DNA of 50,911 nt from positions 1 to 50,911 of the forward strand of contig NZ_CAKMLL010000034.1 of NCBI RefSeq assembly GCF_927797785.1. The letters are read 5' to 3'. The position numbers and the translations under genes were made by a program. Source of the stretch: Candidatus Nitrotoga sp. BS (GTDB lineage Bacteria; Pseudomonadota; Gammaproteobacteria; Burkholderiales; Gallionellaceae). Each line of letters starts with the position of its first letter. Position 1 is the first letter of the stretch. The notes beneath the pieces are model-generated. The model was not told where the DNA came from. It saw only the letters and a program-made list of their open reading frames with translations, and made no database searches. Below are positions 1 to 50,911 of the stretch, piece by piece.

Positions 1-50
1 CCACATGATCAATCACTTTCTCAAATACAATATCGATCTTGGTGCGTCGT

Positions 51-1034
51 TCATGTGTCAAGTCCCGGCTGGTTATAAACGCGCTTCTTGAATAATTCAG
101 GTTTTTTCTTGTGCCAATCTTTCAGAGCCTGAACCGGCGAGAGATGCTTGAGTGCGCGTTGCGGAATCTGATGGTTGTAGGTCTTCAAGTAGCTTTCGAG
201 CGTCGCCTCCAACTCGGCAGCAGAAGCGAATCTCGTCTGACTCACCAGCTCGCTGATTCTGCCATTGAAGCGCTCCACCATGCCGTTGGTTTGTGGGTGG
301 CGCGGTGGGCACAGACGGTGCTCGATATTCAGTTCTTTGCACCGCACATCGAAGCTGTGGCGTCCCGTAGGTTCCCGTTTTTTGCTGGTGAATCGGTCCG
401 TGAATTGACTGCCGTTGTCCGTGAGAAGATTGACGATCTTCATCGGTGCTGCGTGCTCCAAGCGGTTCAGAAAATCCACGCTGCTGTTCTCGCTTTGATC
501 TGCGTAGATGCGCATGAACACCCAGCGAGTTGCGCGGTCGATGGCCACGAACAGGTAGCGCCGCTCGCTCTCGTTTGGCATCTGCGGCAGGTACTTGATA
601 TCCATGTGCAGGAAGCCAGGCTCATAGTCCTTGAAGGTCTTGATGGGCGACTGCACTTCTCCGGCATCTGCACGTGCCTTGGCTTGAAGGGCGCGCAGAT
701 TGCCCACCCCGTGGCGGCGCAGGCATCTATCCAGTCCTGAGCGTGAGACGTTCGGGTTGATGAACCCTCGCACCACAGCAACCAAGTCATCGAGCGGCAG
801 TAGAGTCAGGCAGCGCAACTCCACCGCGATCGCCTCTTGCCCAGGCGTCAGCGTTGTGTTCAGCTTGTGCGGTCGGTGCGACAGATCTTGAGGGTCGTCG
901 CGCCCCTTCCACTTGCGGGCCGTCGCCAGGCTGATGTTGTAGATATCTGCCAGCTCAACCAAGGACGCTGACGACTTTTTGATCTCGGCTCGCGTACGCG
1001 GCGTGGTTCGGGCCTGGGCATGCACTTCACTCAT
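51..1034 (-). CDS. IS481-family transposase
   Basis: This is a complete 327-residue transposase. An N-terminal helix-turn-helix region (about residues 20-60, with TARKWKGRDD) is followed by a retroviral-integrase-like DDE core. The three acidic positions are visible as HMDIK (first Asp), LLTDNGSQF (second Asp) and NGMVERFNG (Glu), and the C-terminal YNHQIPQRAL stretch is typical of IS481 relatives. The family cuts and joins DNA ends. The reading frame has no internal stop, so the enzyme may be active. I could not identify terminal inverted repeats: the left end lies close to or beyond the window edge, and the right end should fall between 1035 and about 1140, next to another IS scar. Family assignment is from motif recognition. 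Confidence 0.9.
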   Translation of the reverse strand: MSEVHAQARTTPRTRAEIKKSSASLVELADIYNISLATARKWKGRDDPQDLSHRPHKLNTTLTPGQEAIAVELRCLTLLPLDDLVAVVRGFINPNVSRSGLDRCLRRHGVGNLRALQAKARADAGEVQSPIKTFKDYEPGFLHMDIKYLPQMPNESERRYLFVAIDRATRWVFMRIYADQSENSSVDFLNRLEHAAPMKIVNLLTDNGSQFTDRFTSKKREPTGRHSFDVRCKELNIEHRLCPPRHPQTNGMVERFNGRISELVSQTRFASAAELEATLESYLKTYNHQIPQRALKHLSPVQALKDWHKKKPELFKKRVYNQPGLDT

Positions 1035-1147
1035 CTGGACTGCTCCACTTTAAAGACTCAATTACGCTACGCATCAGATCCCTTGCTCGGAATAGTGCCC
1101 AGCTCCTGGTGGGTATATGATCACACGGGACGCGACAGCTAACGATA

Positions 1148-1317
1148 CTCGGCACGCAGCAAGTACCTGTGGCTGTATAGCGCTGAAAACATGCCTGCGG
1201 CAGCAGCAGAACGGTTCAATGCGATCAGGCGGGGCAACTTGAAGACGGCGCGTGCTTGGGCGCTGAAAGAATCGTTGCGGGAACTGTGGTGCTATCACAG
1301 CACAGGCTGGGCTGGTC
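1148..1317 (+). pseudogene. ISL3-family transposase fragment
   Basis: Translating in the frame that starts at 1148 gives about 56 residues, including SKYLWLYSAENM, LKTARAWALKESLREL and WCYHSTGWA. This is the strongly conserved internal region of ISL3-family transposases (KYLWLYS..N, LKT.RAW.IKE.LR.LW). There is no start codon, and homology stops abruptly near 1310 where an IS30-type sequence begins. It is a non-functional remnant cut by later insertion or deletion. Confidence 0.8.
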
Positions 1318-1734
1318 AAAAGCAAACATGCCAACGGGGTAACGGCCGTCATCCAGTCCCTGTTTGAACCTTACCGCGACCGCTGCCACACGATTACTTT
1401 TGACAATGGGAAAGAATTCGCCGGGCATGAAACTATCACCGCTTGCCTGGATGCGGCTGTCTTCTTTGCCCATCCTTACCATTCGTGGGAGCGTGGCTTG
1501 AATGAGAACACCAATGGCTTAATCCGCCAGTACTTCCCCAAGAGCACCAACCTGCTGAACGTGACCCCTGAACAAGTCACATTCGCCATCAACCAAATGA
1601 ACCATCGGCCTAGAAAATGCCTGGACTGGAAAACGCCGCATGAGGTATTCTTTGGACAACCCAGCACATGGGCGAAGCCAGCACTGAATGTTGCACTTCG
1701 AATGAGAATCCAAGGAACGTTTAAAACATGTTAG
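1312..1734 (+). pseudogene. IS30-family transposase, 3' part
   Basis: An open frame from about 1312 to the TAG at 1732-1734 encodes the C-terminal catalytic half of an IS30-family transposase: ITFDNGKEFAGH (second Asp), FAHPYHSWERGLNENTNGL (region before and including the catalytic Glu) and INQMNHRPRKCLDWKTPHEVF, the family's usual tail. The N-terminal half (HTH and first Asp) is missing and replaced by the ISL3 fragment. A TTG at 1498 could only start a meaningless short peptide. The stop overlaps the terminal TAA (1731-1733) of the convergent ABC auxiliary gene, so the insertion point lies immediately beyond that gene. Confidence 0.85.
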
Positions 1735-3071
1735 CGTCTTCTTCGCCACCACAGCATAGTGCCTACCATGGTTAACAGTATAGGCGTGGCAATCAGTAAG
1801 CTGCCACTGATTATGGCCAGATGGACTTTGCTCAAGTTAATCATCCCGTCTTTCACTGCACGGGGTTGAGTGGTGATGAGTCTCTCTTCGTTCCCTAGCC
1901 AATTCGTCATGTTGATGCCGAGATCAATATTGCCGCCGTTACCGGAATAGGTGTTGGCAAGAAACGAACCGCTTCCGACGATAACGATGCGTTGTTCGCG
2001 ATCGTTTATGTTGCGTTGCAGGGCGAGCGCGATTGTCGCTGGGCCTGGGATGTCATAGGCTTTGTTGAAGTGTGGCTTTCCTTGTGGTGTGTCACGGCTA
2101 ATCCAGCCACGCGGAGCGGCTTCTATCAACGGGGTGCGCTGCCATGCAGTATTTTCCTCCCAGCCAATGGCGCGTGCAAAGGGAAAAACTGTGTTCAAGT
2201 TGAAGCTTTGTGTGATGGCATGTGGTGGGTAGCCCGCACCCAGCGCCCAAGTCGCAGGAATATTCATCTTTTCTGCTGTTGGATCAATCACGATGCCAGG
2301 CGTGAGGATTATGTCCAATTTTTCGGCCAGACGCTCCAGTCCATGTAATGGTTCGGCGTCTACTAGCCACAGCAGGTTACCGCCGTTGGCGATATAACGC
2401 AGTAGTTTATCTATTTCGCCTTGTAATAGATCGATTTGCGGCTGCGTAATGATCAGCATGTTGGCATTGATTGGCACTTCCTGGGCTAGTGTTAAATTTA
2501 GGCTGTTAAGATGAAAGCCATTTCGTTGCAGCCGCTTGCCGAATTCGCCGAGATCGTGATTTGCGATGCCTTCCAGATTGCGTTCACCATGTCCATCAAG
2601 ATACATAACTAATTGATTTTTTGTGTGAGCCATACGTAATAACACGCTGGTAAGCGCTTGCTCGTTCAACATGGTGAGATGCTCGCGTTTGCCGCCATAG
2701 TCAACCAGCATTTCGCCATTTACATGGATATTGACCTTGCGTGCTTCCTCTGGTTGCTTCACTGGGTCGATGAAAGTGAGCGAAATGTCAGGTTTATAGC
2801 GCTGATAGAGGGCGACAAAATCACGGGTTAGCCTGTGCATATCTCCCAAGTTGGCATTCTGTCCGGTTACATACATCGTTAGTTTTATTTCTCCTTGCAG
2901 CTGGCTTAGTACATTTACACTGCTATCTGCCAAGCTGTTGCTGGCGTTTTGGGTCATATCCCATTGTGTCGGGTGCTGTGCGGCGAAGTGATACAACGTG
3001 ACTATAGCGGCAAGCAGCAGTGCGGCGAAGGCAAGGTTTTTAATCAGTAGATTGAGTTGTGGAAGTTTCAT
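1731..3071 (-). CDS. GldG-type ABC transporter auxiliary protein
   Basis: This 446-residue protein has one membrane helix near the N terminus (about residues 10-32), a long extracytoplasmic region and a C-terminal helix (about 415-440) followed by WWRRRR. The layout matches the ABC_transp_aux/GldG family, in which the outside domain resembles a ThuA/IFT52-like fold. It is the third gene of a minus-strand operon, 12 bp after the permease gene. The usual family role is as a partner of a GldA/GldF-like exporter; the substrate is unknown in non-gliding bacteria. In many proteobacteria a DUF4340 gene follows. Here it is absent, and IS remnants begin directly at the stop codon. Confidence 0.85.
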   Translation of the reverse strand: MKLPQLNLLIKNLAFAALLLAAIVTLYHFAAQHPTQWDMTQNASNSLADSSVNVLSQLQGEIKLTMYVTGQNANLGDMHRLTRDFVALYQRYKPDISLTFIDPVKQPEEARKVNIHVNGEMLVDYGGKREHLTMLNEQALTSVLLRMAHTKNQLVMYLDGHGERNLEGIANHDLGEFGKRLQRNGFHLNSLNLTLAQEVPINANMLIITQPQIDLLQGEIDKLLRYIANGGNLLWLVDAEPLHGLERLAEKLDIILTPGIVIDPTAEKMNIPATWALGAGYPPHAITQSFNLNTVFPFARAIGWEENTAWQRTPLIEAAPRGWISRDTPQGKPHFNKAYDIPGPATIALALQRNINDREQRIVIVGSGSFLANTYSGNGGNIDLGINMTNWLGNEERLITTQPRAVKDGMINLSKVHLAIISGSLLIATPILLTMVGTMLWWRRRR

Positions 3072-3083
3072 GCTGGAAGCCTA

Positions 3084-3827
3084 TTAGCTATAAATGCGGT
3101 TATTATGCAGCCGCCGTATTGTTAGCAACAGAAAGGCGGTACAGAACAGCAGGAAAAAAATCAGGTCTGTACTATTCAACAGGCCATTATTGAAGCTTTG
3201 AAAATGGCTGGTAGGAGTGAGCGAGCGCCAAATGTTGTCATTTTCCATTGCGCTTACTTCCATCAGCCAGAGACCGAAAAATATGGCCAATGCACCGATA
3301 GCGGCCACCGCTGGCTGCGCAGTAAGTGAGGAAACATACATTCCCAATGCGACGTAACTGGCGGCAAGCAGTACTATCCCCAGCGCATTGGTGAGGAGAA
3401 GGCCAGTGTCCAATTGTGTGCCTGCGGCCAGCGTTAGCACCATCAAAATGCAGCTTGCGATGATGAGCAGCAGAAATAGCATCAGACCGATGAACTTCCC
3501 TAGCACAATGTGACTATCGGAAACCGGTGCGCTCATTAATAGAATCAGGGTCTGGTTGCGTCGTTCCTCGGCGATCAAGCGCATGGTAAATATTGGTATC
3601 AACATCATCAAAATCAGCGCGACGGTGCCGAATAATGGAGTCGTCACAGCTATTGTGACGCCGGGAGCGTTGGCAAGTTGAGCCAGTTGTGTCTGTACTT
3701 GCAAAAAAGCATCAAGGCGCGCCAGGAAAAACCAGGCGAGGATAAATTGCAGAGCGCCCAAAATCAGCCAGGTCGAAGGGATGACGAACAGGCTGCGAAA
3801 TTCCTTGTGCGCAATGGCTAAAATCAT
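3084..3827 (-). CDS. ABC-2 type permease (GldF-like)
   Basis: This 247-residue, very hydrophobic protein has about six predicted membrane segments, for example around residues 17-37, 57-80, 105-130, 140-165, 170-190 and 222-240. The stretch MRLIAEERRNQTLILLMSAP is the hallmark of ABC-2 permeases of the GldF type (ABC-2 family transporter). Its start overlaps the end of the ATPase gene by 4 bp (ATGA), which suggests translational coupling. With the neighbouring ATPase and GldG-like protein it should form an inner-membrane exporter. The substrate cannot be read from sequence. Confidence 0.88.
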   Translation of the reverse strand: MILAIAHKEFRSLFVIPSTWLILGALQFILAWFFLARLDAFLQVQTQLAQLANAPGVTIAVTTPLFGTVALILMMLIPIFTMRLIAEERRNQTLILLMSAPVSDSHIVLGKFIGLMLFLLLIIASCILMVLTLAAGTQLDTGLLLTNALGIVLLAASYVALGMYVSSLTAQPAVAAIGALAIFFGLWLMEVSAMENDNIWRSLTPTSHFQSFNNGLLNSTDLIFFLLFCTAFLLLTIRRLHNNRIYS

Positions 3828-4762
3828 AATTTATCGTCTTGAGTGATTTGCATAAACACATCTTCCAAGCGCGTTCGCAACGGAACGAGTTGTTCCGCTT
3901 GCCAGCCATGTTGTGCGGCAAGCGCTAGCAGAGCAGCGCTTGGATTTGTGTTCGCTGCATGCAGAATGCGGAACTGTGTAGCGGACAGCTGGTCTACCTG
4001 CTGTACTTCGATGATGGCTTGCAATTCGGAAAGCACAGGCGGCGCCAACAGGGTGACAATGAAGCCTGGTTGACTGCCGTATTGCTGCATTTTTGTGCTG
4101 CTATCGCCGTAAATTAGGCGACCGTGATGCATGATTTCAACGCGGTCACAGATGCTTTCCACTTCGCCTAGTAGATGGGTGGAAAGGATAACGCTGTGCA
4201 TATTCCCTAATTCGCGTATCAATGTACGGATGTCACGGATCTGAGATGGGTCTAAGCCAACGGTGGGCTCGTCGAGAATGATTACTTCTGGTTGATGGAT
4301 GATTGCTTGTGCAATGCCAACACGTTGCTGATAGCCCTTGGAAAGGGTTCCGATGGTTTTTTTTCCGTGGTTCTGTAAGCCGCAACGACGCTTAGTTTCA
4401 GTCAAAGCATCCTCAATCTGTGCACGGGGCATACGATGCAGCTTGGCGGCGAATATAAGGAAATCATTTACGCTCATTTCCCGATATAGAGGCAGCGTTT
4501 CTGGCAAAAATCCGGTTCGCGCCTTAGCGTTCTGGGGCTGGCGTGAGAGGTCAAAGCCGCATATTTCAATTTGCCCTGAATGCGGCAACAGTGCACCGGT
4601 CAGCATTTGCAAAGTAGTACTTTTGCCGGCACCATTGTGTCCAAGTAGCCCGAGCACCTCTCCATGCCGAAGTTCTAACGATATGCCATGGATGACCTCG
4701 CGTTGACCGAAACAGCGAATCAGATTGCGTGCAGATAGGGTGATTGGTGCGGTGACAGACAT
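3824..4762 (-). CDS. ABC transporter ATP-binding protein (GldA-like)
   Basis: This 312-residue ATPase has all the nucleotide-binding motifs: Walker A GHNGAGKST (about residue 41), Q-loop region GFLPETLPLY, signature LSKGYQQR, Walker B VIILDEPTVGLDPSQ and the switch His in ILSTHLLGEV. The C-terminal extension of about 80 residues is usual for ABC-2 exporter ATPases. It is the first gene of the three-gene minus-strand operon. It powers the ABC-2 permease next to it. The start ATG at 4762 lies just after the 295-bp gap that separates it from the divergent TPR gene. Confidence 0.92.
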   Translation of the reverse strand: MSVTAPITLSARNLIRCFGQREVIHGISLELRHGEVLGLLGHNGAGKSTTLQMLTGALLPHSGQIEICGFDLSRQPQNAKARTGFLPETLPLYREMSVNDFLIFAAKLHRMPRAQIEDALTETKRRCGLQNHGKKTIGTLSKGYQQRVGIAQAIIHQPEVIILDEPTVGLDPSQIRDIRTLIRELGNMHSVILSTHLLGEVESICDRVEIMHHGRLIYGDSSTKMQQYGSQPGFIVTLLAPPVLSELQAIIEVQQVDQLSATQFRILHAANTNPSAALLALAAQHGWQAEQLVPLRTRLEDVFMQITQDDKL

Positions 4763-5057
4763 TAGTGCTTATGCAGATTGTGTGGGAAGGTGAATATAAC
4801 CTAATATGTCGTTTTGCTTCATAATGAACATATTGATCATGCTGGGTAACAAAATTAAGGGTGTCTCTAATAAGTTTATATTTTTCTTATGAGTAACAAT
4901 GAGATATAACCATGAATGGCATCGCGGCAACGCATTTTGACGTTCTTCGAATCTGCGCTACCCTTCGCTTTGACAATACACATAGAGATTATGGCTCAAT
5001 CAGAGAGTATATGCGACTCCATGAATTTTTTATTTTTAAAATACCTACCTATTAAAT
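4763..5057. other. Divergent intergenic region, no gene seen
   Basis: This 295-bp gap lies between the start of the ABC operon (leftward) and the TPR gene (rightward), so it must carry promoters in both directions. It is AT-rich, especially 4860-4900 and 5020-5060. I see no convincing -35/-10 pair with correct spacing, no ORF with a ribosome site and no clear hairpin. Confidence 0.4.
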
Positions 5058-6776
5058 ATGATGAACTTAAAACGTAGCACAGTTTTTTTTGCATTGTTGC
5101 TGATTTCTTGTGCGCACGCGTCGCAACAGGATACGGGGCATGCGGAAAAGCCGGAACTTGAAGCTAAAAAGCAAGCGGAACTGCCCAAGCAGGAATTGAC
5201 TGAGCAGATACTCTATGAGTATCTGCTGGGAGATATGGCCCTGCAGCGTGGTCAGCCTGAATTGGCTGCACAGCTCTACCTGAAGCTGGCCAACGCCACG
5301 CGTGATCCGCGCTTGGCGCGCTATGCTGCACATTTGGCTTTTGAGACGCGCCAAATGGACAAGGCGATGTCAGCATTCAACCTGTGGCTGGAAATAGAGC
5401 CAGATTCACTGCTGGCAAAACAGGCTCTGGCAGCCCTGTTGGTAAGTGGCGGCAAACTGGATGAAGCGCGCCCACATCTCATAAGTCTTTTAGCGGCAAC
5501 GACGGAGGATGTCGGAAATATTTTTACGCGAGTTTCCTCAATGATCGCGAGTTATCCCGATAAAAATGCCGCATTTAATTTACTTCGTGAACTGGCGCAG
5601 CCTTACCCCCAAGTGGCGGAGGCGCGTTGGGTGTTGGCGCAAGTAGCGGAAGCCGCAGGTCAGCACGAATTAGCCTTGAAAGAAGCTCAACAAGCATATG
5701 CCTTGCGACCGGAATGGGATAGTGCCGTGCTACTCAATGCCCGATTATTGCAGAGTACATTGCCACAGGAGGCATTGACGCTGCTGAAGAAATATCTTGA
5801 AACTTATCCTGACACAAAGGAGGTGCGCCTTTTTTATGCGCGCGCGCTGATGCAGCAGAAACAAAATCGAGAAGCGCGCTCAGAATTTCAGCAGCTACTT
5901 AACGCGTACCCGGATAACGCTGATCTGGCGTTCGCGGTGGGATTGTTGTCGTTAGACATGGGTGAGCTGGATCGTGGTGAGAAAGAGTTACAGCAGGCTC
6001 TTGCTAATAAAAAGAAAGATGAAAACGTAGTGTATTACTACCTTGGCCAGTTGAGTGAAGCTAAGAAGCATGAAGAAGAGGCAATGAAAAACTACAGCAA
6101 AGTAAAGGATGGGGAGTATGAATTCTCCGCGCGCATACGCATGGCGTACCTAATCAATAAATCAGGTAAGTTGGATGAGGCGCGACAACTATTGCACAAG
6201 ACTATTCCGAAGAACAATAAGCAGCGCGCACAGCTGACCATGGTTGAGGCAAAGATTCTGCGCGATGCGCTTCAATTTGAAGCCGCCTATCAGGTACTAG
6301 TAAAAGAACTGGAAAAGTTACCCAACCAACCAGAGTTAATGTATGAGGCGGCGATGTTAGCGGAAAGGGTCGGGAAACATCATGCATTTGAGCAGATGAT
6401 GCGAAAGCTAATTGAGATCGAGCCTGGTAACGCACAAGCATACAACGCGTTGGGCTATGGTCTGTTAGAGCGCAATGAGCGTGTACCAGAGGCGATGAAA
6501 CTGGTGGAGAAGGCATACCAGCTTGCTCCGGATGACGCCGGCATCATTGACAGTATGGGTTTAGGGTATTATCGCTTGGGCAATCTGCCCAAGAGTTTAG
6601 AGTTCCTGCGGCGTGCCTATGCCGCCAATCCAGATCCGGAAATTGCTGCGCATCTCGGTGAGGTGCTGTGGGAGCAGGGTGAAAAAGAGCAAGCAAAAAA
6701 AATGTGGAGCGACGCATTAAAATCTCATCCTGATAACACAGTGCTGCAGTTTGTGATCAAGAAATTCGCGCCTTGA
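5058..6776 (+). CDS. TPR-repeat protein upstream of lolB
   Basis: This 572-residue protein has an N-terminal export signal (MMNLKRSTVF then hydrophobic LLLISC). LISC fits a lipobox, with Cys18 as the possible lipidated residue. The rest is an array of tetratricopeptide repeats; clear ones include PDSLLAKQALAALLVSGGKLDEA, cut short here as its key part LAALLVSGGKLDEA, AYNALGYGLLERN and GIIDSMGLGYYRLGNLPKSLE. TPR arrays bind partner proteins. Its stop overlaps the start of lolB by 4 bp, so the two are translationally coupled; the same pairing is common in betaproteobacteria. A role in outer-membrane or envelope assembly is inference. No strong Shine-Dalgarno sequence is visible before the tandem ATGs at 5058 and 5061. 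Confidence 0.85.
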   Translation: MMNLKRSTVFFALLLISCAHASQQDTGHAEKPELEAKKQAELPKQELTEQILYEYLLGDMALQRGQPELAAQLYLKLANATRDPRLARYAAHLAFETRQMDKAMSAFNLWLEIEPDSLLAKQALAALLVSGGKLDEARPHLISLLAATTEDVGNIFTRVSSMIASYPDKNAAFNLLRELAQPYPQVAEARWVLAQVAEAAGQHELALKEAQQAYALRPEWDSAVLLNARLLQSTLPQEALTLLKKYLETYPDTKEVRLFYARALMQQKQNREARSEFQQLLNAYPDNADLAFAVGLLSLDMGELDRGEKELQQALANKKKDENVVYYYLGQLSEAKKHEEEAMKNYSKVKDGEYEFSARIRMAYLINKSGKLDEARQLLHKTIPKNNKQRAQLTMVEAKILRDALQFEAAYQVLVKELEKLPNQPELMYEAAMLAERVGKHHAFEQMMRKLIEIEPGNAQAYNALGYGLLERNERVPEAMKLVEKAYQLAPDDAGIIDSMGLGYYRLGNLPKSLEFLRRAYAANPDPEIAAHLGEVLWEQGEKEQAKKMWSDALKSHPDNTVLQFVIKKFAP

Positions 6777-7336
6777 TACATCGAGCGTTTCTTCTGTATC
6801 TCTTGTTGCTGGTCGGTTGCGCAAACGTGCCGCCAGTACCTCAGCCAGTTACGCGACCCCCGCAGACGGAATATGTACCTTTTGTGCTGTCCGGGCGGAT
6901 TGCCGTACAGCATGATGGGAACCGATCTTTATCCGGAGTACGCTGGATGCATCGTGCTGAGACAGATGAAATCCTGCTACTTGCCCCTTTGGGGCAGACT
7001 ATGGCTCGCATTCGTAGCGACATGCAGGGGGCAACACTGGATATGCCGTTTAAGCACTACGTAGCAAAAAACGCCGACGAATTAACTCAGCAAGTGCTGG
7101 GATGGAGCTTGCCACTGTCTGGTTTGCGTTACTGGGTGTTGGCGTTGCCTGCGCCGAAGGGTGCATTTGACATCGAACATGATGCTAATGGACAGGTAAT
7201 GTTGTTAAGCCAAGATGGCTGGGTGATACGCTATACGCGCTATGCAGTGCAAACACCGGACAGCTTGCCGTTACGTCTTGCCATGCAACGCGATGGACTG
7301 GAAATCCAATTGCTGATTGATGAATGGGAAATTTAA
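6773..7336 (+). CDS. lolB: Outer-membrane lipoprotein LolB
   Basis: This 187-residue lipoprotein receives lipoproteins from LolA in the periplasm and inserts them into the outer membrane. The signal peptide ends in LLLVGC, a good lipobox with Cys16. The mature part starts with a Pro-rich linker and then the LolB beta-barrel-like fold, with FVLSGRIAVQHDGN and GVRWMHRAETDEILLLAPLG. The start is TTG at 6773 inside the TTGA overlap with the previous stop, and no ATG fits better. Its end overlaps ispE by 13 bp. The lolB-ispE-prs order is the usual gammaproteobacterial and betaproteobacterial arrangement and supports the call. Confidence 0.92.
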   Translation: MIHRAFLLYLLLLVGCANVPPVPQPVTRPPQTEYVPFVLSGRIAVQHDGNRSLSGVRWMHRAETDEILLLAPLGQTMARIRSDMQGATLDMPFKHYVAKNADELTQQVLGWSLPLSGLRYWVLALPAPKGAFDIEHDANGQVMLLSQDGWVIRYTRYAVQTPDSLPLRLAMQRDGLEIQLLIDEWEI

Positions 7337-8190
7337 CAAGCACTCTATCTTTTCCGGCACCAGCCAAGCTTAATCTTTTTTTGCATGTGGTAGGGCGAAG
7401 GATGGACGGCTACCATCTGCTGCAAACGCTGTTTCGTTTCATTGATTTTAGTGACATGTTGCATTTCTCGCTGCGCAGGGACGGTGTGGTGCGACGCATC
7501 AGTGCGCTTGATGGTGTGCCACAGGAACAGGACTTGTGCGTGCGCGCAGCGCGTCTGCTGCAAAAAGAATGTGGATGCAGTCTAGGTGTGGACATAACTC
7601 TGGATAAACGTATCCCGATGGGAGGTGGTTTGGGCGGCGGTAGTTCGGATGCAGCCACTACACTTATTGCGCTGAATAATCTGTGGGATTTGGGGTTGTC
7701 GCGCGAACGGTTAATGCAGATAGGCCTGTCTCTGGGTGCGGACGTACCGGTATTTGTGTTCGGCGAAAATGCCTATGCCGAGGGCATAGGCGAGCAATTG
7801 CAGGCCTACGTTGTGCCGGATGCTTGGTATGTGGTGTTGTTCCCGCCAGTGCATGTTGTTACGGCAAAGGTATTCGCACACTTGGATTTCGCGAACTTGG
7901 AATTGACACGGGAAGCGATTTCCCTCAGAATTCGCGGCCTTCCGTTACGGCTACCACACAACGATCTTCAGTCGGTGGTATGCGGCTTATACCCAGAAGT
8001 GGCGCGGCATCTTGTTTGGCTTGAGAAATTTGCGCAAGCTCAGATGAGTGGTTCTGGTGCATGTGTGTTTGCTGAATTTGTTACCGAGGCACAGGCGCAA
8101 GCAGTCATAGGACATTTGCCGTCAGACATGCGCGGTATAGTAGCGCGCGGTTTGCCGCAGCATCCACTGCGGGATATTACCGTAATGTGA
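7324..8190 (+). CDS. ispE: 4-diphosphocytidyl-2-C-methyl-D-erythritol kinase
   Basis: IspE phosphorylates CDP-methylerythritol with ATP in the MEP pathway to isopentenyl diphosphate. The 288 residues fit the family length. The N-terminal PAPAKLNLFLHVVGRRMDGY contains the conserved Lys, and the GHMP kinase ATP loop appears as PMGGGLGGGSSDAAT at about residue 99, preceding an Asp in the LGADVPVF segment. The C-terminal motif QMSGSGACVFAEF is also present. The ATG at 7324 lies inside the end of lolB, so translation is probably coupled. It is followed closely by tRNA-Gln. Confidence 0.96.
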   Translation: MGNLTSTLSFPAPAKLNLFLHVVGRRMDGYHLLQTLFRFIDFSDMLHFSLRRDGVVRRISALDGVPQEQDLCVRAARLLQKECGCSLGVDITLDKRIPMGGGLGGGSSDAATTLIALNNLWDLGLSRERLMQIGLSLGADVPVFVFGENAYAEGIGEQLQAYVVPDAWYVVLFPPVHVVTAKVFAHLDFANLELTREAISLRIRGLPLRLPHNDLQSVVCGLYPEVARHLVWLEKFAQAQMSGSGACVFAEFVTEAQAQAVIGHLPSDMRGIVARGLPQHPLRDITVM

Positions 8191-8203
8191 AATGCAAGAT
8201 TAT

Positions 8204-8278
8204 TGGGGAGTCGCCAAGTGGTAAGGCACCGGATTTTGATTCCGGCATTCGTAGGTTCGATCCCTACCTCCCCAGCCA
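8204..8278 (+). tRNA. tRNA-Gln (anticodon TTG)
   Basis: The sequence folds as a standard cloverleaf of 75 nt with an encoded CCA end. The acceptor stem is TGGGGAG paired with CTCCCCA. The anticodon stem CCGGA/TCCGG holds the loop TTTTGAT with anticodon TTG at 8236-8238. The T arm contains GGTTCGATCC. It sits 13 bp after ispE and before prs, a conserved position in many proteobacteria. Confidence 0.97.
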
Positions 8279-8301
8279 GTTTGAGAGATGTTGTTTGTTT
8301 G

Positions 8302-8321
8302 GGGCGCTTGCGCCCGTTTTT
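8302..8321 (+). terminator. Rho-independent terminator after tRNA-Gln
   Basis: GGGCG-CTTG-CGCCC forms a short GC-rich stem with a tetraloop, followed by GTTTTTAT. It lies between the tRNA and prs. It could end the tRNA transcript or act as a partial terminator so that prs is still reached by read-through. Confidence 0.7.
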
Positions 8322-8334
8322 ATTTAAGGGGAGC

Positions 8335-9288
8335 ATGGTGTCCGACGACAGCTTGATGGTGTTCACCGGCAATGCCAATCCTAAGCTTGCACAAGATGTA
8401 ACGCAGCACCTTAATATTCAACTTGGGCGAGCCACCGTTGGCCGTTTTTCAGACGGCGAGGTGCTGATAGAAGTTCATGACAACGTGCGCGGCAAAGACG
8501 TGTTCGTTTTGCAATCAACATGTGCCCCAACCAACGATAGTCTGATGGAAGTGCTAGTAATGGTGGATGCGCTTAAACGCGCTTCCGCTGGTCGTATCAT
8601 CGCCGCGCTGCCCTATTTTGGCTATGCCCGGCAGGACCGACGTCCGCGGTCTGTGCGCGTGGCGATTACAGCCAAGGTGGTGGCGAACATGCTGACTGGT
8701 GTTGGCGTGGATCGCGTTCTAACCATGGATTTGCATTCGGATCAGATACAGGGATTTTTCGATATTCCTGTGGACAACATATACGCTAGTCCGATTTTAT
8801 TGGCGGATGTGCGGAAGCATAATTACCAAAATCTGGTGGTGGTCTCGCCGGATGTGGGTGGAGTAGTGCGTGCGCGTGCATTGGCCAAGCGTTTGGAAGC
8901 TGATCTCACCATCATCGACAAGCGTCGCCCCAAACCCAATGAGGCCAAGGTGATGAACATCATTGGTGAAGTGGTAGGCCGAACCTGCTTGATTATGGAT
9001 GACTTGGTAGATACCGGTAATACCTTATGTGAGGCCGCTGATGCACTGAAAGCCAAAGGTGCAGAGAAGGTGGTGGCGTATTGCACACATCCGGTGTTGT
9101 CAGGCTCGGCGATTGAGCGCCTAGAAAATTCTGCAATAGATGAACTGGTCGTGACCGACACCATCCCGTTGAGTAATGAAGCTGCGGCTTGCAAGCGTAT
9201 CCGCCAGTTGAGTGTGGCCGAGCTGCTGGCCGAAACAATTCGTCGCGTTCATGCAGAAGAGTCCGTCAGCTCATTATTTATGGAATAG
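8335..9288 (+). CDS. prs: Ribose-phosphate pyrophosphokinase (PRPP synthase)
   Basis: This enzyme makes PRPP from ribose 5-phosphate and ATP for nucleotide, His and Trp synthesis. The start at 8335 is chosen because AAGGGGAG lies just upstream and the resulting 317 residues match the family (E. coli 315); a frame open back to 8203 only reads through the tRNA. Visible signatures are [39 protein letters not shown], the PRPP-binding site [11 protein letters not shown] and [13 protein letters not shown]. It forms a transcription unit with rplY, pth and ychF downstream. Confidence 0.97.
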
Positions 9289-9370
9289 TTTTTGTAGCCG
9301 TCATATTGACGACTACGTAACCTGGGATTGCCTGGTCGCGGGTGATTCCGAATTTGAAGTGGAGAAATAA

Positions 9371-10030
9371 ATGAAAATCGAACTAAGCGCAATATCCCGC
9401 AAGGTGCAAGGAACGGGTGCGAGCCGCCGTCTGCGCAAGGCTGGCCGCGTGCCTGGCATCGTGTATGGTGGCGTTGAGCCTGCACTGATTGATCTTGATC
9501 ACAACAATCTGTATCACAGCCTGCGTAAGGAGGCGTTTCATGCTTCTATCCTGACTCTGGATTTGGATGGCAAGAAGGAAAAAGTGCTGCTGCGTGATTT
9601 TCAGATGCACCCATTTCGCCAGCAAGTGCAACATATTGATTTTCAGCGCGTGGAAGCAAATAAGAAGATTCATATGAAAGTGCCATTGCACTTTATAAAT
9701 GCCGATATCGCCCCTGGGGTGAAGCTGAGTGGAGGTGTTGTTTCTCACGTGATGAATGATCTGAATATTGCTTGTTTGCCGGCTGATATTCCTGAATTTA
9801 TCGAGGTCGATCTGATCGAGCTGGCGTTGAATCATCCTATCCATGTATCTGACCTTAATCTACCTAAAGGCATAGAAGCAGCAGGTACCCATATTGGAGA
9901 CGCTGTAGTGGCTACTGTTCAGGTACCGCGTGCCGCGATTGCAGCAGAAGCAGAAGAAGCAGAGGCAGCCGCTGCTGCTGAAGCTGTCGATCAAACGGCT
10001 GATGCGAAAGCTGCGGCAAAATCTAAATAG
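9371..10030 (+). CDS. rplY: 50S ribosomal protein L25 (Ctc form)
   Basis: This 219-residue protein has the N-terminal L25 domain that binds 5S rRNA, with [20 protein letters not shown] (about residues 15-34), plus the extra C-terminal TL5/Ctc beta domain. It ends in a low-complexity Ala/Glu-rich tail that carries no recognisable fold. The long form is usual in betaproteobacteria; E. coli has only the short L25. The ribosome site GGAGAAATAA precedes the ATG. A strong palindromic terminator follows 16 bp after the stop. Confidence 0.95.
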
Positions 10031-10046
10031 CATAAGCAATACAATT

Positions 10047-10088
10047 AAAAACCCGCCATGCACTCTTAAGAGTGCATGGCGGGTTTTT
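10047..10088. terminator. Strong palindromic terminator between rplY and pth
   Basis: A perfect 42-bp palindrome: arms AAAAACCCGCCATGCACTC and its reverse complement around TTAA. It gives a 14-bp GC-containing stem flanked by an A-tract and a T-tract, so it can terminate in either direction. The next gene (pth) runs in the same direction, so pth-ychF probably have their own promoter or depend on read-through. Confidence 0.9.
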
Positions 10089-10125
10089 AGCATATCGTGC
10101 GGTTTTTATATGGTCTAAGCTAAAA

Positions 10126-10701
10126 ATGAGTGAAATCAAATTAATTGTCGGGCTGGGTAATCCCGGTCGTGAATATGATTTCACCCGACACAACGCTGGA
10201 TTCTGGTGGGTGGACACGTTCGCTCGCATGCACCCATTCACTTTCAAGGCAGAAAGCAAATTCCACGGATTGGTTGCGCGCGGTCATGTGGATGGTCGTG
10301 AATTATTCCTGCTCAAGCCACAAACCTTTATGAATATCAGTGGCCGTGCAGTGGGGGCGTTGTCACAGTTCTACAAAATTGAACCACAACACATCTTGGT
10401 GGTGCATGATGAACTTGATTTGTTGCCGGGCAGCGTCAAGCTTAAACTCGGCGGTGGTCACGGCGGACACAACGGCTTGAAGGACATCTTTGCGCATCTT
10501 GGCACGCGCGATTTTTGGCGGCTGCGTATTGGCATTGGTCACCCGGGTGAACGTGCGGACGTCGTTAATTATGTGTTGAATGCCCCGCGCCATGAAGAAG
10601 TGGAATTAATCGAACACGCCATGCAACGTTCGCTGGTTGTGGTTCCCCTGATAGTTGATGGCAAGCAGGAAGCGGCAATGCTGAAGTTGCACAGTAATTA
10701 A
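10126..10701 (+). CDS. pth: Peptidyl-tRNA hydrolase
   Basis: Pth releases peptides from peptidyl-tRNA that drops off ribosomes. The protein of 191 residues begins MSEIKLIVGLGNPGREYDFT, and the catalytic His lies in TRHNAGF. Further family motifs are KPQTFMNISG and HDELDLLPG (Asp that orients the His) and GGGHGGHNGLKDI. An upstream in-frame ATG at 10072 falls inside the terminator palindrome and is rejected; 10126 matches the family N terminus exactly. The gene is followed after 15 bp by ychF, the usual partner. Confidence 0.96.
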   Translation: MSEIKLIVGLGNPGREYDFTRHNAGFWWVDTFARMHPFTFKAESKFHGLVARGHVDGRELFLLKPQTFMNISGRAVGALSQFYKIEPQHILVVHDELDLLPGSVKLKLGGGHGGHNGLKDIFAHLGTRDFWRLRIGIGHPGERADVVNYVLNAPRHEEVELIEHAMQRSLVVVPLIVDGKQEAAMLKLHSN

Positions 10702-10716
10702 TTTTAAGGAATATTC

Positions 10717-11808
10717 ATGAGCCTGAAATGCGGAATCGTCGGTCTGCCCAATGTGGGCAAGTCCACCTTATTCAATGCACTTACCAAGGCGGGTATAGCG
10801 GCGGAGAACTATCCGTTCTGTACGATAGAGCCTAACGTCGGCATTGTGGAAGTTCCGGATGCGCGGATGCAGGCACTGGCCGATATCGTCAAGCCGCAGA
10901 AAATGCAATATGCCATCACCGAGTTCGTGGACATCGCGGGGTTGGTGGCCGGGGCATCCAAGGGCGAAGGCTTGGGCAACCAATTTCTTGCCAATATTCG
11001 TGAGACCGATGGTATTTTGAATGTGGTGCGCTGTTTCGAGGACGACGACGTCATTCACGTGGCGGGCAAGGTCGATCCGATTTCCGACGTTGAAACGATC
11101 GTAACGGAATTGGCGCTGGCGGATATGACAACGGTGGAAAAAGCCCAGCTACGTAACACCAAACTTGCCCGTTCCGGCGACAAAGAAGCTGCTAAATTTG
11201 GTGAACTGCTGGATCAAGTTGCTGCACATTTAAACCAAGGCAAGCCTGCGCGTATGATGAAGCTGGATGCGGCGCAGATCGCCTCGCTTAAGCCACTGTG
11301 CCTGCTCACCATTAAGCCTGCCATGTACGTGGCCAACGTGGCTGAAGATGGTTTCAAAAACAATCCATTATTAACGCGGCTGGAAGAATTCGCCGAACGT
11401 GAAGGGGCACCAGTAGTGGCGATTTGCGCAGCGCTGGAATCTGAAATTTCAGAGCTTGCAGATGAAGATAAAATAGAATTCCTGGCCGACATCGGTTTAA
11501 CAGAGCCAGGTTTAAACCGACTAATTCGCGTGGCATATAAGTTGTTGGGTTTGCAAACGTATTTTACCGCTGGAGTGAAAGAAGTGCGCGCCTGGACGAT
11601 ACACACAGGCGATACCGCACCGCAGGCTGCGGGCGTCATACATAATGATTTCGAGCATGGTTTTATACGCGCCGAAGTGATCAGTTATGATGATTTCGTT
11701 GCTTGCAAGGGCGAGGCGGGTGCTAAAGAGAAAGGAAAGATGCGCTTGGAAGGCAAGGGTTATTTAGTGCAGGATGGCGATGTGATGCACTTCCGCTTCA
11801 ACGTCTGA
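10717..11808 (+). CDS. ychF: Redox-regulated ATPase YchF (Obg-like)
   Basis: A 363-residue P-loop protein, the standard length. It carries [15 protein letters not shown] (G1), [20 protein letters not shown] (G3) and the family's altered G4, which gives ATP instead of GTP preference. A central coiled-coil (about residues 140-190) and a C-terminal TGS domain ([20 protein letters not shown]) follow. YchF binds ribosomes and is implicated in oxidative-stress responses in other bacteria. The ribosome site AAGGAAT precedes the ATG. It is the last gene of the housekeeping block. Confidence 0.96.
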
Positions 11809-12051
11809 AATAGAATAGCTCGCGAATGCCCGTGATTCGTGAGCCAGGCGAGACTGCGAACATTTGAAGATCGCTGCTCCTATATCGCTCTGGCGGTACG
11901 TCCTGGTCTTGCAACTTGGTTAACTCAGATCAATGGTAATCAGCAAGAAGTGCAGCTTTGATAAGGTATAGTCATGCAGTTATAAACTAGGCAAAAAACA
12001 TTAATTCCAAGTTGCTGAGTAACAATAATAATTACATACTGGAGGCGTATC

Positions 12052-12582
12052 ATGCTAAGACAATTTCTTTTTACCTGTTTCCTCAGTTTTATAATTGCAA
12101 CACCGGCTCGAGCTTCTATTGTATTGCCGATTACCCTGGATGAGATCATCAGCAGCTCAGCGATTGCATTTCAAGGAAATATCATTGAATATAAAACCGA
12201 GAGTGAGCCACAAACAGGTGTCGGCTTTATTGTTTGTTATACGACATTTAAAGTGCAGGAGGTTTTAAAGGGTGCAGTTGGAGCCACTTATACGATGAAG
12301 GAATCAATGCCACTTTGTGACCAAACTCAACATCCGGGTGTAACTAAATTGGTGGATGGAAAGAGCAAAATCTATTTTCTTACTGGAGCTTCGGGCAGTG
12401 GCTTCTCCAGTCCAGTGGGTCTTGGGCGAGGAGTGTTTAATATCATCCAAGATGCAGCGGTATTAAACGATTTCTCGCCGCCCGCTTCAGAGCGACATAT
12501 AATTTCGCCGACTCCGGTAGGGCTTGAGCACATTGGCTTAGAGGAATTTAAACGACTTGTGCGCCAGAAAATTGGGATGTGA
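12052..12582 (+). CDS. Small secreted protein of unknown function
   Basis: This 176-residue protein begins with a classic signal peptide (MLRQFLFTCFLSFIIA, then cleavage near PARAS). The mature part has LDEIISSSAIAFQGNIIEYK and TTFKVQEVLKGAVG, a pattern I have seen in secreted hypothetical proteins with a beta-rich fold, but I cannot name a family. It has two Cys (in IVCY and PLCDQ) that could form a disulfide in the periplasm. A good ribosome site, CTGGAGGCG, precedes the ATG. It stands alone, 243 bp after ychF, and a terminator-like hairpin lies about 300 bp downstream. Confidence 0.7.
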   Translation: MLRQFLFTCFLSFIIATPARASIVLPITLDEIISSSAIAFQGNIIEYKTESEPQTGVGFIVCYTTFKVQEVLKGAVGATYTMKESMPLCDQTQHPGVTKLVDGKSKIYFLTGASGSGFSSPVGLGRGVFNIIQDAAVLNDFSPPASERHIISPTPVGLEHIGLEEFKRLVRQKIGM

Positions 12583-13015
12583 AAGAATTGATGTCAACGT
12601 AATCGGCGAAAAATATAGATATGAATTTCAATAAACCCTATCTTTTTCCGCCAGACTGAGAGCATTTTTTCGTCAATCAATGTCTGCTCGTGATGTCAGT
12701 TAAAAGGGGCAGCGAAATCGTTTGGTGCAATTGAGTGGCCATGAAATAGCAAACGGCAGATGAACGCATAGTAATCACTGGGCACACAGGCTGTACTTTG
12801 CACACAAGCTGCACTTTCGGTTCAACGTCTAACCATTTTTGATGTTTCGTGACATGGCATGAGGCAACAAATAACCAAACCCCGGTAATGCGGGGTTTTT
12901 TATTTTTGTCGTTTCTTTTCGTTTCCTGGCACCTAACAAACCACTTGTGACGCTATGGCGCGTGAATGGTCGGTTTTGAAGGATAGGGAAGCCATGACCA
13001 AAACTTCAGGGCACG
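12583..13015. other. Intergenic region between small secreted protein and delta-60 cluster
   Basis: No coding region is supported. The stretch holds one Rho-independent terminator (12878-12905). At 12812-12832 there is a near copy (18 of 20 bases) of the last codons of ychF. The last 75 bp resemble the spacers between the delta-60 paralogues, which places the edge of that duplication unit near 12930. Confidence 0.5.
12878..12905 (+). terminator. Rho-independent terminator
   Basis: Stem AACCCCG / CGGGGTT with loop GTAATG, followed by a run of T (TTTTTATTTTT). It points rightward, so it probably ends the transcript of the small secreted protein gene and faces the convergent delta-60 genes. Confidence 0.7.
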
Positions 13016-14815
13016 TCAAATCGGAGCACACATAACCACACCCTCATCGATCCAGCCGCGCGAGACGACTTCCTGGATGTCTGCCGCAGCACTGGACAAG
13101 CGGTGATTGCTGTCTACACCGCGGGCAAACCCATTGTTATAGGCCCGGTAAACCGGCGCTGTCCCGGCCGGACAATTACCATCGGTCGGTGGAGTCGAGA
13201 TAAAATCCAGACTTTCAAAATTCCAGCGCTTCTGCATGACGGGGGTGATGGCCTGAAGCTGTTTAAGGCCATCACATTCAGGGCTTGCTAATGTATAAAA
13301 ATGCGAATTGGGGCCGGGAATCTGGCTGCCGTAAAACCGGCAAACGGGTGTGCTACCACCCGACTTGAAACTACCCCCGGTGCGAATCCAGCCGGGTCCC
13401 GCGCTTCCTCCGTCAATACCCGCAGCCTCATTGGCGTCGGCGGTAATAAAATAGTGATCCAGATTGGTGTTATAGAACTCAACGATGGGCTCGCTGACGA
13501 GTGCTCCGCTCAGGTCATAGCGAGCCAGAACAGCACCTGTCGCATCATGCCCCGCAACAAGCAAACGAGAGTTGGCATCGACCGCCAGTGCGCTGACGCT
13601 CGACATAACGGGTAGCGGATACGCCCCGTCGATGCCAAAACTCGCATCAAAACTGTTATTCGGAAGCAGGCGATATAGTGCTGCCGAATTCGTAGGGGCA
13701 AAGCTACGGCTACGCGCTATCACCACACTGGCGTCGGGCAGTGCAGTAAGCCTCCAATCGAGTTGACGCCGATCTGCCAATAAATTGTTCGCTCCGAGCA
13801 GCATGCCATTGTTGGAAACCCGAATCACGAGTAATGAACCATTTGACGAACTCGATGGACCATCACGAATGCCAGTCAGTAGGGAGCCATCGCTCAGTGA
13901 GAGCAATGAGAATAGTTCACCAATGGCGAAAGGCTCGGCAAAAGCATAGGTAAACTGACCGACCGTCCCAAACGAAGCTACCGGCAATCCATGTGAATCG
14001 ATCTTATAGAGACGCAGGTTCTGATTTGTCAGTACGGAAAAGACCACTGAACCGTCGCCTAGCAAAACCAGATCCACCTGCCCCGGATACTCCCTAGCAG
14101 AAAACGCGAATTCGATTTTACCGTTCGTACCGAAATTCAGGTCAGGTGTGCCATCCGGCATTGTCTGCTGCAAAATCCCAACTTTGTCGTCCGTTGTTGT
14201 TCCGTAAAGCAAGCGCCCATCTGGACGAACACCCAACGAAAAATTCGAATTGATGTACGACGATGGTGTTAGAGCTGGGGAAAATCCGGTGTAGAGCGAC
14301 CCGACAGAGTCAAATCTAAACGCGTTGGATGGGGTTGCGGCGACCGGGCCCAATAAAAAATTGAACTCGGATCCCGCCGTTACGACCGTTATCGCGCCGT
14401 TTGCTTGTTCAGCTGTACCCACCTTGCCCCAGAAACTTAGGTTTTGCCCCGGCACCTTGCGCCTCGGGTCGAATAACACGCGCCCATTCGTCCCGAATGA
14501 AATGTCGGGGGAGCCATTTACTGTCAGGCGGTCAAGCGAATAATCAAAGGGGGAGTAAGAATTGCCTATGTCTATATGAGTTGAAATACCTGCCAGCACA
14601 ACTTTGCCCGAAGTTTCAACCAGTATCGAGTCAAGCTGGTAATAGTTATAGGGCTCCCCGCCGAGATGCACGACGCCGTTGCTTCCGAACGAAGTGTCGA
14701 GTACTGGCGCTGCGTGTGCTTCAAACATCATGGCATTTAACGCGATGAGCGTAAAAAATATCGCGAATATTTTTTTAGTTTTCATAGTTTTTAATACCTT
14801 CAGTAAGCTCGACAT
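13016..14815 (-). CDS. Secreted delta-60 repeat / DUF5648 protein, short paralogue
   Basis: This 599-residue protein has a signal peptide (after MSSLLKVLKTMKTKK, a hydrophobic stretch ending in FEAHA). Delta-60 repeats follow, recognisable by D.SFG..G cores such as DTSFGSNGVV, DISFGTNGRV, DLNFGTNGKI and DASFGIDGAY, which form beta-propeller blades. The C-terminal 150 residues are a DUF5648 domain (EFYNTNLDHYFITAD, SHFYTLASPECDG, PVYRAYNNGFARG). It corresponds to the signal peptide plus second half of the two larger neighbours, with the first propeller removed in frame. The ribosome site AAGGGAAG precedes the chosen ATG. Function is unknown; it is probably cell-surface or secreted. Confidence 0.85.
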   Translation of the reverse strand: MSSLLKVLKTMKTKKIFAIFFTLIALNAMMFEAHAAPVLDTSFGSNGVVHLGGEPYNYYQLDSILVETSGKVVLAGISTHIDIGNSYSPFDYSLDRLTVNGSPDISFGTNGRVLFDPRRKVPGQNLSFWGKVGTAEQANGAITVVTAGSEFNFLLGPVAATPSNAFRFDSVGSLYTGFSPALTPSSYINSNFSLGVRPDGRLLYGTTTDDKVGILQQTMPDGTPDLNFGTNGKIEFAFSAREYPGQVDLVLLGDGSVVFSVLTNQNLRLYKIDSHGLPVASFGTVGQFTYAFAEPFAIGELFSLLSLSDGSLLTGIRDGPSSSSNGSLLVIRVSNNGMLLGANNLLADRRQLDWRLTALPDASVVIARSRSFAPTNSAALYRLLPNNSFDASFGIDGAYPLPVMSSVSALAVDANSRLLVAGHDATGAVLARYDLSGALVSEPIVEFYNTNLDHYFITADANEAAGIDGGSAGPGWIRTGGSFKSGGSTPVCRFYGSQIPGPNSHFYTLASPECDGLKQLQAITPVMQKRWNFESLDFISTPPTDGNCPAGTAPVYRAYNNGFARGVDSNHRLSSAAADIQEVVSRGWIDEGVVMCAPI

Positions 14816-15388
14816 TATCTTCCCTTATCAATACGCACACAGTCATAATCAGAAACGTTCTTTTATTAATGCCCCGCTCGTTTCTCTTTCCTTGTGGGCA
14901 GCTCACAAACCACTTTTAACGCTGTGGCGTTTGAATGGCCGGTCTTGAGAGATTGGGAAAAATTTTAGGGCAAGTCAAATCGGAGCACACATGACCACAC
15001 CTTCATCGATCCAGCCGCGCGTGACGACCTCCTGAATAGCTGCCGCACTACTAGACAAGCGGTGATTACTGTCAATACCACGGGCAAACCCATTGTTATA
15101 GGCCCGGTAAACCGGCGTTGTCCCGGCCGGGCAGGTACCATCGGTCGGCGGAGACGAGATAAATTCCAGACTTTCAAAATTCCAGCGCTTCTGCGTGGCG
15201 GGCGTGATGGCCTGAAGCTGTTTAAGGCCATCACATTCAGGGCTCGCTAATGTATAAAAATGCGAATTGGGGCCTGGAACCTGGCTGCCGTAAAACCGGC
15301 AAACGGGTGTGCTACCACCCGACTTGAAACTACCTCCGGTGCGAATCCAGCCGGGTCCCGCGCTCCCTCCGTCGATCCCCGCAGCCTC
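14716..15388 (-). repeat. 673-bp direct repeat, copy A (delta-60 cluster)
   Basis: Covers the 5' end of the short paralogue, the spacer and the 3' end (DUF5648) of the middle paralogue. By eye it matches 17854-18526 without differences, at an offset of 3138 bp, which equals one gene plus spacer. Confidence 0.8.
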
Positions 15389-17953
15389 ATTGGCGTCGGC
15401 GGTAATAAAATAGTGATCCAGGTTGGTGTTATAGAACTCAACGATGGGCACATTGGTAATGGCTCCACTCAGATCATAGCGAGCCAGAACAGCACTCGTC
15501 GCATCCTGTCCCGCAACAAGCAAACGAGAATTGGCATCGACCGCCAGCGCGCTGATGTTCCACATGCCGGGTAGCGAATACGCCCCGTCGATGCCAAAAC
15601 TCGTATCCAGACTGTTATTCGGAAGCAGGCGGTATAGTGCAGCCGAATTCGCCGAACTCGTTGGGCTACCGTCACTATTGCGCGCTATCAATACACTGGT
15701 GTCGGGCAGCGCAGCAAAATTCCAATCGAAAATACCCGGCTCCGCCAACAAATTATTCGCTCCGATCAGCAGGCCATTACTGGAAATTCGAATCACGAGC
15801 AGCGATCCTCTTGGAAAACCGAAGTACATCGAAGGAGATTCGCGAATACCGGCTAGCAGGGAGCCATCGCTCAGTGAAAGCAAGGAGAATGAATCTCCAC
15901 TGCCGAGTTCATCCAAAAAATCTACAGCATAAGTAAATTGGCCGCCCGTACCAAACGAAGCTACCGGCAACCCATGCGCATCGACCTTATAAAGCCGCAG
16001 GTTCTGAGCCGCCAGTACGGCAAAAACCACTGAGCCGTCCCCAAGCACAATCAGATCTGACTGGCGCGAAAGCTCCCAAGGAGGAAACGCAAATTCGATT
16101 TTGCCCCGTGTGCCGAAATTTAAGTCAGGCGTGCCATCCGGCATCTTCTGCTGCAAAATGGCATTTCTGCCTGTTGTCGTTCCGTAAAGCAAGCGCCCAT
16201 CTGGACGAATGCCCAACGCAATATCCGTATTGGCGATCCCTGGTGCTGCAAGAGCGGGGGCGAATCGGGCATCGAGCATTCCGGCTGCGTCAAGTTGAAA
16301 CGCTGTAACGGTGCCTACCGGGAGAACAGACCCGCTTCCGGTTCCAGCGACGACCGTTATCGCACCGCTTGCTTGTTCAGCGGCACGTACTTTGCCCATG
16401 AAGCGGCTGTATTGCCTTGGCGCCACGCGCCCATTCGTCCCGAATGAGATGTCGGGGGAACCATTTGCCGTCAGGCGTTCAAGGAGATAATCAAACGTCG
16501 CGCCTGCGTCTGAATTACCGGCAAGCACAACTTTGCCCGAAGTTTCAACCAGTATCGCGTCAACCTTGTCGTTGCTGTAATTTTCGGCGGAGTTCACGAT
16601 AGCGAAGCCATCACCTCGACCATAGCTGGTTTGAAGATGACCGCTGCCATTGAGGCTTGCTACGGTAGCATTTACGCCGAGAGGAACGCAACCGCCGATG
16701 GAGCATCTCTCGGTTTGACTGGCCACTGCCGGTACCAGTAAGCCGCCTACGCCATCTGACAGGATATCTATGGCGGAGAACACACTATAACCGGGGAGTG
16801 CAATTGTTGTGCTACCGGCAGCACCAAAAGCACTATCCAGGACTCCGTTGGAATCGAAGTGACGTACACGCGCAGTGGTGGCGTCGACCAATGCGATACT
16901 GCCGTCACTTAGTACTGCCAATCCGTTGAGGTTGCGGTTGCCGATCTCAAGTCGACCGGCAGTACCAAAAGACGCATCGGCCAAGCCGCCGGCAGTGATT
17001 CGCCACAACACGATATTGTTGCTCGCGAAGGCTGGAGCATATCCCATCAGAAGCAATCCGCCATTAGCAGTGCGCACCATCGTGCCCGGTTGGTCGAAGG
17101 GGTTGCCCACGTCGTACCCTGAGACCAAGCCACCATTTCCAAAGCCAGGATTGAGCGTACCGCCAGCCGTCACGCGAACCAGCAGATAAGTGCCACCGCT
17201 AAGGAACGTTCTTGCCATGACTGTAAACCCGCCATTCGGCTCAGCGACAACTGAAACGCCCCAAGTCATCCGAAAATTTGGAGGCAGGCCGCTGAGTATC
17301 TTTTCGCCGTTCGGTGCATAGGTCGAATCACGCATGCCGGCTGCGTTAAGACGTGTGAGTCGCAATGCAAATTGAGACCCTTGTGAGGGGTTTGAGACTT
17401 GCGTGGCGTCCGAGACGATCAGCAGACCGCCGTCTGGCTGTTGCACGAAGCGCGCCGGGGTGACGTCCGCACTGAATAAACCTTGCGTGCCAAAGCTGGT
17501 GTCAAGAGTGCCTGCCGACGTGAGTCGGGTCAGCACAAAGCCGCTCCCGTTAGATCCATTTATCAGTATGGAACCATCGGCACCTTGCTCGAGTTGTTGG
17601 ATTTCGTAAGAGTTTCCATTGGGCAGATCGAACAAGGTCACGCCATTTTGGCCGAATGTGGCGTCAGGGGTACCGTTTGGAAGTAGTCGGAGAACAAAAG
17701 CGTGCGATTGTCGCCCCGTTGTCAAACCGGCAAGCAGCAACTTGCCGTCACGCTGCAGGGTGGACGTCGTTGGCCTATCCTCCGCGCCGGTTGGCACTCC
17801 GATGCGCACGATGCCGCTGCTTCCGAATGAACTGTCTAGCACTGGCGCTGCGTGCGCTTCAAACATCATGGCATTTAACGCGATGAGCGTAAAAAATATC
17901 GCGAATATTTTTTTAGTTTTCATAGTTTTTAATACCTTCAGTAAGCTCGACAT
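14975..17953 (-). CDS. Secreted delta-60 repeat / DUF5648 protein, middle paralogue
   Basis: This 992-residue protein has a signal peptide identical to that of its downstream neighbour and about 13 delta-60 repeats in two groups (roughly residues 38-455 and 460-840). The blade cores include DSSFGSSGIV, DATFGQNGVT, DTSFGTQGLF, NPGFGNGGLV, DASFGTAGRL and DTSFGIDGAY. The DUF5648 domain closes the protein (about 845-992). DUF5648 is often attached to surface or secreted enzymes and propellers, and its activity is not established. The 159-bp spacer before it is the same as the spacer before the short paralogue. Likely an adhesin-like or scaffold protein, but that is inference. Confidence 0.87.
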   Translation of the reverse strand: MSSLLKVLKTMKTKKIFAIFFTLIALNAMMFEAHAAPVLDSSFGSSGIVRIGVPTGAEDRPTTSTLQRDGKLLLAGLTTGRQSHAFVLRLLPNGTPDATFGQNGVTLFDLPNGNSYEIQQLEQGADGSILINGSNGSGFVLTRLTSAGTLDTSFGTQGLFSADVTPARFVQQPDGGLLIVSDATQVSNPSQGSQFALRLTRLNAAGMRDSTYAPNGEKILSGLPPNFRMTWGVSVVAEPNGGFTVMARTFLSGGTYLLVRVTAGGTLNPGFGNGGLVSGYDVGNPFDQPGTMVRTANGGLLLMGYAPAFASNNIVLWRITAGGLADASFGTAGRLEIGNRNLNGLAVLSDGSIALVDATTARVRHFDSNGVLDSAFGAAGSTTIALPGYSVFSAIDILSDGVGGLLVPAVASQTERCSIGGCVPLGVNATVASLNGSGHLQTSYGRGDGFAIVNSAENYSNDKVDAILVETSGKVVLAGNSDAGATFDYLLERLTANGSPDISFGTNGRVAPRQYSRFMGKVRAAEQASGAITVVAGTGSGSVLPVGTVTAFQLDAAGMLDARFAPALAAPGIANTDIALGIRPDGRLLYGTTTGRNAILQQKMPDGTPDLNFGTRGKIEFAFPPWELSRQSDLIVLGDGSVVFAVLAAQNLRLYKVDAHGLPVASFGTGGQFTYAVDFLDELGSGDSFSLLSLSDGSLLAGIRESPSMYFGFPRGSLLVIRISSNGLLIGANNLLAEPGIFDWNFAALPDTSVLIARNSDGSPTSSANSAALYRLLPNNSLDTSFGIDGAYSLPGMWNISALAVDANSRLLVAGQDATSAVLARYDLSGAITNVPIVEFYNTNLDHYFITADANEAAGIDGGSAGPGWIRTGGSFKSGGSTPVCRFYGSQVPGPNSHFYTLASPECDGLKQLQAITPATQKRWNFESLEFISSPPTDGTCPAGTTPVYRAYNNGFARGIDSNHRLSSSAAAIQEVVTRGWIDEGVVMCAPI

Positions 17954-18526
17954 TATCTTCCCTTATCAATACGCACACAGTCATAATCAGAAACGTTCTT
18001 TTATTAATGCCCCGCTCGTTTCTCTTTCCTTGTGGGCAGCTCACAAACCACTTTTAACGCTGTGGCGTTTGAATGGCCGGTCTTGAGAGATTGGGAAAAA
18101 TTTTAGGGCAAGTCAAATCGGAGCACACATGACCACACCTTCATCGATCCAGCCGCGCGTGACGACCTCCTGAATAGCTGCCGCACTACTAGACAAGCGG
18201 TGATTACTGTCAATACCACGGGCAAACCCATTGTTATAGGCCCGGTAAACCGGCGTTGTCCCGGCCGGGCAGGTACCATCGGTCGGCGGAGACGAGATAA
18301 ATTCCAGACTTTCAAAATTCCAGCGCTTCTGCGTGGCGGGCGTGATGGCCTGAAGCTGTTTAAGGCCATCACATTCAGGGCTCGCTAATGTATAAAAATG
18401 CGAATTGGGGCCTGGAACCTGGCTGCCGTAAAACCGGCAAACGGGTGTGCTACCACCCGACTTGAAACTACCTCCGGTGCGAATCCAGCCGGGTCCCGCG
18501 CTCCCTCCGTCGATCCCCGCAGCCTC
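17854..18526 (-). repeat. 673-bp direct repeat, copy B (delta-60 cluster)
   Basis: Partner of 14716-15388. It covers the 5' end of the middle paralogue, the spacer and the 3' end of the first paralogue. This layout is what unequal crossing-over between tandem genes leaves behind. Confidence 0.8.
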
Positions 18527-21058
18527 ACTGGCGTCGGCGGTGATGAAATAGTGATCCAGATTGGTGTTATAAAACTCAACGATGGGCACACTTGCCAGCG
18601 CTCCGCTGAGATCATAGCGAGCCAGAACAGCACTCGTCGCATCCTGCCCCGCAACGAGTAAACGAGAATTGGCATCGAGCGCCAGCGCGCTGACACTCTC
18701 CATGCCGGGTAAGGGAAACGCCCCGCTGATGCCGAAACTCGCATCCAGACTGTTATTTGGAAGCAGGCGATATAGCGCTGCCGAGTTCGTTGCACCGTAA
18801 CGGCTGCGCGCTATCACCACACTGGCGTTGGGCAATGCAGAAAAATTCCAAGTGAAACTACCCGGATCCGCCAACAAATTGTTCTCTCCTATCAGCATGC
18901 CATTGTTGGAAATCCGAATCACGTACAGCGATCCACTTAACGAACTGGACAGTGCGTAGGGAATACCAGCCAGCAGCGAGCCATCGCTCAGTGAGAGCAA
19001 GGAGAATGGTGGATAGTGTCCATCAGCAAAAGCATAGGCAAACTGACCGTCCGTCCCAAACGAAGCTACCGGCAACCCATGCGAATCGACCTTATAGAGA
19101 CGCAGGTTCTGATTCGTCAGCACGGCAAAGACCACTGAGCCGTCGCCAAGCAAAACCAGATCCGCATGGCGTGAAAGCTCCTCGGCAGACAACGGAAATT
19201 CAATTTTACCGCTCGCGCCGAAATTCACGTCCGGCGTGCCATCCGGCATTGTCTGCTGCAAAATTGCAGTTCCGTCCGGTGTCGTTCCGTAAAGCAAGCG
19301 CCCATCCGGACGAACGCCCAACGCAATATCCGTATTGGCACTCGACGGTGCTGAGAGAGCGGGTGCAAATCCGGCGTCGAGCATCCCGGCAGAGTCAATT
19401 CGAAACGCCGTGACGCTGCCGAACTGGCCACGAGATCCTTGCGCGGTTCCAGTCACGACCGTTATCGCGCCGCTTTCTTGTTCAACGGTACGCACCTTGC
19501 CCATGAAGTGCGTGTACTGCTTCGGCGCTACGCGCCCATTCGTCCCGAATGAGATATCGGGGGAACCATTTGCCGTCAGGCGTTCAAGCAAATAATCAAA
19601 GTTCGCGGCTGTATCTGAGTAACCTGCAAGCACAACTTTGCCCGAAGTTTCAACCAGTATTGAGTCAATCCTGTCGTTGCTGTATTCGGCGGTGTTCATA
19701 ACAGCGAAGCCATTGCCTTGGCCATAGCTGGTTTGAAGACGTCCGCTGCTATCGAGGCTTGCGACGGCAGCATCCGCGCCGCGAGGAACGCAAAAGGAGC
19801 TGCATCTAAAGGCCAGATTGGCCGTTGCCGGTATCAATAAGCCGCCTACGCCATTTGACAGGATGTCTACAAAGTACGTAGTTATATAGCCGGAAAATGC
19901 AATAGTCGCGCTACCGGCAACACCAAAAGCACTATCCAGGACTCCGCTGGCATCGAAGTGACTTACGCGCGCAGTGGTGTCGTTGACGGCGTTGAGTAAT
20001 GCGATACTGCCATCACTCAGCGCCGCCAATCGAAATCCGTGACTGGCGGCGCCGCCATTGTCGATCTCAAGTCGACCGGCTGTACCGAAAGATGCATCGG
20101 CCAAACCACCGGGAGTGATTCGCCACAACACGATCTTGCCGCTCGCGAGGGGCGGAGGAGCATTGCCCATTAGAAGCAATCCGCCAATAGCGGTGCGCAC
20201 CATGGCGACCGGATGATCGGTGGCGTTATACACGTCGTACCACGAGATCAAACCACCATTACCAAAGCCAAAATTGAGCGTGCCGGCGGCCGTCACCCGG
20301 ACCAGCAAATAGGTGCCACCGATAAAGGTCGCTCTTGCCATAACTGTAAATTCGCCGTCTGGTTCGGCGACAACTGAAACGCCCGAGGCCATTCTAAAAT
20401 TCGGAGGTAGGCCGCTGAGTATCTTTTCACCGTTTGGTGCGTAGGTCGAATCACGCACGCCGGCAGGGTTAAGGCGTGTGAGTCGCAATGCAAATTGCGA
20501 CCCCTGCGTGGCGTCCGAAACGATAAGCAGACCGCCGTCCGGCTGTTGCACGAAGCGTGCCGGGGTTCCTTCCACACTGAAAAAACCTTGCGTACCAAAG
20601 CTGGTGTCGAGAACGCCGGCCGCTGTGAGCCGGGTCAGTACAAAGCCGCTCCAGTTAGATCCATTTATCAGTATGGAACCATCGGCACCCTGCTCGAGCT
20701 GTAGGACTTCGTAATAGTCTCCATTGGGCAGATCGAACAAGGCCACGCCATTCTGACCGAAAGTGGCATCAGGGGTGCCGTTTGGAAGTAGTCGGAGAAC
20801 AAAAGCGTGCGATTGCCGTCCCGCCGTCCAACCGGCAAGCAGCAACTTGCCGTCGCGCTGCAGGGCGGACGCGGTTGGCCTATCCTCCGCGCCGGCGGGC
20901 ACCCCGATGCGCACGATGCCGCTGCTTCCGAATGAACTGTCTAGCACTGGCGCTGCGTGCGCTTCAAACATCGTGGCATGCAACGCGATGAACGTAAAAA
21001 GTATCGCGAATATTTTTTTAGTTTTCACTGTCTCTAATACCTTCAGTAAGTTCGACAT
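18113..21058 (-). CDS. Secreted delta-60 repeat / DUF5648 protein, first paralogue
   Basis: This is the most upstream of the three genes in the direction of transcription, with 981 residues. The architecture is the same as the middle copy: signal peptide, two groups of delta-60 blades and C-terminal DUF5648. Its signal peptide and upstream region differ most from the others (MSNLLKVLETVKTKK), so it may be the ancestral copy. Its last 414 bp of coding sequence look identical to those of the middle copy, which suggests recent duplication or gene conversion. Its promoter should lie in the AT-rich region 21060-21250. Confidence 0.87.
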   Translation of the reverse strand: MSNLLKVLETVKTKKIFAILFTFIALHATMFEAHAAPVLDSSFGSSGIVRIGVPAGAEDRPTASALQRDGKLLLAGWTAGRQSHAFVLRLLPNGTPDATFGQNGVALFDLPNGDYYEVLQLEQGADGSILINGSNWSGFVLTRLTAAGVLDTSFGTQGFFSVEGTPARFVQQPDGGLLIVSDATQGSQFALRLTRLNPAGVRDSTYAPNGEKILSGLPPNFRMASGVSVVAEPDGEFTVMARATFIGGTYLLVRVTAAGTLNFGFGNGGLISWYDVYNATDHPVAMVRTAIGGLLLMGNAPPPLASGKIVLWRITPGGLADASFGTAGRLEIDNGGAASHGFRLAALSDGSIALLNAVNDTTARVSHFDASGVLDSAFGVAGSATIAFSGYITTYFVDILSNGVGGLLIPATANLAFRCSSFCVPRGADAAVASLDSSGRLQTSYGQGNGFAVMNTAEYSNDRIDSILVETSGKVVLAGYSDTAANFDYLLERLTANGSPDISFGTNGRVAPKQYTHFMGKVRTVEQESGAITVVTGTAQGSRGQFGSVTAFRIDSAGMLDAGFAPALSAPSSANTDIALGVRPDGRLLYGTTPDGTAILQQTMPDGTPDVNFGASGKIEFPLSAEELSRHADLVLLGDGSVVFAVLTNQNLRLYKVDSHGLPVASFGTDGQFAYAFADGHYPPFSLLSLSDGSLLAGIPYALSSSLSGSLYVIRISNNGMLIGENNLLADPGSFTWNFSALPNASVVIARSRYGATNSAALYRLLPNNSLDASFGISGAFPLPGMESVSALALDANSRLLVAGQDATSAVLARYDLSGALASVPIVEFYNTNLDHYFITADASEAAGIDGGSAGPGWIRTGGSFKSGGSTPVCRFYGSQVPGPNSHFYTLASPECDGLKQLQAITPATQKRWNFESLEFISSPPTDGTCPAGTTPVYRAYNNGFARGIDSNHRLSSSAAAIQEVVTRGWIDEGVVMCAPI

Positions 21059-21521
21059 TATTTTTCCTTATCAATACGCAAGTACAGTCATAAAACAGAA
21101 ACGCCATGTCATCAGGTGTCACAGTAATTTTCTGAATATTTTCAAATATTTGATTGAAATAATATTTATATAATAGTCAGAGCGTCAAACCCTATGATTT
21201 ATAGGGCACCTCTAAAAATTAAAGTTTCTAGGCAATGCAAGGTAAGTGTAAAAAATTTAAACGCTGCATATATTTGATAGGTAACAATAAATTTGTTACA
21301 ACGACGCAGTATTGTGAAGAAAATTGGATTTGTAGAAATGTCTTATGGATGTTTATTTATCCGGCACGAATTGAACTTGACTGCCATTCGTGCTGAGCTT
21401 GTCGAAGCATAAGAAGCCATTCACATTTCGACAAGCTCAATGCGAACGACTTCTTTGGATAAACGGTGCCGGATCAATAGTAAACTTTTAAATAAAATTC
21501 AACAGTTAATTGCGACATAGC
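21059..21521. other. AT-rich intergenic region with REP-like element
   Basis: This 463-bp gap has no supported gene. The part next to the delta-60 genes (21060-21250) is AT-rich and presumably holds their promoter. The part from 21359 to 21474 is a nested inverted repeat listed separately. Confidence 0.5.
21359..21474. repeat. REP-like nested inverted repeat
   Basis: Outer arms ATCCGGCAC (21359-21367) and GTGCCGGAT (21466-21474) enclose inner arms built on GAGCTTGTCGAA and TTCGACAAGCTC (about 24 bp, few mismatches). The same core occurs again at 40492-40560 and in weaker form near 30390. It resembles REP/BIME-type intergenic hairpins. Confidence 0.75.
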
Positions 21522-23546
21522 CTAGTTTTTTGTTCCTTGATATTCATCAATGAGTAGCTTCATTACTGATTTTTCAGCAGTGTCGACGCCAGGGAAGCCA
21601 GCCGTATTTGAAAAGCGGAAGTCAGCTTCATTTGTTTGTGCAAATGCAAAGTCATTAAACCAAACCAACCCTTTTACTTCCGGGCGATTGTAGAGATAGC
21701 GGATAGTATCGGTATACCACTGGCTACGACTATTGACGCCATAGCTCGGAACACTCCCGATTTCAGTCACCATGATGGCTTTCCCAGGATAAGTTCTAAC
21801 CATCGTTTGTATGAAATTTTGGAAAATCTGTTCGCCACTCACCCAGCCACCACCACGTAATGGATCCTTGCCCCAGTTGTAGCCAGACACGCCTATCAGG
21901 TCAACATATCCATCCCCTGGATAATAGTTGCGAATTTCGTTTGATGGAGCGGCCACTTCTGGGGGCGATGCGTGGTCGGGCGACCATAGGAATCGCGCGT
22001 TGGTAGCTCCGGCAGCTTTGAACATATCAACTATTTTACGAAAAACCTGTACATAACCGGCCGGGTTATTGCCATTGATAATGCCAGTCCAAGTGTTGCT
22101 TTGCCCATTCATTTCATGGGCAAATCGAATCATGACTGGGCTGCCAAATGTGCGGACCTCCATCGCAGTTTGATTGATGCATTCATCATGTGCTCCTGAC
22201 AGAATTCGAGCGTACGAAAATTCAGTCGCATTGCCCAAGCCTAAGCCGTCCTGGTGCGGCTCCCAGGTAATCATTGGGATGGCACCTGTATCTGCCACAT
22301 TTCGCGGCAGATATGGATATTCGTTAAAAGTTGAGCAGCTCCCATTTGCTGTTCGCCAAGGCTGAAAATACATCACAATTTTTGGTGCGATATTAATATC
22401 ATTGATGTAATCAGAAATCGCGCTTCCATAATTATTGGTCGGCCTAAGGTGAACGCCAAACAATTTTTCAGTCTTGTCGATCGAAAAGCTTATTGGTCCC
22501 GTGAACACATCTACGTTTGCACGTTGCCCATGAACATCAGTGACTACAGCTACAATGCGGTGCTTACCCGACACAAGCTGTGTGGAGGGGACGTAAAAAT
22601 CAAAAGCGGCCAGATTGGTCACGCCAGGGAAAACAGGGGGCACATCAGGGCGCGCAATGTCTATTCGATCTGACCCGCCGACGTACCGATCATCGATATA
22701 GACATCCACTCTGGAAGCGGGCACAACGCCCTCTGTCCAGCCCGCAACACGGAGCTTTTCGACACCTGTAGCGATACCACTAATCATTGGAAGATCAAGA
22801 TAATTGCGACCGATATGGCCCTTGGTATAAAAAAACTCGCTTTCCGCGATTTGTGATCGGGTGTCATCTACATCCAAGCCTACCAGCGTAATTCTATGAT
22901 AGCCACGCGCCAAACCAAGGGTGTCGAGATTTACCACAGCACGAAAACCACTGTTTGCTATGTTATATTCAGGAAATATCGCTTGCACGTCGCTTCGAGG
23001 AATACCATATGAGGCATCAGCGGCATACCGGCCATTGATCAACACTTCCAGTTTTTTGAATCCCCCTTTTCCTAGAGCCCAGCCTGTTACACCAATCTCA
23101 CCCGATGCAGGATCGCGGTGCATGGGGCTTTCAATCGATCCTTTGGTCGGGGTGTTGGCGATATTGAGCTTTTTTGACGCACTTGCAATTTTTTCCCCTT
23201 GCGCATCAAAGGATGTGACAGTGACCGTCCGAAGGCCATTGGCAAACGCCAAGCTATCAAATTCAAAAATGAACCCAGAGTTTGGCACATCTTGGCGCGG
23301 TAGTGGATAGGCCGCCTTGCCGAGTAGCACGCCATCTATTGATACGTTAACGTTACCTGATGACGAGGGCGTCTTCGCCCATCCGACCAAACGCACAGTG
23401 TTAATAAGGGTCATCCCTTCTTGGATCGTATGGTCAAAGGCTATTTCCTGAGCGTGGGTCAACGAGGATAGAAAAATGGCTAACCCAGCTAGAAACATAC
23501 GTGACCAGATGGATGAGATGAAATGAGATAAATGGGAATGTCGCAT
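21522..23546 (-). CDS. Glycoside hydrolase family 26 protein with Ig-like repeats
   Basis: This 674-residue secreted protein has a signal peptide ending near SLTHAQ. Three repeats of about 100 residues with Ig-like character follow (each with VGW/TGW/AGW near its start and P..DV..I/VFP loops, residues about 40-350). The C-terminal GH26 (beta-mannanase type) catalytic domain covers about 360-674. The acid/base Glu478 is in RFAHEMNG and the nucleophile Glu595 in IMVTEIGSVPS; both are present, so activity is plausible. GH26 enzymes cut beta-1,4-mannans or related polymers, and bacterial exopolysaccharide clusters also contain them. No other polysaccharide genes are adjacent. It follows cld on the same strand after 206 bp. 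Confidence 0.85.
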   Translation of the reverse strand: MRHSHLSHFISSIWSRMFLAGLAIFLSSLTHAQEIAFDHTIQEGMTLINTVRLVGWAKTPSSSGNVNVSIDGVLLGKAAYPLPRQDVPNSGFIFEFDSLAFANGLRTVTVTSFDAQGEKIASASKKLNIANTPTKGSIESPMHRDPASGEIGVTGWALGKGGFKKLEVLINGRYAADASYGIPRSDVQAIFPEYNIANSGFRAVVNLDTLGLARGYHRITLVGLDVDDTRSQIAESEFFYTKGHIGRNYLDLPMISGIATGVEKLRVAGWTEGVVPASRVDVYIDDRYVGGSDRIDIARPDVPPVFPGVTNLAAFDFYVPSTQLVSGKHRIVAVVTDVHGQRANVDVFTGPISFSIDKTEKLFGVHLRPTNNYGSAISDYINDINIAPKIVMYFQPWRTANGSCSTFNEYPYLPRNVADTGAIPMITWEPHQDGLGLGNATEFSYARILSGAHDECINQTAMEVRTFGSPVMIRFAHEMNGQSNTWTGIINGNNPAGYVQVFRKIVDMFKAAGATNARFLWSPDHASPPEVAAPSNEIRNYYPGDGYVDLIGVSGYNWGKDPLRGGGWVSGEQIFQNFIQTMVRTYPGKAIMVTEIGSVPSYGVNSRSQWYTDTIRYLYNRPEVKGLVWFNDFAFAQTNEADFRFSNTAGFPGVDTAEKSVMKLLIDEYQGTKN

Positions 23547-23626
23547 AGCTACTTCACGCCGTTAGAAAAGTCAAGTTGACTGTTATATCACGTATTCGAT
23601 TAACTCGCGAAGTCGTTCAGGGCAAT

Positions 23627-23683
23627 GCCCAGAAATTCATCGAATGCTCCCTGGACTTTCTGGGCAGCAAAACGGTAGGGAGC
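23627..23683. other. Interlocked inverted repeats (possible RNA pseudoknot)
   Basis: Four segments lie in the order A-B-A'-B': GCCCAGAAA (23627-23635), GCTCCCT (23646-23652), TTTCTGGGC (23657-23665) and AGGGAGC (23677-23683). A pairs with A' over 9 bp and B with B' over 7 bp, with gaps of 10, 4 and 11 nt. This is H-type pseudoknot topology. It lies between cld and the GH26 gene, so in minus-strand RNA it would be in the cld 3' region or the GH26 leader. Confidence 0.5.
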
Positions 23684-23752
23684 GCATCAAATTTACGACT
23701 AAATATCAACTATTGTGATTGGTTCTTGAATCCGCCTCAATATTTGAGAAAG

Positions 23753-24616
<864 letters not shown>

Positions 24617-24824
24617 TTAAAAAGTCAAACAAGCATTGATGTGTTATGCAGTAGTGTCTGGTTAAAATACGGTAGAGATTGAGTCTGCTTTGCACAGAAT
24701 AATCGCAGTACAGACGTTATCTGCGATTAGATTATCGAATTCGATTACTCAGCACCAGACAATATTACCAGCAACCAGTCTACTTTTGTCGTAGCGGAAA
24801 ACACGCACTGTAGTGAAAAAATAA

Positions 24825-25496
24825 TCAGTTCTTTTTACCCCATACCTGCTTCAGGCGAGCATCGCGACCGCAGCGGTAACGATAGTATTTGTAGCGAATC
24901 GGATTCTTGTTGTGAAAGTCTTGGTGATACTCCTCCGCCGGATAGAATGCGGTGGCGGGCAACAGCTCGGTCACAATCGGCCGGGTAAAACGACCTGAAG
25001 ATACCAGCGCGGCCTTAGATGCCCCAGCTTGCTGTTGTTGATCCGCATTGTGATAAAAAATTACGCTACGGTACTGCGTGCCATTATCGCAAAACTGGCG
25101 ATTGGGCGTTAGCGGATCTATCGTCGGCCAGTATGCGGCAAGCAGTTTGGCGAAATTGGTCTTGGCCGGGTCAAAATGCACTTGCACTGCTTCGACATGG
25201 CCAGTGTTACCGGCGGATACTTGTTCGTATGTCGGATTGATCACCGTACCGCCGATATAGCCTGATGTGGTGGATATCACACCCGGTATCTTGTCGAAAT
25301 CTGATTCTGTGCACCAGAAGCAGCCACCCGCAAAGGTGGCAACACCGACCACTGGCTCAGTCCGTTCGCTGGAGGCTATGGACGCAGCCTGTGCCCTTGA
25401 CTGTCCACAGGCAGCAAATATGGCAAGTATCAGCAAAGCAATATTAAGTGCACTGCGAGCTTTTTTATCAAAAAATGATGGATTCAATATTGTCAT
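24825..25496 (-). CDS. msrA: Peptide-methionine (S)-S-oxide reductase, exported
   Basis: MsrA reduces the S form of methionine sulfoxide in proteins. The catalytic motif GCFWC sits at residues 58-62 (Cys59 catalytic), followed by ESDFDKIPGV and VEAVQVHFDP, and the C-terminal region contains EEYHQDFHNKNP. A 30-40 residue N-terminal export signal precedes the domain; FAAC at Cys30 could be a lipobox. The enzyme should therefore act in the periplasm or be membrane-anchored. It starts 2 bp after the stop of msrB, so the two form an operon. Periplasmic MsrA/MsrB repair proteins damaged by hypochlorite and related oxidants. Confidence 0.95.
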   Translation of the reverse strand: MTILNPSFFDKKARSALNIALLILAIFAACGQSRAQAASIASSERTEPVVGVATFAGGCFWCTESDFDKIPGVISTTSGYIGGTVINPTYEQVSAGNTGHVEAVQVHFDPAKTNFAKLLAAYWPTIDPLTPNRQFCDNGTQYRSVIFYHNADQQQQAGASKAALVSSGRFTRPIVTELLPATAFYPAEEYHQDFHNKNPIRYKYYRYRCGRDARLKQVWGKKN

Positions 25497-25498
25497 AA

Positions 25499-26023
25499 TC
25501 AGCTCCTGAGCGCGGGCAGTGGTTCGTCCTTCGGGATAAATCGTAGCGCTAAACCGTTATTGCACCAGCGTTCATTACGTGGCGGTGGCCCATCATTGAA
25601 CAAATGACCTTGGTGGCCGCCGCAGCGAGCGCAATGATATTCAGTGCGGGGTATAAGCATTTTGAAATCGCGTTTTGTTCCCTCGTGCCCCGCAACGGGT
25701 TGGGTAAAACTGGGCCAGCCCGTACCACTTTCAAATTTGTGCGCACTTTCGAACAATGGCAAGTAACAAGCGGCACAGATATAGAGGCCATCACGATGCT
25801 CACGATTAAGCTCACTACTATTTTGTCGTTCGGTATCCTCTTCAAACAGCACCTTGTACGCATCAGCAGAGACCAACGCCCGCCACTCTTCATGCGGCTT
25901 ATTCAGAGGTGTAATTGTGACAGTATCAATGGTAGTAGCCGCCGTCCGGCCGCGTGAACAAGCTGAAATCAACGGAAGCGCAGCCACGATGGCAAGGCTT
26001 TGTAGTAGGGTTCGTCGTTTCAT
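25499..26023 (-). CDS. msrB: Peptide-methionine (R)-S-oxide reductase, exported
   Basis: MsrB reduces the R form of methionine sulfoxide. The 174-residue precursor starts MKRRTLLQSLAIVAALPLIS followed by AC, with a twin-arginine-like start and a lipobox with Cys22. The domain has both zinc-binding CxxC pairs (CAAC and CARC), KFESGTGWPSFTQP and HCARCGGHQGHLF. The catalytic Cys is in RWCNNGLALRF (most relatives have RYC or RFC). The ribosome site AAGGAAAT precedes the ATG. It is the first gene of msrB-msrA, 135 bp after an unknown lipoprotein gene on the same strand. Confidence 0.94.
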   Translation of the reverse strand: MKRRTLLQSLAIVAALPLISACSRGRTAATTIDTVTITPLNKPHEEWRALVSADAYKVLFEEDTERQNSSELNREHRDGLYICAACYLPLFESAHKFESGTGWPSFTQPVAGHEGTKRDFKMLIPRTEYHCARCGGHQGHLFNDGPPPRNERWCNNGLALRFIPKDEPLPALRS

Positions 26024-26158
26024 GAGATTTCCTTTTGAAAGTTTGAAAGATTCGACCGTGTACTCACATTATCGTTCTCAACGTCCGAACCGGTTGCAAC
26101 AAACTCTGCACAGATGCGCTCGTCGGCAAACAGCCTATGATTAAGAATAGCAATTTTT

Positions 26159-27643
26159 TCATGGCACCCTCGTGAATAGCGATTCGATTAGATGCGCATC
26201 GTCAAAGTGGCGGCGACCGACAAAAGCGGTTGCGTGACGCCCCCACTGGCGCATCGCGCCCGGCGAGCGGATGCCCATAGGCCATAAAAGAAAGCGCTCA
26301 GGGCGTTCAGTGCCGGCGATTAAACCATATCTGCCGAAAAGGCTGCGGTAACCATCAGCAGTGGGTAAGGAACGTAATGTATCGTAGTCTTCCCAGGCCA
26401 TAGCTTGCGCCGCAGACAGTAATTCGGGCGATGATTGGTCGTGGTAAATTCGCTGAATATAATGAGTGTGGGAAGCAATGCGGAGCACGAGCGGTTGTAG
26501 TTCAGGTGCAGGTTGAGGCAGCAGTGGGGGTTCAGAATAGAAAGTGGGCAGGTCATCGCGCAGACGCAGATGACGGCTCGGGAAGAATTCGTGGTAGCAA
26601 CCGCAGTTATGGATAACGTCATACAACCACGGTTCGCCGTCCGGGCCTAAAGTTACTCGCCAGTTGATGCCGTCTAGCTTTCCGGAATAAATGTCGTTAC
26701 CGGCGCGCGCTGGAAACCAGACTATATAATTGAGCTGCAACAGCACTTGATCGCCAAAGCGGGTGTGCGAGACCTTGCGATACACCATCGGGCGCGCCAC
26801 ATCCACCATAGGCCCGTTATTTAAATGTGCCATTCCAATACGATCATTGTTATCCACTACATCCACCTCCCATGCCGGGGCAAAGGTGTCAAAAATCTGG
26901 TCGAGGTCGGCGCTCGTTGGCATAGGGATGCCGAGTGGATCGAGTGTGCGATGCAGAACATCACCCACCTGTGGCGCAGTGAGCAGCGCACCGGGCGATG
27001 ACGCCCAGCGTACCAGTTCACCCGCAACTGGCAGCGCTGCCAACGGGGTGGCGAAGGTGTTATGTGTCTCTCTATGCCAAACCGATATTCTGCTGGAAAC
27101 GACCGGCGCAGTAAGCGGGTAAAGGCCGAGCACCCGCCACCAGGTGACATAATCATCCGGTACGCGAGCGGCATTGCGAAGCATCTTGCGGCGCTCCGGT
27201 TGCGCGAGATCGTTGGCAAGCAGGCGTTCACGACAGCGGTTGAGTTCTTCAACCAAGGTGCCGTTGCGATGACTTTCCATCGACGTGGGCAGATTACGTA
27301 ACTCCAACGCACGCGACTCAGCATCCAAATTTGCCATGTGTGAAGTCCATGCTGTCCAATGTTGCTGTGTGGCCAACTCTCCGCTGAACGAAGCGAGCAG
27401 GCGTGATGTGCGTAAGTAGGGAAAATCTTGAACCGGCGATGAACCGTAGTCGCGCACCCCCGCATGATCGATGGCTGCATCGACCTCCTGGTATAACATT
27501 CGGCAGGTAGCCAAAGCATCGTCTGTGGGTGCCGCCGGACGGGTTTCCACCGTGGCGCAGCCGGCCATGAATAATGTGACGAACAGCAGAATCAATTCTG
27601 ATTTGACCAGCACCATGCGGCGTGAATTTTTGGTATGGTCCAT
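26159..27643 (-). CDS. Lipoprotein of unknown function
   Basis: This 494-residue protein has an N-terminal signal with lipobox LFMAGC (Cys29). The mature region is rich in Trp, Arg and His. Visible conserved-looking patches are WWRVLGLYPLTAPV, QLNYIVWFPARAGNDIYSGK, DVIHNCGCYHEFF and FLLWPMGIRSPGAMRQWGRH. The CGCYH segment could bind a metal, but I do not recognise the family. It is probably an outer-membrane or periplasmic lipoprotein. It lies upstream of msrB on the same strand and diverges from the C-S lyase gene across a 100-bp promoter region. Whether it belongs with msrBA-cld functionally is unknown. Confidence 0.75.
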   Translation of the reverse strand: MDHTKNSRRMVLVKSELILLFVTLFMAGCATVETRPAAPTDDALATCRMLYQEVDAAIDHAGVRDYGSSPVQDFPYLRTSRLLASFSGELATQQHWTAWTSHMANLDAESRALELRNLPTSMESHRNGTLVEELNRCRERLLANDLAQPERRKMLRNAARVPDDYVTWWRVLGLYPLTAPVVSSRISVWHRETHNTFATPLAALPVAGELVRWASSPGALLTAPQVGDVLHRTLDPLGIPMPTSADLDQIFDTFAPAWEVDVVDNNDRIGMAHLNNGPMVDVARPMVYRKVSHTRFGDQVLLQLNYIVWFPARAGNDIYSGKLDGINWRVTLGPDGEPWLYDVIHNCGCYHEFFPSRHLRLRDDLPTFYSEPPLLPQPAPELQPLVLRIASHTHYIQRIYHDQSSPELLSAAQAMAWEDYDTLRSLPTADGYRSLFGRYGLIAGTERPERFLLWPMGIRSPGAMRQWGRHATAFVGRRHFDDAHLIESLFTRVP

Positions 27644-27743
27644 GGCTTACTGTTCCATAGAATAAGCAGTGAGGGATATTGTACCGTTCGATACAATAGA
27701 ATTCACTTTACGCTGTTAGAAGTAACGACCCGGGAGAAATCAC

Positions 27744-28904
27744 TTGAGTAACAGCTTTGACCACGACATCAACCGTACCGGTACCTCCAGCGTAAAATAT
27801 GACGGGCGGAAAAGCATGTTTGGCGCAGACGAAGTCATCCCGATGTGGATTGCCGATATGGATTTTGCCGCCCCGCCAGCCGTGACCCGTGCCCTGGCCG
27901 AGCGCGCCGCCCATCCCGTGTATGGCTACACCCAGTTTCCGGATAGCTTGTACCAATCTCTGATAGATTGGCTTAAACGTCGTCACGACTGGGAAGTGCC
28001 GCGCGAGTGGATCATGATGTGCCCCGGCGTTGTACCTTCGCTGCACGCCGCTATCATGGCTTTTACCGAGCCGGGTGACTCGGTAATCGTACAGCCGCCC
28101 GTGTATTTTCCATTTTTTACGGCTGTCACCAATACCGGTAGAACGCTGCTGCAAAACCCGCTGCGCATGGAAAATGGCCACTACGTCATCGACTTTGACC
28201 ATCTGGAACAGTGTGCAGCACAGGCGCGCATGCTGTTGCTATGCTCACCGCACAACCCGGTTGGCAGGGTTTGGAGCGAGCCGGAATTGCAGCACCTCCT
28301 ACGAATCGCAAAAAAATACGATCTGCCCATAGTGTCAGACGAAATTCACGCAGATTTGATCTACCCAGAAAATAAACACACCACGCTTGCAAAGCTGGCA
28401 CAGAACCCGGCCCATATCCTGACTACCCTTGCACCCAGCAAAACATTCAATGTCCCGGGGCTGAATCTTTCCTCACTCATCGTGCCGGATCGAGCGCATC
28501 GGGCAGCTATTACCCAGGTATTTGACAGGATGCACAGCAGCGCATCCAATCCCTTTAGTATCGTCGCTTTCGAAGCCGCCTACCGGGAAGGCGATACATG
28601 GCTGGATGAGTTGCTGGCCTATCTGCGGGATACTCGAGATTACGTCGAAAATTTTCTGGCCACCCATCTCCCTAAAATCAAGCTTATCAAACCAGAAGGC
28701 ACCTACCTGCTATGGCTAGATTGCCGTGAACTCGAGATGAGCGACGCGCAACTCAAGCATTCCTTTGTGCATAAAGCCGGCGTGGGGATGAGCCCCGGCA
28801 TTCTGTTTGGTGAGGGCGGAAGCGGATTCATGCGCATGAATATTGCCGCACCTCGCCATACCATCGTGGCTGCTCTTGAAAATATTAAGAAATGCGGAAT
28901 GTGA
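27744..28904 (+). CDS. patB: PatB/MalY-type cystathionine beta-lyase
   Basis: This PLP-dependent C-S lyase has 386 residues and the fold type I aminotransferase layout. Signatures are MWIADMDF (substrate site near the N terminus), VYGYTQFP, PHNPVGRVWS (PLP-binding Asn), SDEIHADLIY (Asp contacting the pyridine nitrogen) and APSKTFNVPGL with the Schiff-base Lys. The C-terminal Arg lies in SGFMRMNIA. It cleaves cystathionine or cysteine to pyruvate, ammonia and a thiol. The start is TTG at 27744 with GGGAGA upstream; no ATG fits the family N terminus better. The gene is single and diverges from the lipoprotein gene. Confidence 0.9.
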   Translation: MSNSFDHDINRTGTSSVKYDGRKSMFGADEVIPMWIADMDFAAPPAVTRALAERAAHPVYGYTQFPDSLYQSLIDWLKRRHDWEVPREWIMMCPGVVPSLHAAIMAFTEPGDSVIVQPPVYFPFFTAVTNTGRTLLQNPLRMENGHYVIDFDHLEQCAAQARMLLLCSPHNPVGRVWSEPELQHLLRIAKKYDLPIVSDEIHADLIYPENKHTTLAKLAQNPAHILTTLAPSKTFNVPGLNLSSLIVPDRAHRAAITQVFDRMHSSASNPFSIVAFEAAYREGDTWLDELLAYLRDTRDYVENFLATHLPKIKLIKPEGTYLLWLDCRELEMSDAQLKHSFVHKAGVGMSPGILFGEGGSGFMRMNIAAPRHTIVAALENIKKCGM

Positions 28905-28918
28905 GGAATGGTGATAGA

Positions 28919-28980
28919 TAAAAAAGGGGGTTCACGTATTACATTTCACATTTAAAATGTAACACCCCGTGATTTTTTTA
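28919..28980. terminator. Bidirectional terminator between convergent genes
   Basis: Stem TTACATTT (28939-28946) / AAATGTAA (28955-28962), extended by CACG/CGTG and an outer A-tract against a T-tract (ATTTTTTTA). It separates patB from the convergent M18 aminopeptidase gene, whose stop lies at 28978. Confidence 0.75.
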
Positions 28981-30297
28981 CGGCCCCTCCGAACCCCAGC
29001 TGCTAAATGCGGCTTTCATCGCCTTGATCATGTAAGCCACATCCTGCACGCCTGCGCTTTCACGCAGACTGTGCATGGCCCACATGGGTGAGCCAACATC
29101 CACGCTGGCGATACCCAGACTGGCAGCAACAATCGGGCCGATGGTGCTGCCGCAGCCGAGGTCGGTGCGGTGGGTGTAGTTCTGGTAAGGCACACCGGCA
29201 CTTTCGCACAGCGTGATGAAGCGCGCGGCGGTATCCGCATCGGTGCTGTAGCGCTGGTTGGCGTTGGTCTTGATCACCGGGCCGGCATTCACCATCACAC
29301 GGTGATTGGGTTCGTAAGCGTTGGGGAAATTGGGCTGGTAGGCGTGCGCCATGTCGGCGCTGATGAAAAAACTGTGTGCCGCAGCGCAATGCTGTTGTTC
29401 ATCATCCAGCTCCATACACAGGGAAATGCGCTCGACCACATCACCGGCAAAACTACCGCCCGCACCCGCAGCGCTTTCGCTCCCTACTTCTTCATGGTCA
29501 AAAAAGGCGGCGATGCAGGTGGCAGCGGGAGCAGGGGAGGCAAGCAGCGCGGTGAGGGCAGCGTGGCAAGAGGCGAGATTGTCGAGCTGACTGCTGGCGA
29601 TGAACGCCTGCTCAGCTCCCCAGAAGGCACCAGCTTGAGTGTCGCATACGGTGAGCTCGTAGGTGAGGATGTCCGGTGCCTTCACTTTCAACTCATCCGC
29701 AACAAGGTTAAGAAATTGCTCACGTGCGGAAAGCTTGTTATCGGCAATGGCAAACAACAACGGCAATTCGGTTTGCTTGTTGAGCTTGAGGCCTTGTTCG
29801 TTCACCTCCCGGTTCATGTGGATGGCGAGGTTAGGCAGGCGCAGCAGCGGTAGTTCGAAGTTGATCAATCGTGTTTCAAATTCATGAGCAGTGCGGACAT
29901 TCACGCGTCCGGCCAGGCTCAGGTCGCGGTCGGTAAAGGTCGCCAGTATCGGCCCGCCGTATATCTCCACACCCAGGCGTACCACGCCGTCACTTGCATG
30001 TGCCGCATTGGTCTTGAGGCGTAAACCGGGAGAATCGGTGTGCGCGCCTACCATGCGAAAGCCGGTTTCAGGCAAAGGCTGCTGTCCGATCCTGAAAGCA
30101 ATCAGCGATGCACCCCGCACCACGTAATAACCTTTGCCGGTTTCCAGCTTCCAGCGCAGCTTCTCCTGCAGATGCACAAAACCCTGTGCCTGCAAACGTT
30201 GCGTGATGGACAGCACGGCATGCCACGGGCTGGGGCTGGCGTCGATGAAGTTTAGCAGGTCTTGCGCGTGGGCGCGGTCTTCGGGGGTGATGGGCAT
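28978..30297 (-). CDS. apeB: M18 family aminopeptidase
   Basis: This 439-residue zinc aminopeptidase belongs to the ApeB/aspartyl-aminopeptidase family. Metal-site signatures are MVGAHTDSPGLRLK (His ligand), QLDNLASCHA (bridging Asp), FFDHEEVGSES (catalytic Glu and Glu ligand) and the C-terminal HSLRESAG with the last His ligand. It removes N-terminal residues from peptides in the cytoplasm, with a likely preference for acidic or other specific residues that cannot be told here. The ribosome site AGGAAG precedes the ATG. It is a single gene. Confidence 0.93.
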   Translation of the reverse strand: MPITPEDRAHAQDLLNFIDASPSPWHAVLSITQRLQAQGFVHLQEKLRWKLETGKGYYVVRGASLIAFRIGQQPLPETGFRMVGAHTDSPGLRLKTNAAHASDGVVRLGVEIYGGPILATFTDRDLSLAGRVNVRTAHEFETRLINFELPLLRLPNLAIHMNREVNEQGLKLNKQTELPLLFAIADNKLSAREQFLNLVADELKVKAPDILTYELTVCDTQAGAFWGAEQAFIASSQLDNLASCHAALTALLASPAPAATCIAAFFDHEEVGSESAAGAGGSFAGDVVERISLCMELDDEQQHCAAAHSFFISADMAHAYQPNFPNAYEPNHRVMVNAGPVIKTNANQRYSTDADTAARFITLCESAGVPYQNYTHRTDLGCGSTIGPIVAASLGIASVDVGSPMWAMHSLRESAGVQDVAYMIKAMKAAFSSWGSEGP

Positions 30298-30347
30298 AAA
30301 ACTTCCTGAGATTATGAATACAAATTATTGATCCGGTACAAATAGAG

Positions 30348-30412
30348 TTCCACTTCGTTCGGCCTGAGCCTTTCGGCTACGCTCAGGAGAGCCTTGTCGA
30401 AGGCTTGTGGAA
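30348..30412. repeat. REP-like hairpin, degenerate
   Basis: Outer arms TTCCAC / GTGGAA and an inner stem CCTGAGC (30363-30369) / GCTCAGG (30381-30387). The right side contains CCTTGTCGAAGG, a relative of the GAGCTTGTCGAAG core seen at 21.4 and 40.5 kb. Confidence 0.6.
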
Positions 30413-30414
30413 TC

Positions 30415-30487
30415 AAATGCGGCAGGCACCAATCTGCTTTCCTGACTGAATTATAGTGGACAGCGCCGGGTTTGTTTCAGGCAACTC
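30415..30487 (+). repeat. 72-bp direct repeat, left copy
   Basis: Contains AATCTGCTTTCCTGACTGAA and about 50 more bases that recur at 31306-31377 with scattered differences. The two copies flank the CIA30-family gene. Confidence 0.75.
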
Positions 30488-30510
30488 CTGCAACATGCCT
30501 ACTTTCGCAC

Positions 30511-31035
30511 CTAACGAAATAATGACAAGCGACCGATGCATACGTCTGCATGCATTTCCCTACCGATGGCGACGACACCCAGTCGGCGCAATTTCATTAT
30601 GTCGAGTGGTTTGTCGATACGATAAGGTTGAAAATCATCAAAGCGCAGCCGCAGGGTCTGCCAGTGGGGGAGGGCATGGAAACTGGTGCGATAGGATTGC
30701 CAGACAATGCGGGTATCCTCAGTGCGCAGATGCAGGTTATAGACTTCACCGTTTCCATATATCTCGATCTCGATACCCGAATAGTCGCTTGCATCAAGCA
30801 AGCCGGAACTTAACAGGTCGATGCTGGCCTGAACGAATCCGCCGTTGTTTTCCAGGCTGACATCCCCAGTCAGTCGCAGGCAGTGACGTCCATTAGTCTC
30901 TGTTGGGATGAGTTTGCCCGAAGAAACACCGCCCATAACTGTATCACTGATAACCCGCCAATCCATGCCATTGCTGGCATGCAACGTGTTGCTGTTTCGG
31001 TCGTCAATAATCAGTTCCGTAATATTCTTCGTCAT
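30511..31035 (-). CDS. CIA30-family protein
   Basis: This 174-residue protein has the CIA30 (NDUFAF1-like) domain. Family signatures are WRVISDTVMGGVSSG near the N terminus, LRLTGDVSLENNGGFVQAS and FHALPHWQTLRLRFDDFQPY; the fold is a galactose-binding-like jelly roll. In mitochondria the homologue helps assemble complex I; in bacteria the role is not settled. The frame is open back to 31167 but those 44 residues are unlike the family, so the ATG at 31035 is chosen. There is no signal peptide from that start. It stands alone between two direct repeats. Confidence 0.82.
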   Translation of the reverse strand: MTKNITELIIDDRNSNTLHASNGMDWRVISDTVMGGVSSGKLIPTETNGRHCLRLTGDVSLENNGGFVQASIDLLSSGLLDASDYSGIEIEIYGNGEVYNLHLRTEDTRIVWQSYRTSFHALPHWQTLRLRFDDFQPYRIDKPLDIMKLRRLGVVAIGREMHADVCIGRLSLFR

Positions 31036-31305
31036 GGGTTTTAGTGAGCCCCGGTTTGTTGTTTCCGTTTTCGATTGTGATGAACTCGTCCAAAATAATA
31101 TTCGAAAGGCCAAATTTCCCGCAAACGTATGATTGCAATACCTGCCTCCGAAGTTTTGCCTGTTCAATGATTATTGTGATGTTGCCACTTTAGTTGCGCT
31201 ACGGGATAAGGTTAGCACCGATTAAGTTAAGCAAACTTGCGCGTGGTCGCTGACTTTAGAGCCGATGGGCATAGATAGAACGCCTGCTGTCAAATAATCA
31301 GATTA

Positions 31306-31377
31306 AAATGAGCCGGCGCTAATCTGCTTTCCTGACTGAATTATAGAGGAGAGTGTCGGGTTTCTTCCAGGCAACCA
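31306..31377 (+). repeat. 72-bp direct repeat, right copy
   Basis: Partner of 30415-30487. The shared core is AATCTGCTTTCCTGACTGAA, followed by TTATAG and CGGGTTT...CAGGCAAC. Confidence 0.75.
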
Positions 31378-31423
31378 GTGCAAACAAAACAAAATGTTCC
31401 GTTAGCTTTTATTCCGCAAAGAG

Positions 31424-31450
31424 AAAGCCCGGCGATGCCGGGTTTATTTA
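31424..31450 (+). terminator. Terminator-like hairpin CCCGGC-GAT-GCCGGG
   Basis: A 6-bp GC stem followed by TTTATTTATTT. A close relative, including the flanking GCAAAGA and TTTCTAC, lies after the OmpA gene at 37877-37904. There is no obvious gene directly upstream for it to terminate. Confidence 0.55.
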
Positions 31451-31697
31451 TTTCTACTGCAAAGCGTGATCTGACCCTGATTTTTAAGAAGGTGTAAATA
31501 AGTGGCGAAATGAAAACTTTAACGATAGTCGTCCGACCATTGGCCGGCAGGCAGAGGGATTACAGCCAAACCTGGAAGAGCGGTAAAGCATTCGCACATC
31601 GGCTGCAGTTCACGATCTGATCGTCGCACAATTTCAATCGCGGAAACGCTCGCGAAACTAAAGCAATGGGCTAACATCCGGAAAACGGAGAATAAAC

Positions 31698-33086
31698 ATG
31701 CAACAGAAACCAGAACACGCTACCAATACCGTAAACAACCAGGAAAAAAGTCTTTCCTTGCTGGTAGAGCAGGCGATGGATGGCGCATCTACAGATCAAC
31801 TCTTGCATACACTACAACAGCTGCACTCTTCCGAAATCGCGGATGTACTGGAATCGCTTCCGTACGAAGAACGTCTGTTCTTATGGCGATTACTGGATGC
31901 CGACACAAAGGGAGATGTGCTGGTTGAAGCCCATGGTGAGGTGCGGCGGCAGCTGATAGGTAAAACTTCATCTGAAGAACTGGTGATGGCCGTGGAGCGT
32001 TTGGATTTGGATGCGCTTGCCGATCTGGACGCCCATTTGCCAGACGAGGTGGTTTCTGCAGTATTGCAGGCGATGGATGCGCAGCGAAGGCGCCGTTTCG
32101 ATGCGGTGCGATCATATCCAGACGACTCTGCGGGCGGACTGATGGATGCCGATGCCATCGCTGTTCGGGGCGATGTCACCCTGGACGTTGTACTCCGCTA
32201 CGTTCGTCAACTCAGGCGGCAGAAAAAAGAAATTCCAGAGCATCTTGATACCCTCATGGTGGTTAGCAATGACAATGATTTCTTGGGTGTACTGTACCTG
32301 GTCGATCTGGTTTCCTCTGACCTGCGCAGCACCGTGGCGGATGTGATGGTTCGTAAGATTGAACCCATTCCGGCTGACATGCCGGCACGCAAGGTGGCCC
32401 GTGCTTTCGAGAATATGGACATGATCTCTGCTCCTGTTGTGGACAAAGAGGGGCATTTGATAGGTCGCATCACGGTGGACGATGTGCTCGATGTGATCAG
32501 GGAGGAAGGCGATAGATCAGTCAGACAAATGGGCGGGGTGCATGATGAAACAGATATCTTCGCACCGGCCATGACGAGTGCGAGACGTCGTTCGGTGTGG
32601 CTTGGCGTCAATCTGATTAACGGTTTTGTAGCGGCATGGGTGATAGGCATGTTCGGGGAAAGTATCGAAAAAATGGTGGCACTCGCGATACTCATGCCCG
32701 TTGTAGCCGGCATGGGAGGCGTGGCCGGCACGCAGACGATGACCATCGTGACACGCGGACTTGCTTTAGATCAGGTGGTACGCGGAAATTCACTGCAACT
32801 TTTATACAGGGAGCTGGCTGTGGGTGCCCTGAACGGCCTACTGTGGGGTGTGCTGGTGGCAGCGATAGCCGTGTTCTGGTTCGACAACACAATGCTGGGC
32901 CTGGTTTTTGCGCTGGCACTGATTATCAATCTGTTTGTCGGGGCACTTGCTGGTACGGTGGTTCCATTGTTTTTGCATCGCATAGGAATTGATCCGGCCC
33001 TTGCCGGCGGCGTGCTTCTGATCGCCGTTACAGATGTTTTGGGATTCACGGTTTTTCTCGGGCTTGCCACGCTGGTATTGTTATGA
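31698..33086 (+). CDS. mgtE: Magnesium transporter MgtE
   Basis: This 462-residue protein has the usual MgtE layout: N-terminal superhelical domain (about residues 30-145, with DSAGGLMDADA at its end), two CBS domains (about 150-280, with VDDVLDVIREEGDRSV) and five membrane helices (about 300-460). The pore signature PVVAGMGGVAGTQTMTIVTR is present. The cytoplasmic domains sense Mg2+ and close the channel. The ribosome site CGGAGAATAA precedes the ATG. The following 110 bp hold a small fragment of a relE toxin gene. Confidence 0.96.
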   Translation: MQQKPEHATNTVNNQEKSLSLLVEQAMDGASTDQLLHTLQQLHSSEIADVLESLPYEERLFLWRLLDADTKGDVLVEAHGEVRRQLIGKTSSEELVMAVERLDLDALADLDAHLPDEVVSAVLQAMDAQRRRRFDAVRSYPDDSAGGLMDADAIAVRGDVTLDVVLRYVRQLRRQKKEIPEHLDTLMVVSNDNDFLGVLYLVDLVSSDLRSTVADVMVRKIEPIPADMPARKVARAFENMDMISAPVVDKEGHLIGRITVDDVLDVIREEGDRSVRQMGGVHDETDIFAPAMTSARRRSVWLGVNLINGFVAAWVIGMFGESIEKMVALAILMPVVAGMGGVAGTQTMTIVTRGLALDQVVRGNSLQLLYRELAVGALNGLLWGVLVAAIAVFWFDNTMLGLVFALALIINLFVGALAGTVVPLFLHRIGIDPALAGGVLLIAVTDVLGFTVFLGLATLVLL

Positions 33087-33092
33087 AGTAAT

Positions 33093-33139
33093 CCCGTTTA
33101 GCAAAAGACGCACTCCGCGAACTTCCCGAGTGTTTATAA
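33093..33139 (+). pseudogene. relE toxin gene fragment
   Basis: 47 bp that match 38768-38815 of the intact relE gene with few differences; reading RLAKDALRELPEC it ends at TAA. It is a scrap left by recombination and has no start or function of its own. Confidence 0.75.
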
Positions 33140-33259
33140 GAGCTAACATGCGACGTTTTTTGTCCAAAAAAACGATGATATGTCGTATGCTTTTGTTTAT
33201 ATATATTTATTTAATTTAGGATTTCTTGTGCCAGGGATCGACCACCTTCTCTGGCTCTG

Positions 33260-35191
33260 ATGCCAAGACCCATGACCCACAAATACACACCGATACGCGA
33301 CTATGCAGTTATCGGCGATTGCCATGGCAGCGCACTTGTAGGGCTCGATGGCAGTATCGACTGGTGTGCGCTGCGGCGGTTCGATGCCGATCCGATCTTC
33401 TGTCGCCTGCTGGATGCCGGGCTTGGCGGCTTCTGGTCGGTTCGTCCGGCCGGGCCAATGACTGTAACCCGGGCCTATGTCCCCGACACGAACGTGCTCG
33501 TCACGACTTTCACGACACCTACCGGAACGCTGCGCGTCACCGACTTCATGCCGGTTGGCCGCCAGATCGATGCGAGCGCGCACGACTATGTATCCCTCAG
33601 CGCGCCCAACTGGGTCGTGCGGCGCGTCGAGGTGGTCAGCGGGCAGGTCGACGTGAAGGTACGGTACCGCCCTTCGCGTCATTTCGCCCGCGATGACGTG
33701 ACCCTTACGGTCGCGGCAGGTGTCGTAACCGGTATCGACGTACCCTCGCTGCATTCGGATTTGCCGTTCGTCGTGACGAACGGGGTTGCGGAGGCCAGGG
33801 TGACGCTGGGCACAGGAGCATGCCGTGATATGGTCCTGGCTGGCAACTCCGTGAGCGGGGTCGCGCCTGCCACGCGGGTGTGCGAGTTTCTTAATATCAC
33901 ACTTGCTTTCTGGCAGGAGTGGATCGCATATTGCCGCTATAACGGACCGTATGCCGAGACCGTCAAGCGCAGCGCGCTGGTTCTCAAGGCCATGACCTAC
34001 GCACCCACAGGCGCGCTGGTGGCGGCGCTTACCACGTCGCTTCCCGAGCAGATAGGCGGGGAACGCAACTGGGATTACCGGTACACATGGCTGCGCGATG
34101 GCAGCCTGATGCTCTACGCGCTGGCAGCGCTTGGCTACAGTGGCGAGGCGCGGAACTACCACCGCTTTCTTGCAACGGCCTGCAGGGAGACGCTGCCGCG
34201 TGTGCAAATCATGTATGGCATTGACCACAGCCACGCTCTCCATGAGCGGGTGATCGAGCATCTTGAGGGCTACCAGGGCAGCCGACCGGTGCGTGTGGGC
34301 AATGGCGCCTATTTGCAGCAACAGATCGACGTATATGGCGAAACGCTCGATCTGGCCCTGCTTAGCCAATCGCTTGGCGAGAAGCTGAGCGTGCAGTACC
34401 TGCGCTTGTTGCAGACCTTCGCCGAGTTCGTGGCCGCGCATTGGCAAGATCCCGATCAGGGACTGTGGGAGATGCGCGGCCCGCCACGCCACCATGTGCA
34501 TGGCAAGTTGATGAGCTGGGTGGCGATGGATCGCGCTGCCCAATTGTTTAGCGGTGCGCCACGTTGGCAAAAACTGGCCGACACGATTCATGCCGATATC
34601 ATGCAATATGCGATAGACCCGGTCGGAGGTCACCTGCGACAGGCCTACGACGGTGGTGTCGACGCGGCCGTGCTGCTCGCGCCGATGCTGGCATTTCCGC
34701 TGGATCGTAAGATACTTGAGCGCACGATCGATGTAGTCGAGAAAACGCTGGGGAACGGTGATTTTGTCTTGCGGTACCGCGGTGAGGACGGTCTTCCCGG
34801 CGAGGAGGGCGCGTTCCTCATCTGCAGCTTCTGGCTGGTTGATGCCAAGCTTGCGGTGGGGCGCATCGACGAGGCACGCGGACACTTCGAACGGCTGCTC
34901 GGCTACGCGAACGACGTTGGCCTCTATGCCGAGGAGGCTGATATCGCGAGCGGCGCGTTCCTTGGAAATTTTCCGCAGGCATTCACTCACCTCGCGCTGG
35001 TGAACAGTGCGGCACATCTGGACCTGTACGAAAGGTTCGGCGCTAACGGACTGCAGGGTTCGCATGCCGATCGTGCGAAGCGCTCGGTTATCGCGACCTT
35101 TGGCTGGCGCGGCATCGTCGCATCAATCCGCGTCTCCGGATTGCGCGCCAGGTTGTGGTCGTCGGACCGGTCAAAACTCGCCTGGCCCTAG
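33260..35191 (+). CDS. Glycoside hydrolase family 15 protein (glucoamylase/trehalase-like)
   Basis: This 643-residue cytoplasmic enzyme has an N-terminal beta domain (residues about 10-230, RDYAVIGDCHGSALVGLDGS) and a C-terminal (alpha/alpha)6 barrel. GH15 signatures are NWDYRYTWLRDGS from residue 270, GLWEMRG with the probable catalytic acid Glu404, HVHGKLMSWVAMDRA, and GEEGAFLICSFWLVDA with the second Glu near 515-516. The family hydrolyses alpha-glucosidic bonds; bacterial proteins of this architecture include trehalases and glucoamylases, and sequence alone does not decide. The start is uncertain: ATG 33260 or 33272, neither with a strong ribosome site. GC content is higher than in the neighbours, which hints at separate ancestry. 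A 622-codon antisense frame is a shadow. Confidence 0.9.
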   Translation: MPRPMTHKYTPIRDYAVIGDCHGSALVGLDGSIDWCALRRFDADPIFCRLLDAGLGGFWSVRPAGPMTVTRAYVPDTNVLVTTFTTPTGTLRVTDFMPVGRQIDASAHDYVSLSAPNWVVRRVEVVSGQVDVKVRYRPSRHFARDDVTLTVAAGVVTGIDVPSLHSDLPFVVTNGVAEARVTLGTGACRDMVLAGNSVSGVAPATRVCEFLNITLAFWQEWIAYCRYNGPYAETVKRSALVLKAMTYAPTGALVAALTTSLPEQIGGERNWDYRYTWLRDGSLMLYALAALGYSGEARNYHRFLATACRETLPRVQIMYGIDHSHALHERVIEHLEGYQGSRPVRVGNGAYLQQQIDVYGETLDLALLSQSLGEKLSVQYLRLLQTFAEFVAAHWQDPDQGLWEMRGPPRHHVHGKLMSWVAMDRAAQLFSGAPRWQKLADTIHADIMQYAIDPVGGHLRQAYDGGVDAAVLLAPMLAFPLDRKILERTIDVVEKTLGNGDFVLRYRGEDGLPGEEGAFLICSFWLVDAKLAVGRIDEARGHFERLLGYANDVGLYAEEADIASGAFLGNFPQAFTHLALVNSAAHLDLYERFGANGLQGSHADRAKRSVIATFGWRGIVASIRVSGLRARLWSSDRSKLAWP

Positions 35192-35203
35192 GCTTAGGGG
35201 CGA

Positions 35204-35309
35204 TTGTGCATGGTTGCCATTTTTTACCTCTCAGTGATAGTCTTGATAATCCACTAATAGCGCATCGCCATTTTCAAATCGAAAAGTGATGCGCCAGTTT
35301 CCATTAAGT
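35204..35309 (-). pseudogene. higB 3' end / higA 5' end fragment
   Basis: About 106 bp matching the higB-higA junction at 39325-39430 (ends of NWRITFRFENGN..LVDYQDYH and the start of higA). It is cut at both sides, immediately after the GH15 gene and before the first copy of the 746-bp duplication. Confidence 0.8.
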
Positions 35310-35322
35310 TGCTCTTCTTAAG

Positions 35323-36068
35323 TTGCTTAAATTCCGCCTGATTTTTCCATCCTTTGATTGCTGCGCCCATATTACGGATAATGGAAAAATGATACTAACG
35401 TCACGCCCCTATCTTGCTGTGATGGCCATGATGTTGTTGTGCTCAGGCTGCGCGACTTATCAACCTGCGCGTACCGATAATATCTGCTCCATCTTCCGTG
35501 GTGAAACCGATTGGTATGAGTCTGCCCGCGATGCCAATGAAAGCTGGGGAACGCCGGTGTGGGTGATGATGGCGATTATCGATCAGGAATCGCGTTTTGT
35601 CAGTGATGCGCAACCGGAACGAGACTGGTTTCTTTTTATCCCACTGCCGCGCCGCTCATCGGCTTACGGCTATGCCCAGGCGCAAGATCCGGCGTGGGAA
35701 GATTATGTAAATGAGACGGACAACGGCGGCCATGACCGTGATGATTTTGCCGATGCGATCAATTTTGTTGGCTGGTATACCCACACGACGCAACGCATCC
35801 TTGGCATCTCCAAATGGGATGCCTACAACCAGTACCTCGCCTATCATGAAGGGCGTAGTGGTTATCAGAGTGGAAGCTGGAAAAACAAGGGATGGTTGAA
35901 GCAGGTAGCCAACAAGGTCAGAAATAAATCGGCCGCCTACAATGCCCAGCTGAAGAAGTGCAAGCCGGAGCTGGACGACATGGTGGACAGCTGGTTTTAA
36001 AAAATTTAGTACAAAATTTGCAAAATGGATAGGTCAGCTCACTATTTATGTGTATTTATCCTCAAAAA
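35323..36068 (+). repeat. 746-bp direct repeat, left copy
   Basis: Nearly identical to 40823-41568, exactly 5500 bp away; differences are confined to a few bases at the edges. It contains a whole lipoprotein gene plus its flanks. Confidence 0.9.
35389..36000 (+). CDS. SLT-like (transglycosylase-related) lipoprotein, copy 1
   Basis: This 203-residue lipoprotein has lipobox LLCSGC (Cys18) and a domain related to lytic transglycosylases (SLT/lysozyme-like). The probable catalytic Glu is in MMAIIDQESRF, followed by YGYAQAQDPAWEDY and NQYLAYHEGRSGY, which matches the SLT pattern of a Gln/Gly-rich second motif. It would cut peptidoglycan from the periplasmic side. The start ATG 35389 is chosen because the signal peptide begins there; the longer frame from 35323 reads through a non-coding leader. 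The protein is the same as the copy at 40889, as judged from the translations. Confidence 0.85.
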   Translation: MILTSRPYLAVMAMMLLCSGCATYQPARTDNICSIFRGETDWYESARDANESWGTPVWVMMAIIDQESRFVSDAQPERDWFLFIPLPRRSSAYGYAQAQDPAWEDYVNETDNGGHDRDDFADAINFVGWYTHTTQRILGISKWDAYNQYLAYHEGRSGYQSGSWKNKGWLKQVANKVRNKSAAYNAQLKKCKPELDDMVDSWF

Positions 36069-36264
36069 TGACTCTGGCCCTTAAGCTGACAACGACACGT
36101 TTTCAACCTATTGCTGCTCCATTACTAATGTCACAAAATATTGATTTATTTAATATATTTTGTTCAGGTAATCTTTGAGGCCTTAATGTCTGCTAGTATC
36201 AAGGGTTGAACCGATTATCTTCAACGTTCAACTCACAGGATGAAAAATTAAGGATGACAAATTG

Positions 36265-36654
36265 ATGAAAAACTTTTCCCTCAAATCGAATCGAATGATG
36301 CATACAGCCGGTTGGGCTGTTGCTGCTTTACTGTTCATGGCAGGTTGCTCAAACAGCCAGGCGCCTAACGAACAAATGGCTGTCTCCAAAGCTGCGGTAA
36401 ACAATGCAATGCTTGCCGGAAGTAATGAGTTTGCGCCGATCCAGCTCAAGTCTGCAATGGATAAGATGAATGCTGCCGAGAAAGCCATGACAGACAAAAA
36501 CTATGACCTTGCCAAAAAAATGGCGGAACAAGCAGAAGTCGACGCCAAGCTGGCCGGAGAAATGACGCGCTCAGCCAAGACGCAGAAAGCGGCGAACGCA
36601 TTGCAGGAAGACGTTCGCGTGCTGCGCCAGGAAATCGAACGTACTACACAATAA
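36265..36654 (+). CDS. DUF4398 lipoprotein
   Basis: This 129-residue lipoprotein has lipobox LFMAGC and a helical mature part with AMDKMNAAEKAMTDKNYDLA and AEQAEVDAKLAGEMTRSAKT, typical of DUF4398. Such genes are usually followed by an OmpA-like gene, as here (8 bp + leader). Start ATG 36265 is preferred to the TTG at 36262, with AAGGA upstream. The protein should sit in the outer membrane and may help the OmpA-like partner anchor to the wall; that role is inferred. Confidence 0.85.
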   Translation: MKNFSLKSNRMMHTAGWAVAALLFMAGCSNSQAPNEQMAVSKAAVNNAMLAGSNEFAPIQLKSAMDKMNAAEKAMTDKNYDLAKKMAEQAEVDAKLAGEMTRSAKTQKAANALQEDVRVLRQEIERTTQ

Positions 36655-36674
36655 TCATCAAAATGGAGTTAATT

Positions 36675-37829
36675 ATGCAAAAAGTTCGATACGTTCCCAT
36701 GAGCCTCATCGTCATCGGGATGTTCTCTGGCTGTGCCACCGTGCCGTCAGAAAACGCTTCTCTCAAGCATGCGCATAGCAGTTACAACAGCGCTCGAAGT
36801 AACCCGCAGGTCACCAAGCTGGCAGCAATAGAGCTGCAAGATGCCGGCGAAACGCTGAGAAAAGCTGATGCTGCATTGAGCAAGCGCGAAGGTGATCCCA
36901 CAGTCAATCAACTAGCTTATCTTGCAAAACAAAAAGTGGCGATCGCGCAGGAAACCGCCAAGCGCAAAGCCGCCGAATTGGAAATTGCCAACGCCAGTGC
37001 CCAACGCGATCAAGTCCGCCTGGAGGCAAGAACAGCTGAAGCCGATGCGGCCAAAAAGCGGGCTGAGCTTGCGCAGCAAACTGCCGATCAACGTGCAGTG
37101 GCATTGGCAGTAGCCACTGCCAAAACGAAACAAGACCAGGCACTTATTGCTGCAAGAATAGCTGAAGTCGAAGAAGCCAAGAAGCAGGCAGCGATGGCGC
37201 AGGAATCCGCTGACAAGCAGGCTGCTGCATTGGCGGAAGCCAGCACCAAAGCTGAACAAGACCAGACAATCATTGCGGCGAAAATGGCTGAAGCCGAAAA
37301 AGCCAGGAAGCAGGCAGCGATGGCCCAGGAATCCGCTGACAAGCAAGCTGCTGCATTGGCAGAAGCCCAAGCCAATGCAGCGCGTAACCAGGCACTGATT
37401 GCCGAACAGGAAATGCAACTCAAGAAGTTAAAGGCCAAGAAAACGGCTCGTGGCATGGTGATTACGCTGGGTGACGTGCTATTCAATGTCAACAAGGCAC
37501 GGCTGTCGGCGGGCGGCATCAACAACGTGAAAAAGCTGGCTGACTTTCTCAATAAATACCCGCAACGCAAGGTTATGATTGAAGGCCACACGGACAGCAC
37601 TGGCAGTGACAGCCACAATCAGGCGCTCTCTGAAAAACGCGCCAATGCCGTTCAGGCCGCACTGGTCGACATGGACATCAGTAGTGATCGCATCGCCACA
37701 CGCGGATATGGTGAAGCCTCTCCGGTTGCCAGCAACGGCACTGCGGCAGGTCGTCAAATGAATCGTCGAGTGGAAATTATCCTCTCTGACGATGCGGGCA
37801 ACATCGTTCCACGCGATGAAAAATCCTGA
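36675..37829 (+). CDS. OmpA-family lipoprotein with coiled-coil repeats
   Basis: This 384-residue protein has lipobox MFSGC, an N-terminal DUF4398-like helical part, then three tandem 42-residue coiled-coil repeats (each with KK/RKQAAMAQESADKQ-like sequence). It ends in an OmpA-C peptidoglycan-binding domain (about residues 265-375, LGDVLFNVNKARL, IEGHTDSTGSDSHNQALSEK, RGYGEASPVASN, RRVEI). The start at 36675 is chosen because GGAG lies just upstream; an ATG at 36663 would put that sequence inside the gene. It probably bridges the outer membrane and the cell wall. It forms a pair with the DUF4398 gene and ends at a clear terminator. Confidence 0.92.
   Translation: MQKVRYVPMSLIVIGMFSGCATVPSENASLKHAHSSYNSARSNPQVTKLAAIELQDAGETLRKADAALSKREGDPTVNQLAYLAKQKVAIAQETAKRKAAELEIANASAQRDQVRLEARTAEADAAKKRAELAQQTADQRAVALAVATAKTKQDQALIAARIAEVEEAKKQAAMAQESADKQAAALAEASTKAEQDQTIIAAKMAEAEKARKQAAMAQESADKQAAALAEAQANAARNQALIAEQEMQLKKLKAKKTARGMVITLGDVLFNVNKARLSAGGINNVKKLADFLNKYPQRKVMIEGHTDSTGSDSHNQALSEKRANAVQAALVDMDISSDRIATRGYGEASPVASNGTAAGRQMNRRVEIILSDDAGNIVPRDEKS
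37038..37415 (+). repeat. Three tandem 126-bp coding repeats
   Basis: Units at 37038-37163, 37164-37289 and 37290-37415 encode 42-residue coiled-coil repeats in the OmpA-like protein. Units 2 and 3 are the most alike, so the number may vary between strains. Confidence 0.85.
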
Positions 37830-37876
37830 ATAAACTCCCAGCCGTTTCATCAGTAAAGTAAGTGGTTGCTGCAAAG

Positions 37877-37904
37877 AAAAAGCCCGGCATTGCCGGGTTT
37901 TTTT
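37877..37904 (+). terminator. Rho-independent terminator after the OmpA-like gene
   Basis: Stem CCCGGCA / TGCCGGG followed by seven T. It lies 48 bp after the stop codon. Confidence 0.85.
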
Positions 37905-37939
37905 GTTTCTACGATCAATCGTGATCGATCTCAGCTTGT

Positions 37940-38050
37940 TCAAGCAGGTAGTGCACAATCAATCACGCCAATCAGGATACGGTGGCTTTCTTCCGGAGCC
38001 AGTGTTTGACGCAGACGCTCTTCTAGTTCTTGGGCACTATGAATTTTCCC
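37940..38050 (-). pseudogene. 3' end of an unknown gene (fragment)
   Basis: The minus strand reads ELEERLRQTLAPEESHRI..IGVIDCALPA and a stop at 37940-37942. It looks like the tail of a protein-coding gene, but upstream the frame runs antisense through an antitoxin-like gene. I do not recognise the family. Confidence 0.35.
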
Positions 38051-38266
38051 GCCGCCATCGGGCAACGTGTTATCGCGTGGCAGATCGAACTGGAAATGAA
38101 AGCGCAAATCCTGAATAAAACAGAGTTGGCAAAAAAGATGCACACCAGCCGCGCTGCTATGAATCGCATGCTGGACGAAAACGACACCAGCTTCACGGTC
38201 ACCACACTGGTCAATGCGATGGTGGTGACGGGCAAAACGTTGAAGGCAGAATTGGCGATGGCTTGA
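38030..38266 (+). pseudogene. Truncated XRE antitoxin gene
   Basis: From about 38066 the 78-residue frame matches the XRE antitoxin at 40117-40404 (RVI.WQIE.EMKAQ, NKTE.AKKMHTSRAA, LDENDTS). The first 25 or so residues of that antitoxin are missing and replaced by unrelated sequence. The helix-turn-helix is complete, so the product might still bind DNA, but no toxin gene precedes it. Most likely a 5'-truncated duplicate. Confidence 0.7.
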
Positions 38267-38410
38267 AAAAACAACCGGAGTTAAGCCCGATTAAAATACC
38301 TGCAAAAAAAATTGGGTTTCCTCCTCATTATGTTCATTGGTTGGAATCAAAGTAATTGACCATGACCGCACAATTCAATACACTTAAGCGTACATTATTA
38401 AGGACAAAAT

Positions 38411-38668
38411 ATGGACGCCATACATGCAGGAATCACCATCGGAGTCACCGAGCTGCGCGAGTCACCGACACGTATACTCAAGCGCGCAGAAGACGAAAAT
38501 CAGGCAGTTGCCATCCTTAACCACAACAAGCCAGCGGGCTACATCGTCTCGCCCAGAATGATGGAAGCAATGCTGGACTCCATCGCCGAAAACATCGCGA
38601 TAAATCGCGCGAAAGAACGCCTCTCGTCATTAAGCAAAGCGCGCAAGGTAAAGCTGGATGAGCTATGA
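38411..38668 (+). CDS. Phd/YefM-family antitoxin (RelB-like)
   Basis: This 85-residue antitoxin has the Phd/YefM fold: GVTELRESPTRILKRA, then VAILNHNKPAGYIVSP, the conserved beta-strand region. The C-terminal tail AKERLSSLSKARKVKLDEL should wrap the toxin. The ribosome site AAGGA precedes the ATG. It overlaps the relE toxin gene by 11 bp. The antitoxin normally binds its own promoter; the leader contains CTTAAG and ATTAAG half-sites. Confidence 0.9.
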   Translation: MDAIHAGITIGVTELRESPTRILKRAEDENQAVAILNHNKPAGYIVSPRMMEAMLDSIAENIAINRAKERLSSLSKARKVKLDEL

Positions 38669-38942
38669 AATCGCTATCCATCCCGATGCCGAAAAAGAAT
38701 GGGCAAAACTGGATGGCAGCATCAAGCAACGCTTCAAAGAAAAGCTAGCCAAAGAACGTCTCAAGCTTCCCCGTGTAGCGAAAGACGCACTCCGCGAACT
38801 TCCCGATTGTTACAAAATCAAGATCACCACGCCGCAGTTTCGCCTTATTTACCACGTCAACGACGCAAAGAAATTAGTGACCATCCTGTCGGTCGCAACC
38901 CGCGATGACGTCTATGCAGATTTACGCGCACGGCTAGGATAA
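38658..38942 (+). CDS. relE: RelE/StbE-family toxin
   Basis: This 94-residue RelE-superfamily toxin has EIAIHPDAEKEWAKLDGSIK at the N terminus, KERLKLPRVA in the middle and the C-terminal core CYKIKITTPQFRLIYHVNDAKK, then TILSVATRDD. Such toxins cut mRNA at the ribosome. It overlaps the antitoxin gene, which supports coupled expression. A fragment of the same gene (RLAKDALRELPEC) lies downstream of mgtE, 5.7 kb away. Confidence 0.92.
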   Translation: MSYEIAIHPDAEKEWAKLDGSIKQRFKEKLAKERLKLPRVAKDALRELPDCYKIKITTPQFRLIYHVNDAKKLVTILSVATRDDVYADLRARLG

Positions 38943-39054
38943 TTTATTAGGGGTAAGATCGCCCAGCGATGCCGGTTTTTTTTGTTTCTACAAGAAATTT
39001 GAGGGCAGATGCAGGATCAATCAAGTTTAGCCCCATTGATTTACCTTGGTTTTA

Positions 39055-39336
39055 TTACGCTGCCAAGACTAATGGAACGATGCGTGGACGTTGCACCTTG
39101 GATGCCAGCCAAAGTTCGTAATCATTTTGTAACCCCATCCACATTACAGGGCTAGTGCCTAAAGCAGCCTGAAGGCGCAATGCCATATCCGCCGAGATAC
39201 CGGAAGTGCCGTTCAATATTCGGGAAAGCGTAGCGCGTGCCACGCCGAGATGCTGAGCCGCATCGGTAACGCTCATTTCGCCCAGCCATTCTCGCAAGAT
39301 TTCGCCGGGGTGCGGCGGGTTGTGCATGGGTGCCAT
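39055..39336 (-). CDS. higA: HigA-type antitoxin (XRE family)
   Basis: This 93-residue HTH antitoxin starts [20 protein letters not shown], the usual HigA start. The helix-turn-helix follows ([20 protein letters not shown]). The end [12 protein letters not shown] is also the usual family tail. The ribosome site GAGGGGTG precedes the ATG. The toxin gene just upstream (39349-39614) is frameshifted, so this is an orphan antitoxin that may still repress its promoter. A 3' fragment of the same gene recurs at 40621-40722. Confidence 0.92.
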
Positions 39337-39348
39337 TTTTTACACCCC

Positions 39349-39614
39349 TCAGTGATAGTCCTGATAATCCACCAACAGCGCATTGCCATTTTCAAATCGA
39401 AAAGTGATGCGCCAATTTCCATTGACCGTGATCGCCCAGTGGCCTGTCAGATTTCCCTTGAACACATGCAGCTGGCCATATCGGCAGGTACTTTTGCGAG
39501 ATTCAACGCAGCCAATTGCAATCGTAAACGTGGTGCCTGTGCTGCCTGAATACCGGCCTTGGAGCCTGTCTTAAAAAAGGCATTGATACCTTTGTGCGAA
39601 AAGCTCTTTATCAT
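39349..39614 (-). pseudogene. higB: higB toxin pseudogene (frameshift)
   Basis: The N-terminal part reads MIKSFSHKGINAFFKTGSK and LAALNLAKVPADM, the C-terminal part LHVFKGNLTGHWAITVNG and LLVDYQDYH, both clear HigB (RelE-like) sequence. They are in different frames. The length (266 nt) is not a multiple of three, and the segment between VPADM and LHVFKG that normally holds about four residues (N.PGW type) is missing. A small deletion near 39480 has broken the toxin. Confidence 0.82.
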
Positions 39615-39772
39615 GAAAGGAAATTGTAATGTGACATGTTACACATATCAATGTGGTGAAAACTGAAAGCTGGCGAAGCCGAGATTTATAGGCAATGAAT
39701 CTCGGTTTTCCCTGATTATTTGCCCTAAAGATATGTTTGCTATGGCGAACCAAAATTGGTACGCTATGCAAC

Positions 39773-40120
39773 ATGACCACGCCAACCTTGGACGTTAGAT
39801 TCTTCAAAACGGATACCGGCAATGAACCGGTACGCGAATGGCTTCGATCTCTGTCGGCAACAGAAAAGAAAATCATAGGTGAGGATATGAAGACAGTGCA
39901 ATTCGGCTGGCCACTCGGCATGCCGCTGGTAGCGCATCTTGGTGGCGATATATGGGAAGTGCGTATCAGGCTGGAGAAGCGCATCGCGCGAATACTCTTC
40001 GCGCTCAAAGGAAATATCATGGTGTTGCTACACGGCTTCATCAAGAAACAACAAAAGACGCCCAAGCCCGATCTCGATCTGGCGAAGGAGCGATTGAAAC
40101 AATTAAGGAGAAAAGCATGA
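39773..40120 (+). CDS. RelE-superfamily toxin, phage Gp49-like (HigB-2 type)
   Basis: This 115-residue toxin starts MTTPTLDVRFFKTDTG and has EPVREWLRSLSATEKKIIGEDM and the core LGGDIWEVRIRLEKRIARILF then LLHGFIKKQQKTP, typical of the phage-derived Gp49-like family (DUF891). The start ATG 39773 is chosen by family match; an open frame from 39737 includes untypical residues. Its stop overlaps the antitoxin start by 4 bp (ATGA). Confidence 0.9.
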   Translation: MTTPTLDVRFFKTDTGNEPVREWLRSLSATEKKIIGEDMKTVQFGWPLGMPLVAHLGGDIWEVRIRLEKRIARILFALKGNIMVLLHGFIKKQQKTPKPDLDLAKERLKQLRRKA

Positions 40121-40404
40121 GCAAGAAAAATATCGGCAGCAGCTTCGATGAATTTCTTACCGAGAACGCCACGCTGAATGAAGCCACCGCTGTCGCCGTC
40201 AAACGTGTCATTACGTGGCAGATCGAACAGGAAATGAAAGCGCAAAACCTGAACAAAACAGAGATGGCGAAAAAGATGCACACCAGCCGCGCCGCCTTGA
40301 ATCGCCTGTTGGACGAGAACGACACCAGCCTCACGCTCACCACACTGGCCAGTGCAGCAGCGGTGCTGGGCAAGACGTTAAAAATGGAACTGGCGGTGGC
40401 TTGA
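40117..40404 (+). CDS. XRE-family antitoxin
   Basis: This 95-residue partner of the Gp49-like toxin has a HigA2-like layout: N-terminal SSFDEFLTE, then a helix-turn-helix NKTEMAKKMHTSRAALNRLL. The order toxin first, antitoxin second is typical of this pair type. The ribosome site AAGGAG (40105-40110) lies inside the toxin gene. A truncated paralogue lies at 38030-38266. Confidence 0.92.
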   Translation: MSKKNIGSSFDEFLTENATLNEATAVAVKRVITWQIEQEMKAQNLNKTEMAKKMHTSRAALNRLLDENDTSLTLTTLASAAAVLGKTLKMELAVA

Positions 40405-40491
40405 GAAACAAATTCGAAGCTAAGCTTTTTACCTCTTCATACTTTCAAAAAGTGTGATTGCAATACCTGACCCAATACTATTCGGATAATG

Positions 40492-40560
40492 CCGTTCGCC
40501 CTTAGCTTGTCGAAGGGTGGGTGTTCGGACATAAGGCTTCGACAAGCTCGGCCCGAACGG
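40492..40560. repeat. REP-like inverted repeat
   Basis: Arms CCGTTCG...TTAGCTTGTCGAAG and CTTCGACAAGCTCG...CGAACGG around a short spacer. It has the same core as the element at 21359-21474. Confidence 0.75.
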
Positions 40561-40620
40561 TTTTCTGGTTTGCCTGGCTTAACCGAACAGCATTGATACC
40601 TGACCCTATCGATTGCAAGA

Positions 40621-40722
40621 TCGATCGAGTTTAGCCCCATTGATTTACCTTGATTTGATTACGCTGCCAAGGCTAATGGAGCGATGCGTGGACGTTTCAC
40701 TTTGGATGCCAGCCAAAGCCGT
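40621..40722 (-). pseudogene. higA 3' fragment
   Basis: About 100 bp that match 39017-39118 (end of higA and its downstream flank) with about 10% differences. It is cut at 40722, shortly before the second copy of the 746-bp duplication. Confidence 0.8.
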
Positions 40723-40822
40723 ATTCAGTAGCATGAAAAAACAATCCGCCAAATTGGCTGCCGCAGACAATAGCTATTAAGCCGTATTGCGCGGATCAAC
40801 CACTGCCTCCGGGTCTCACGCT

Positions 40823-41568
40823 TTGCTTAAATTTCCCCGGATTTTTCCATTCTTTGATTGCTGCGCCCATATTACGGATAATGGAAAAATGATACTAACG
40901 TCACGCCCCTATCTTGCTGTGATGGCCATGATGTTGTTGTGCTCAGGCTGCGCGACTTATCAACCTGCGCGTACCGATAATATCTGCTCCATCTTCCGTG
41001 GTGAAACCGATTGGTATGAGTCTGCCCGCGATGCCAATGAAAGCTGGGGAACGCCGGTGTGGGTGATGATGGCGATTATCGATCAGGAATCGCGTTTTGT
41101 CAGTGATGCGCAACCGGAACGAGACTGGTTTCTTTTTATCCCACTGCCGCGCCGCTCATCGGCTTACGGCTATGCCCAGGCGCAAGATCCGGCGTGGGAA
41201 GATTATGTAAATGAGACGGACAACGGCGGCCATGACCGTGATGATTTTGCCGATGCGATCAATTTTGTTGGCTGGTATACCCACACGACGCAACGCATCC
41301 TTGGCATCTCCAAATGGGATGCCTACAACCAGTACCTCGCCTATCATGAAGGGCGTAGTGGTTATCAGAGTGGAAGCTGGAAAAACAAGGGATGGTTGAA
41401 GCAGGTAGCCAACAAGGTCAGAAATAAATCGGCCGCCTACAATGCCCAGCTGAAGAAGTGCAAGCCGGAGCTGGACGACATGGTGGACAGCTGGTTTTAA
41501 AAAATTTAGTACAAAATTTGCAAAATCGATAGGTCAGCTCACTATTCATGTGTATTTATCCTCAAAAA
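40823..41568 (+). repeat. 746-bp direct repeat, right copy
   Basis: Partner of 35323-36068 at exactly +5500. The edges are TTGCTTAA on the left and CTCAAAAA on the right. The sequence diverges immediately outside. Confidence 0.9.
40889..41500 (+). CDS. SLT-like (transglycosylase-related) lipoprotein, copy 2
   Basis: Encodes the same 203-residue protein as the gene at 35389-36000: lipobox LLCSGC, probable catalytic Glu in MMAIIDQESRF, YGYAQAQD and NQYLAYHEGRSGY motifs. The start is chosen in the same way. Because the sequence is identical, the duplication is recent or maintained by conversion, and both copies are probably expressed from the same kind of short leader. It lies tail to tail with the large DUF4365-TPR-PIN gene, 137 bp apart. 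Confidence 0.85.
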   Translation: MILTSRPYLAVMAMMLLCSGCATYQPARTDNICSIFRGETDWYESARDANESWGTPVWVMMAIIDQESRFVSDAQPERDWFLFIPLPRRSSAYGYAQAQDPAWEDYVNETDNGGHDRDDFADAINFVGWYTHTTQRILGISKWDAYNQYLAYHEGRSGYQSGSWKNKGWLKQVANKVRNKSAAYNAQLKKCKPELDDMVDSWF

Positions 41569-41637
41569 GGACACCTTAAGCTGATGACCCCAATTCATGA
41601 CTGTATATCTCTTTTTTAAAAAATCGAAGCCAACTCT

Positions 41638-44600
41638 CTAGTTCGTCGCCAATTCAATTCTTTTATCTGAGTAAGCTTTCATAAAGTCATCATAGTCCTG
41701 CGTTCCCTCAACTAAACCAGATGAAAGCGTCTCAATAATTACTCCCCCAATCTCAGACGTTTCGATTCCACTCGAAGATTTTGTTTGCGCAACTTTTGCA
41801 TTAGCATTAGCGATTTCAGCGCTCAAGATAGCCACATCCAGCAATGCCTTTTTCATACTTTTCTCATTTGAAGATACTCCTAAGACTTTTTCAACCGCAT
41901 CTCTGTATACGCTCCATAGTCGCTCCATGCTTTCTTTCTTACACCCTCGCATAAAGCTTCCTGCTAAAACAAGTGAATTTGCCAAATGCATCTCAGGAGG
42001 TGCCCCCAACTTTTCGTTAAATTGGACCTTCTCGGCCCAAAGCTGCCAAATCGCCGCGACAATCTCTACTCTCTCTGTTCCTTCTCGAGACAGATAGGAG
42101 AGCAAATAAGCTATATGTCTAACTAGACCTTCATAGTTCAGCTTGAAGTCCCAAACACCTTTAGCAAGAGCCATAAAGTCATCTGCACTTTTCAGCATGC
42201 CAAGGATTATTGTGGATTCAGAATAAGAAACAATTTCGGGTGGGATGGCTGCAAGGAAATACTTTTGCTGCACTACTATTCCAACGTTCCACCGACATAG
42301 TTGCGCTAAGGTTTTCGCAACGTCACCACATGAAAAATGCCCTTGAGTCTCCAAAGCTTGGAGTACATCCAATGAGCAAATGCTTGTCGTTTTAGGTGTT
42401 TCATGTGTCAGATACATTCTGAAAACAGCATCATCCGAGTACAACAAATAGTCGCCTGTTTTGCATATCTCCAAGAACTCGTTTGTTTTGGCTATTGGGC
42501 CACCAGATAATATGGCCTTGGACAAATTTCCCGGTTGAATTACCTGTGAGAGATTATTTCTCAGTCTTTCGAGCACACGGTCTATAAGAGCAATGTTGAA
42601 TGTCCCCGTAAACGGGTGAGACAATGAAGTCAGTTCAGCAATAACAAATTTCGGTACCGCAATGCGGCCAAACAGCGTTATAACTTTACCCAGCAGCTCC
42701 AAGTCTTCCAGCAAAAGCAAAGTAGGCAAGTCGAGCAAAGGTAATTTTTGAGAACCATCAGACAAATCAACTGGGACACGATCAACCTCAGCTAACAATA
42801 GCAAATGGTACTGTCTGGCATCTTTCTTCGAACTCTTTGCAACTTCCCATAAATGAGCTACATCCCGAATATTCGGTAATAATCTTGGCCTCCAAATAAA
42901 CGGTGCCGACATTTCACCTGACTGCAATTTTCTTTCATTACGTTCGAGGTTGGCGATTATTTCAGGCGTCATGCCTGTCAATTCACGGAGCTTTTTGAGG
43001 ATGCCTTCCCCATCTTTCGGGACTTCAACCTGCCGGAGCAATCTAGAGTCAGAAAACTGCTCTGAAAACTTTCTCAGCCGTTCTTGAAACAGTCTAGCCT
43101 CGTCCTGATCCACTTCATCTTCTTTTGTGCTTAAGGTCGCCGCGAAGAATAGCTGCAGGTAAAGGCCTTCTTCCTCTTCTATATCCCTTTGTACGAGTTT
43201 TCCGAGTTGATCTGCAATCCCTTTTAACGAGTTGCTTCCAGGATTTATTTTGTACTCCAAGTTAAACAGTAACTTTAGAGCATCCAATTTGTCTTCGCGC
43301 AATGTGCTTTGCTGATAATGCTTTCTAACAAGTTCCTTTGCTTCTTCAAACAATCCGCAGCGACTGGCGATACTGATGTATTGTTCGTAAGCAGTAGCAT
43401 CATAACCGTCTGCTTTTAGAACCGTATTCAGCGATTCAAGCGCACCAGCCACATTACCTTTCTTGTCCAATGCGAATGCTCTGAGCACATGAAACCGTGT
43501 TTGATCACCGTATTTCAGAAGGGCCTGATCAGCCAATTGAATGGACTCATCCCACCTGCCAGAGGTAATAAAAGCTTGCCCAAGGTGCAAGTTCTCATCC
43601 AACCCCAGCAACCGATGTGTTCGAATTGCTTTTGCCAGTTCAATGCATTCATTCGCCTCATCCTTCTTGGTTGCATCTAGAACCATGAACAAGTGAGAAC
43701 TAACGGTTACCGACTCCGGATATTTGTTATGAGCCTGGCGCAAGTTGTCCAATGCCTCAGTAAACTTGAGCGAATCAGAGCTATCAATGACAAACTTTGC
43801 TACTGCAAGTGCGTCATGCCATTTGGGTTCCTGATTTAGCCTTGTCAAAAATAATTCGCGTTTACCTGGATGGATGACGTCGTCGCTTGATAATGCAGCC
43901 ACACACATACATGAGGGATATAAGTCACTCTCACCGTTGTAAGGCAATAATCTCTCACCCAACTCGATAACCTTGTCTTTATTCTTCAGCTCATAGTTGG
44001 CTAGTGTTCTTTTACACAGAACCTCTTCATCCTCTGGTAATCGTTCAAAAGCCTCTAATGCCGTTATCCTGTCCCCTGAAGTGATTGCAAGTTGACCCAG
44101 GGCCTCATTTACAGCATGCAAATATGGCCGGGATTTGGCCAAGTCTTTTATCAGTGGCAGCACCTCATACTGTTTCTCAAGTACTTGGGCCGTTATCGCG
44201 ACCATATCTAACAGGTACTCAACTGCTATCGGCCACCCAGCTTGTTTCATTTGACCTAAGACCACTGTTAGAGTGGACCATGTCTCCAGAACTTTATTAA
44301 TCTTCATCCTCGGAGTGCCATATGTAGGAATCCTTAAGGGATATGGCTTGCCAACCAAGTCGAATGCCTGAATGAATTGCGCTCTCGATAAAAACATTCG
44401 GAGAAGTCGCTCATCTCTTTCTCTCAGGCCCCCTTTCTCGATTGAAGAGGTACAGGTGCCTTCAAGCCCAATCCAATCACCTTGTAGCAAGTAGACTTTT
44501 GCTTTCGCTACAGCAGCATCTTTTAAAACCATGCCATCAAGGCACTGAAGGGCATCCGCATAAGAACCAAGCAACGATAAGATCACAGATCTTAAATAAA

Positions 44601-45600
44601 GTGACTCTCTTGAACCACTATTAGGAACAGACTGCAGAAGCTTAGAAAGCTCTCCCTGATCTTGATCATCGCTAATAAGTGACAAGCGGGTCTCCAACCA
44701 TCCAATTAAGTATCGCTCTTCTTCTTCCATTAGCAAATGAGCTTTTTCGAACACAGTACATGCTTCCAATTTTTTATTTTGTATCAGTTCTACTCTCGCA
44801 GACTGATAGTGGAATTCGGCTTCCTCATGTGCATTTTTATCTACACTGGCGAGTGGAGTTAGAAGCTTGATTGCCCCTTGGTCATCACTATGTTCTAGTT
44901 TTTCATGAACTGCTTTGAGCTGATGGGCCACACTTCCCTCAGGAGAAGTCAGCCAAGGGAATTGAGACCCTGACAGGGTTGAATCGAGGAACGTCTCGCC
45001 ACTAATTAATCTATCCCTGATCCCTTTATAAACTTCGCTTTCTCTACCTGGAGATTTTTGGCTAATAACAGTGTGCAAAACATCTGAAGCCCTAAGCTTT
45101 TTTACCTGTATGAGCAGGTACTCTAATATCTTGTCATGAGATTTTTCCGTTAGCAGGTTACTAATCGGGACGTGGAATGTGTGTTCCTGCTGAGCCGATG
45201 AAAAATATTCTTCATCCCCTAGTTTTTCCTTGATCTCATCATGAACCCACTGAAAATATACAGGACATTTCCTCGGGTCATTGTCAGCAGACAGATCAGC
45301 ATACAATAAAAGAATTGGTTCAGTTGTATTGCAATAGAAATTCAAAGTAGTTGTTTTTAATGGAACATCAATCAGCCCTTTCTTGCTGACCTTAGTATTT
45401 TCACTCCCTTTCAACTGACCTCTAAACGGAACTATCACAGAACCCGCATTTGTTATTTGGAAGTGATAATCAAAACCAACATCACAATCGCCATCTAATG
45501 CAATTTTCTGCCAAGTCAGCGGCTGATTTGCACTAAGTGCTTTTTGGGCATATCTACCTATGCGCTGTGAGGCACCTACTTTGGGGTATTCAGGTTCCAT
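41638..45600 (-). CDS. DUF4365-TPR-PIN-like protein (candidate defence protein)
   Basis: This 1320-residue cytoplasmic protein has no signal or membrane helix. Residues about 10-165 resemble DUF4365, a PD-(D/E)XK nuclease-like domain: GDCDVGFDYHFQI with Asp44, then FRGQLKGSEN with Gln62 and Lys64 as the (E/Q)xK part, and LLLYADLS and FQWVHDEI as later strands and helices. Residues about 210-900 are helical repeats of TPR type (for example RFHVLRAFALDKKGNVAGAL). Residues about 955-1115 look like a PIN-type nuclease: LLDLPTLLLLEDLELLG (Asp957), VPKFVIAEL (Glu989), LLYSDDAVFRMYL (Asp1056, Asp1057). Two nuclease-like ends joined by a sensor-like array suggest a defence or toxin role, which is inference. 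Base composition is more AT-rich than the housekeeping block. No clear ribosome site is visible. Confidence 0.75.
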   Translation of the reverse strand: MEPEYPKVGASQRIGRYAQKALSANQPLTWQKIALDGDCDVGFDYHFQITNAGSVIVPFRGQLKGSENTKVSKKGLIDVPLKTTTLNFYCNTTEPILLLYADLSADNDPRKCPVYFQWVHDEIKEKLGDEEYFSSAQQEHTFHVPISNLLTEKSHDKILEYLLIQVKKLRASDVLHTVISQKSPGRESEVYKGIRDRLISGETFLDSTLSGSQFPWLTSPEGSVAHQLKAVHEKLEHSDDQGAIKLLTPLASVDKNAHEEAEFHYQSARVELIQNKKLEACTVFEKAHLLMEEEERYLIGWLETRLSLISDDQDQGELSKLLQSVPNSGSRESLYLRSVILSLLGSYADALQCLDGMVLKDAAVAKAKVYLLQGDWIGLEGTCTSSIEKGGLRERDERLLRMFLSRAQFIQAFDLVGKPYPLRIPTYGTPRMKINKVLETWSTLTVVLGQMKQAGWPIAVEYLLDMVAITAQVLEKQYEVLPLIKDLAKSRPYLHAVNEALGQLAITSGDRITALEAFERLPEDEEVLCKRTLANYELKNKDKVIELGERLLPYNGESDLYPSCMCVAALSSDDVIHPGKRELFLTRLNQEPKWHDALAVAKFVIDSSDSLKFTEALDNLRQAHNKYPESVTVSSHLFMVLDATKKDEANECIELAKAIRTHRLLGLDENLHLGQAFITSGRWDESIQLADQALLKYGDQTRFHVLRAFALDKKGNVAGALESLNTVLKADGYDATAYEQYISIASRCGLFEEAKELVRKHYQQSTLREDKLDALKLLFNLEYKINPGSNSLKGIADQLGKLVQRDIEEEEGLYLQLFFAATLSTKEDEVDQDEARLFQERLRKFSEQFSDSRLLRQVEVPKDGEGILKKLRELTGMTPEIIANLERNERKLQSGEMSAPFIWRPRLLPNIRDVAHLWEVAKSSKKDARQYHLLLLAEVDRVPVDLSDGSQKLPLLDLPTLLLLEDLELLGKVITLFGRIAVPKFVIAELTSLSHPFTGTFNIALIDRVLERLRNNLSQVIQPGNLSKAILSGGPIAKTNEFLEICKTGDYLLYSDDAVFRMYLTHETPKTTSICSLDVLQALETQGHFSCGDVAKTLAQLCRWNVGIVVQQKYFLAAIPPEIVSYSESTIILGMLKSADDFMALAKGVWDFKLNYEGLVRHIAYLLSYLSREGTERVEIVAAIWQLWAEKVQFNEKLGAPPEMHLANSLVLAGSFMRGCKKESMERLWSVYRDAVEKVLGVSSNEKSMKKALLDVAILSAEIANANAKVAQTKSSSGIETSEIGGVIIETLSSGLVEGTQDYDDFMKAYSDKRIELATN

Positions 45601-45671
45601 CTAGCTAAGTCTTATAATTGTATGGTGTATGATTAAAATGTACCGGACTCGAATTGTTTTTGCTGATAAAG

Positions 45672-45989
45672 CTACGCAGTCAGCAATTCTTTCTTCAGCG
45701 GCTTGATGTTGGCCAGCTTCTCCGGATGCTGTTGCACGTCCCATAGATCAACAGCCTGCTGCATGCGCAACTAGCTTTCGGGTGTCGTGTTGAGCAATTT
45801 GGCGACGCGCAGCGCCATCTCCGGCGTGACTCCGCGCTTCTCATGCAGCAGTTCCGACAAGGTGAGCCGGGACACGCCGAGGCGTTGGGCTAGCTCGGTC
45901 TGTGTCATTTCCAGCGTGGGCAGCACATCTTCGCGCAGGATCGCGCCCGGATGAGTGGGGCGACGGTTGGGATTTCGTAGTGACTTCAT
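45672..45989 (-). pseudogene. higA: higA-type antitoxin with amber stop
   Basis: The first 72 codons encode a HigA antitoxin (RRPTHPGAILREDVLPTLEM, then TQTELAQRLGVSRLTLSELL). A TAG at 45771-45773 stands where the family has Trp (TTPES-W-LRMQQAVDLWDVQ). Past the stop the same frame continues with normal family sequence to the TAG at 45672-45674. A single TGG to TAG change explains it. The helix-turn-helix is complete, so the shortened protein may still bind DNA. Only the last six or so codons (NLKDYH) of its higB remain at 45990-46014. Confidence 0.85.
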
Positions 45990-46039
45990 CAGTGATAGTC
46001 CTTCAGGTTAAGAATGATAGTCCGCGCTTTCGTATTGAC

Positions 46040-46453
46040 TCACTTCAGCACTACATCACAAAAGGCGGCTGGGGTGATAATTCTGGTTCGTTCAATATGA
46101 CCACGTTGCGATAAGCCAGCGCGGCGATCACCTGTCACCAAATAATCTGCATCGCCCTGCAGTGCCATCGCCAATAAAAACGAATCGTCGGGGTCCTCGG
46201 CTTCAGTGGTGATGGTCAGTTTTTCCAGCACGATGCCACGCTGCAAGTTGTTGAGCATAGTGCCCACTTTTGAGGGCTGTAAAACGGCTTTAAATTTTGG
46301 ATAGTGGCTGGCTCGGCGAATTTCTTCCAATTGTGTTTGCGAGGTCACCACCTCAAATCGCGCCGCACGCCAGGCACGATAAATTGCATCAGGAACACCA
46401 TGAGGAGATATAAGCGCACTGAACAGAATGTTTGTGTCCAGAACGACGCGCAT
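46040..46453 (-). CDS. PIN-domain toxin (VapC-like, TIGR00305 type)
   Basis: This 137-residue putative RNase has the PIN acidic residues: MRVVLDTNILFSALIS (Asp6), QTQLEEIRRA (Glu), DPDDSFLLAMALQG (Asp) and ADYLVTGDRR (Asp). This matches the putative toxin component of PIN family TIGR00305. It would cut RNA. Its start overlaps the end of the antitoxin gene by one base. Confidence 0.92.
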   Translation of the reverse strand: MRVVLDTNILFSALISPHGVPDAIYRAWRAARFEVVTSQTQLEEIRRASHYPKFKAVLQPSKVGTMLNNLQRGIVLEKLTITTEAEDPDDSFLLAMALQGDADYLVTGDRRAGLSQRGHIERTRIITPAAFCDVVLK

Positions 46454-46692
46454 CAGCGTTTACGCGCCCAGGTTAAAGCCTCGTCAACCATTGATGTTAT
46501 GTCAGCTTCGCTCACGTTATTGTTGCTGGTTTTCGCTTGTTCGGCTGTCAGCTCTAAAATATGTGCCTGTACTGCTTCCTCAATAAAGCGTGATAAATCT
46601 CCTTTTTTGCCTCCTCCCTGGCTAGCGAGAAACATGCGAAGAGATCGATCTGTGTCGGCTGAGACAGCAACATTCCAGCGAGTCATATTCAT
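46453..46692 (-). CDS. Ribbon-helix-helix antitoxin
   Basis: This 79-residue antitoxin starts MNMTRWNVAVSADTDRSLRM with the RHH beta-strand, followed by GDLSRFIEEAVQAHIL (helices). It ends in a charged tail VDEALTWARKR expected to bind the PIN toxin. AAGGATC lies upstream of the ATG at 46692. It is the first gene of the pair. Confidence 0.9.
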   Translation of the reverse strand: MNMTRWNVAVSADTDRSLRMFLASQGGGKKGDLSRFIEEAVQAHILELTAEQAKTSNNNVSEADITSMVDEALTWARKR

Positions 46693-46797
46693 GGTGATCC
46701 TTATTTATCGGTGTTTGTGTGTTTATACGCCAACATTTTAGACGATGCAATAGTGAGTTTGATTTAATTAATTATTTAATATAATCAAATAGATGAT

Positions 46798-46953
46798 TCA
46801 ATTTTTGAAAAATAGTCTGGATACATCCGCGCGTGCGGCCAACTCTCTGACAGTCATTTTGTGTTCAATACGAACAACGCGAATCATCATCCCAAGCAAA
46901 GCGAAGGACTCTTTGGCGTAGCGAGAATAAGCACGAGAGATTGGCTTTGTCAT
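46798..46953 (-). pseudogene. Truncated HTH (HipB-like) antitoxin gene
   Basis: The first 45 residues, with SRYAKESFALLGMMIRVVRI and MTVRELAARADVSR, match the N-terminal half of XRE regulators found in HipA-type modules. The frame then runs into unrelated sequence and stops at TGA 46798-46800, losing the recognition helix and the rest. A palindrome just upstream probably was its operator. Confidence 0.72.
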
Positions 46954-46964
46954 ACAAGTTACTC

Positions 46965-47001
46965 ATAAATAAGTCCTGATGTAATCTTAGGACTTGTTTA
47001 T
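46965..47001. promoter_or_regulatory. Operator-like palindrome
   Basis: Arms ATAAATAAGTCCT (46965-46977) and AGGACTTGTTTAT (46989-47001) match as inverted repeats at 12 of 13 positions with an 11-bp spacer. It lies 11 bp upstream of the truncated HTH gene start, where autorepressing antitoxins bind. Confidence 0.6.
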
Positions 47002-47059
47002 GGTCAATATAGCGTGCACGCATAGCGCTATTTCAAAGGGCAAGCTTCGAATTCCTCGC

Positions 47060-48481
47060 CTACAGCGCCTGCACCTTAACCGTCTTGCCCTTCACCTTGC
47101 CCGCCGTCAATTTGCGCACGGCTTCGTGGGCAATGTTTCGATCCACGGCGACGTAGGTGGAGAACTCGGTGACGGCGATCTTGCCGACTTGTTCGCGGGT
47201 ATAACCCGCATCACCGGTGAGCGCGCCCAACACATCGCCTGCGCGTATTTTCTCTTTGCGCCCGCCGAGTATTTGCAGCGTGATCATTGGCGGCACCAGC
47301 GGGGACTGATCGTCTTCTTTCAATTCGTCCAGCTCGTGCCACTCCGGTACGATGCGCATCGATTTGGCGATGGTGATGATGCGGTTGCGATCCGCCGGTC
47401 CGCACAGTGTCAATGCCCAGCCGTTCTGGTCGGCTCGCCCGGTGCGGCCGATGCGATGTAGATGGATTTCGGGGTCGGGCGTGACATCGACGTTGATGAC
47501 CATTTCGAGCTTGTCGATATCCAGTCCGCGTGCGGCGACGTCGGTTGCCACCAATACAGTACAGCTGCGGTTGGCAAACTGGATCAGCACCTGGTCGCGC
47601 TCACGCTGTTCCATATCGCCGTTCAGGGTCAGCGCCTTGATACCTTGGGCATACAGCGCTTCGAGCAGCGAGCGGCATTGCTGCTTGGTGTTGCAGAAGG
47701 CCAGAGTGCTGACCGGGCGGTAGTGTTTCAACAGCACCGCGACTGCTTGCAGGCGCTGTGCCTCTTCGACTTTATAAAATCGCTGGCGTATTTTGGTTTC
47801 CTCATGTTGCTCCAACAGCTTCACTTCTTGCGGTGTACGCATAAACTGGCGCGCCAGCCGCGTTATGCCGTCGGGGTAGGTCGCCGAGAACAGCAGCGTC
47901 TGGCGCTCTGCCGGGCAACGCTTCGCGACGTACGCGATGTCTTCGTAAAAACCCATGTCGAGCATGCGATCCGCTTCATCCAGCACCAGTGTGTTGAGCG
48001 CTTCGAGGTTCAGCGTGCCGCGCTCCATGTGGTCCATGATGCGTCCCGGCGTTCCGACCACGATGTGCGCGCCGTGTTCCAGGCTGGAGATCTGCGGGCG
48101 CATAGTCGAGCCGCCGCACAGCGTCAGTATCTTGATGTTGTCGGCAGAGCGCGCCAGCCGGCGTATTTCCTGGGTGACCTGGTCAGCCAACTCGCGCGTG
48201 GGGCAAAGCACCATCGCCTGCACCGAAAAGCGGCGCGGGTTGAGTTTGGTGAGCAGGGCCAGAGCAAATGCCGCCGTTTTGCCGCTGCCAGTTTTTGCTT
48301 GCGCGATAAGGTCGTGTCCCGCTAACGTTATCGGCAGGCTGGCGGCCTGTATCGGTGTCATCGCCAGGTAGCCGAGTTGCTGCAGGGTCGCCTGCATCGC
48401 GGGCGCCAGCGGCAGCCCGTTGAACGAATTGCCGGTGCTGTCTGTGGAGTTTGGTGAGGTGTTGCTTGGTTGGGTAGTCAT
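47060..48481 (-). CDS. dbpA: ATP-dependent RNA helicase DbpA
   Basis: This DEAD-box helicase acts on 23S rRNA during large-subunit assembly. From the ATG at 48481 it has 473 residues (E. coli 457). Motifs run Q motif MTPIQAAS, I AQAKTGSGKT, Ia PTRELADQV, II DEADRMLDMGF, III SATY, V ATDVAARGLD, VI HRIGRTGRA. The C-terminal RNA-binding domain (TLQILGGRKEKIRAGDVLGA to the end) is specific to DbpA. AGGATC precedes 48481; the frame is open to 48514 with another ATG at 48496, so the start is not certain. It stands alone. Confidence 0.94.
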   Translation of the reverse strand: MTTQPSNTSPNSTDSTGNSFNGLPLAPAMQATLQQLGYLAMTPIQAASLPITLAGHDLIAQAKTGSGKTAAFALALLTKLNPRRFSVQAMVLCPTRELADQVTQEIRRLARSADNIKILTLCGGSTMRPQISSLEHGAHIVVGTPGRIMDHMERGTLNLEALNTLVLDEADRMLDMGFYEDIAYVAKRCPAERQTLLFSATYPDGITRLARQFMRTPQEVKLLEQHEETKIRQRFYKVEEAQRLQAVAVLLKHYRPVSTLAFCNTKQQCRSLLEALYAQGIKALTLNGDMEQRERDQVLIQFANRSCTVLVATDVAARGLDIDKLEMVINVDVTPDPEIHLHRIGRTGRADQNGWALTLCGPADRNRIITIAKSMRIVPEWHELDELKEDDQSPLVPPMITLQILGGRKEKIRAGDVLGALTGDAGYTREQVGKIAVTEFSTYVAVDRNIAHEAVRKLTAGKVKGKTVKVQAL

Positions 48482-48558
48482 ATTTTGATCCTGCATTTTG
48501 CAGCGCAATTGCATCGCGTTTTAAGGTGAGCGCCGATGTTCCCGTTGGCGATCACGAT

Positions 48559-49050
48559 TCAGGTCTTGCGCCGCTTGGATGGAAACGGCTTGCCCTTGAA
48601 ATTAGCCAGTTCCTTGGTGGGTATCCAGACCGCCTTGGGTTTGTCTCTCAGCAAGTTTCTGCCCGCAGTTTTTTTGCCCGCCCGAAACGCTGCTATAGCG
48701 GCAAGGAGCTGATCGGATGGTATCAGGATGGCCGCGTGCTCGCCCTTGCGGTGGTAGTTGGCGAGATGCTCTTTGAGGCGAAACAACTTCTTTTCCGTGT
48801 CGTCATTCTTGCGCTGGCTGGTCATCATTTCCTGCGCATCGGCCGAGAGCGTATAGTCGCCTTCAATCTCTATAACCAGGCCGTATGCCGACATCCGGGC
48901 GAAGGCGTCTGATAATTTATTCCCGGAAGGGATCGCATCATGTGCCAGATCAATTGCCGTAATGATCTCCGTCAGGTCAGCAGGCCGCCGCTTCGCCGCG
49001 ACAGACAGGGACAATAAAAGAATCGCATCAACATCTTGGACTGGGTACAT
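48559..49050 (-). CDS. Conserved hypothetical protein
   Basis: This 163-residue soluble protein has no signal or membrane helix. The first 85 residues (DAILLLSLSVAAKRRPADLT, ITAIDLAHDAIPSGNKLSDA, YGLVIEIEGDYTLS) look like a winged-helix domain. The C-terminal end is very basic (RNLLRDKPKAVWIPTKE, PFPSKRRKT). I do not recognise the family. It is upstream of dbpA on the same strand, 77 bp away; the two may be co-transcribed. A nucleic-acid-binding role fits the charge but is inference. Confidence 0.6.
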   Translation of the reverse strand: MYPVQDVDAILLLSLSVAAKRRPADLTEIITAIDLAHDAIPSGNKLSDAFARMSAYGLVIEIEGDYTLSADAQEMMTSQRKNDDTEKKLFRLKEHLANYHRKGEHAAILIPSDQLLAAIAAFRAGKKTAGRNLLRDKPKAVWIPTKELANFKGKPFPSKRRKT

Positions 49051-49177
49051 CGGAACCTTTACTTAATAAATGAGCGCCAAAGCTGGTCGCGAGGGTGTGA
49101 GAACAATTGGGGGTAGGGCACGTTTTCTATTTTAAGCTTAAAAGGGCCAACAGCGGTTTTAAGTCGCCTCTAAAAAT

Positions 49178-49345
49178 TCAATTTTCTATATGAACTTCGA
49201 GACCAACATTCAAGCGTAAGCGAACTGCGCTGAAAATTGCAGCCAGATTATCCATGCTCGGATTGCCATTCTGGGAAAGCATTCTGTGCAAGCTCTTGCT
49301 GGGTTTGAAGGAACTCGCCGCACAACGAGCAAGTGGGACGACCAT
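49178..49345 (-). pseudogene. XRE antitoxin 3' fragment
   Basis: The minus strand reads PSKSLHRMLSQNGNPSMDNL and AAIFSAVRLRLNVGLEVH before the TGA at 49178-49180. This is the conserved C-terminal half of a family of HTH antitoxins. No start codon or N-terminal half is present; the frame upstream (PLARCAASSFK) ends without a plausible start. Confidence 0.65.
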
Positions 49346-49399
49346 CAATAAATAGATATGCAGGCATTAGGGCGGCTGGCTCCGTCCCCAGATGTTTTT

Positions 49400-49669
49400 T
49401 TAAGCGTCCGCTACCAGCGGGTAAGCAGCAGGGTTTCTGATGGATTCAACATCCAAATCCACATCCAGTTCCGGCCAGTACAAATGGTGGGGCTGCGGCA
49501 ACTCGACATTCATCAGCTTGCCGATTGGAGCTTGCGCGAACCATGGGAATTCACTGAACGGAACAAACAGCTCCTCGTCTCCAAGCAGAAGCCAGAAGCC
49601 ATGTCTTGAAACATTGGTAACTTCAGCTTCCAAAATGTCGTTGCCAAGCAACTCGGATGTCATATTCAT
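49400..49669 (-). CDS. DUF2442 protein
   Basis: This 89-residue DUF2442 protein contains VTNVSRHGFWLLLGDEEL, the signature FPWFAQAPIGKLMNVELPQP and the C-terminal HHLYWPELDVDLDVESIRNP. The start ATG 49669 is chosen for TGAGGA just upstream; the frame is open to a TTG at 49678. It overlaps the DUF4160 frame by 47 bp. DUF4160-DUF2442 pairs behave like TA modules in their distribution; which partner is toxic is not established here. Confidence 0.88.
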   Translation of the reverse strand: MNMTSELLGNDILEAEVTNVSRHGFWLLLGDEELFVPFSEFPWFAQAPIGKLMNVELPQPHHLYWPELDVDLDVESIRNPAAYPLVADA

Positions 49670-49856
49670 GTTCCTCAATAAGTGTTTGTGCTTGCTTTAA
49701 CGCCTTGCCACTCAAGCCGATGTTCTGCGCAATCTGCGGATCCAGCCAGAACTTTGCTTCCCCCTCCGCATGATTGACATGCACATGCAGATGAGCTTCT
49801 TCACGAGAAAAGAAAAAGAAGCGAAAGCCATACGCGCGGAAAATGGTTGGAGCTAT
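49623..49856 (-). pseudogene. DUF4160 gene with ATA in place of the start codon
   Basis: The frame from 49853 down encodes APTIFRAYGFRFFFFSREEA, LHVHVNHAEGEAKFWLDPQ and IAQNIGLSGKALKQAQ, ending VAWQRHFGS and TGA at 49623-49625. This is a full DUF4160 protein of 77 residues. The codon at the family's Met position (49854-49856) is ATA and no ATG, GTG or TTG lies nearby in frame. The gene is therefore silent or poorly translated from a rare start. It lies just upstream of, and overlaps, the DUF2442 gene. Confidence 0.78.
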
Positions 49857-50352
49857 GCAGTTATCATAGCATTCGCAAGCTTTCAGGTGAAACCTGTAGC
49901 GGGATTGGTATGGTTGGATGCTGCGTGTCTAGACCTCGGTTTTTAAAATGCATGATTATCAGTTCTAACATTCCAAACAGCTCGGTAGATTGGGTTGAAT
50001 GAAATGAAGCCCAACATCTCTCACTCCCGCACCAACCTACGCCATGCTCGTATTTCCTGCAAAAGTTTGCGCACCGCCGTAGGGATTGCAGTTTGCAACG
50101 CATCATCCACATTCAGCTACACTCTGCATGGCTCCTAAATTTGCTTGGGTTTGTTAATTACTTGCAATAGATAAGGGGGACATGCAGCTTGAAATGTGTA
50201 AAAGTATGCGTGAATGTTTATAGTGCAATAGGGTATAACTGGGTCAGGGTAAATTTAAAGTTTCTGTTATGAAATCTTGCAATTATTCAATTCACTAAAT
50301 TTACTCTGACCCTCAGTTACCCCGCGCTTTGTGATTGATAAGGAACCAGTTC
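49857..50352. other. Intergenic region, no supported gene
   Basis: About 495 bp without a convincing gene; a minus-strand frame at 49864-50112 has unusual composition and no family match. The stretch holds one MITE-like inverted repeat (50236-50319) just upstream of the epimerase gene. Confidence 0.5.
50236..50319. repeat. MITE-like inverted repeat
   Basis: Left arm (50236-50257) begins TAACTGGGTCAGGG and ends AAATTTA; right arm (50296-50319) is its reverse complement apart from one mismatch and two extra bases. The spacer is 38 bp. The element could fold into a hairpin of about 22 bp. Confidence 0.65.
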
Positions 50353-50911
50353 ATGAAAATACTGATAACAGGCGGAACTGGGTTTATTGGCCAAACATTA
50401 TGCCCGGCATTACTTGCAGCGGGTCACACATTAACGGTTTATAGCCGCCACCCTGATAAAGTCAATGCCATATTTGGCGATCAAGTGACGCCACTCAAAT
50501 CCTTGAAGACACTATCCGAGTCTGATTATTTTGAAGCCATTATCAATCTTGCTGGCGCACCGATTTTTGGTAAACGCTGGACGGATGAGCGCAAACAAGT
50601 CCTTCTACATAGCCGCATTGATGTTACTCAGGATCTGGTGAAATTTATTGCGCGAGCACAAACTAAGCCTAGAGTTTTCTTGAGTGGCTCAGCAATTGGC
50701 TACTATGGTAACCAGGGCGATACCATACTCGATGAAACATCACCTGGCCAAGATGATTTTGGCCGCCAGCTTTGTGTCGAATGGGAAAACGAGGCAGTGA
50801 AAGCCAAGGAGCATGGTGTTCGAGTATGCCAATTACGCACAGGCCTGGTTATTGGCAAAAATGGCGGTTTCTTACAGCCGATGGTACTGCCGTTCAAATT
50901 AGGGTTGGGTG
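50353..50911 (+). CDS. TIGR01777-family epimerase (partial)
   Basis: This NAD(P)-binding SDR protein (YfcH/TIGR01777 type) runs off the window edge after 186 codons. The Rossmann motif is ILITGGTGFIGQTL at the N terminus, then INLAGAPIFGKRW (family signature), FLSGSAIGYYGN with the Tyr of the active site, and VCQLRTGLVIGKNGGFL. AAGGAACC precedes the ATG at 50353. The full protein is usually about 300 residues. Substrate unknown. Confidence 0.92.
   Translation, partial: MKILITGGTGFIGQTLCPALLAAGHTLTVYSRHPDKVNAIFGDQVTPLKSLKTLSESDYFEAIINLAGAPIFGKRWTDERKQVLLHSRIDVTQDLVKFIARAQTKPRVFLSGSAIGYYGNQGDTILDETSPGQDDFGRQLCVEWENEAVKAKEHGVRVCQLRTGLVIGKNGGFLQPMVLPFKLGLG

Follow-up and report, generated by a model that had tools for sequence, protein, structure and literature searches.

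The closest described layout is that of a conflict system predicted by Kaur et al. in 2021, in which a variable N-terminal effector is followed by a TPR array, a GreA/B-C domain and a PIN domain (PMC8195603, as outlined in its main text). Docking to the secondary channel of RNA polymerase has been proposed for this TPR-GreA/B-C-PIN family, and action on RNA polymerase is, in the same account, only a prediction for the proteins that carry GreA/B-C (PMC8195603). The other relevant precedent is provided by DUF4365 proteins. According to PMC10810196, one such protein, from a short-Argonaute system, becomes a non-specific DNA-degrading enzyme once activated, and a Q62A/K64A double mutant is the inactive form of the DUF4365 protein TmuRE. 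The large gene described here is probably a one-gene anti-phage defence, and would be an unusual offshoot of the family predicted in 2021.

The window is the whole stretch of 50,911 nt that was analysed, from contig NZ_CAKMLL010000034.1 of Candidatus Nitrotoga sp. BS. A complete ORF, from ATG to stop, is located on its reverse strand (positions 41638-45600) and encodes a DUF4365-TPR-PIN protein of 1320 amino acids, present as a single copy in its own genome. In 100 mononucleotide shuffles of the bases the longest stop-free run was 175 codons (mean 113), versus 1320 in the real sequence. The GC content of the gene (43.4%) and its GC3 (41.1%) were both under the range of seven comparison genes selected in the window (50.5-59.9% and 49.3-74.6%, respectively), which agrees with the AT-richer segment reported in a preliminary description of this DNA. 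The same description had recognised a 1320-residue ORF with DUF4365, TPR and PIN-type parts, now corroborated by the ORF and its Pfam matches, and toxin-antitoxin (TA) modules around it; TA-type genes do flank the gene on either side. These neighbours are probably not parts of the system: none was recognised as common to the loci of relatives.

Residues 19-161 (positions 45118-45546, reverse strand) matched DUF4365 (Pfam PF14280), a PD-(D/E)XK-type nuclease domain, with 25.4 bits, barely above the curated cut-off of 24.3 bits, and the eight other clade members scanned scored 39.0-49.2 bits. Residue conservation pointed to a putative nuclease active site, D44...Q62-L-K64 (positions 45409-45471, reverse strand). 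All 15 members in the comparison, each near full length, have D44, Q62 and K64, a tally that excludes the truncated plasmid proteins P0002 and P0006; the N terminus and its D44...Q62-x-K64 signature stand as first proposed. The residue numbers of Q62 and K64 in TmuRE match those of the window protein by chance. One further protein (G679) matched DUF4365 only and lies outside the clade. Comparison of the DUF4365 profile with the Mrr-like N termini of the PF20698 family gave no significant similarity (E 0.58 and 0.46), although in the best of those alignments the G-x-D and Q-x-K motifs line up.

The middle of the protein (approximately residues 225-755; positions 43336-44928, reverse strand) is a TPR-type helical array, in which three Pfam TPR families exceeded their cut-offs and ARM_TT21_N matched below threshold. 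A Pfam search down to matches of E 1 returned no NTPase family, and the earlier view of a TPR-type array without a visible NTPase is confirmed within that range. The match nearest to an NTPase, an ATP-cone (E 0.2), was under its cut-off and was set aside as probably due to chance. Ahead of the PIN domain, alignments revealed a conserved segment (approximately residues 890-945; positions 42766-42933, reverse strand) with the pattern G-x4-PF-x-WRPR...HLWEVAK...RQYHL, which the window protein shares to a high degree with the Pseudomonas members; 14 of 14 sequences have G895, P900, F901 and W918.

The C-terminal PIN-type domain (approximately residues 954-1095; positions 42316-42741, reverse strand) was related to PF20698 (PIN-TPR-GreABC) through a sub-threshold match and a clade profile. 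The Pfam model, whose cut-off is 27.8 bits, gave residues 956-986 of the window protein a score of 20.9 bits. Because TPRs inflate whole-length scores, the PIN region was compared separately: a profile of 14 clade members aligned with nine PF20698 proteins (four of the 13 matches, being under the cut-off, were left out of this set) at E 1.3e-7, probability 94.1, over 142 columns, whereas the reversed control profile gave E 0.24. One relative (L077) passed the PF20698 threshold of 27.8 bits with a full-length score of 40.2 bits, although no single stretch fell under 1e-3, and obtained only 10.1 bits with a wider PIN model. A PIN model of the same nine proteins gave 6.6 bits for the window protein, 14.0-18.2 bits for seven Pseudomonas sequences, less than 0 bits for three Enterobacter sequences and at least 36.7 bits for 8 of 9 held-out PF20698 family members. 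These profile comparisons indicate that the PIN domain of the clade is akin to that of PF20698, the window protein alone staying sub-threshold. The remaining C-terminal region (residues 1096-1320; positions 41641-42315, reverse strand), predicted with low confidence by AlphaFold2 to consist of helices, showed weak similarity to the PF20698 family (E 0.0035, 48 columns).

The PIN-like acidic positions originally listed were only in part general to the clade. Aspartates D1056-D1057 of an S-D-D motif (positions 42430-42435, reverse strand) were present in 15/15 members, but D957, the first PIN acidic residue (positions 42730-42732, reverse strand), is D in only 12/15 and E in 3/15, and E989 is kept in only 10/15 near-full-length members. 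With E989 replaced in the other five, some members of the clade may have an inactive PIN domain. The loss of E989 in these members and the D957 to E changes, set against DUF4365 active-site residues retained in all 15, would fit a protein with the DUF4365 nuclease as sole effector, the PIN-derived domain acting as a sensor that binds invader RNA and relieves inhibition via the TPRs. We regard this as rather unlikely, given that the D1056-D1057 pair is universal and that D957 and E989 occur together in 10/15 members, including the window protein, as a catalytic site would show.

Structure prediction was carried out with eight-sequence alignments. AlphaFold2 models of residues 1-255 (mean pLDDT 37.9) and 690-1320 (mean pLDDT 48.0) were too poor to confirm a fold; helices were predicted from residue 690, with ten-residue pLDDT means of 55-83 only to approximately residue 820. 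A PDB sequence search with the N- and C-terminal parts returned nothing relevant. The nuclease folds of both end domains are predicted from sequence, and it is at this level that the arrangement noted at the outset, nuclease-type domains at both ends of one TPR scaffold, is upheld.

When whole-length profiles were compared, the similarity to PF20698 proteins was high (E 3.1e-20), but it was not accepted as sole proof of kinship, since TPRs inflate this score. In the tree, the clade of the window protein was separate from the PF20698 family (SH-aLRT 100). A GreA/B-C model recovered 8 of 9 held-out PF20698 family members (L052 was missed), its column range having come from an alignment that already contained them. 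With the same model, GreA/B-C was detected neither in any of the 15 clade members nor anywhere in the window protein, and profile comparison of GreA/B-C with the clade indicated no similarity (E 0.86). As judged from these sequence comparisons, the window protein is a distant, divergent sister of the TPR-GreA/B-C-PIN proteins without a recognisable GreA/B-C domain, and docking to the secondary channel of RNA polymerase is therefore improbable. It might be argued that RNA polymerase is still targeted and that the segment at residues 890-945, which immediately precedes the PIN domain and, as described above, is much alike in the window protein and its Pseudomonas relatives, substitutes for GreA/B-C as the docking element. 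Such a substitution seems improbable, because neither the HMM nor the profile comparison found GreA/B-C similarity and the role in the relatives is itself only predicted in PMC8195603.

A search of 18 further genomes of the genus, some of them incomplete, turned up no copy of the gene. In the window, the gene lies in a variable stretch of 16.5 kb (positions 30500-47044), delimited by comparison with same-genus genomes, in two of which the same flanking genes enclose only about 3.3 and 2.8 kb. A contig search with the single window protein as query yielded no relatives, and a two-row profile run on genome contigs yielded seven Pseudomonas loci. No relative was found in three scans of viral contigs, nor in a phage set (0 of 50,697 records). 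The relatives are sporadic, being found in Pseudomonas, on Enterobacter plasmids and in one probable prophage, where the gene sits between terminase and DnaB genes. Among the loci inspected, no neighbour was recognised as common between lineages, so the gene appears to stand alone. A divergent ATPase (LmuB-like) gene was present at six of the seven Pseudomonas loci; it is probably not an obligate partner: the genome of the window gave no match in a search run without a positive control, and none was recognised at L063 or at the Enterobacter or prophage loci.

Two Pseudomonas copies adjoin strong PADLOC matches, a PifA-like KAP NTPase (5.7e-96) and a retron RT-protease (1.9e-183), and one relative, on a plasmid, is near a TIR gene. 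The defence role suggested previously is partly supported, by the sporadic, partly mobile distribution and by the defence-type neighbours of some relatives. The Enterobacter versions are directly upstream of a tyrosine integrase, with traI within some kilobases in three of the four loci inspected and absent from the stretch covered in the fourth; together with the prophage member, this would suit an anti-plasmid or element-competition gene of islands, plasmids and prophages that is not mainly anti-phage. We consider that unlikely: anti-phage-type genes adjoin the two Pseudomonas copies, and mobile carriage is common for anti-phage genes too. Single-sequence scores are weak, and the plasmid copies were truncated in both loci inspected for truncation, as might be expected of a decaying or non-functional repeat protein with coincidental domain matches. 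This is extremely improbable because of the conservation seen: 1320 codons are open, and the same domain order and the active-site residues are kept across lineages that are only 17-37% identical (seven sequences compared).

We favour, with some reserve, a standalone anti-phage or anti-plasmid effector, a sister without detectable GreA/B-C, in which DUF4365 and PIN nucleases would be restrained by the TPRs and released by a trigger. The TPR solenoid would hold the N-terminal DUF4365 nuclease and the C-terminal PIN-type RNase inactive and would be the likely sensor, binding a product of infection; once the trigger is bound, the released nucleases would attack both DNA and RNA, halting either the cell or the invader. 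The secondary channel of RNA polymerase would probably not be docked. Nuclease activity, auto-inhibition, sensing by the TPRs and abortive infection are what we infer for this protein. More tentatively, it could represent a one-gene defence that is distinct and so far undescribed, with a DUF4365 DNase and a PIN RNase linked by a TPR sensor in a single chain without an NTPase or an RNA polymerase docking domain, the trigger alone producing a two-substrate nuclease.

The preliminary description knew of no system with this exact architecture. This was too strong, since a similar layout was predicted in 2021 (PMC8195603) and Pfam already models the PIN domain; the present protein stands out by DUF4365 as its N-terminal effector and by the lack of a detectable GreA/B-C. 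DUF4365 fits the variable N-terminal effector (such as REase) of the TPR-GreA/B-C-PIN layout. It is not named in the main text of PMC8195603, whose source data may list DUF4365 or members without GreA/B-C. No paper bringing together DUF4365, PIN and TPR was found in open-access PMC, and none of the families in PADLOC-DB 2.0.0 (5027 models) matched the window protein up to E 1. DS-3 and DS-5 of DefensePredictor depend on a PIN RNase for phage defence, and DS-3, a single protein with no cognate antitoxin, resembles the window protein by description only; neither DUF4365 nor a DUF4365-TPR layout appears in the portions of text on these systems that were consulted (PMC13092281). TmuRE-Ago (PMC10810196, in the sections used) shares with the window protein a DUF4365 with a Q-x-K active site inside a larger defence protein, and SPARDA, a short-Argonaute system with a DUF4365-APAZ nuclease, is grouped likewise (PMC12205087, in the part cited). 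Unlike these systems, the window protein has TPR and PIN parts; no APAZ was found in it and no Argonaute partner was seen. If the defence role is true, the DUF4365 of short-Argonaute systems would also be linked to a sensing scaffold of another type.

The TPR-GreA/B-C-PIN family, like the window protein, combines an N-terminal effector, a long TPR array and a related C-terminal PIN domain in one protein of about 1300 residues, encoded by a standalone gene of sporadic distribution. The clade of the window protein differs in having no detectable GreA/B-C (0/15), in its DUF4365 effector, whose profile does not match the N termini of the PF20698 family (E 0.46), and in the conserved 890-945 segment ahead of the PIN domain. 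The TPR-GreA/B-C-PIN family was put forward on the basis of sequences, and a natural sister protein with no detectable GreA/B-C offers a direct test of the idea: should this protein still defend, docking to RNA polymerase would not be essential to the TPR-PIN scaffold.

A complete open reading frame, from ATG to stop, occupies positions 41638-45600 of the window (minus strand) and encodes 1320 residues. The longest stop-free run across 100 shuffles was 175 codons, so the frame is far longer than expected by chance and was accepted as real; it is present in a single copy in its own genome. The DUF4365 domain proposed for the N terminus in the preliminary description was recovered with Pfam at residues 19-161 (25.4 bits, cut-off 24.3), together with several TPR families. 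PF20698 ('PIN domain associated with the TPR-GreAB-C-PIN system') matched residues 956-986 with 20.9 bits, below its cut-off of 27.8. No match was found in PADLOC up to an E value of 1, and the six NCBIfam matches, mostly of TPR type, were each far under their cut-offs. GC (43.4%) and GC3 (41.1%) were both the lowest among eight window genes compared, in agreement with the AT-richer composition noted before.

The putative active sites were compared in the 15 near-full-length members of the clade (the window protein and its relatives), which are not independent, since seven Pseudomonas sequences are mutually close, as are relatives L071 and L072 and plasmid proteins P0003 and P0005. In the numbering of the window protein, D40, D44, Q62, K64, D1056 and D1057 were identical in all 15, whereas position 957 was D in 12 and E in three, and position 989 was E in 10. 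Thus, five of the residues singled out earlier proved invariant, but D957 and E989 did not. According to PMC10810196, the Q62A/K64A form of TmuRE, a DUF4365 protein, is an inactive mutant, and the TmuRE complex, once activated, cleaves DNA non-specifically. The equal numbering of Q62 and K64 in both proteins is a coincidence.

One question is whether this protein belongs to an already predicted family. A PF20698 search of 398 genomes gave matches in 13, over the cut-off in nine. These nine proteins, of 1100-1459 amino acids with the PIN at the C terminus, belong to the system that Kaur et al. predicted in 2021 (PMC8195603), a constant TPR-GreA/B-C-PIN core joined to an EAD10 domain or to one of 13 kinds of effector, REases among them; the genes are mostly standalone and the predicted target is RNA polymerase hijacked by viruses. 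Pfam TPR matches were present in eight of the nine, and GreA_GreB appeared below threshold in four. An N-terminal G-[VIA]-D ... Q-C-[KR] motif, resembling Mrr-type nucleases, was seen by eye in eight, three of which also gave weak Pfam Mrr matches. The protein without a Pfam TPR match is the 1100-residue one encoded at L052:7053-10355.

Profile comparison of the PIN regions of 14 clade members and the nine PF20698 proteins gave an E value of 1.3e-7 (probability 94.1, 142 columns), against 0.24 for the reversed-profile control. With 11 clade members the E value was 1.4e-6, and this alignment paired D957 and the S-D-D motif with their counterparts. When single sequences were scored with the PIN model of the nine, the seven Pseudomonas sequences reached 14.0-18.2 bits, the window protein 6.6 and three Enterobacter sequences less than 0; held-out PF20698 proteins scored at least 36.7 bits in eight of nine cases and 4.8 bits for L052. 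L077, another relative, exceeded the PF20698 cut-off as a whole protein (40.2 bits), yet no single stretch fell under 1e-3, and a wider model of the nine gave only 10.1 bits.

A leave-one-out test detected GreA/B-C in eight of the nine PF20698 proteins. The full model detected it in none of the 14 clade members (best score 1.8 bits), nor in the fifteenth, and profile comparison with the clade gave an E value of 0.86. The N-terminal profiles of the two groups did not match either (E 0.46). In a tree of 24 proteins, built with a quick method and with several long branches and differing letter composition flagged, the 15 formed one clade (SH-aLRT 100), to which L052 attached at 99. Since GreA/B-C, a defining domain, was looked for and not detected, the clade is, as judged from these comparisons, a sister variant of the TPR-GreA/B-C-PIN family and not a strict member. 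L052, on a very long branch, was the protein missed by the held-out GreA/B-C model, which indicates that this domain may be hard to detect, or absent, outside the clade as well.

As the search counts indicate, the gene is rare and sporadic; its lineages are widely divergent (17-37% identity between lineages in seven sequences compared). Ten of 72,556 plasmid records matched, seven from Enterobacter and three from P. aeruginosa. Three intact proteins from Enterobacter plasmids were examined (P0003, P0004 and P0005); all carry DUF4365 over the cut-off, and a tyrosine integrase lies directly downstream of each gene; two of these plasmids were typed as conjugative and one as non-mobilizable. Two truncated plasmid copies were inspected (L002 and L006): the P. 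aeruginosa one is truncated at the 5' end and follows an IS66-type element, and the Enterobacter one starts beside a Tn3 transposase gene. A two-sequence profile retrieved seven Pseudomonas homologues spanning residues 6-1315, with 27-28% identity in the best segment. Besides the window's own genome, long matches were found in three of 399 genomes of the order (plus one DUF4365-only match) and a match in one of 369 of the class. In 398 genomes of the phylum, an earlier profile matched at full length only the genome of origin, 25 others giving short matches, mostly to TPRs. Neither 18 other genomes of the genus, several of them incomplete, nor 50,697 phage records contained a match. When the DNA of one Enterobacter plasmid gene served as query, a single E. 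coli genome among 5,426 contained it, and there it was plasmid-borne. The clade member at L073:7081-11130 is flanked by terminase and DnaB-like genes and hence probably resides in a prophage. DUF4365 serves other architectures too, as seen in a distinct 695-residue protein (L074:8142-10229) with this domain at its N terminus and no other Pfam match, whose gene follows, at a distance of about 5 kb, that of a transposase bearing rve and Mu C-terminal domains.

In the window, the interval between the M18 peptidase and DEAD-box helicase (DbpA-type domain) genes measures about 16.5 kb; it is 3.3 and 2.8 kb in two fetched genomes of the same genus, with both flanks in common. TA-type genes were found on either side of the DUF4365-TPR-PIN gene, as had been proposed. 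A 750-bp direct repeat (35323-36072 and 40823-41572, 99.1% identity) bears an SLT-type transglycosylase gene, whose protein had no match in the 18 other genomes of the genus. Between the copies lie about 4.7 kb that contain TA-type genes, and a gap of about 65 bp separates the end of the second copy from the 3' end of the DUF4365-TPR-PIN gene. Just upstream, on the same strand, lies a HigA-type antitoxin gene (45771-45989), apparently shortened (the model match stops at position 64 of 81), and no HigB-like frame was seen directly beside it in the window ORF list. Large direct repeats at 12909-21103 (up to 3.36 kb, 86% identity), across frames of 992 and 981 amino acids, represent an apparent tandem gene duplication.

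Six of the seven Pseudomonas loci share a divergent gene that starts alike and encodes 950-962 amino acids (L058:4850-7702; same place in L059, L060, L061, L062 and L064). Of these proteins, that of L058 was scanned and proved to be an ATPase of SMC/AAA type, similar to LmuB of Lamassu (5.9e-23); its gene may be a partner specific to this lineage or a second gene for defence. A PifA-like KAP NTPase (5.7e-96) was present in one Pseudomonas locus, a retron RT-protease (1.9e-183) in another and a TIR gene in one Enterobacter locus. Ten chosen Pseudomonas-locus neighbours were compared with PADLOC: two had no match and eight had matches, two of them strong and the others weaker or mere traces. These neighbours are suggestive as context and do not amount to a measured enrichment.

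Going beyond domain content and conservation, the DUF4365-TPR-PIN protein is most likely a self-restrained effector. The TPR scaffold would act as sensor and DUF4365 as the constant nuclease of the clade; the PIN would serve most members as a second nuclease but may be a mere binding domain where E989 is lost. The lack of a detectable GreA/B-C in the clade speaks for docking to RNA polymerase, as proposed for the family, being dispensable or replaced there, the conserved segment 890-945 being a possible substitute.

A direct search of the open-access literature gave no paper combining DUF4365, PIN and TPR. In the results of further searches, the 2021 paper's source data aside, neither a description of the DUF4365-TPR-PIN layout nor any experiment testing the GreA/B-C-PIN family was seen. 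The claim of an undescribed architecture was too strong, since this kind of system was predicted in 2021 (PMC8195603). Compared with the TPR-GreA/B-C-PIN family, the clade has a related PIN but no detectable GreA/B-C, and an N-terminal profile that does not match; it is a newly seen variant of that predicted kind.
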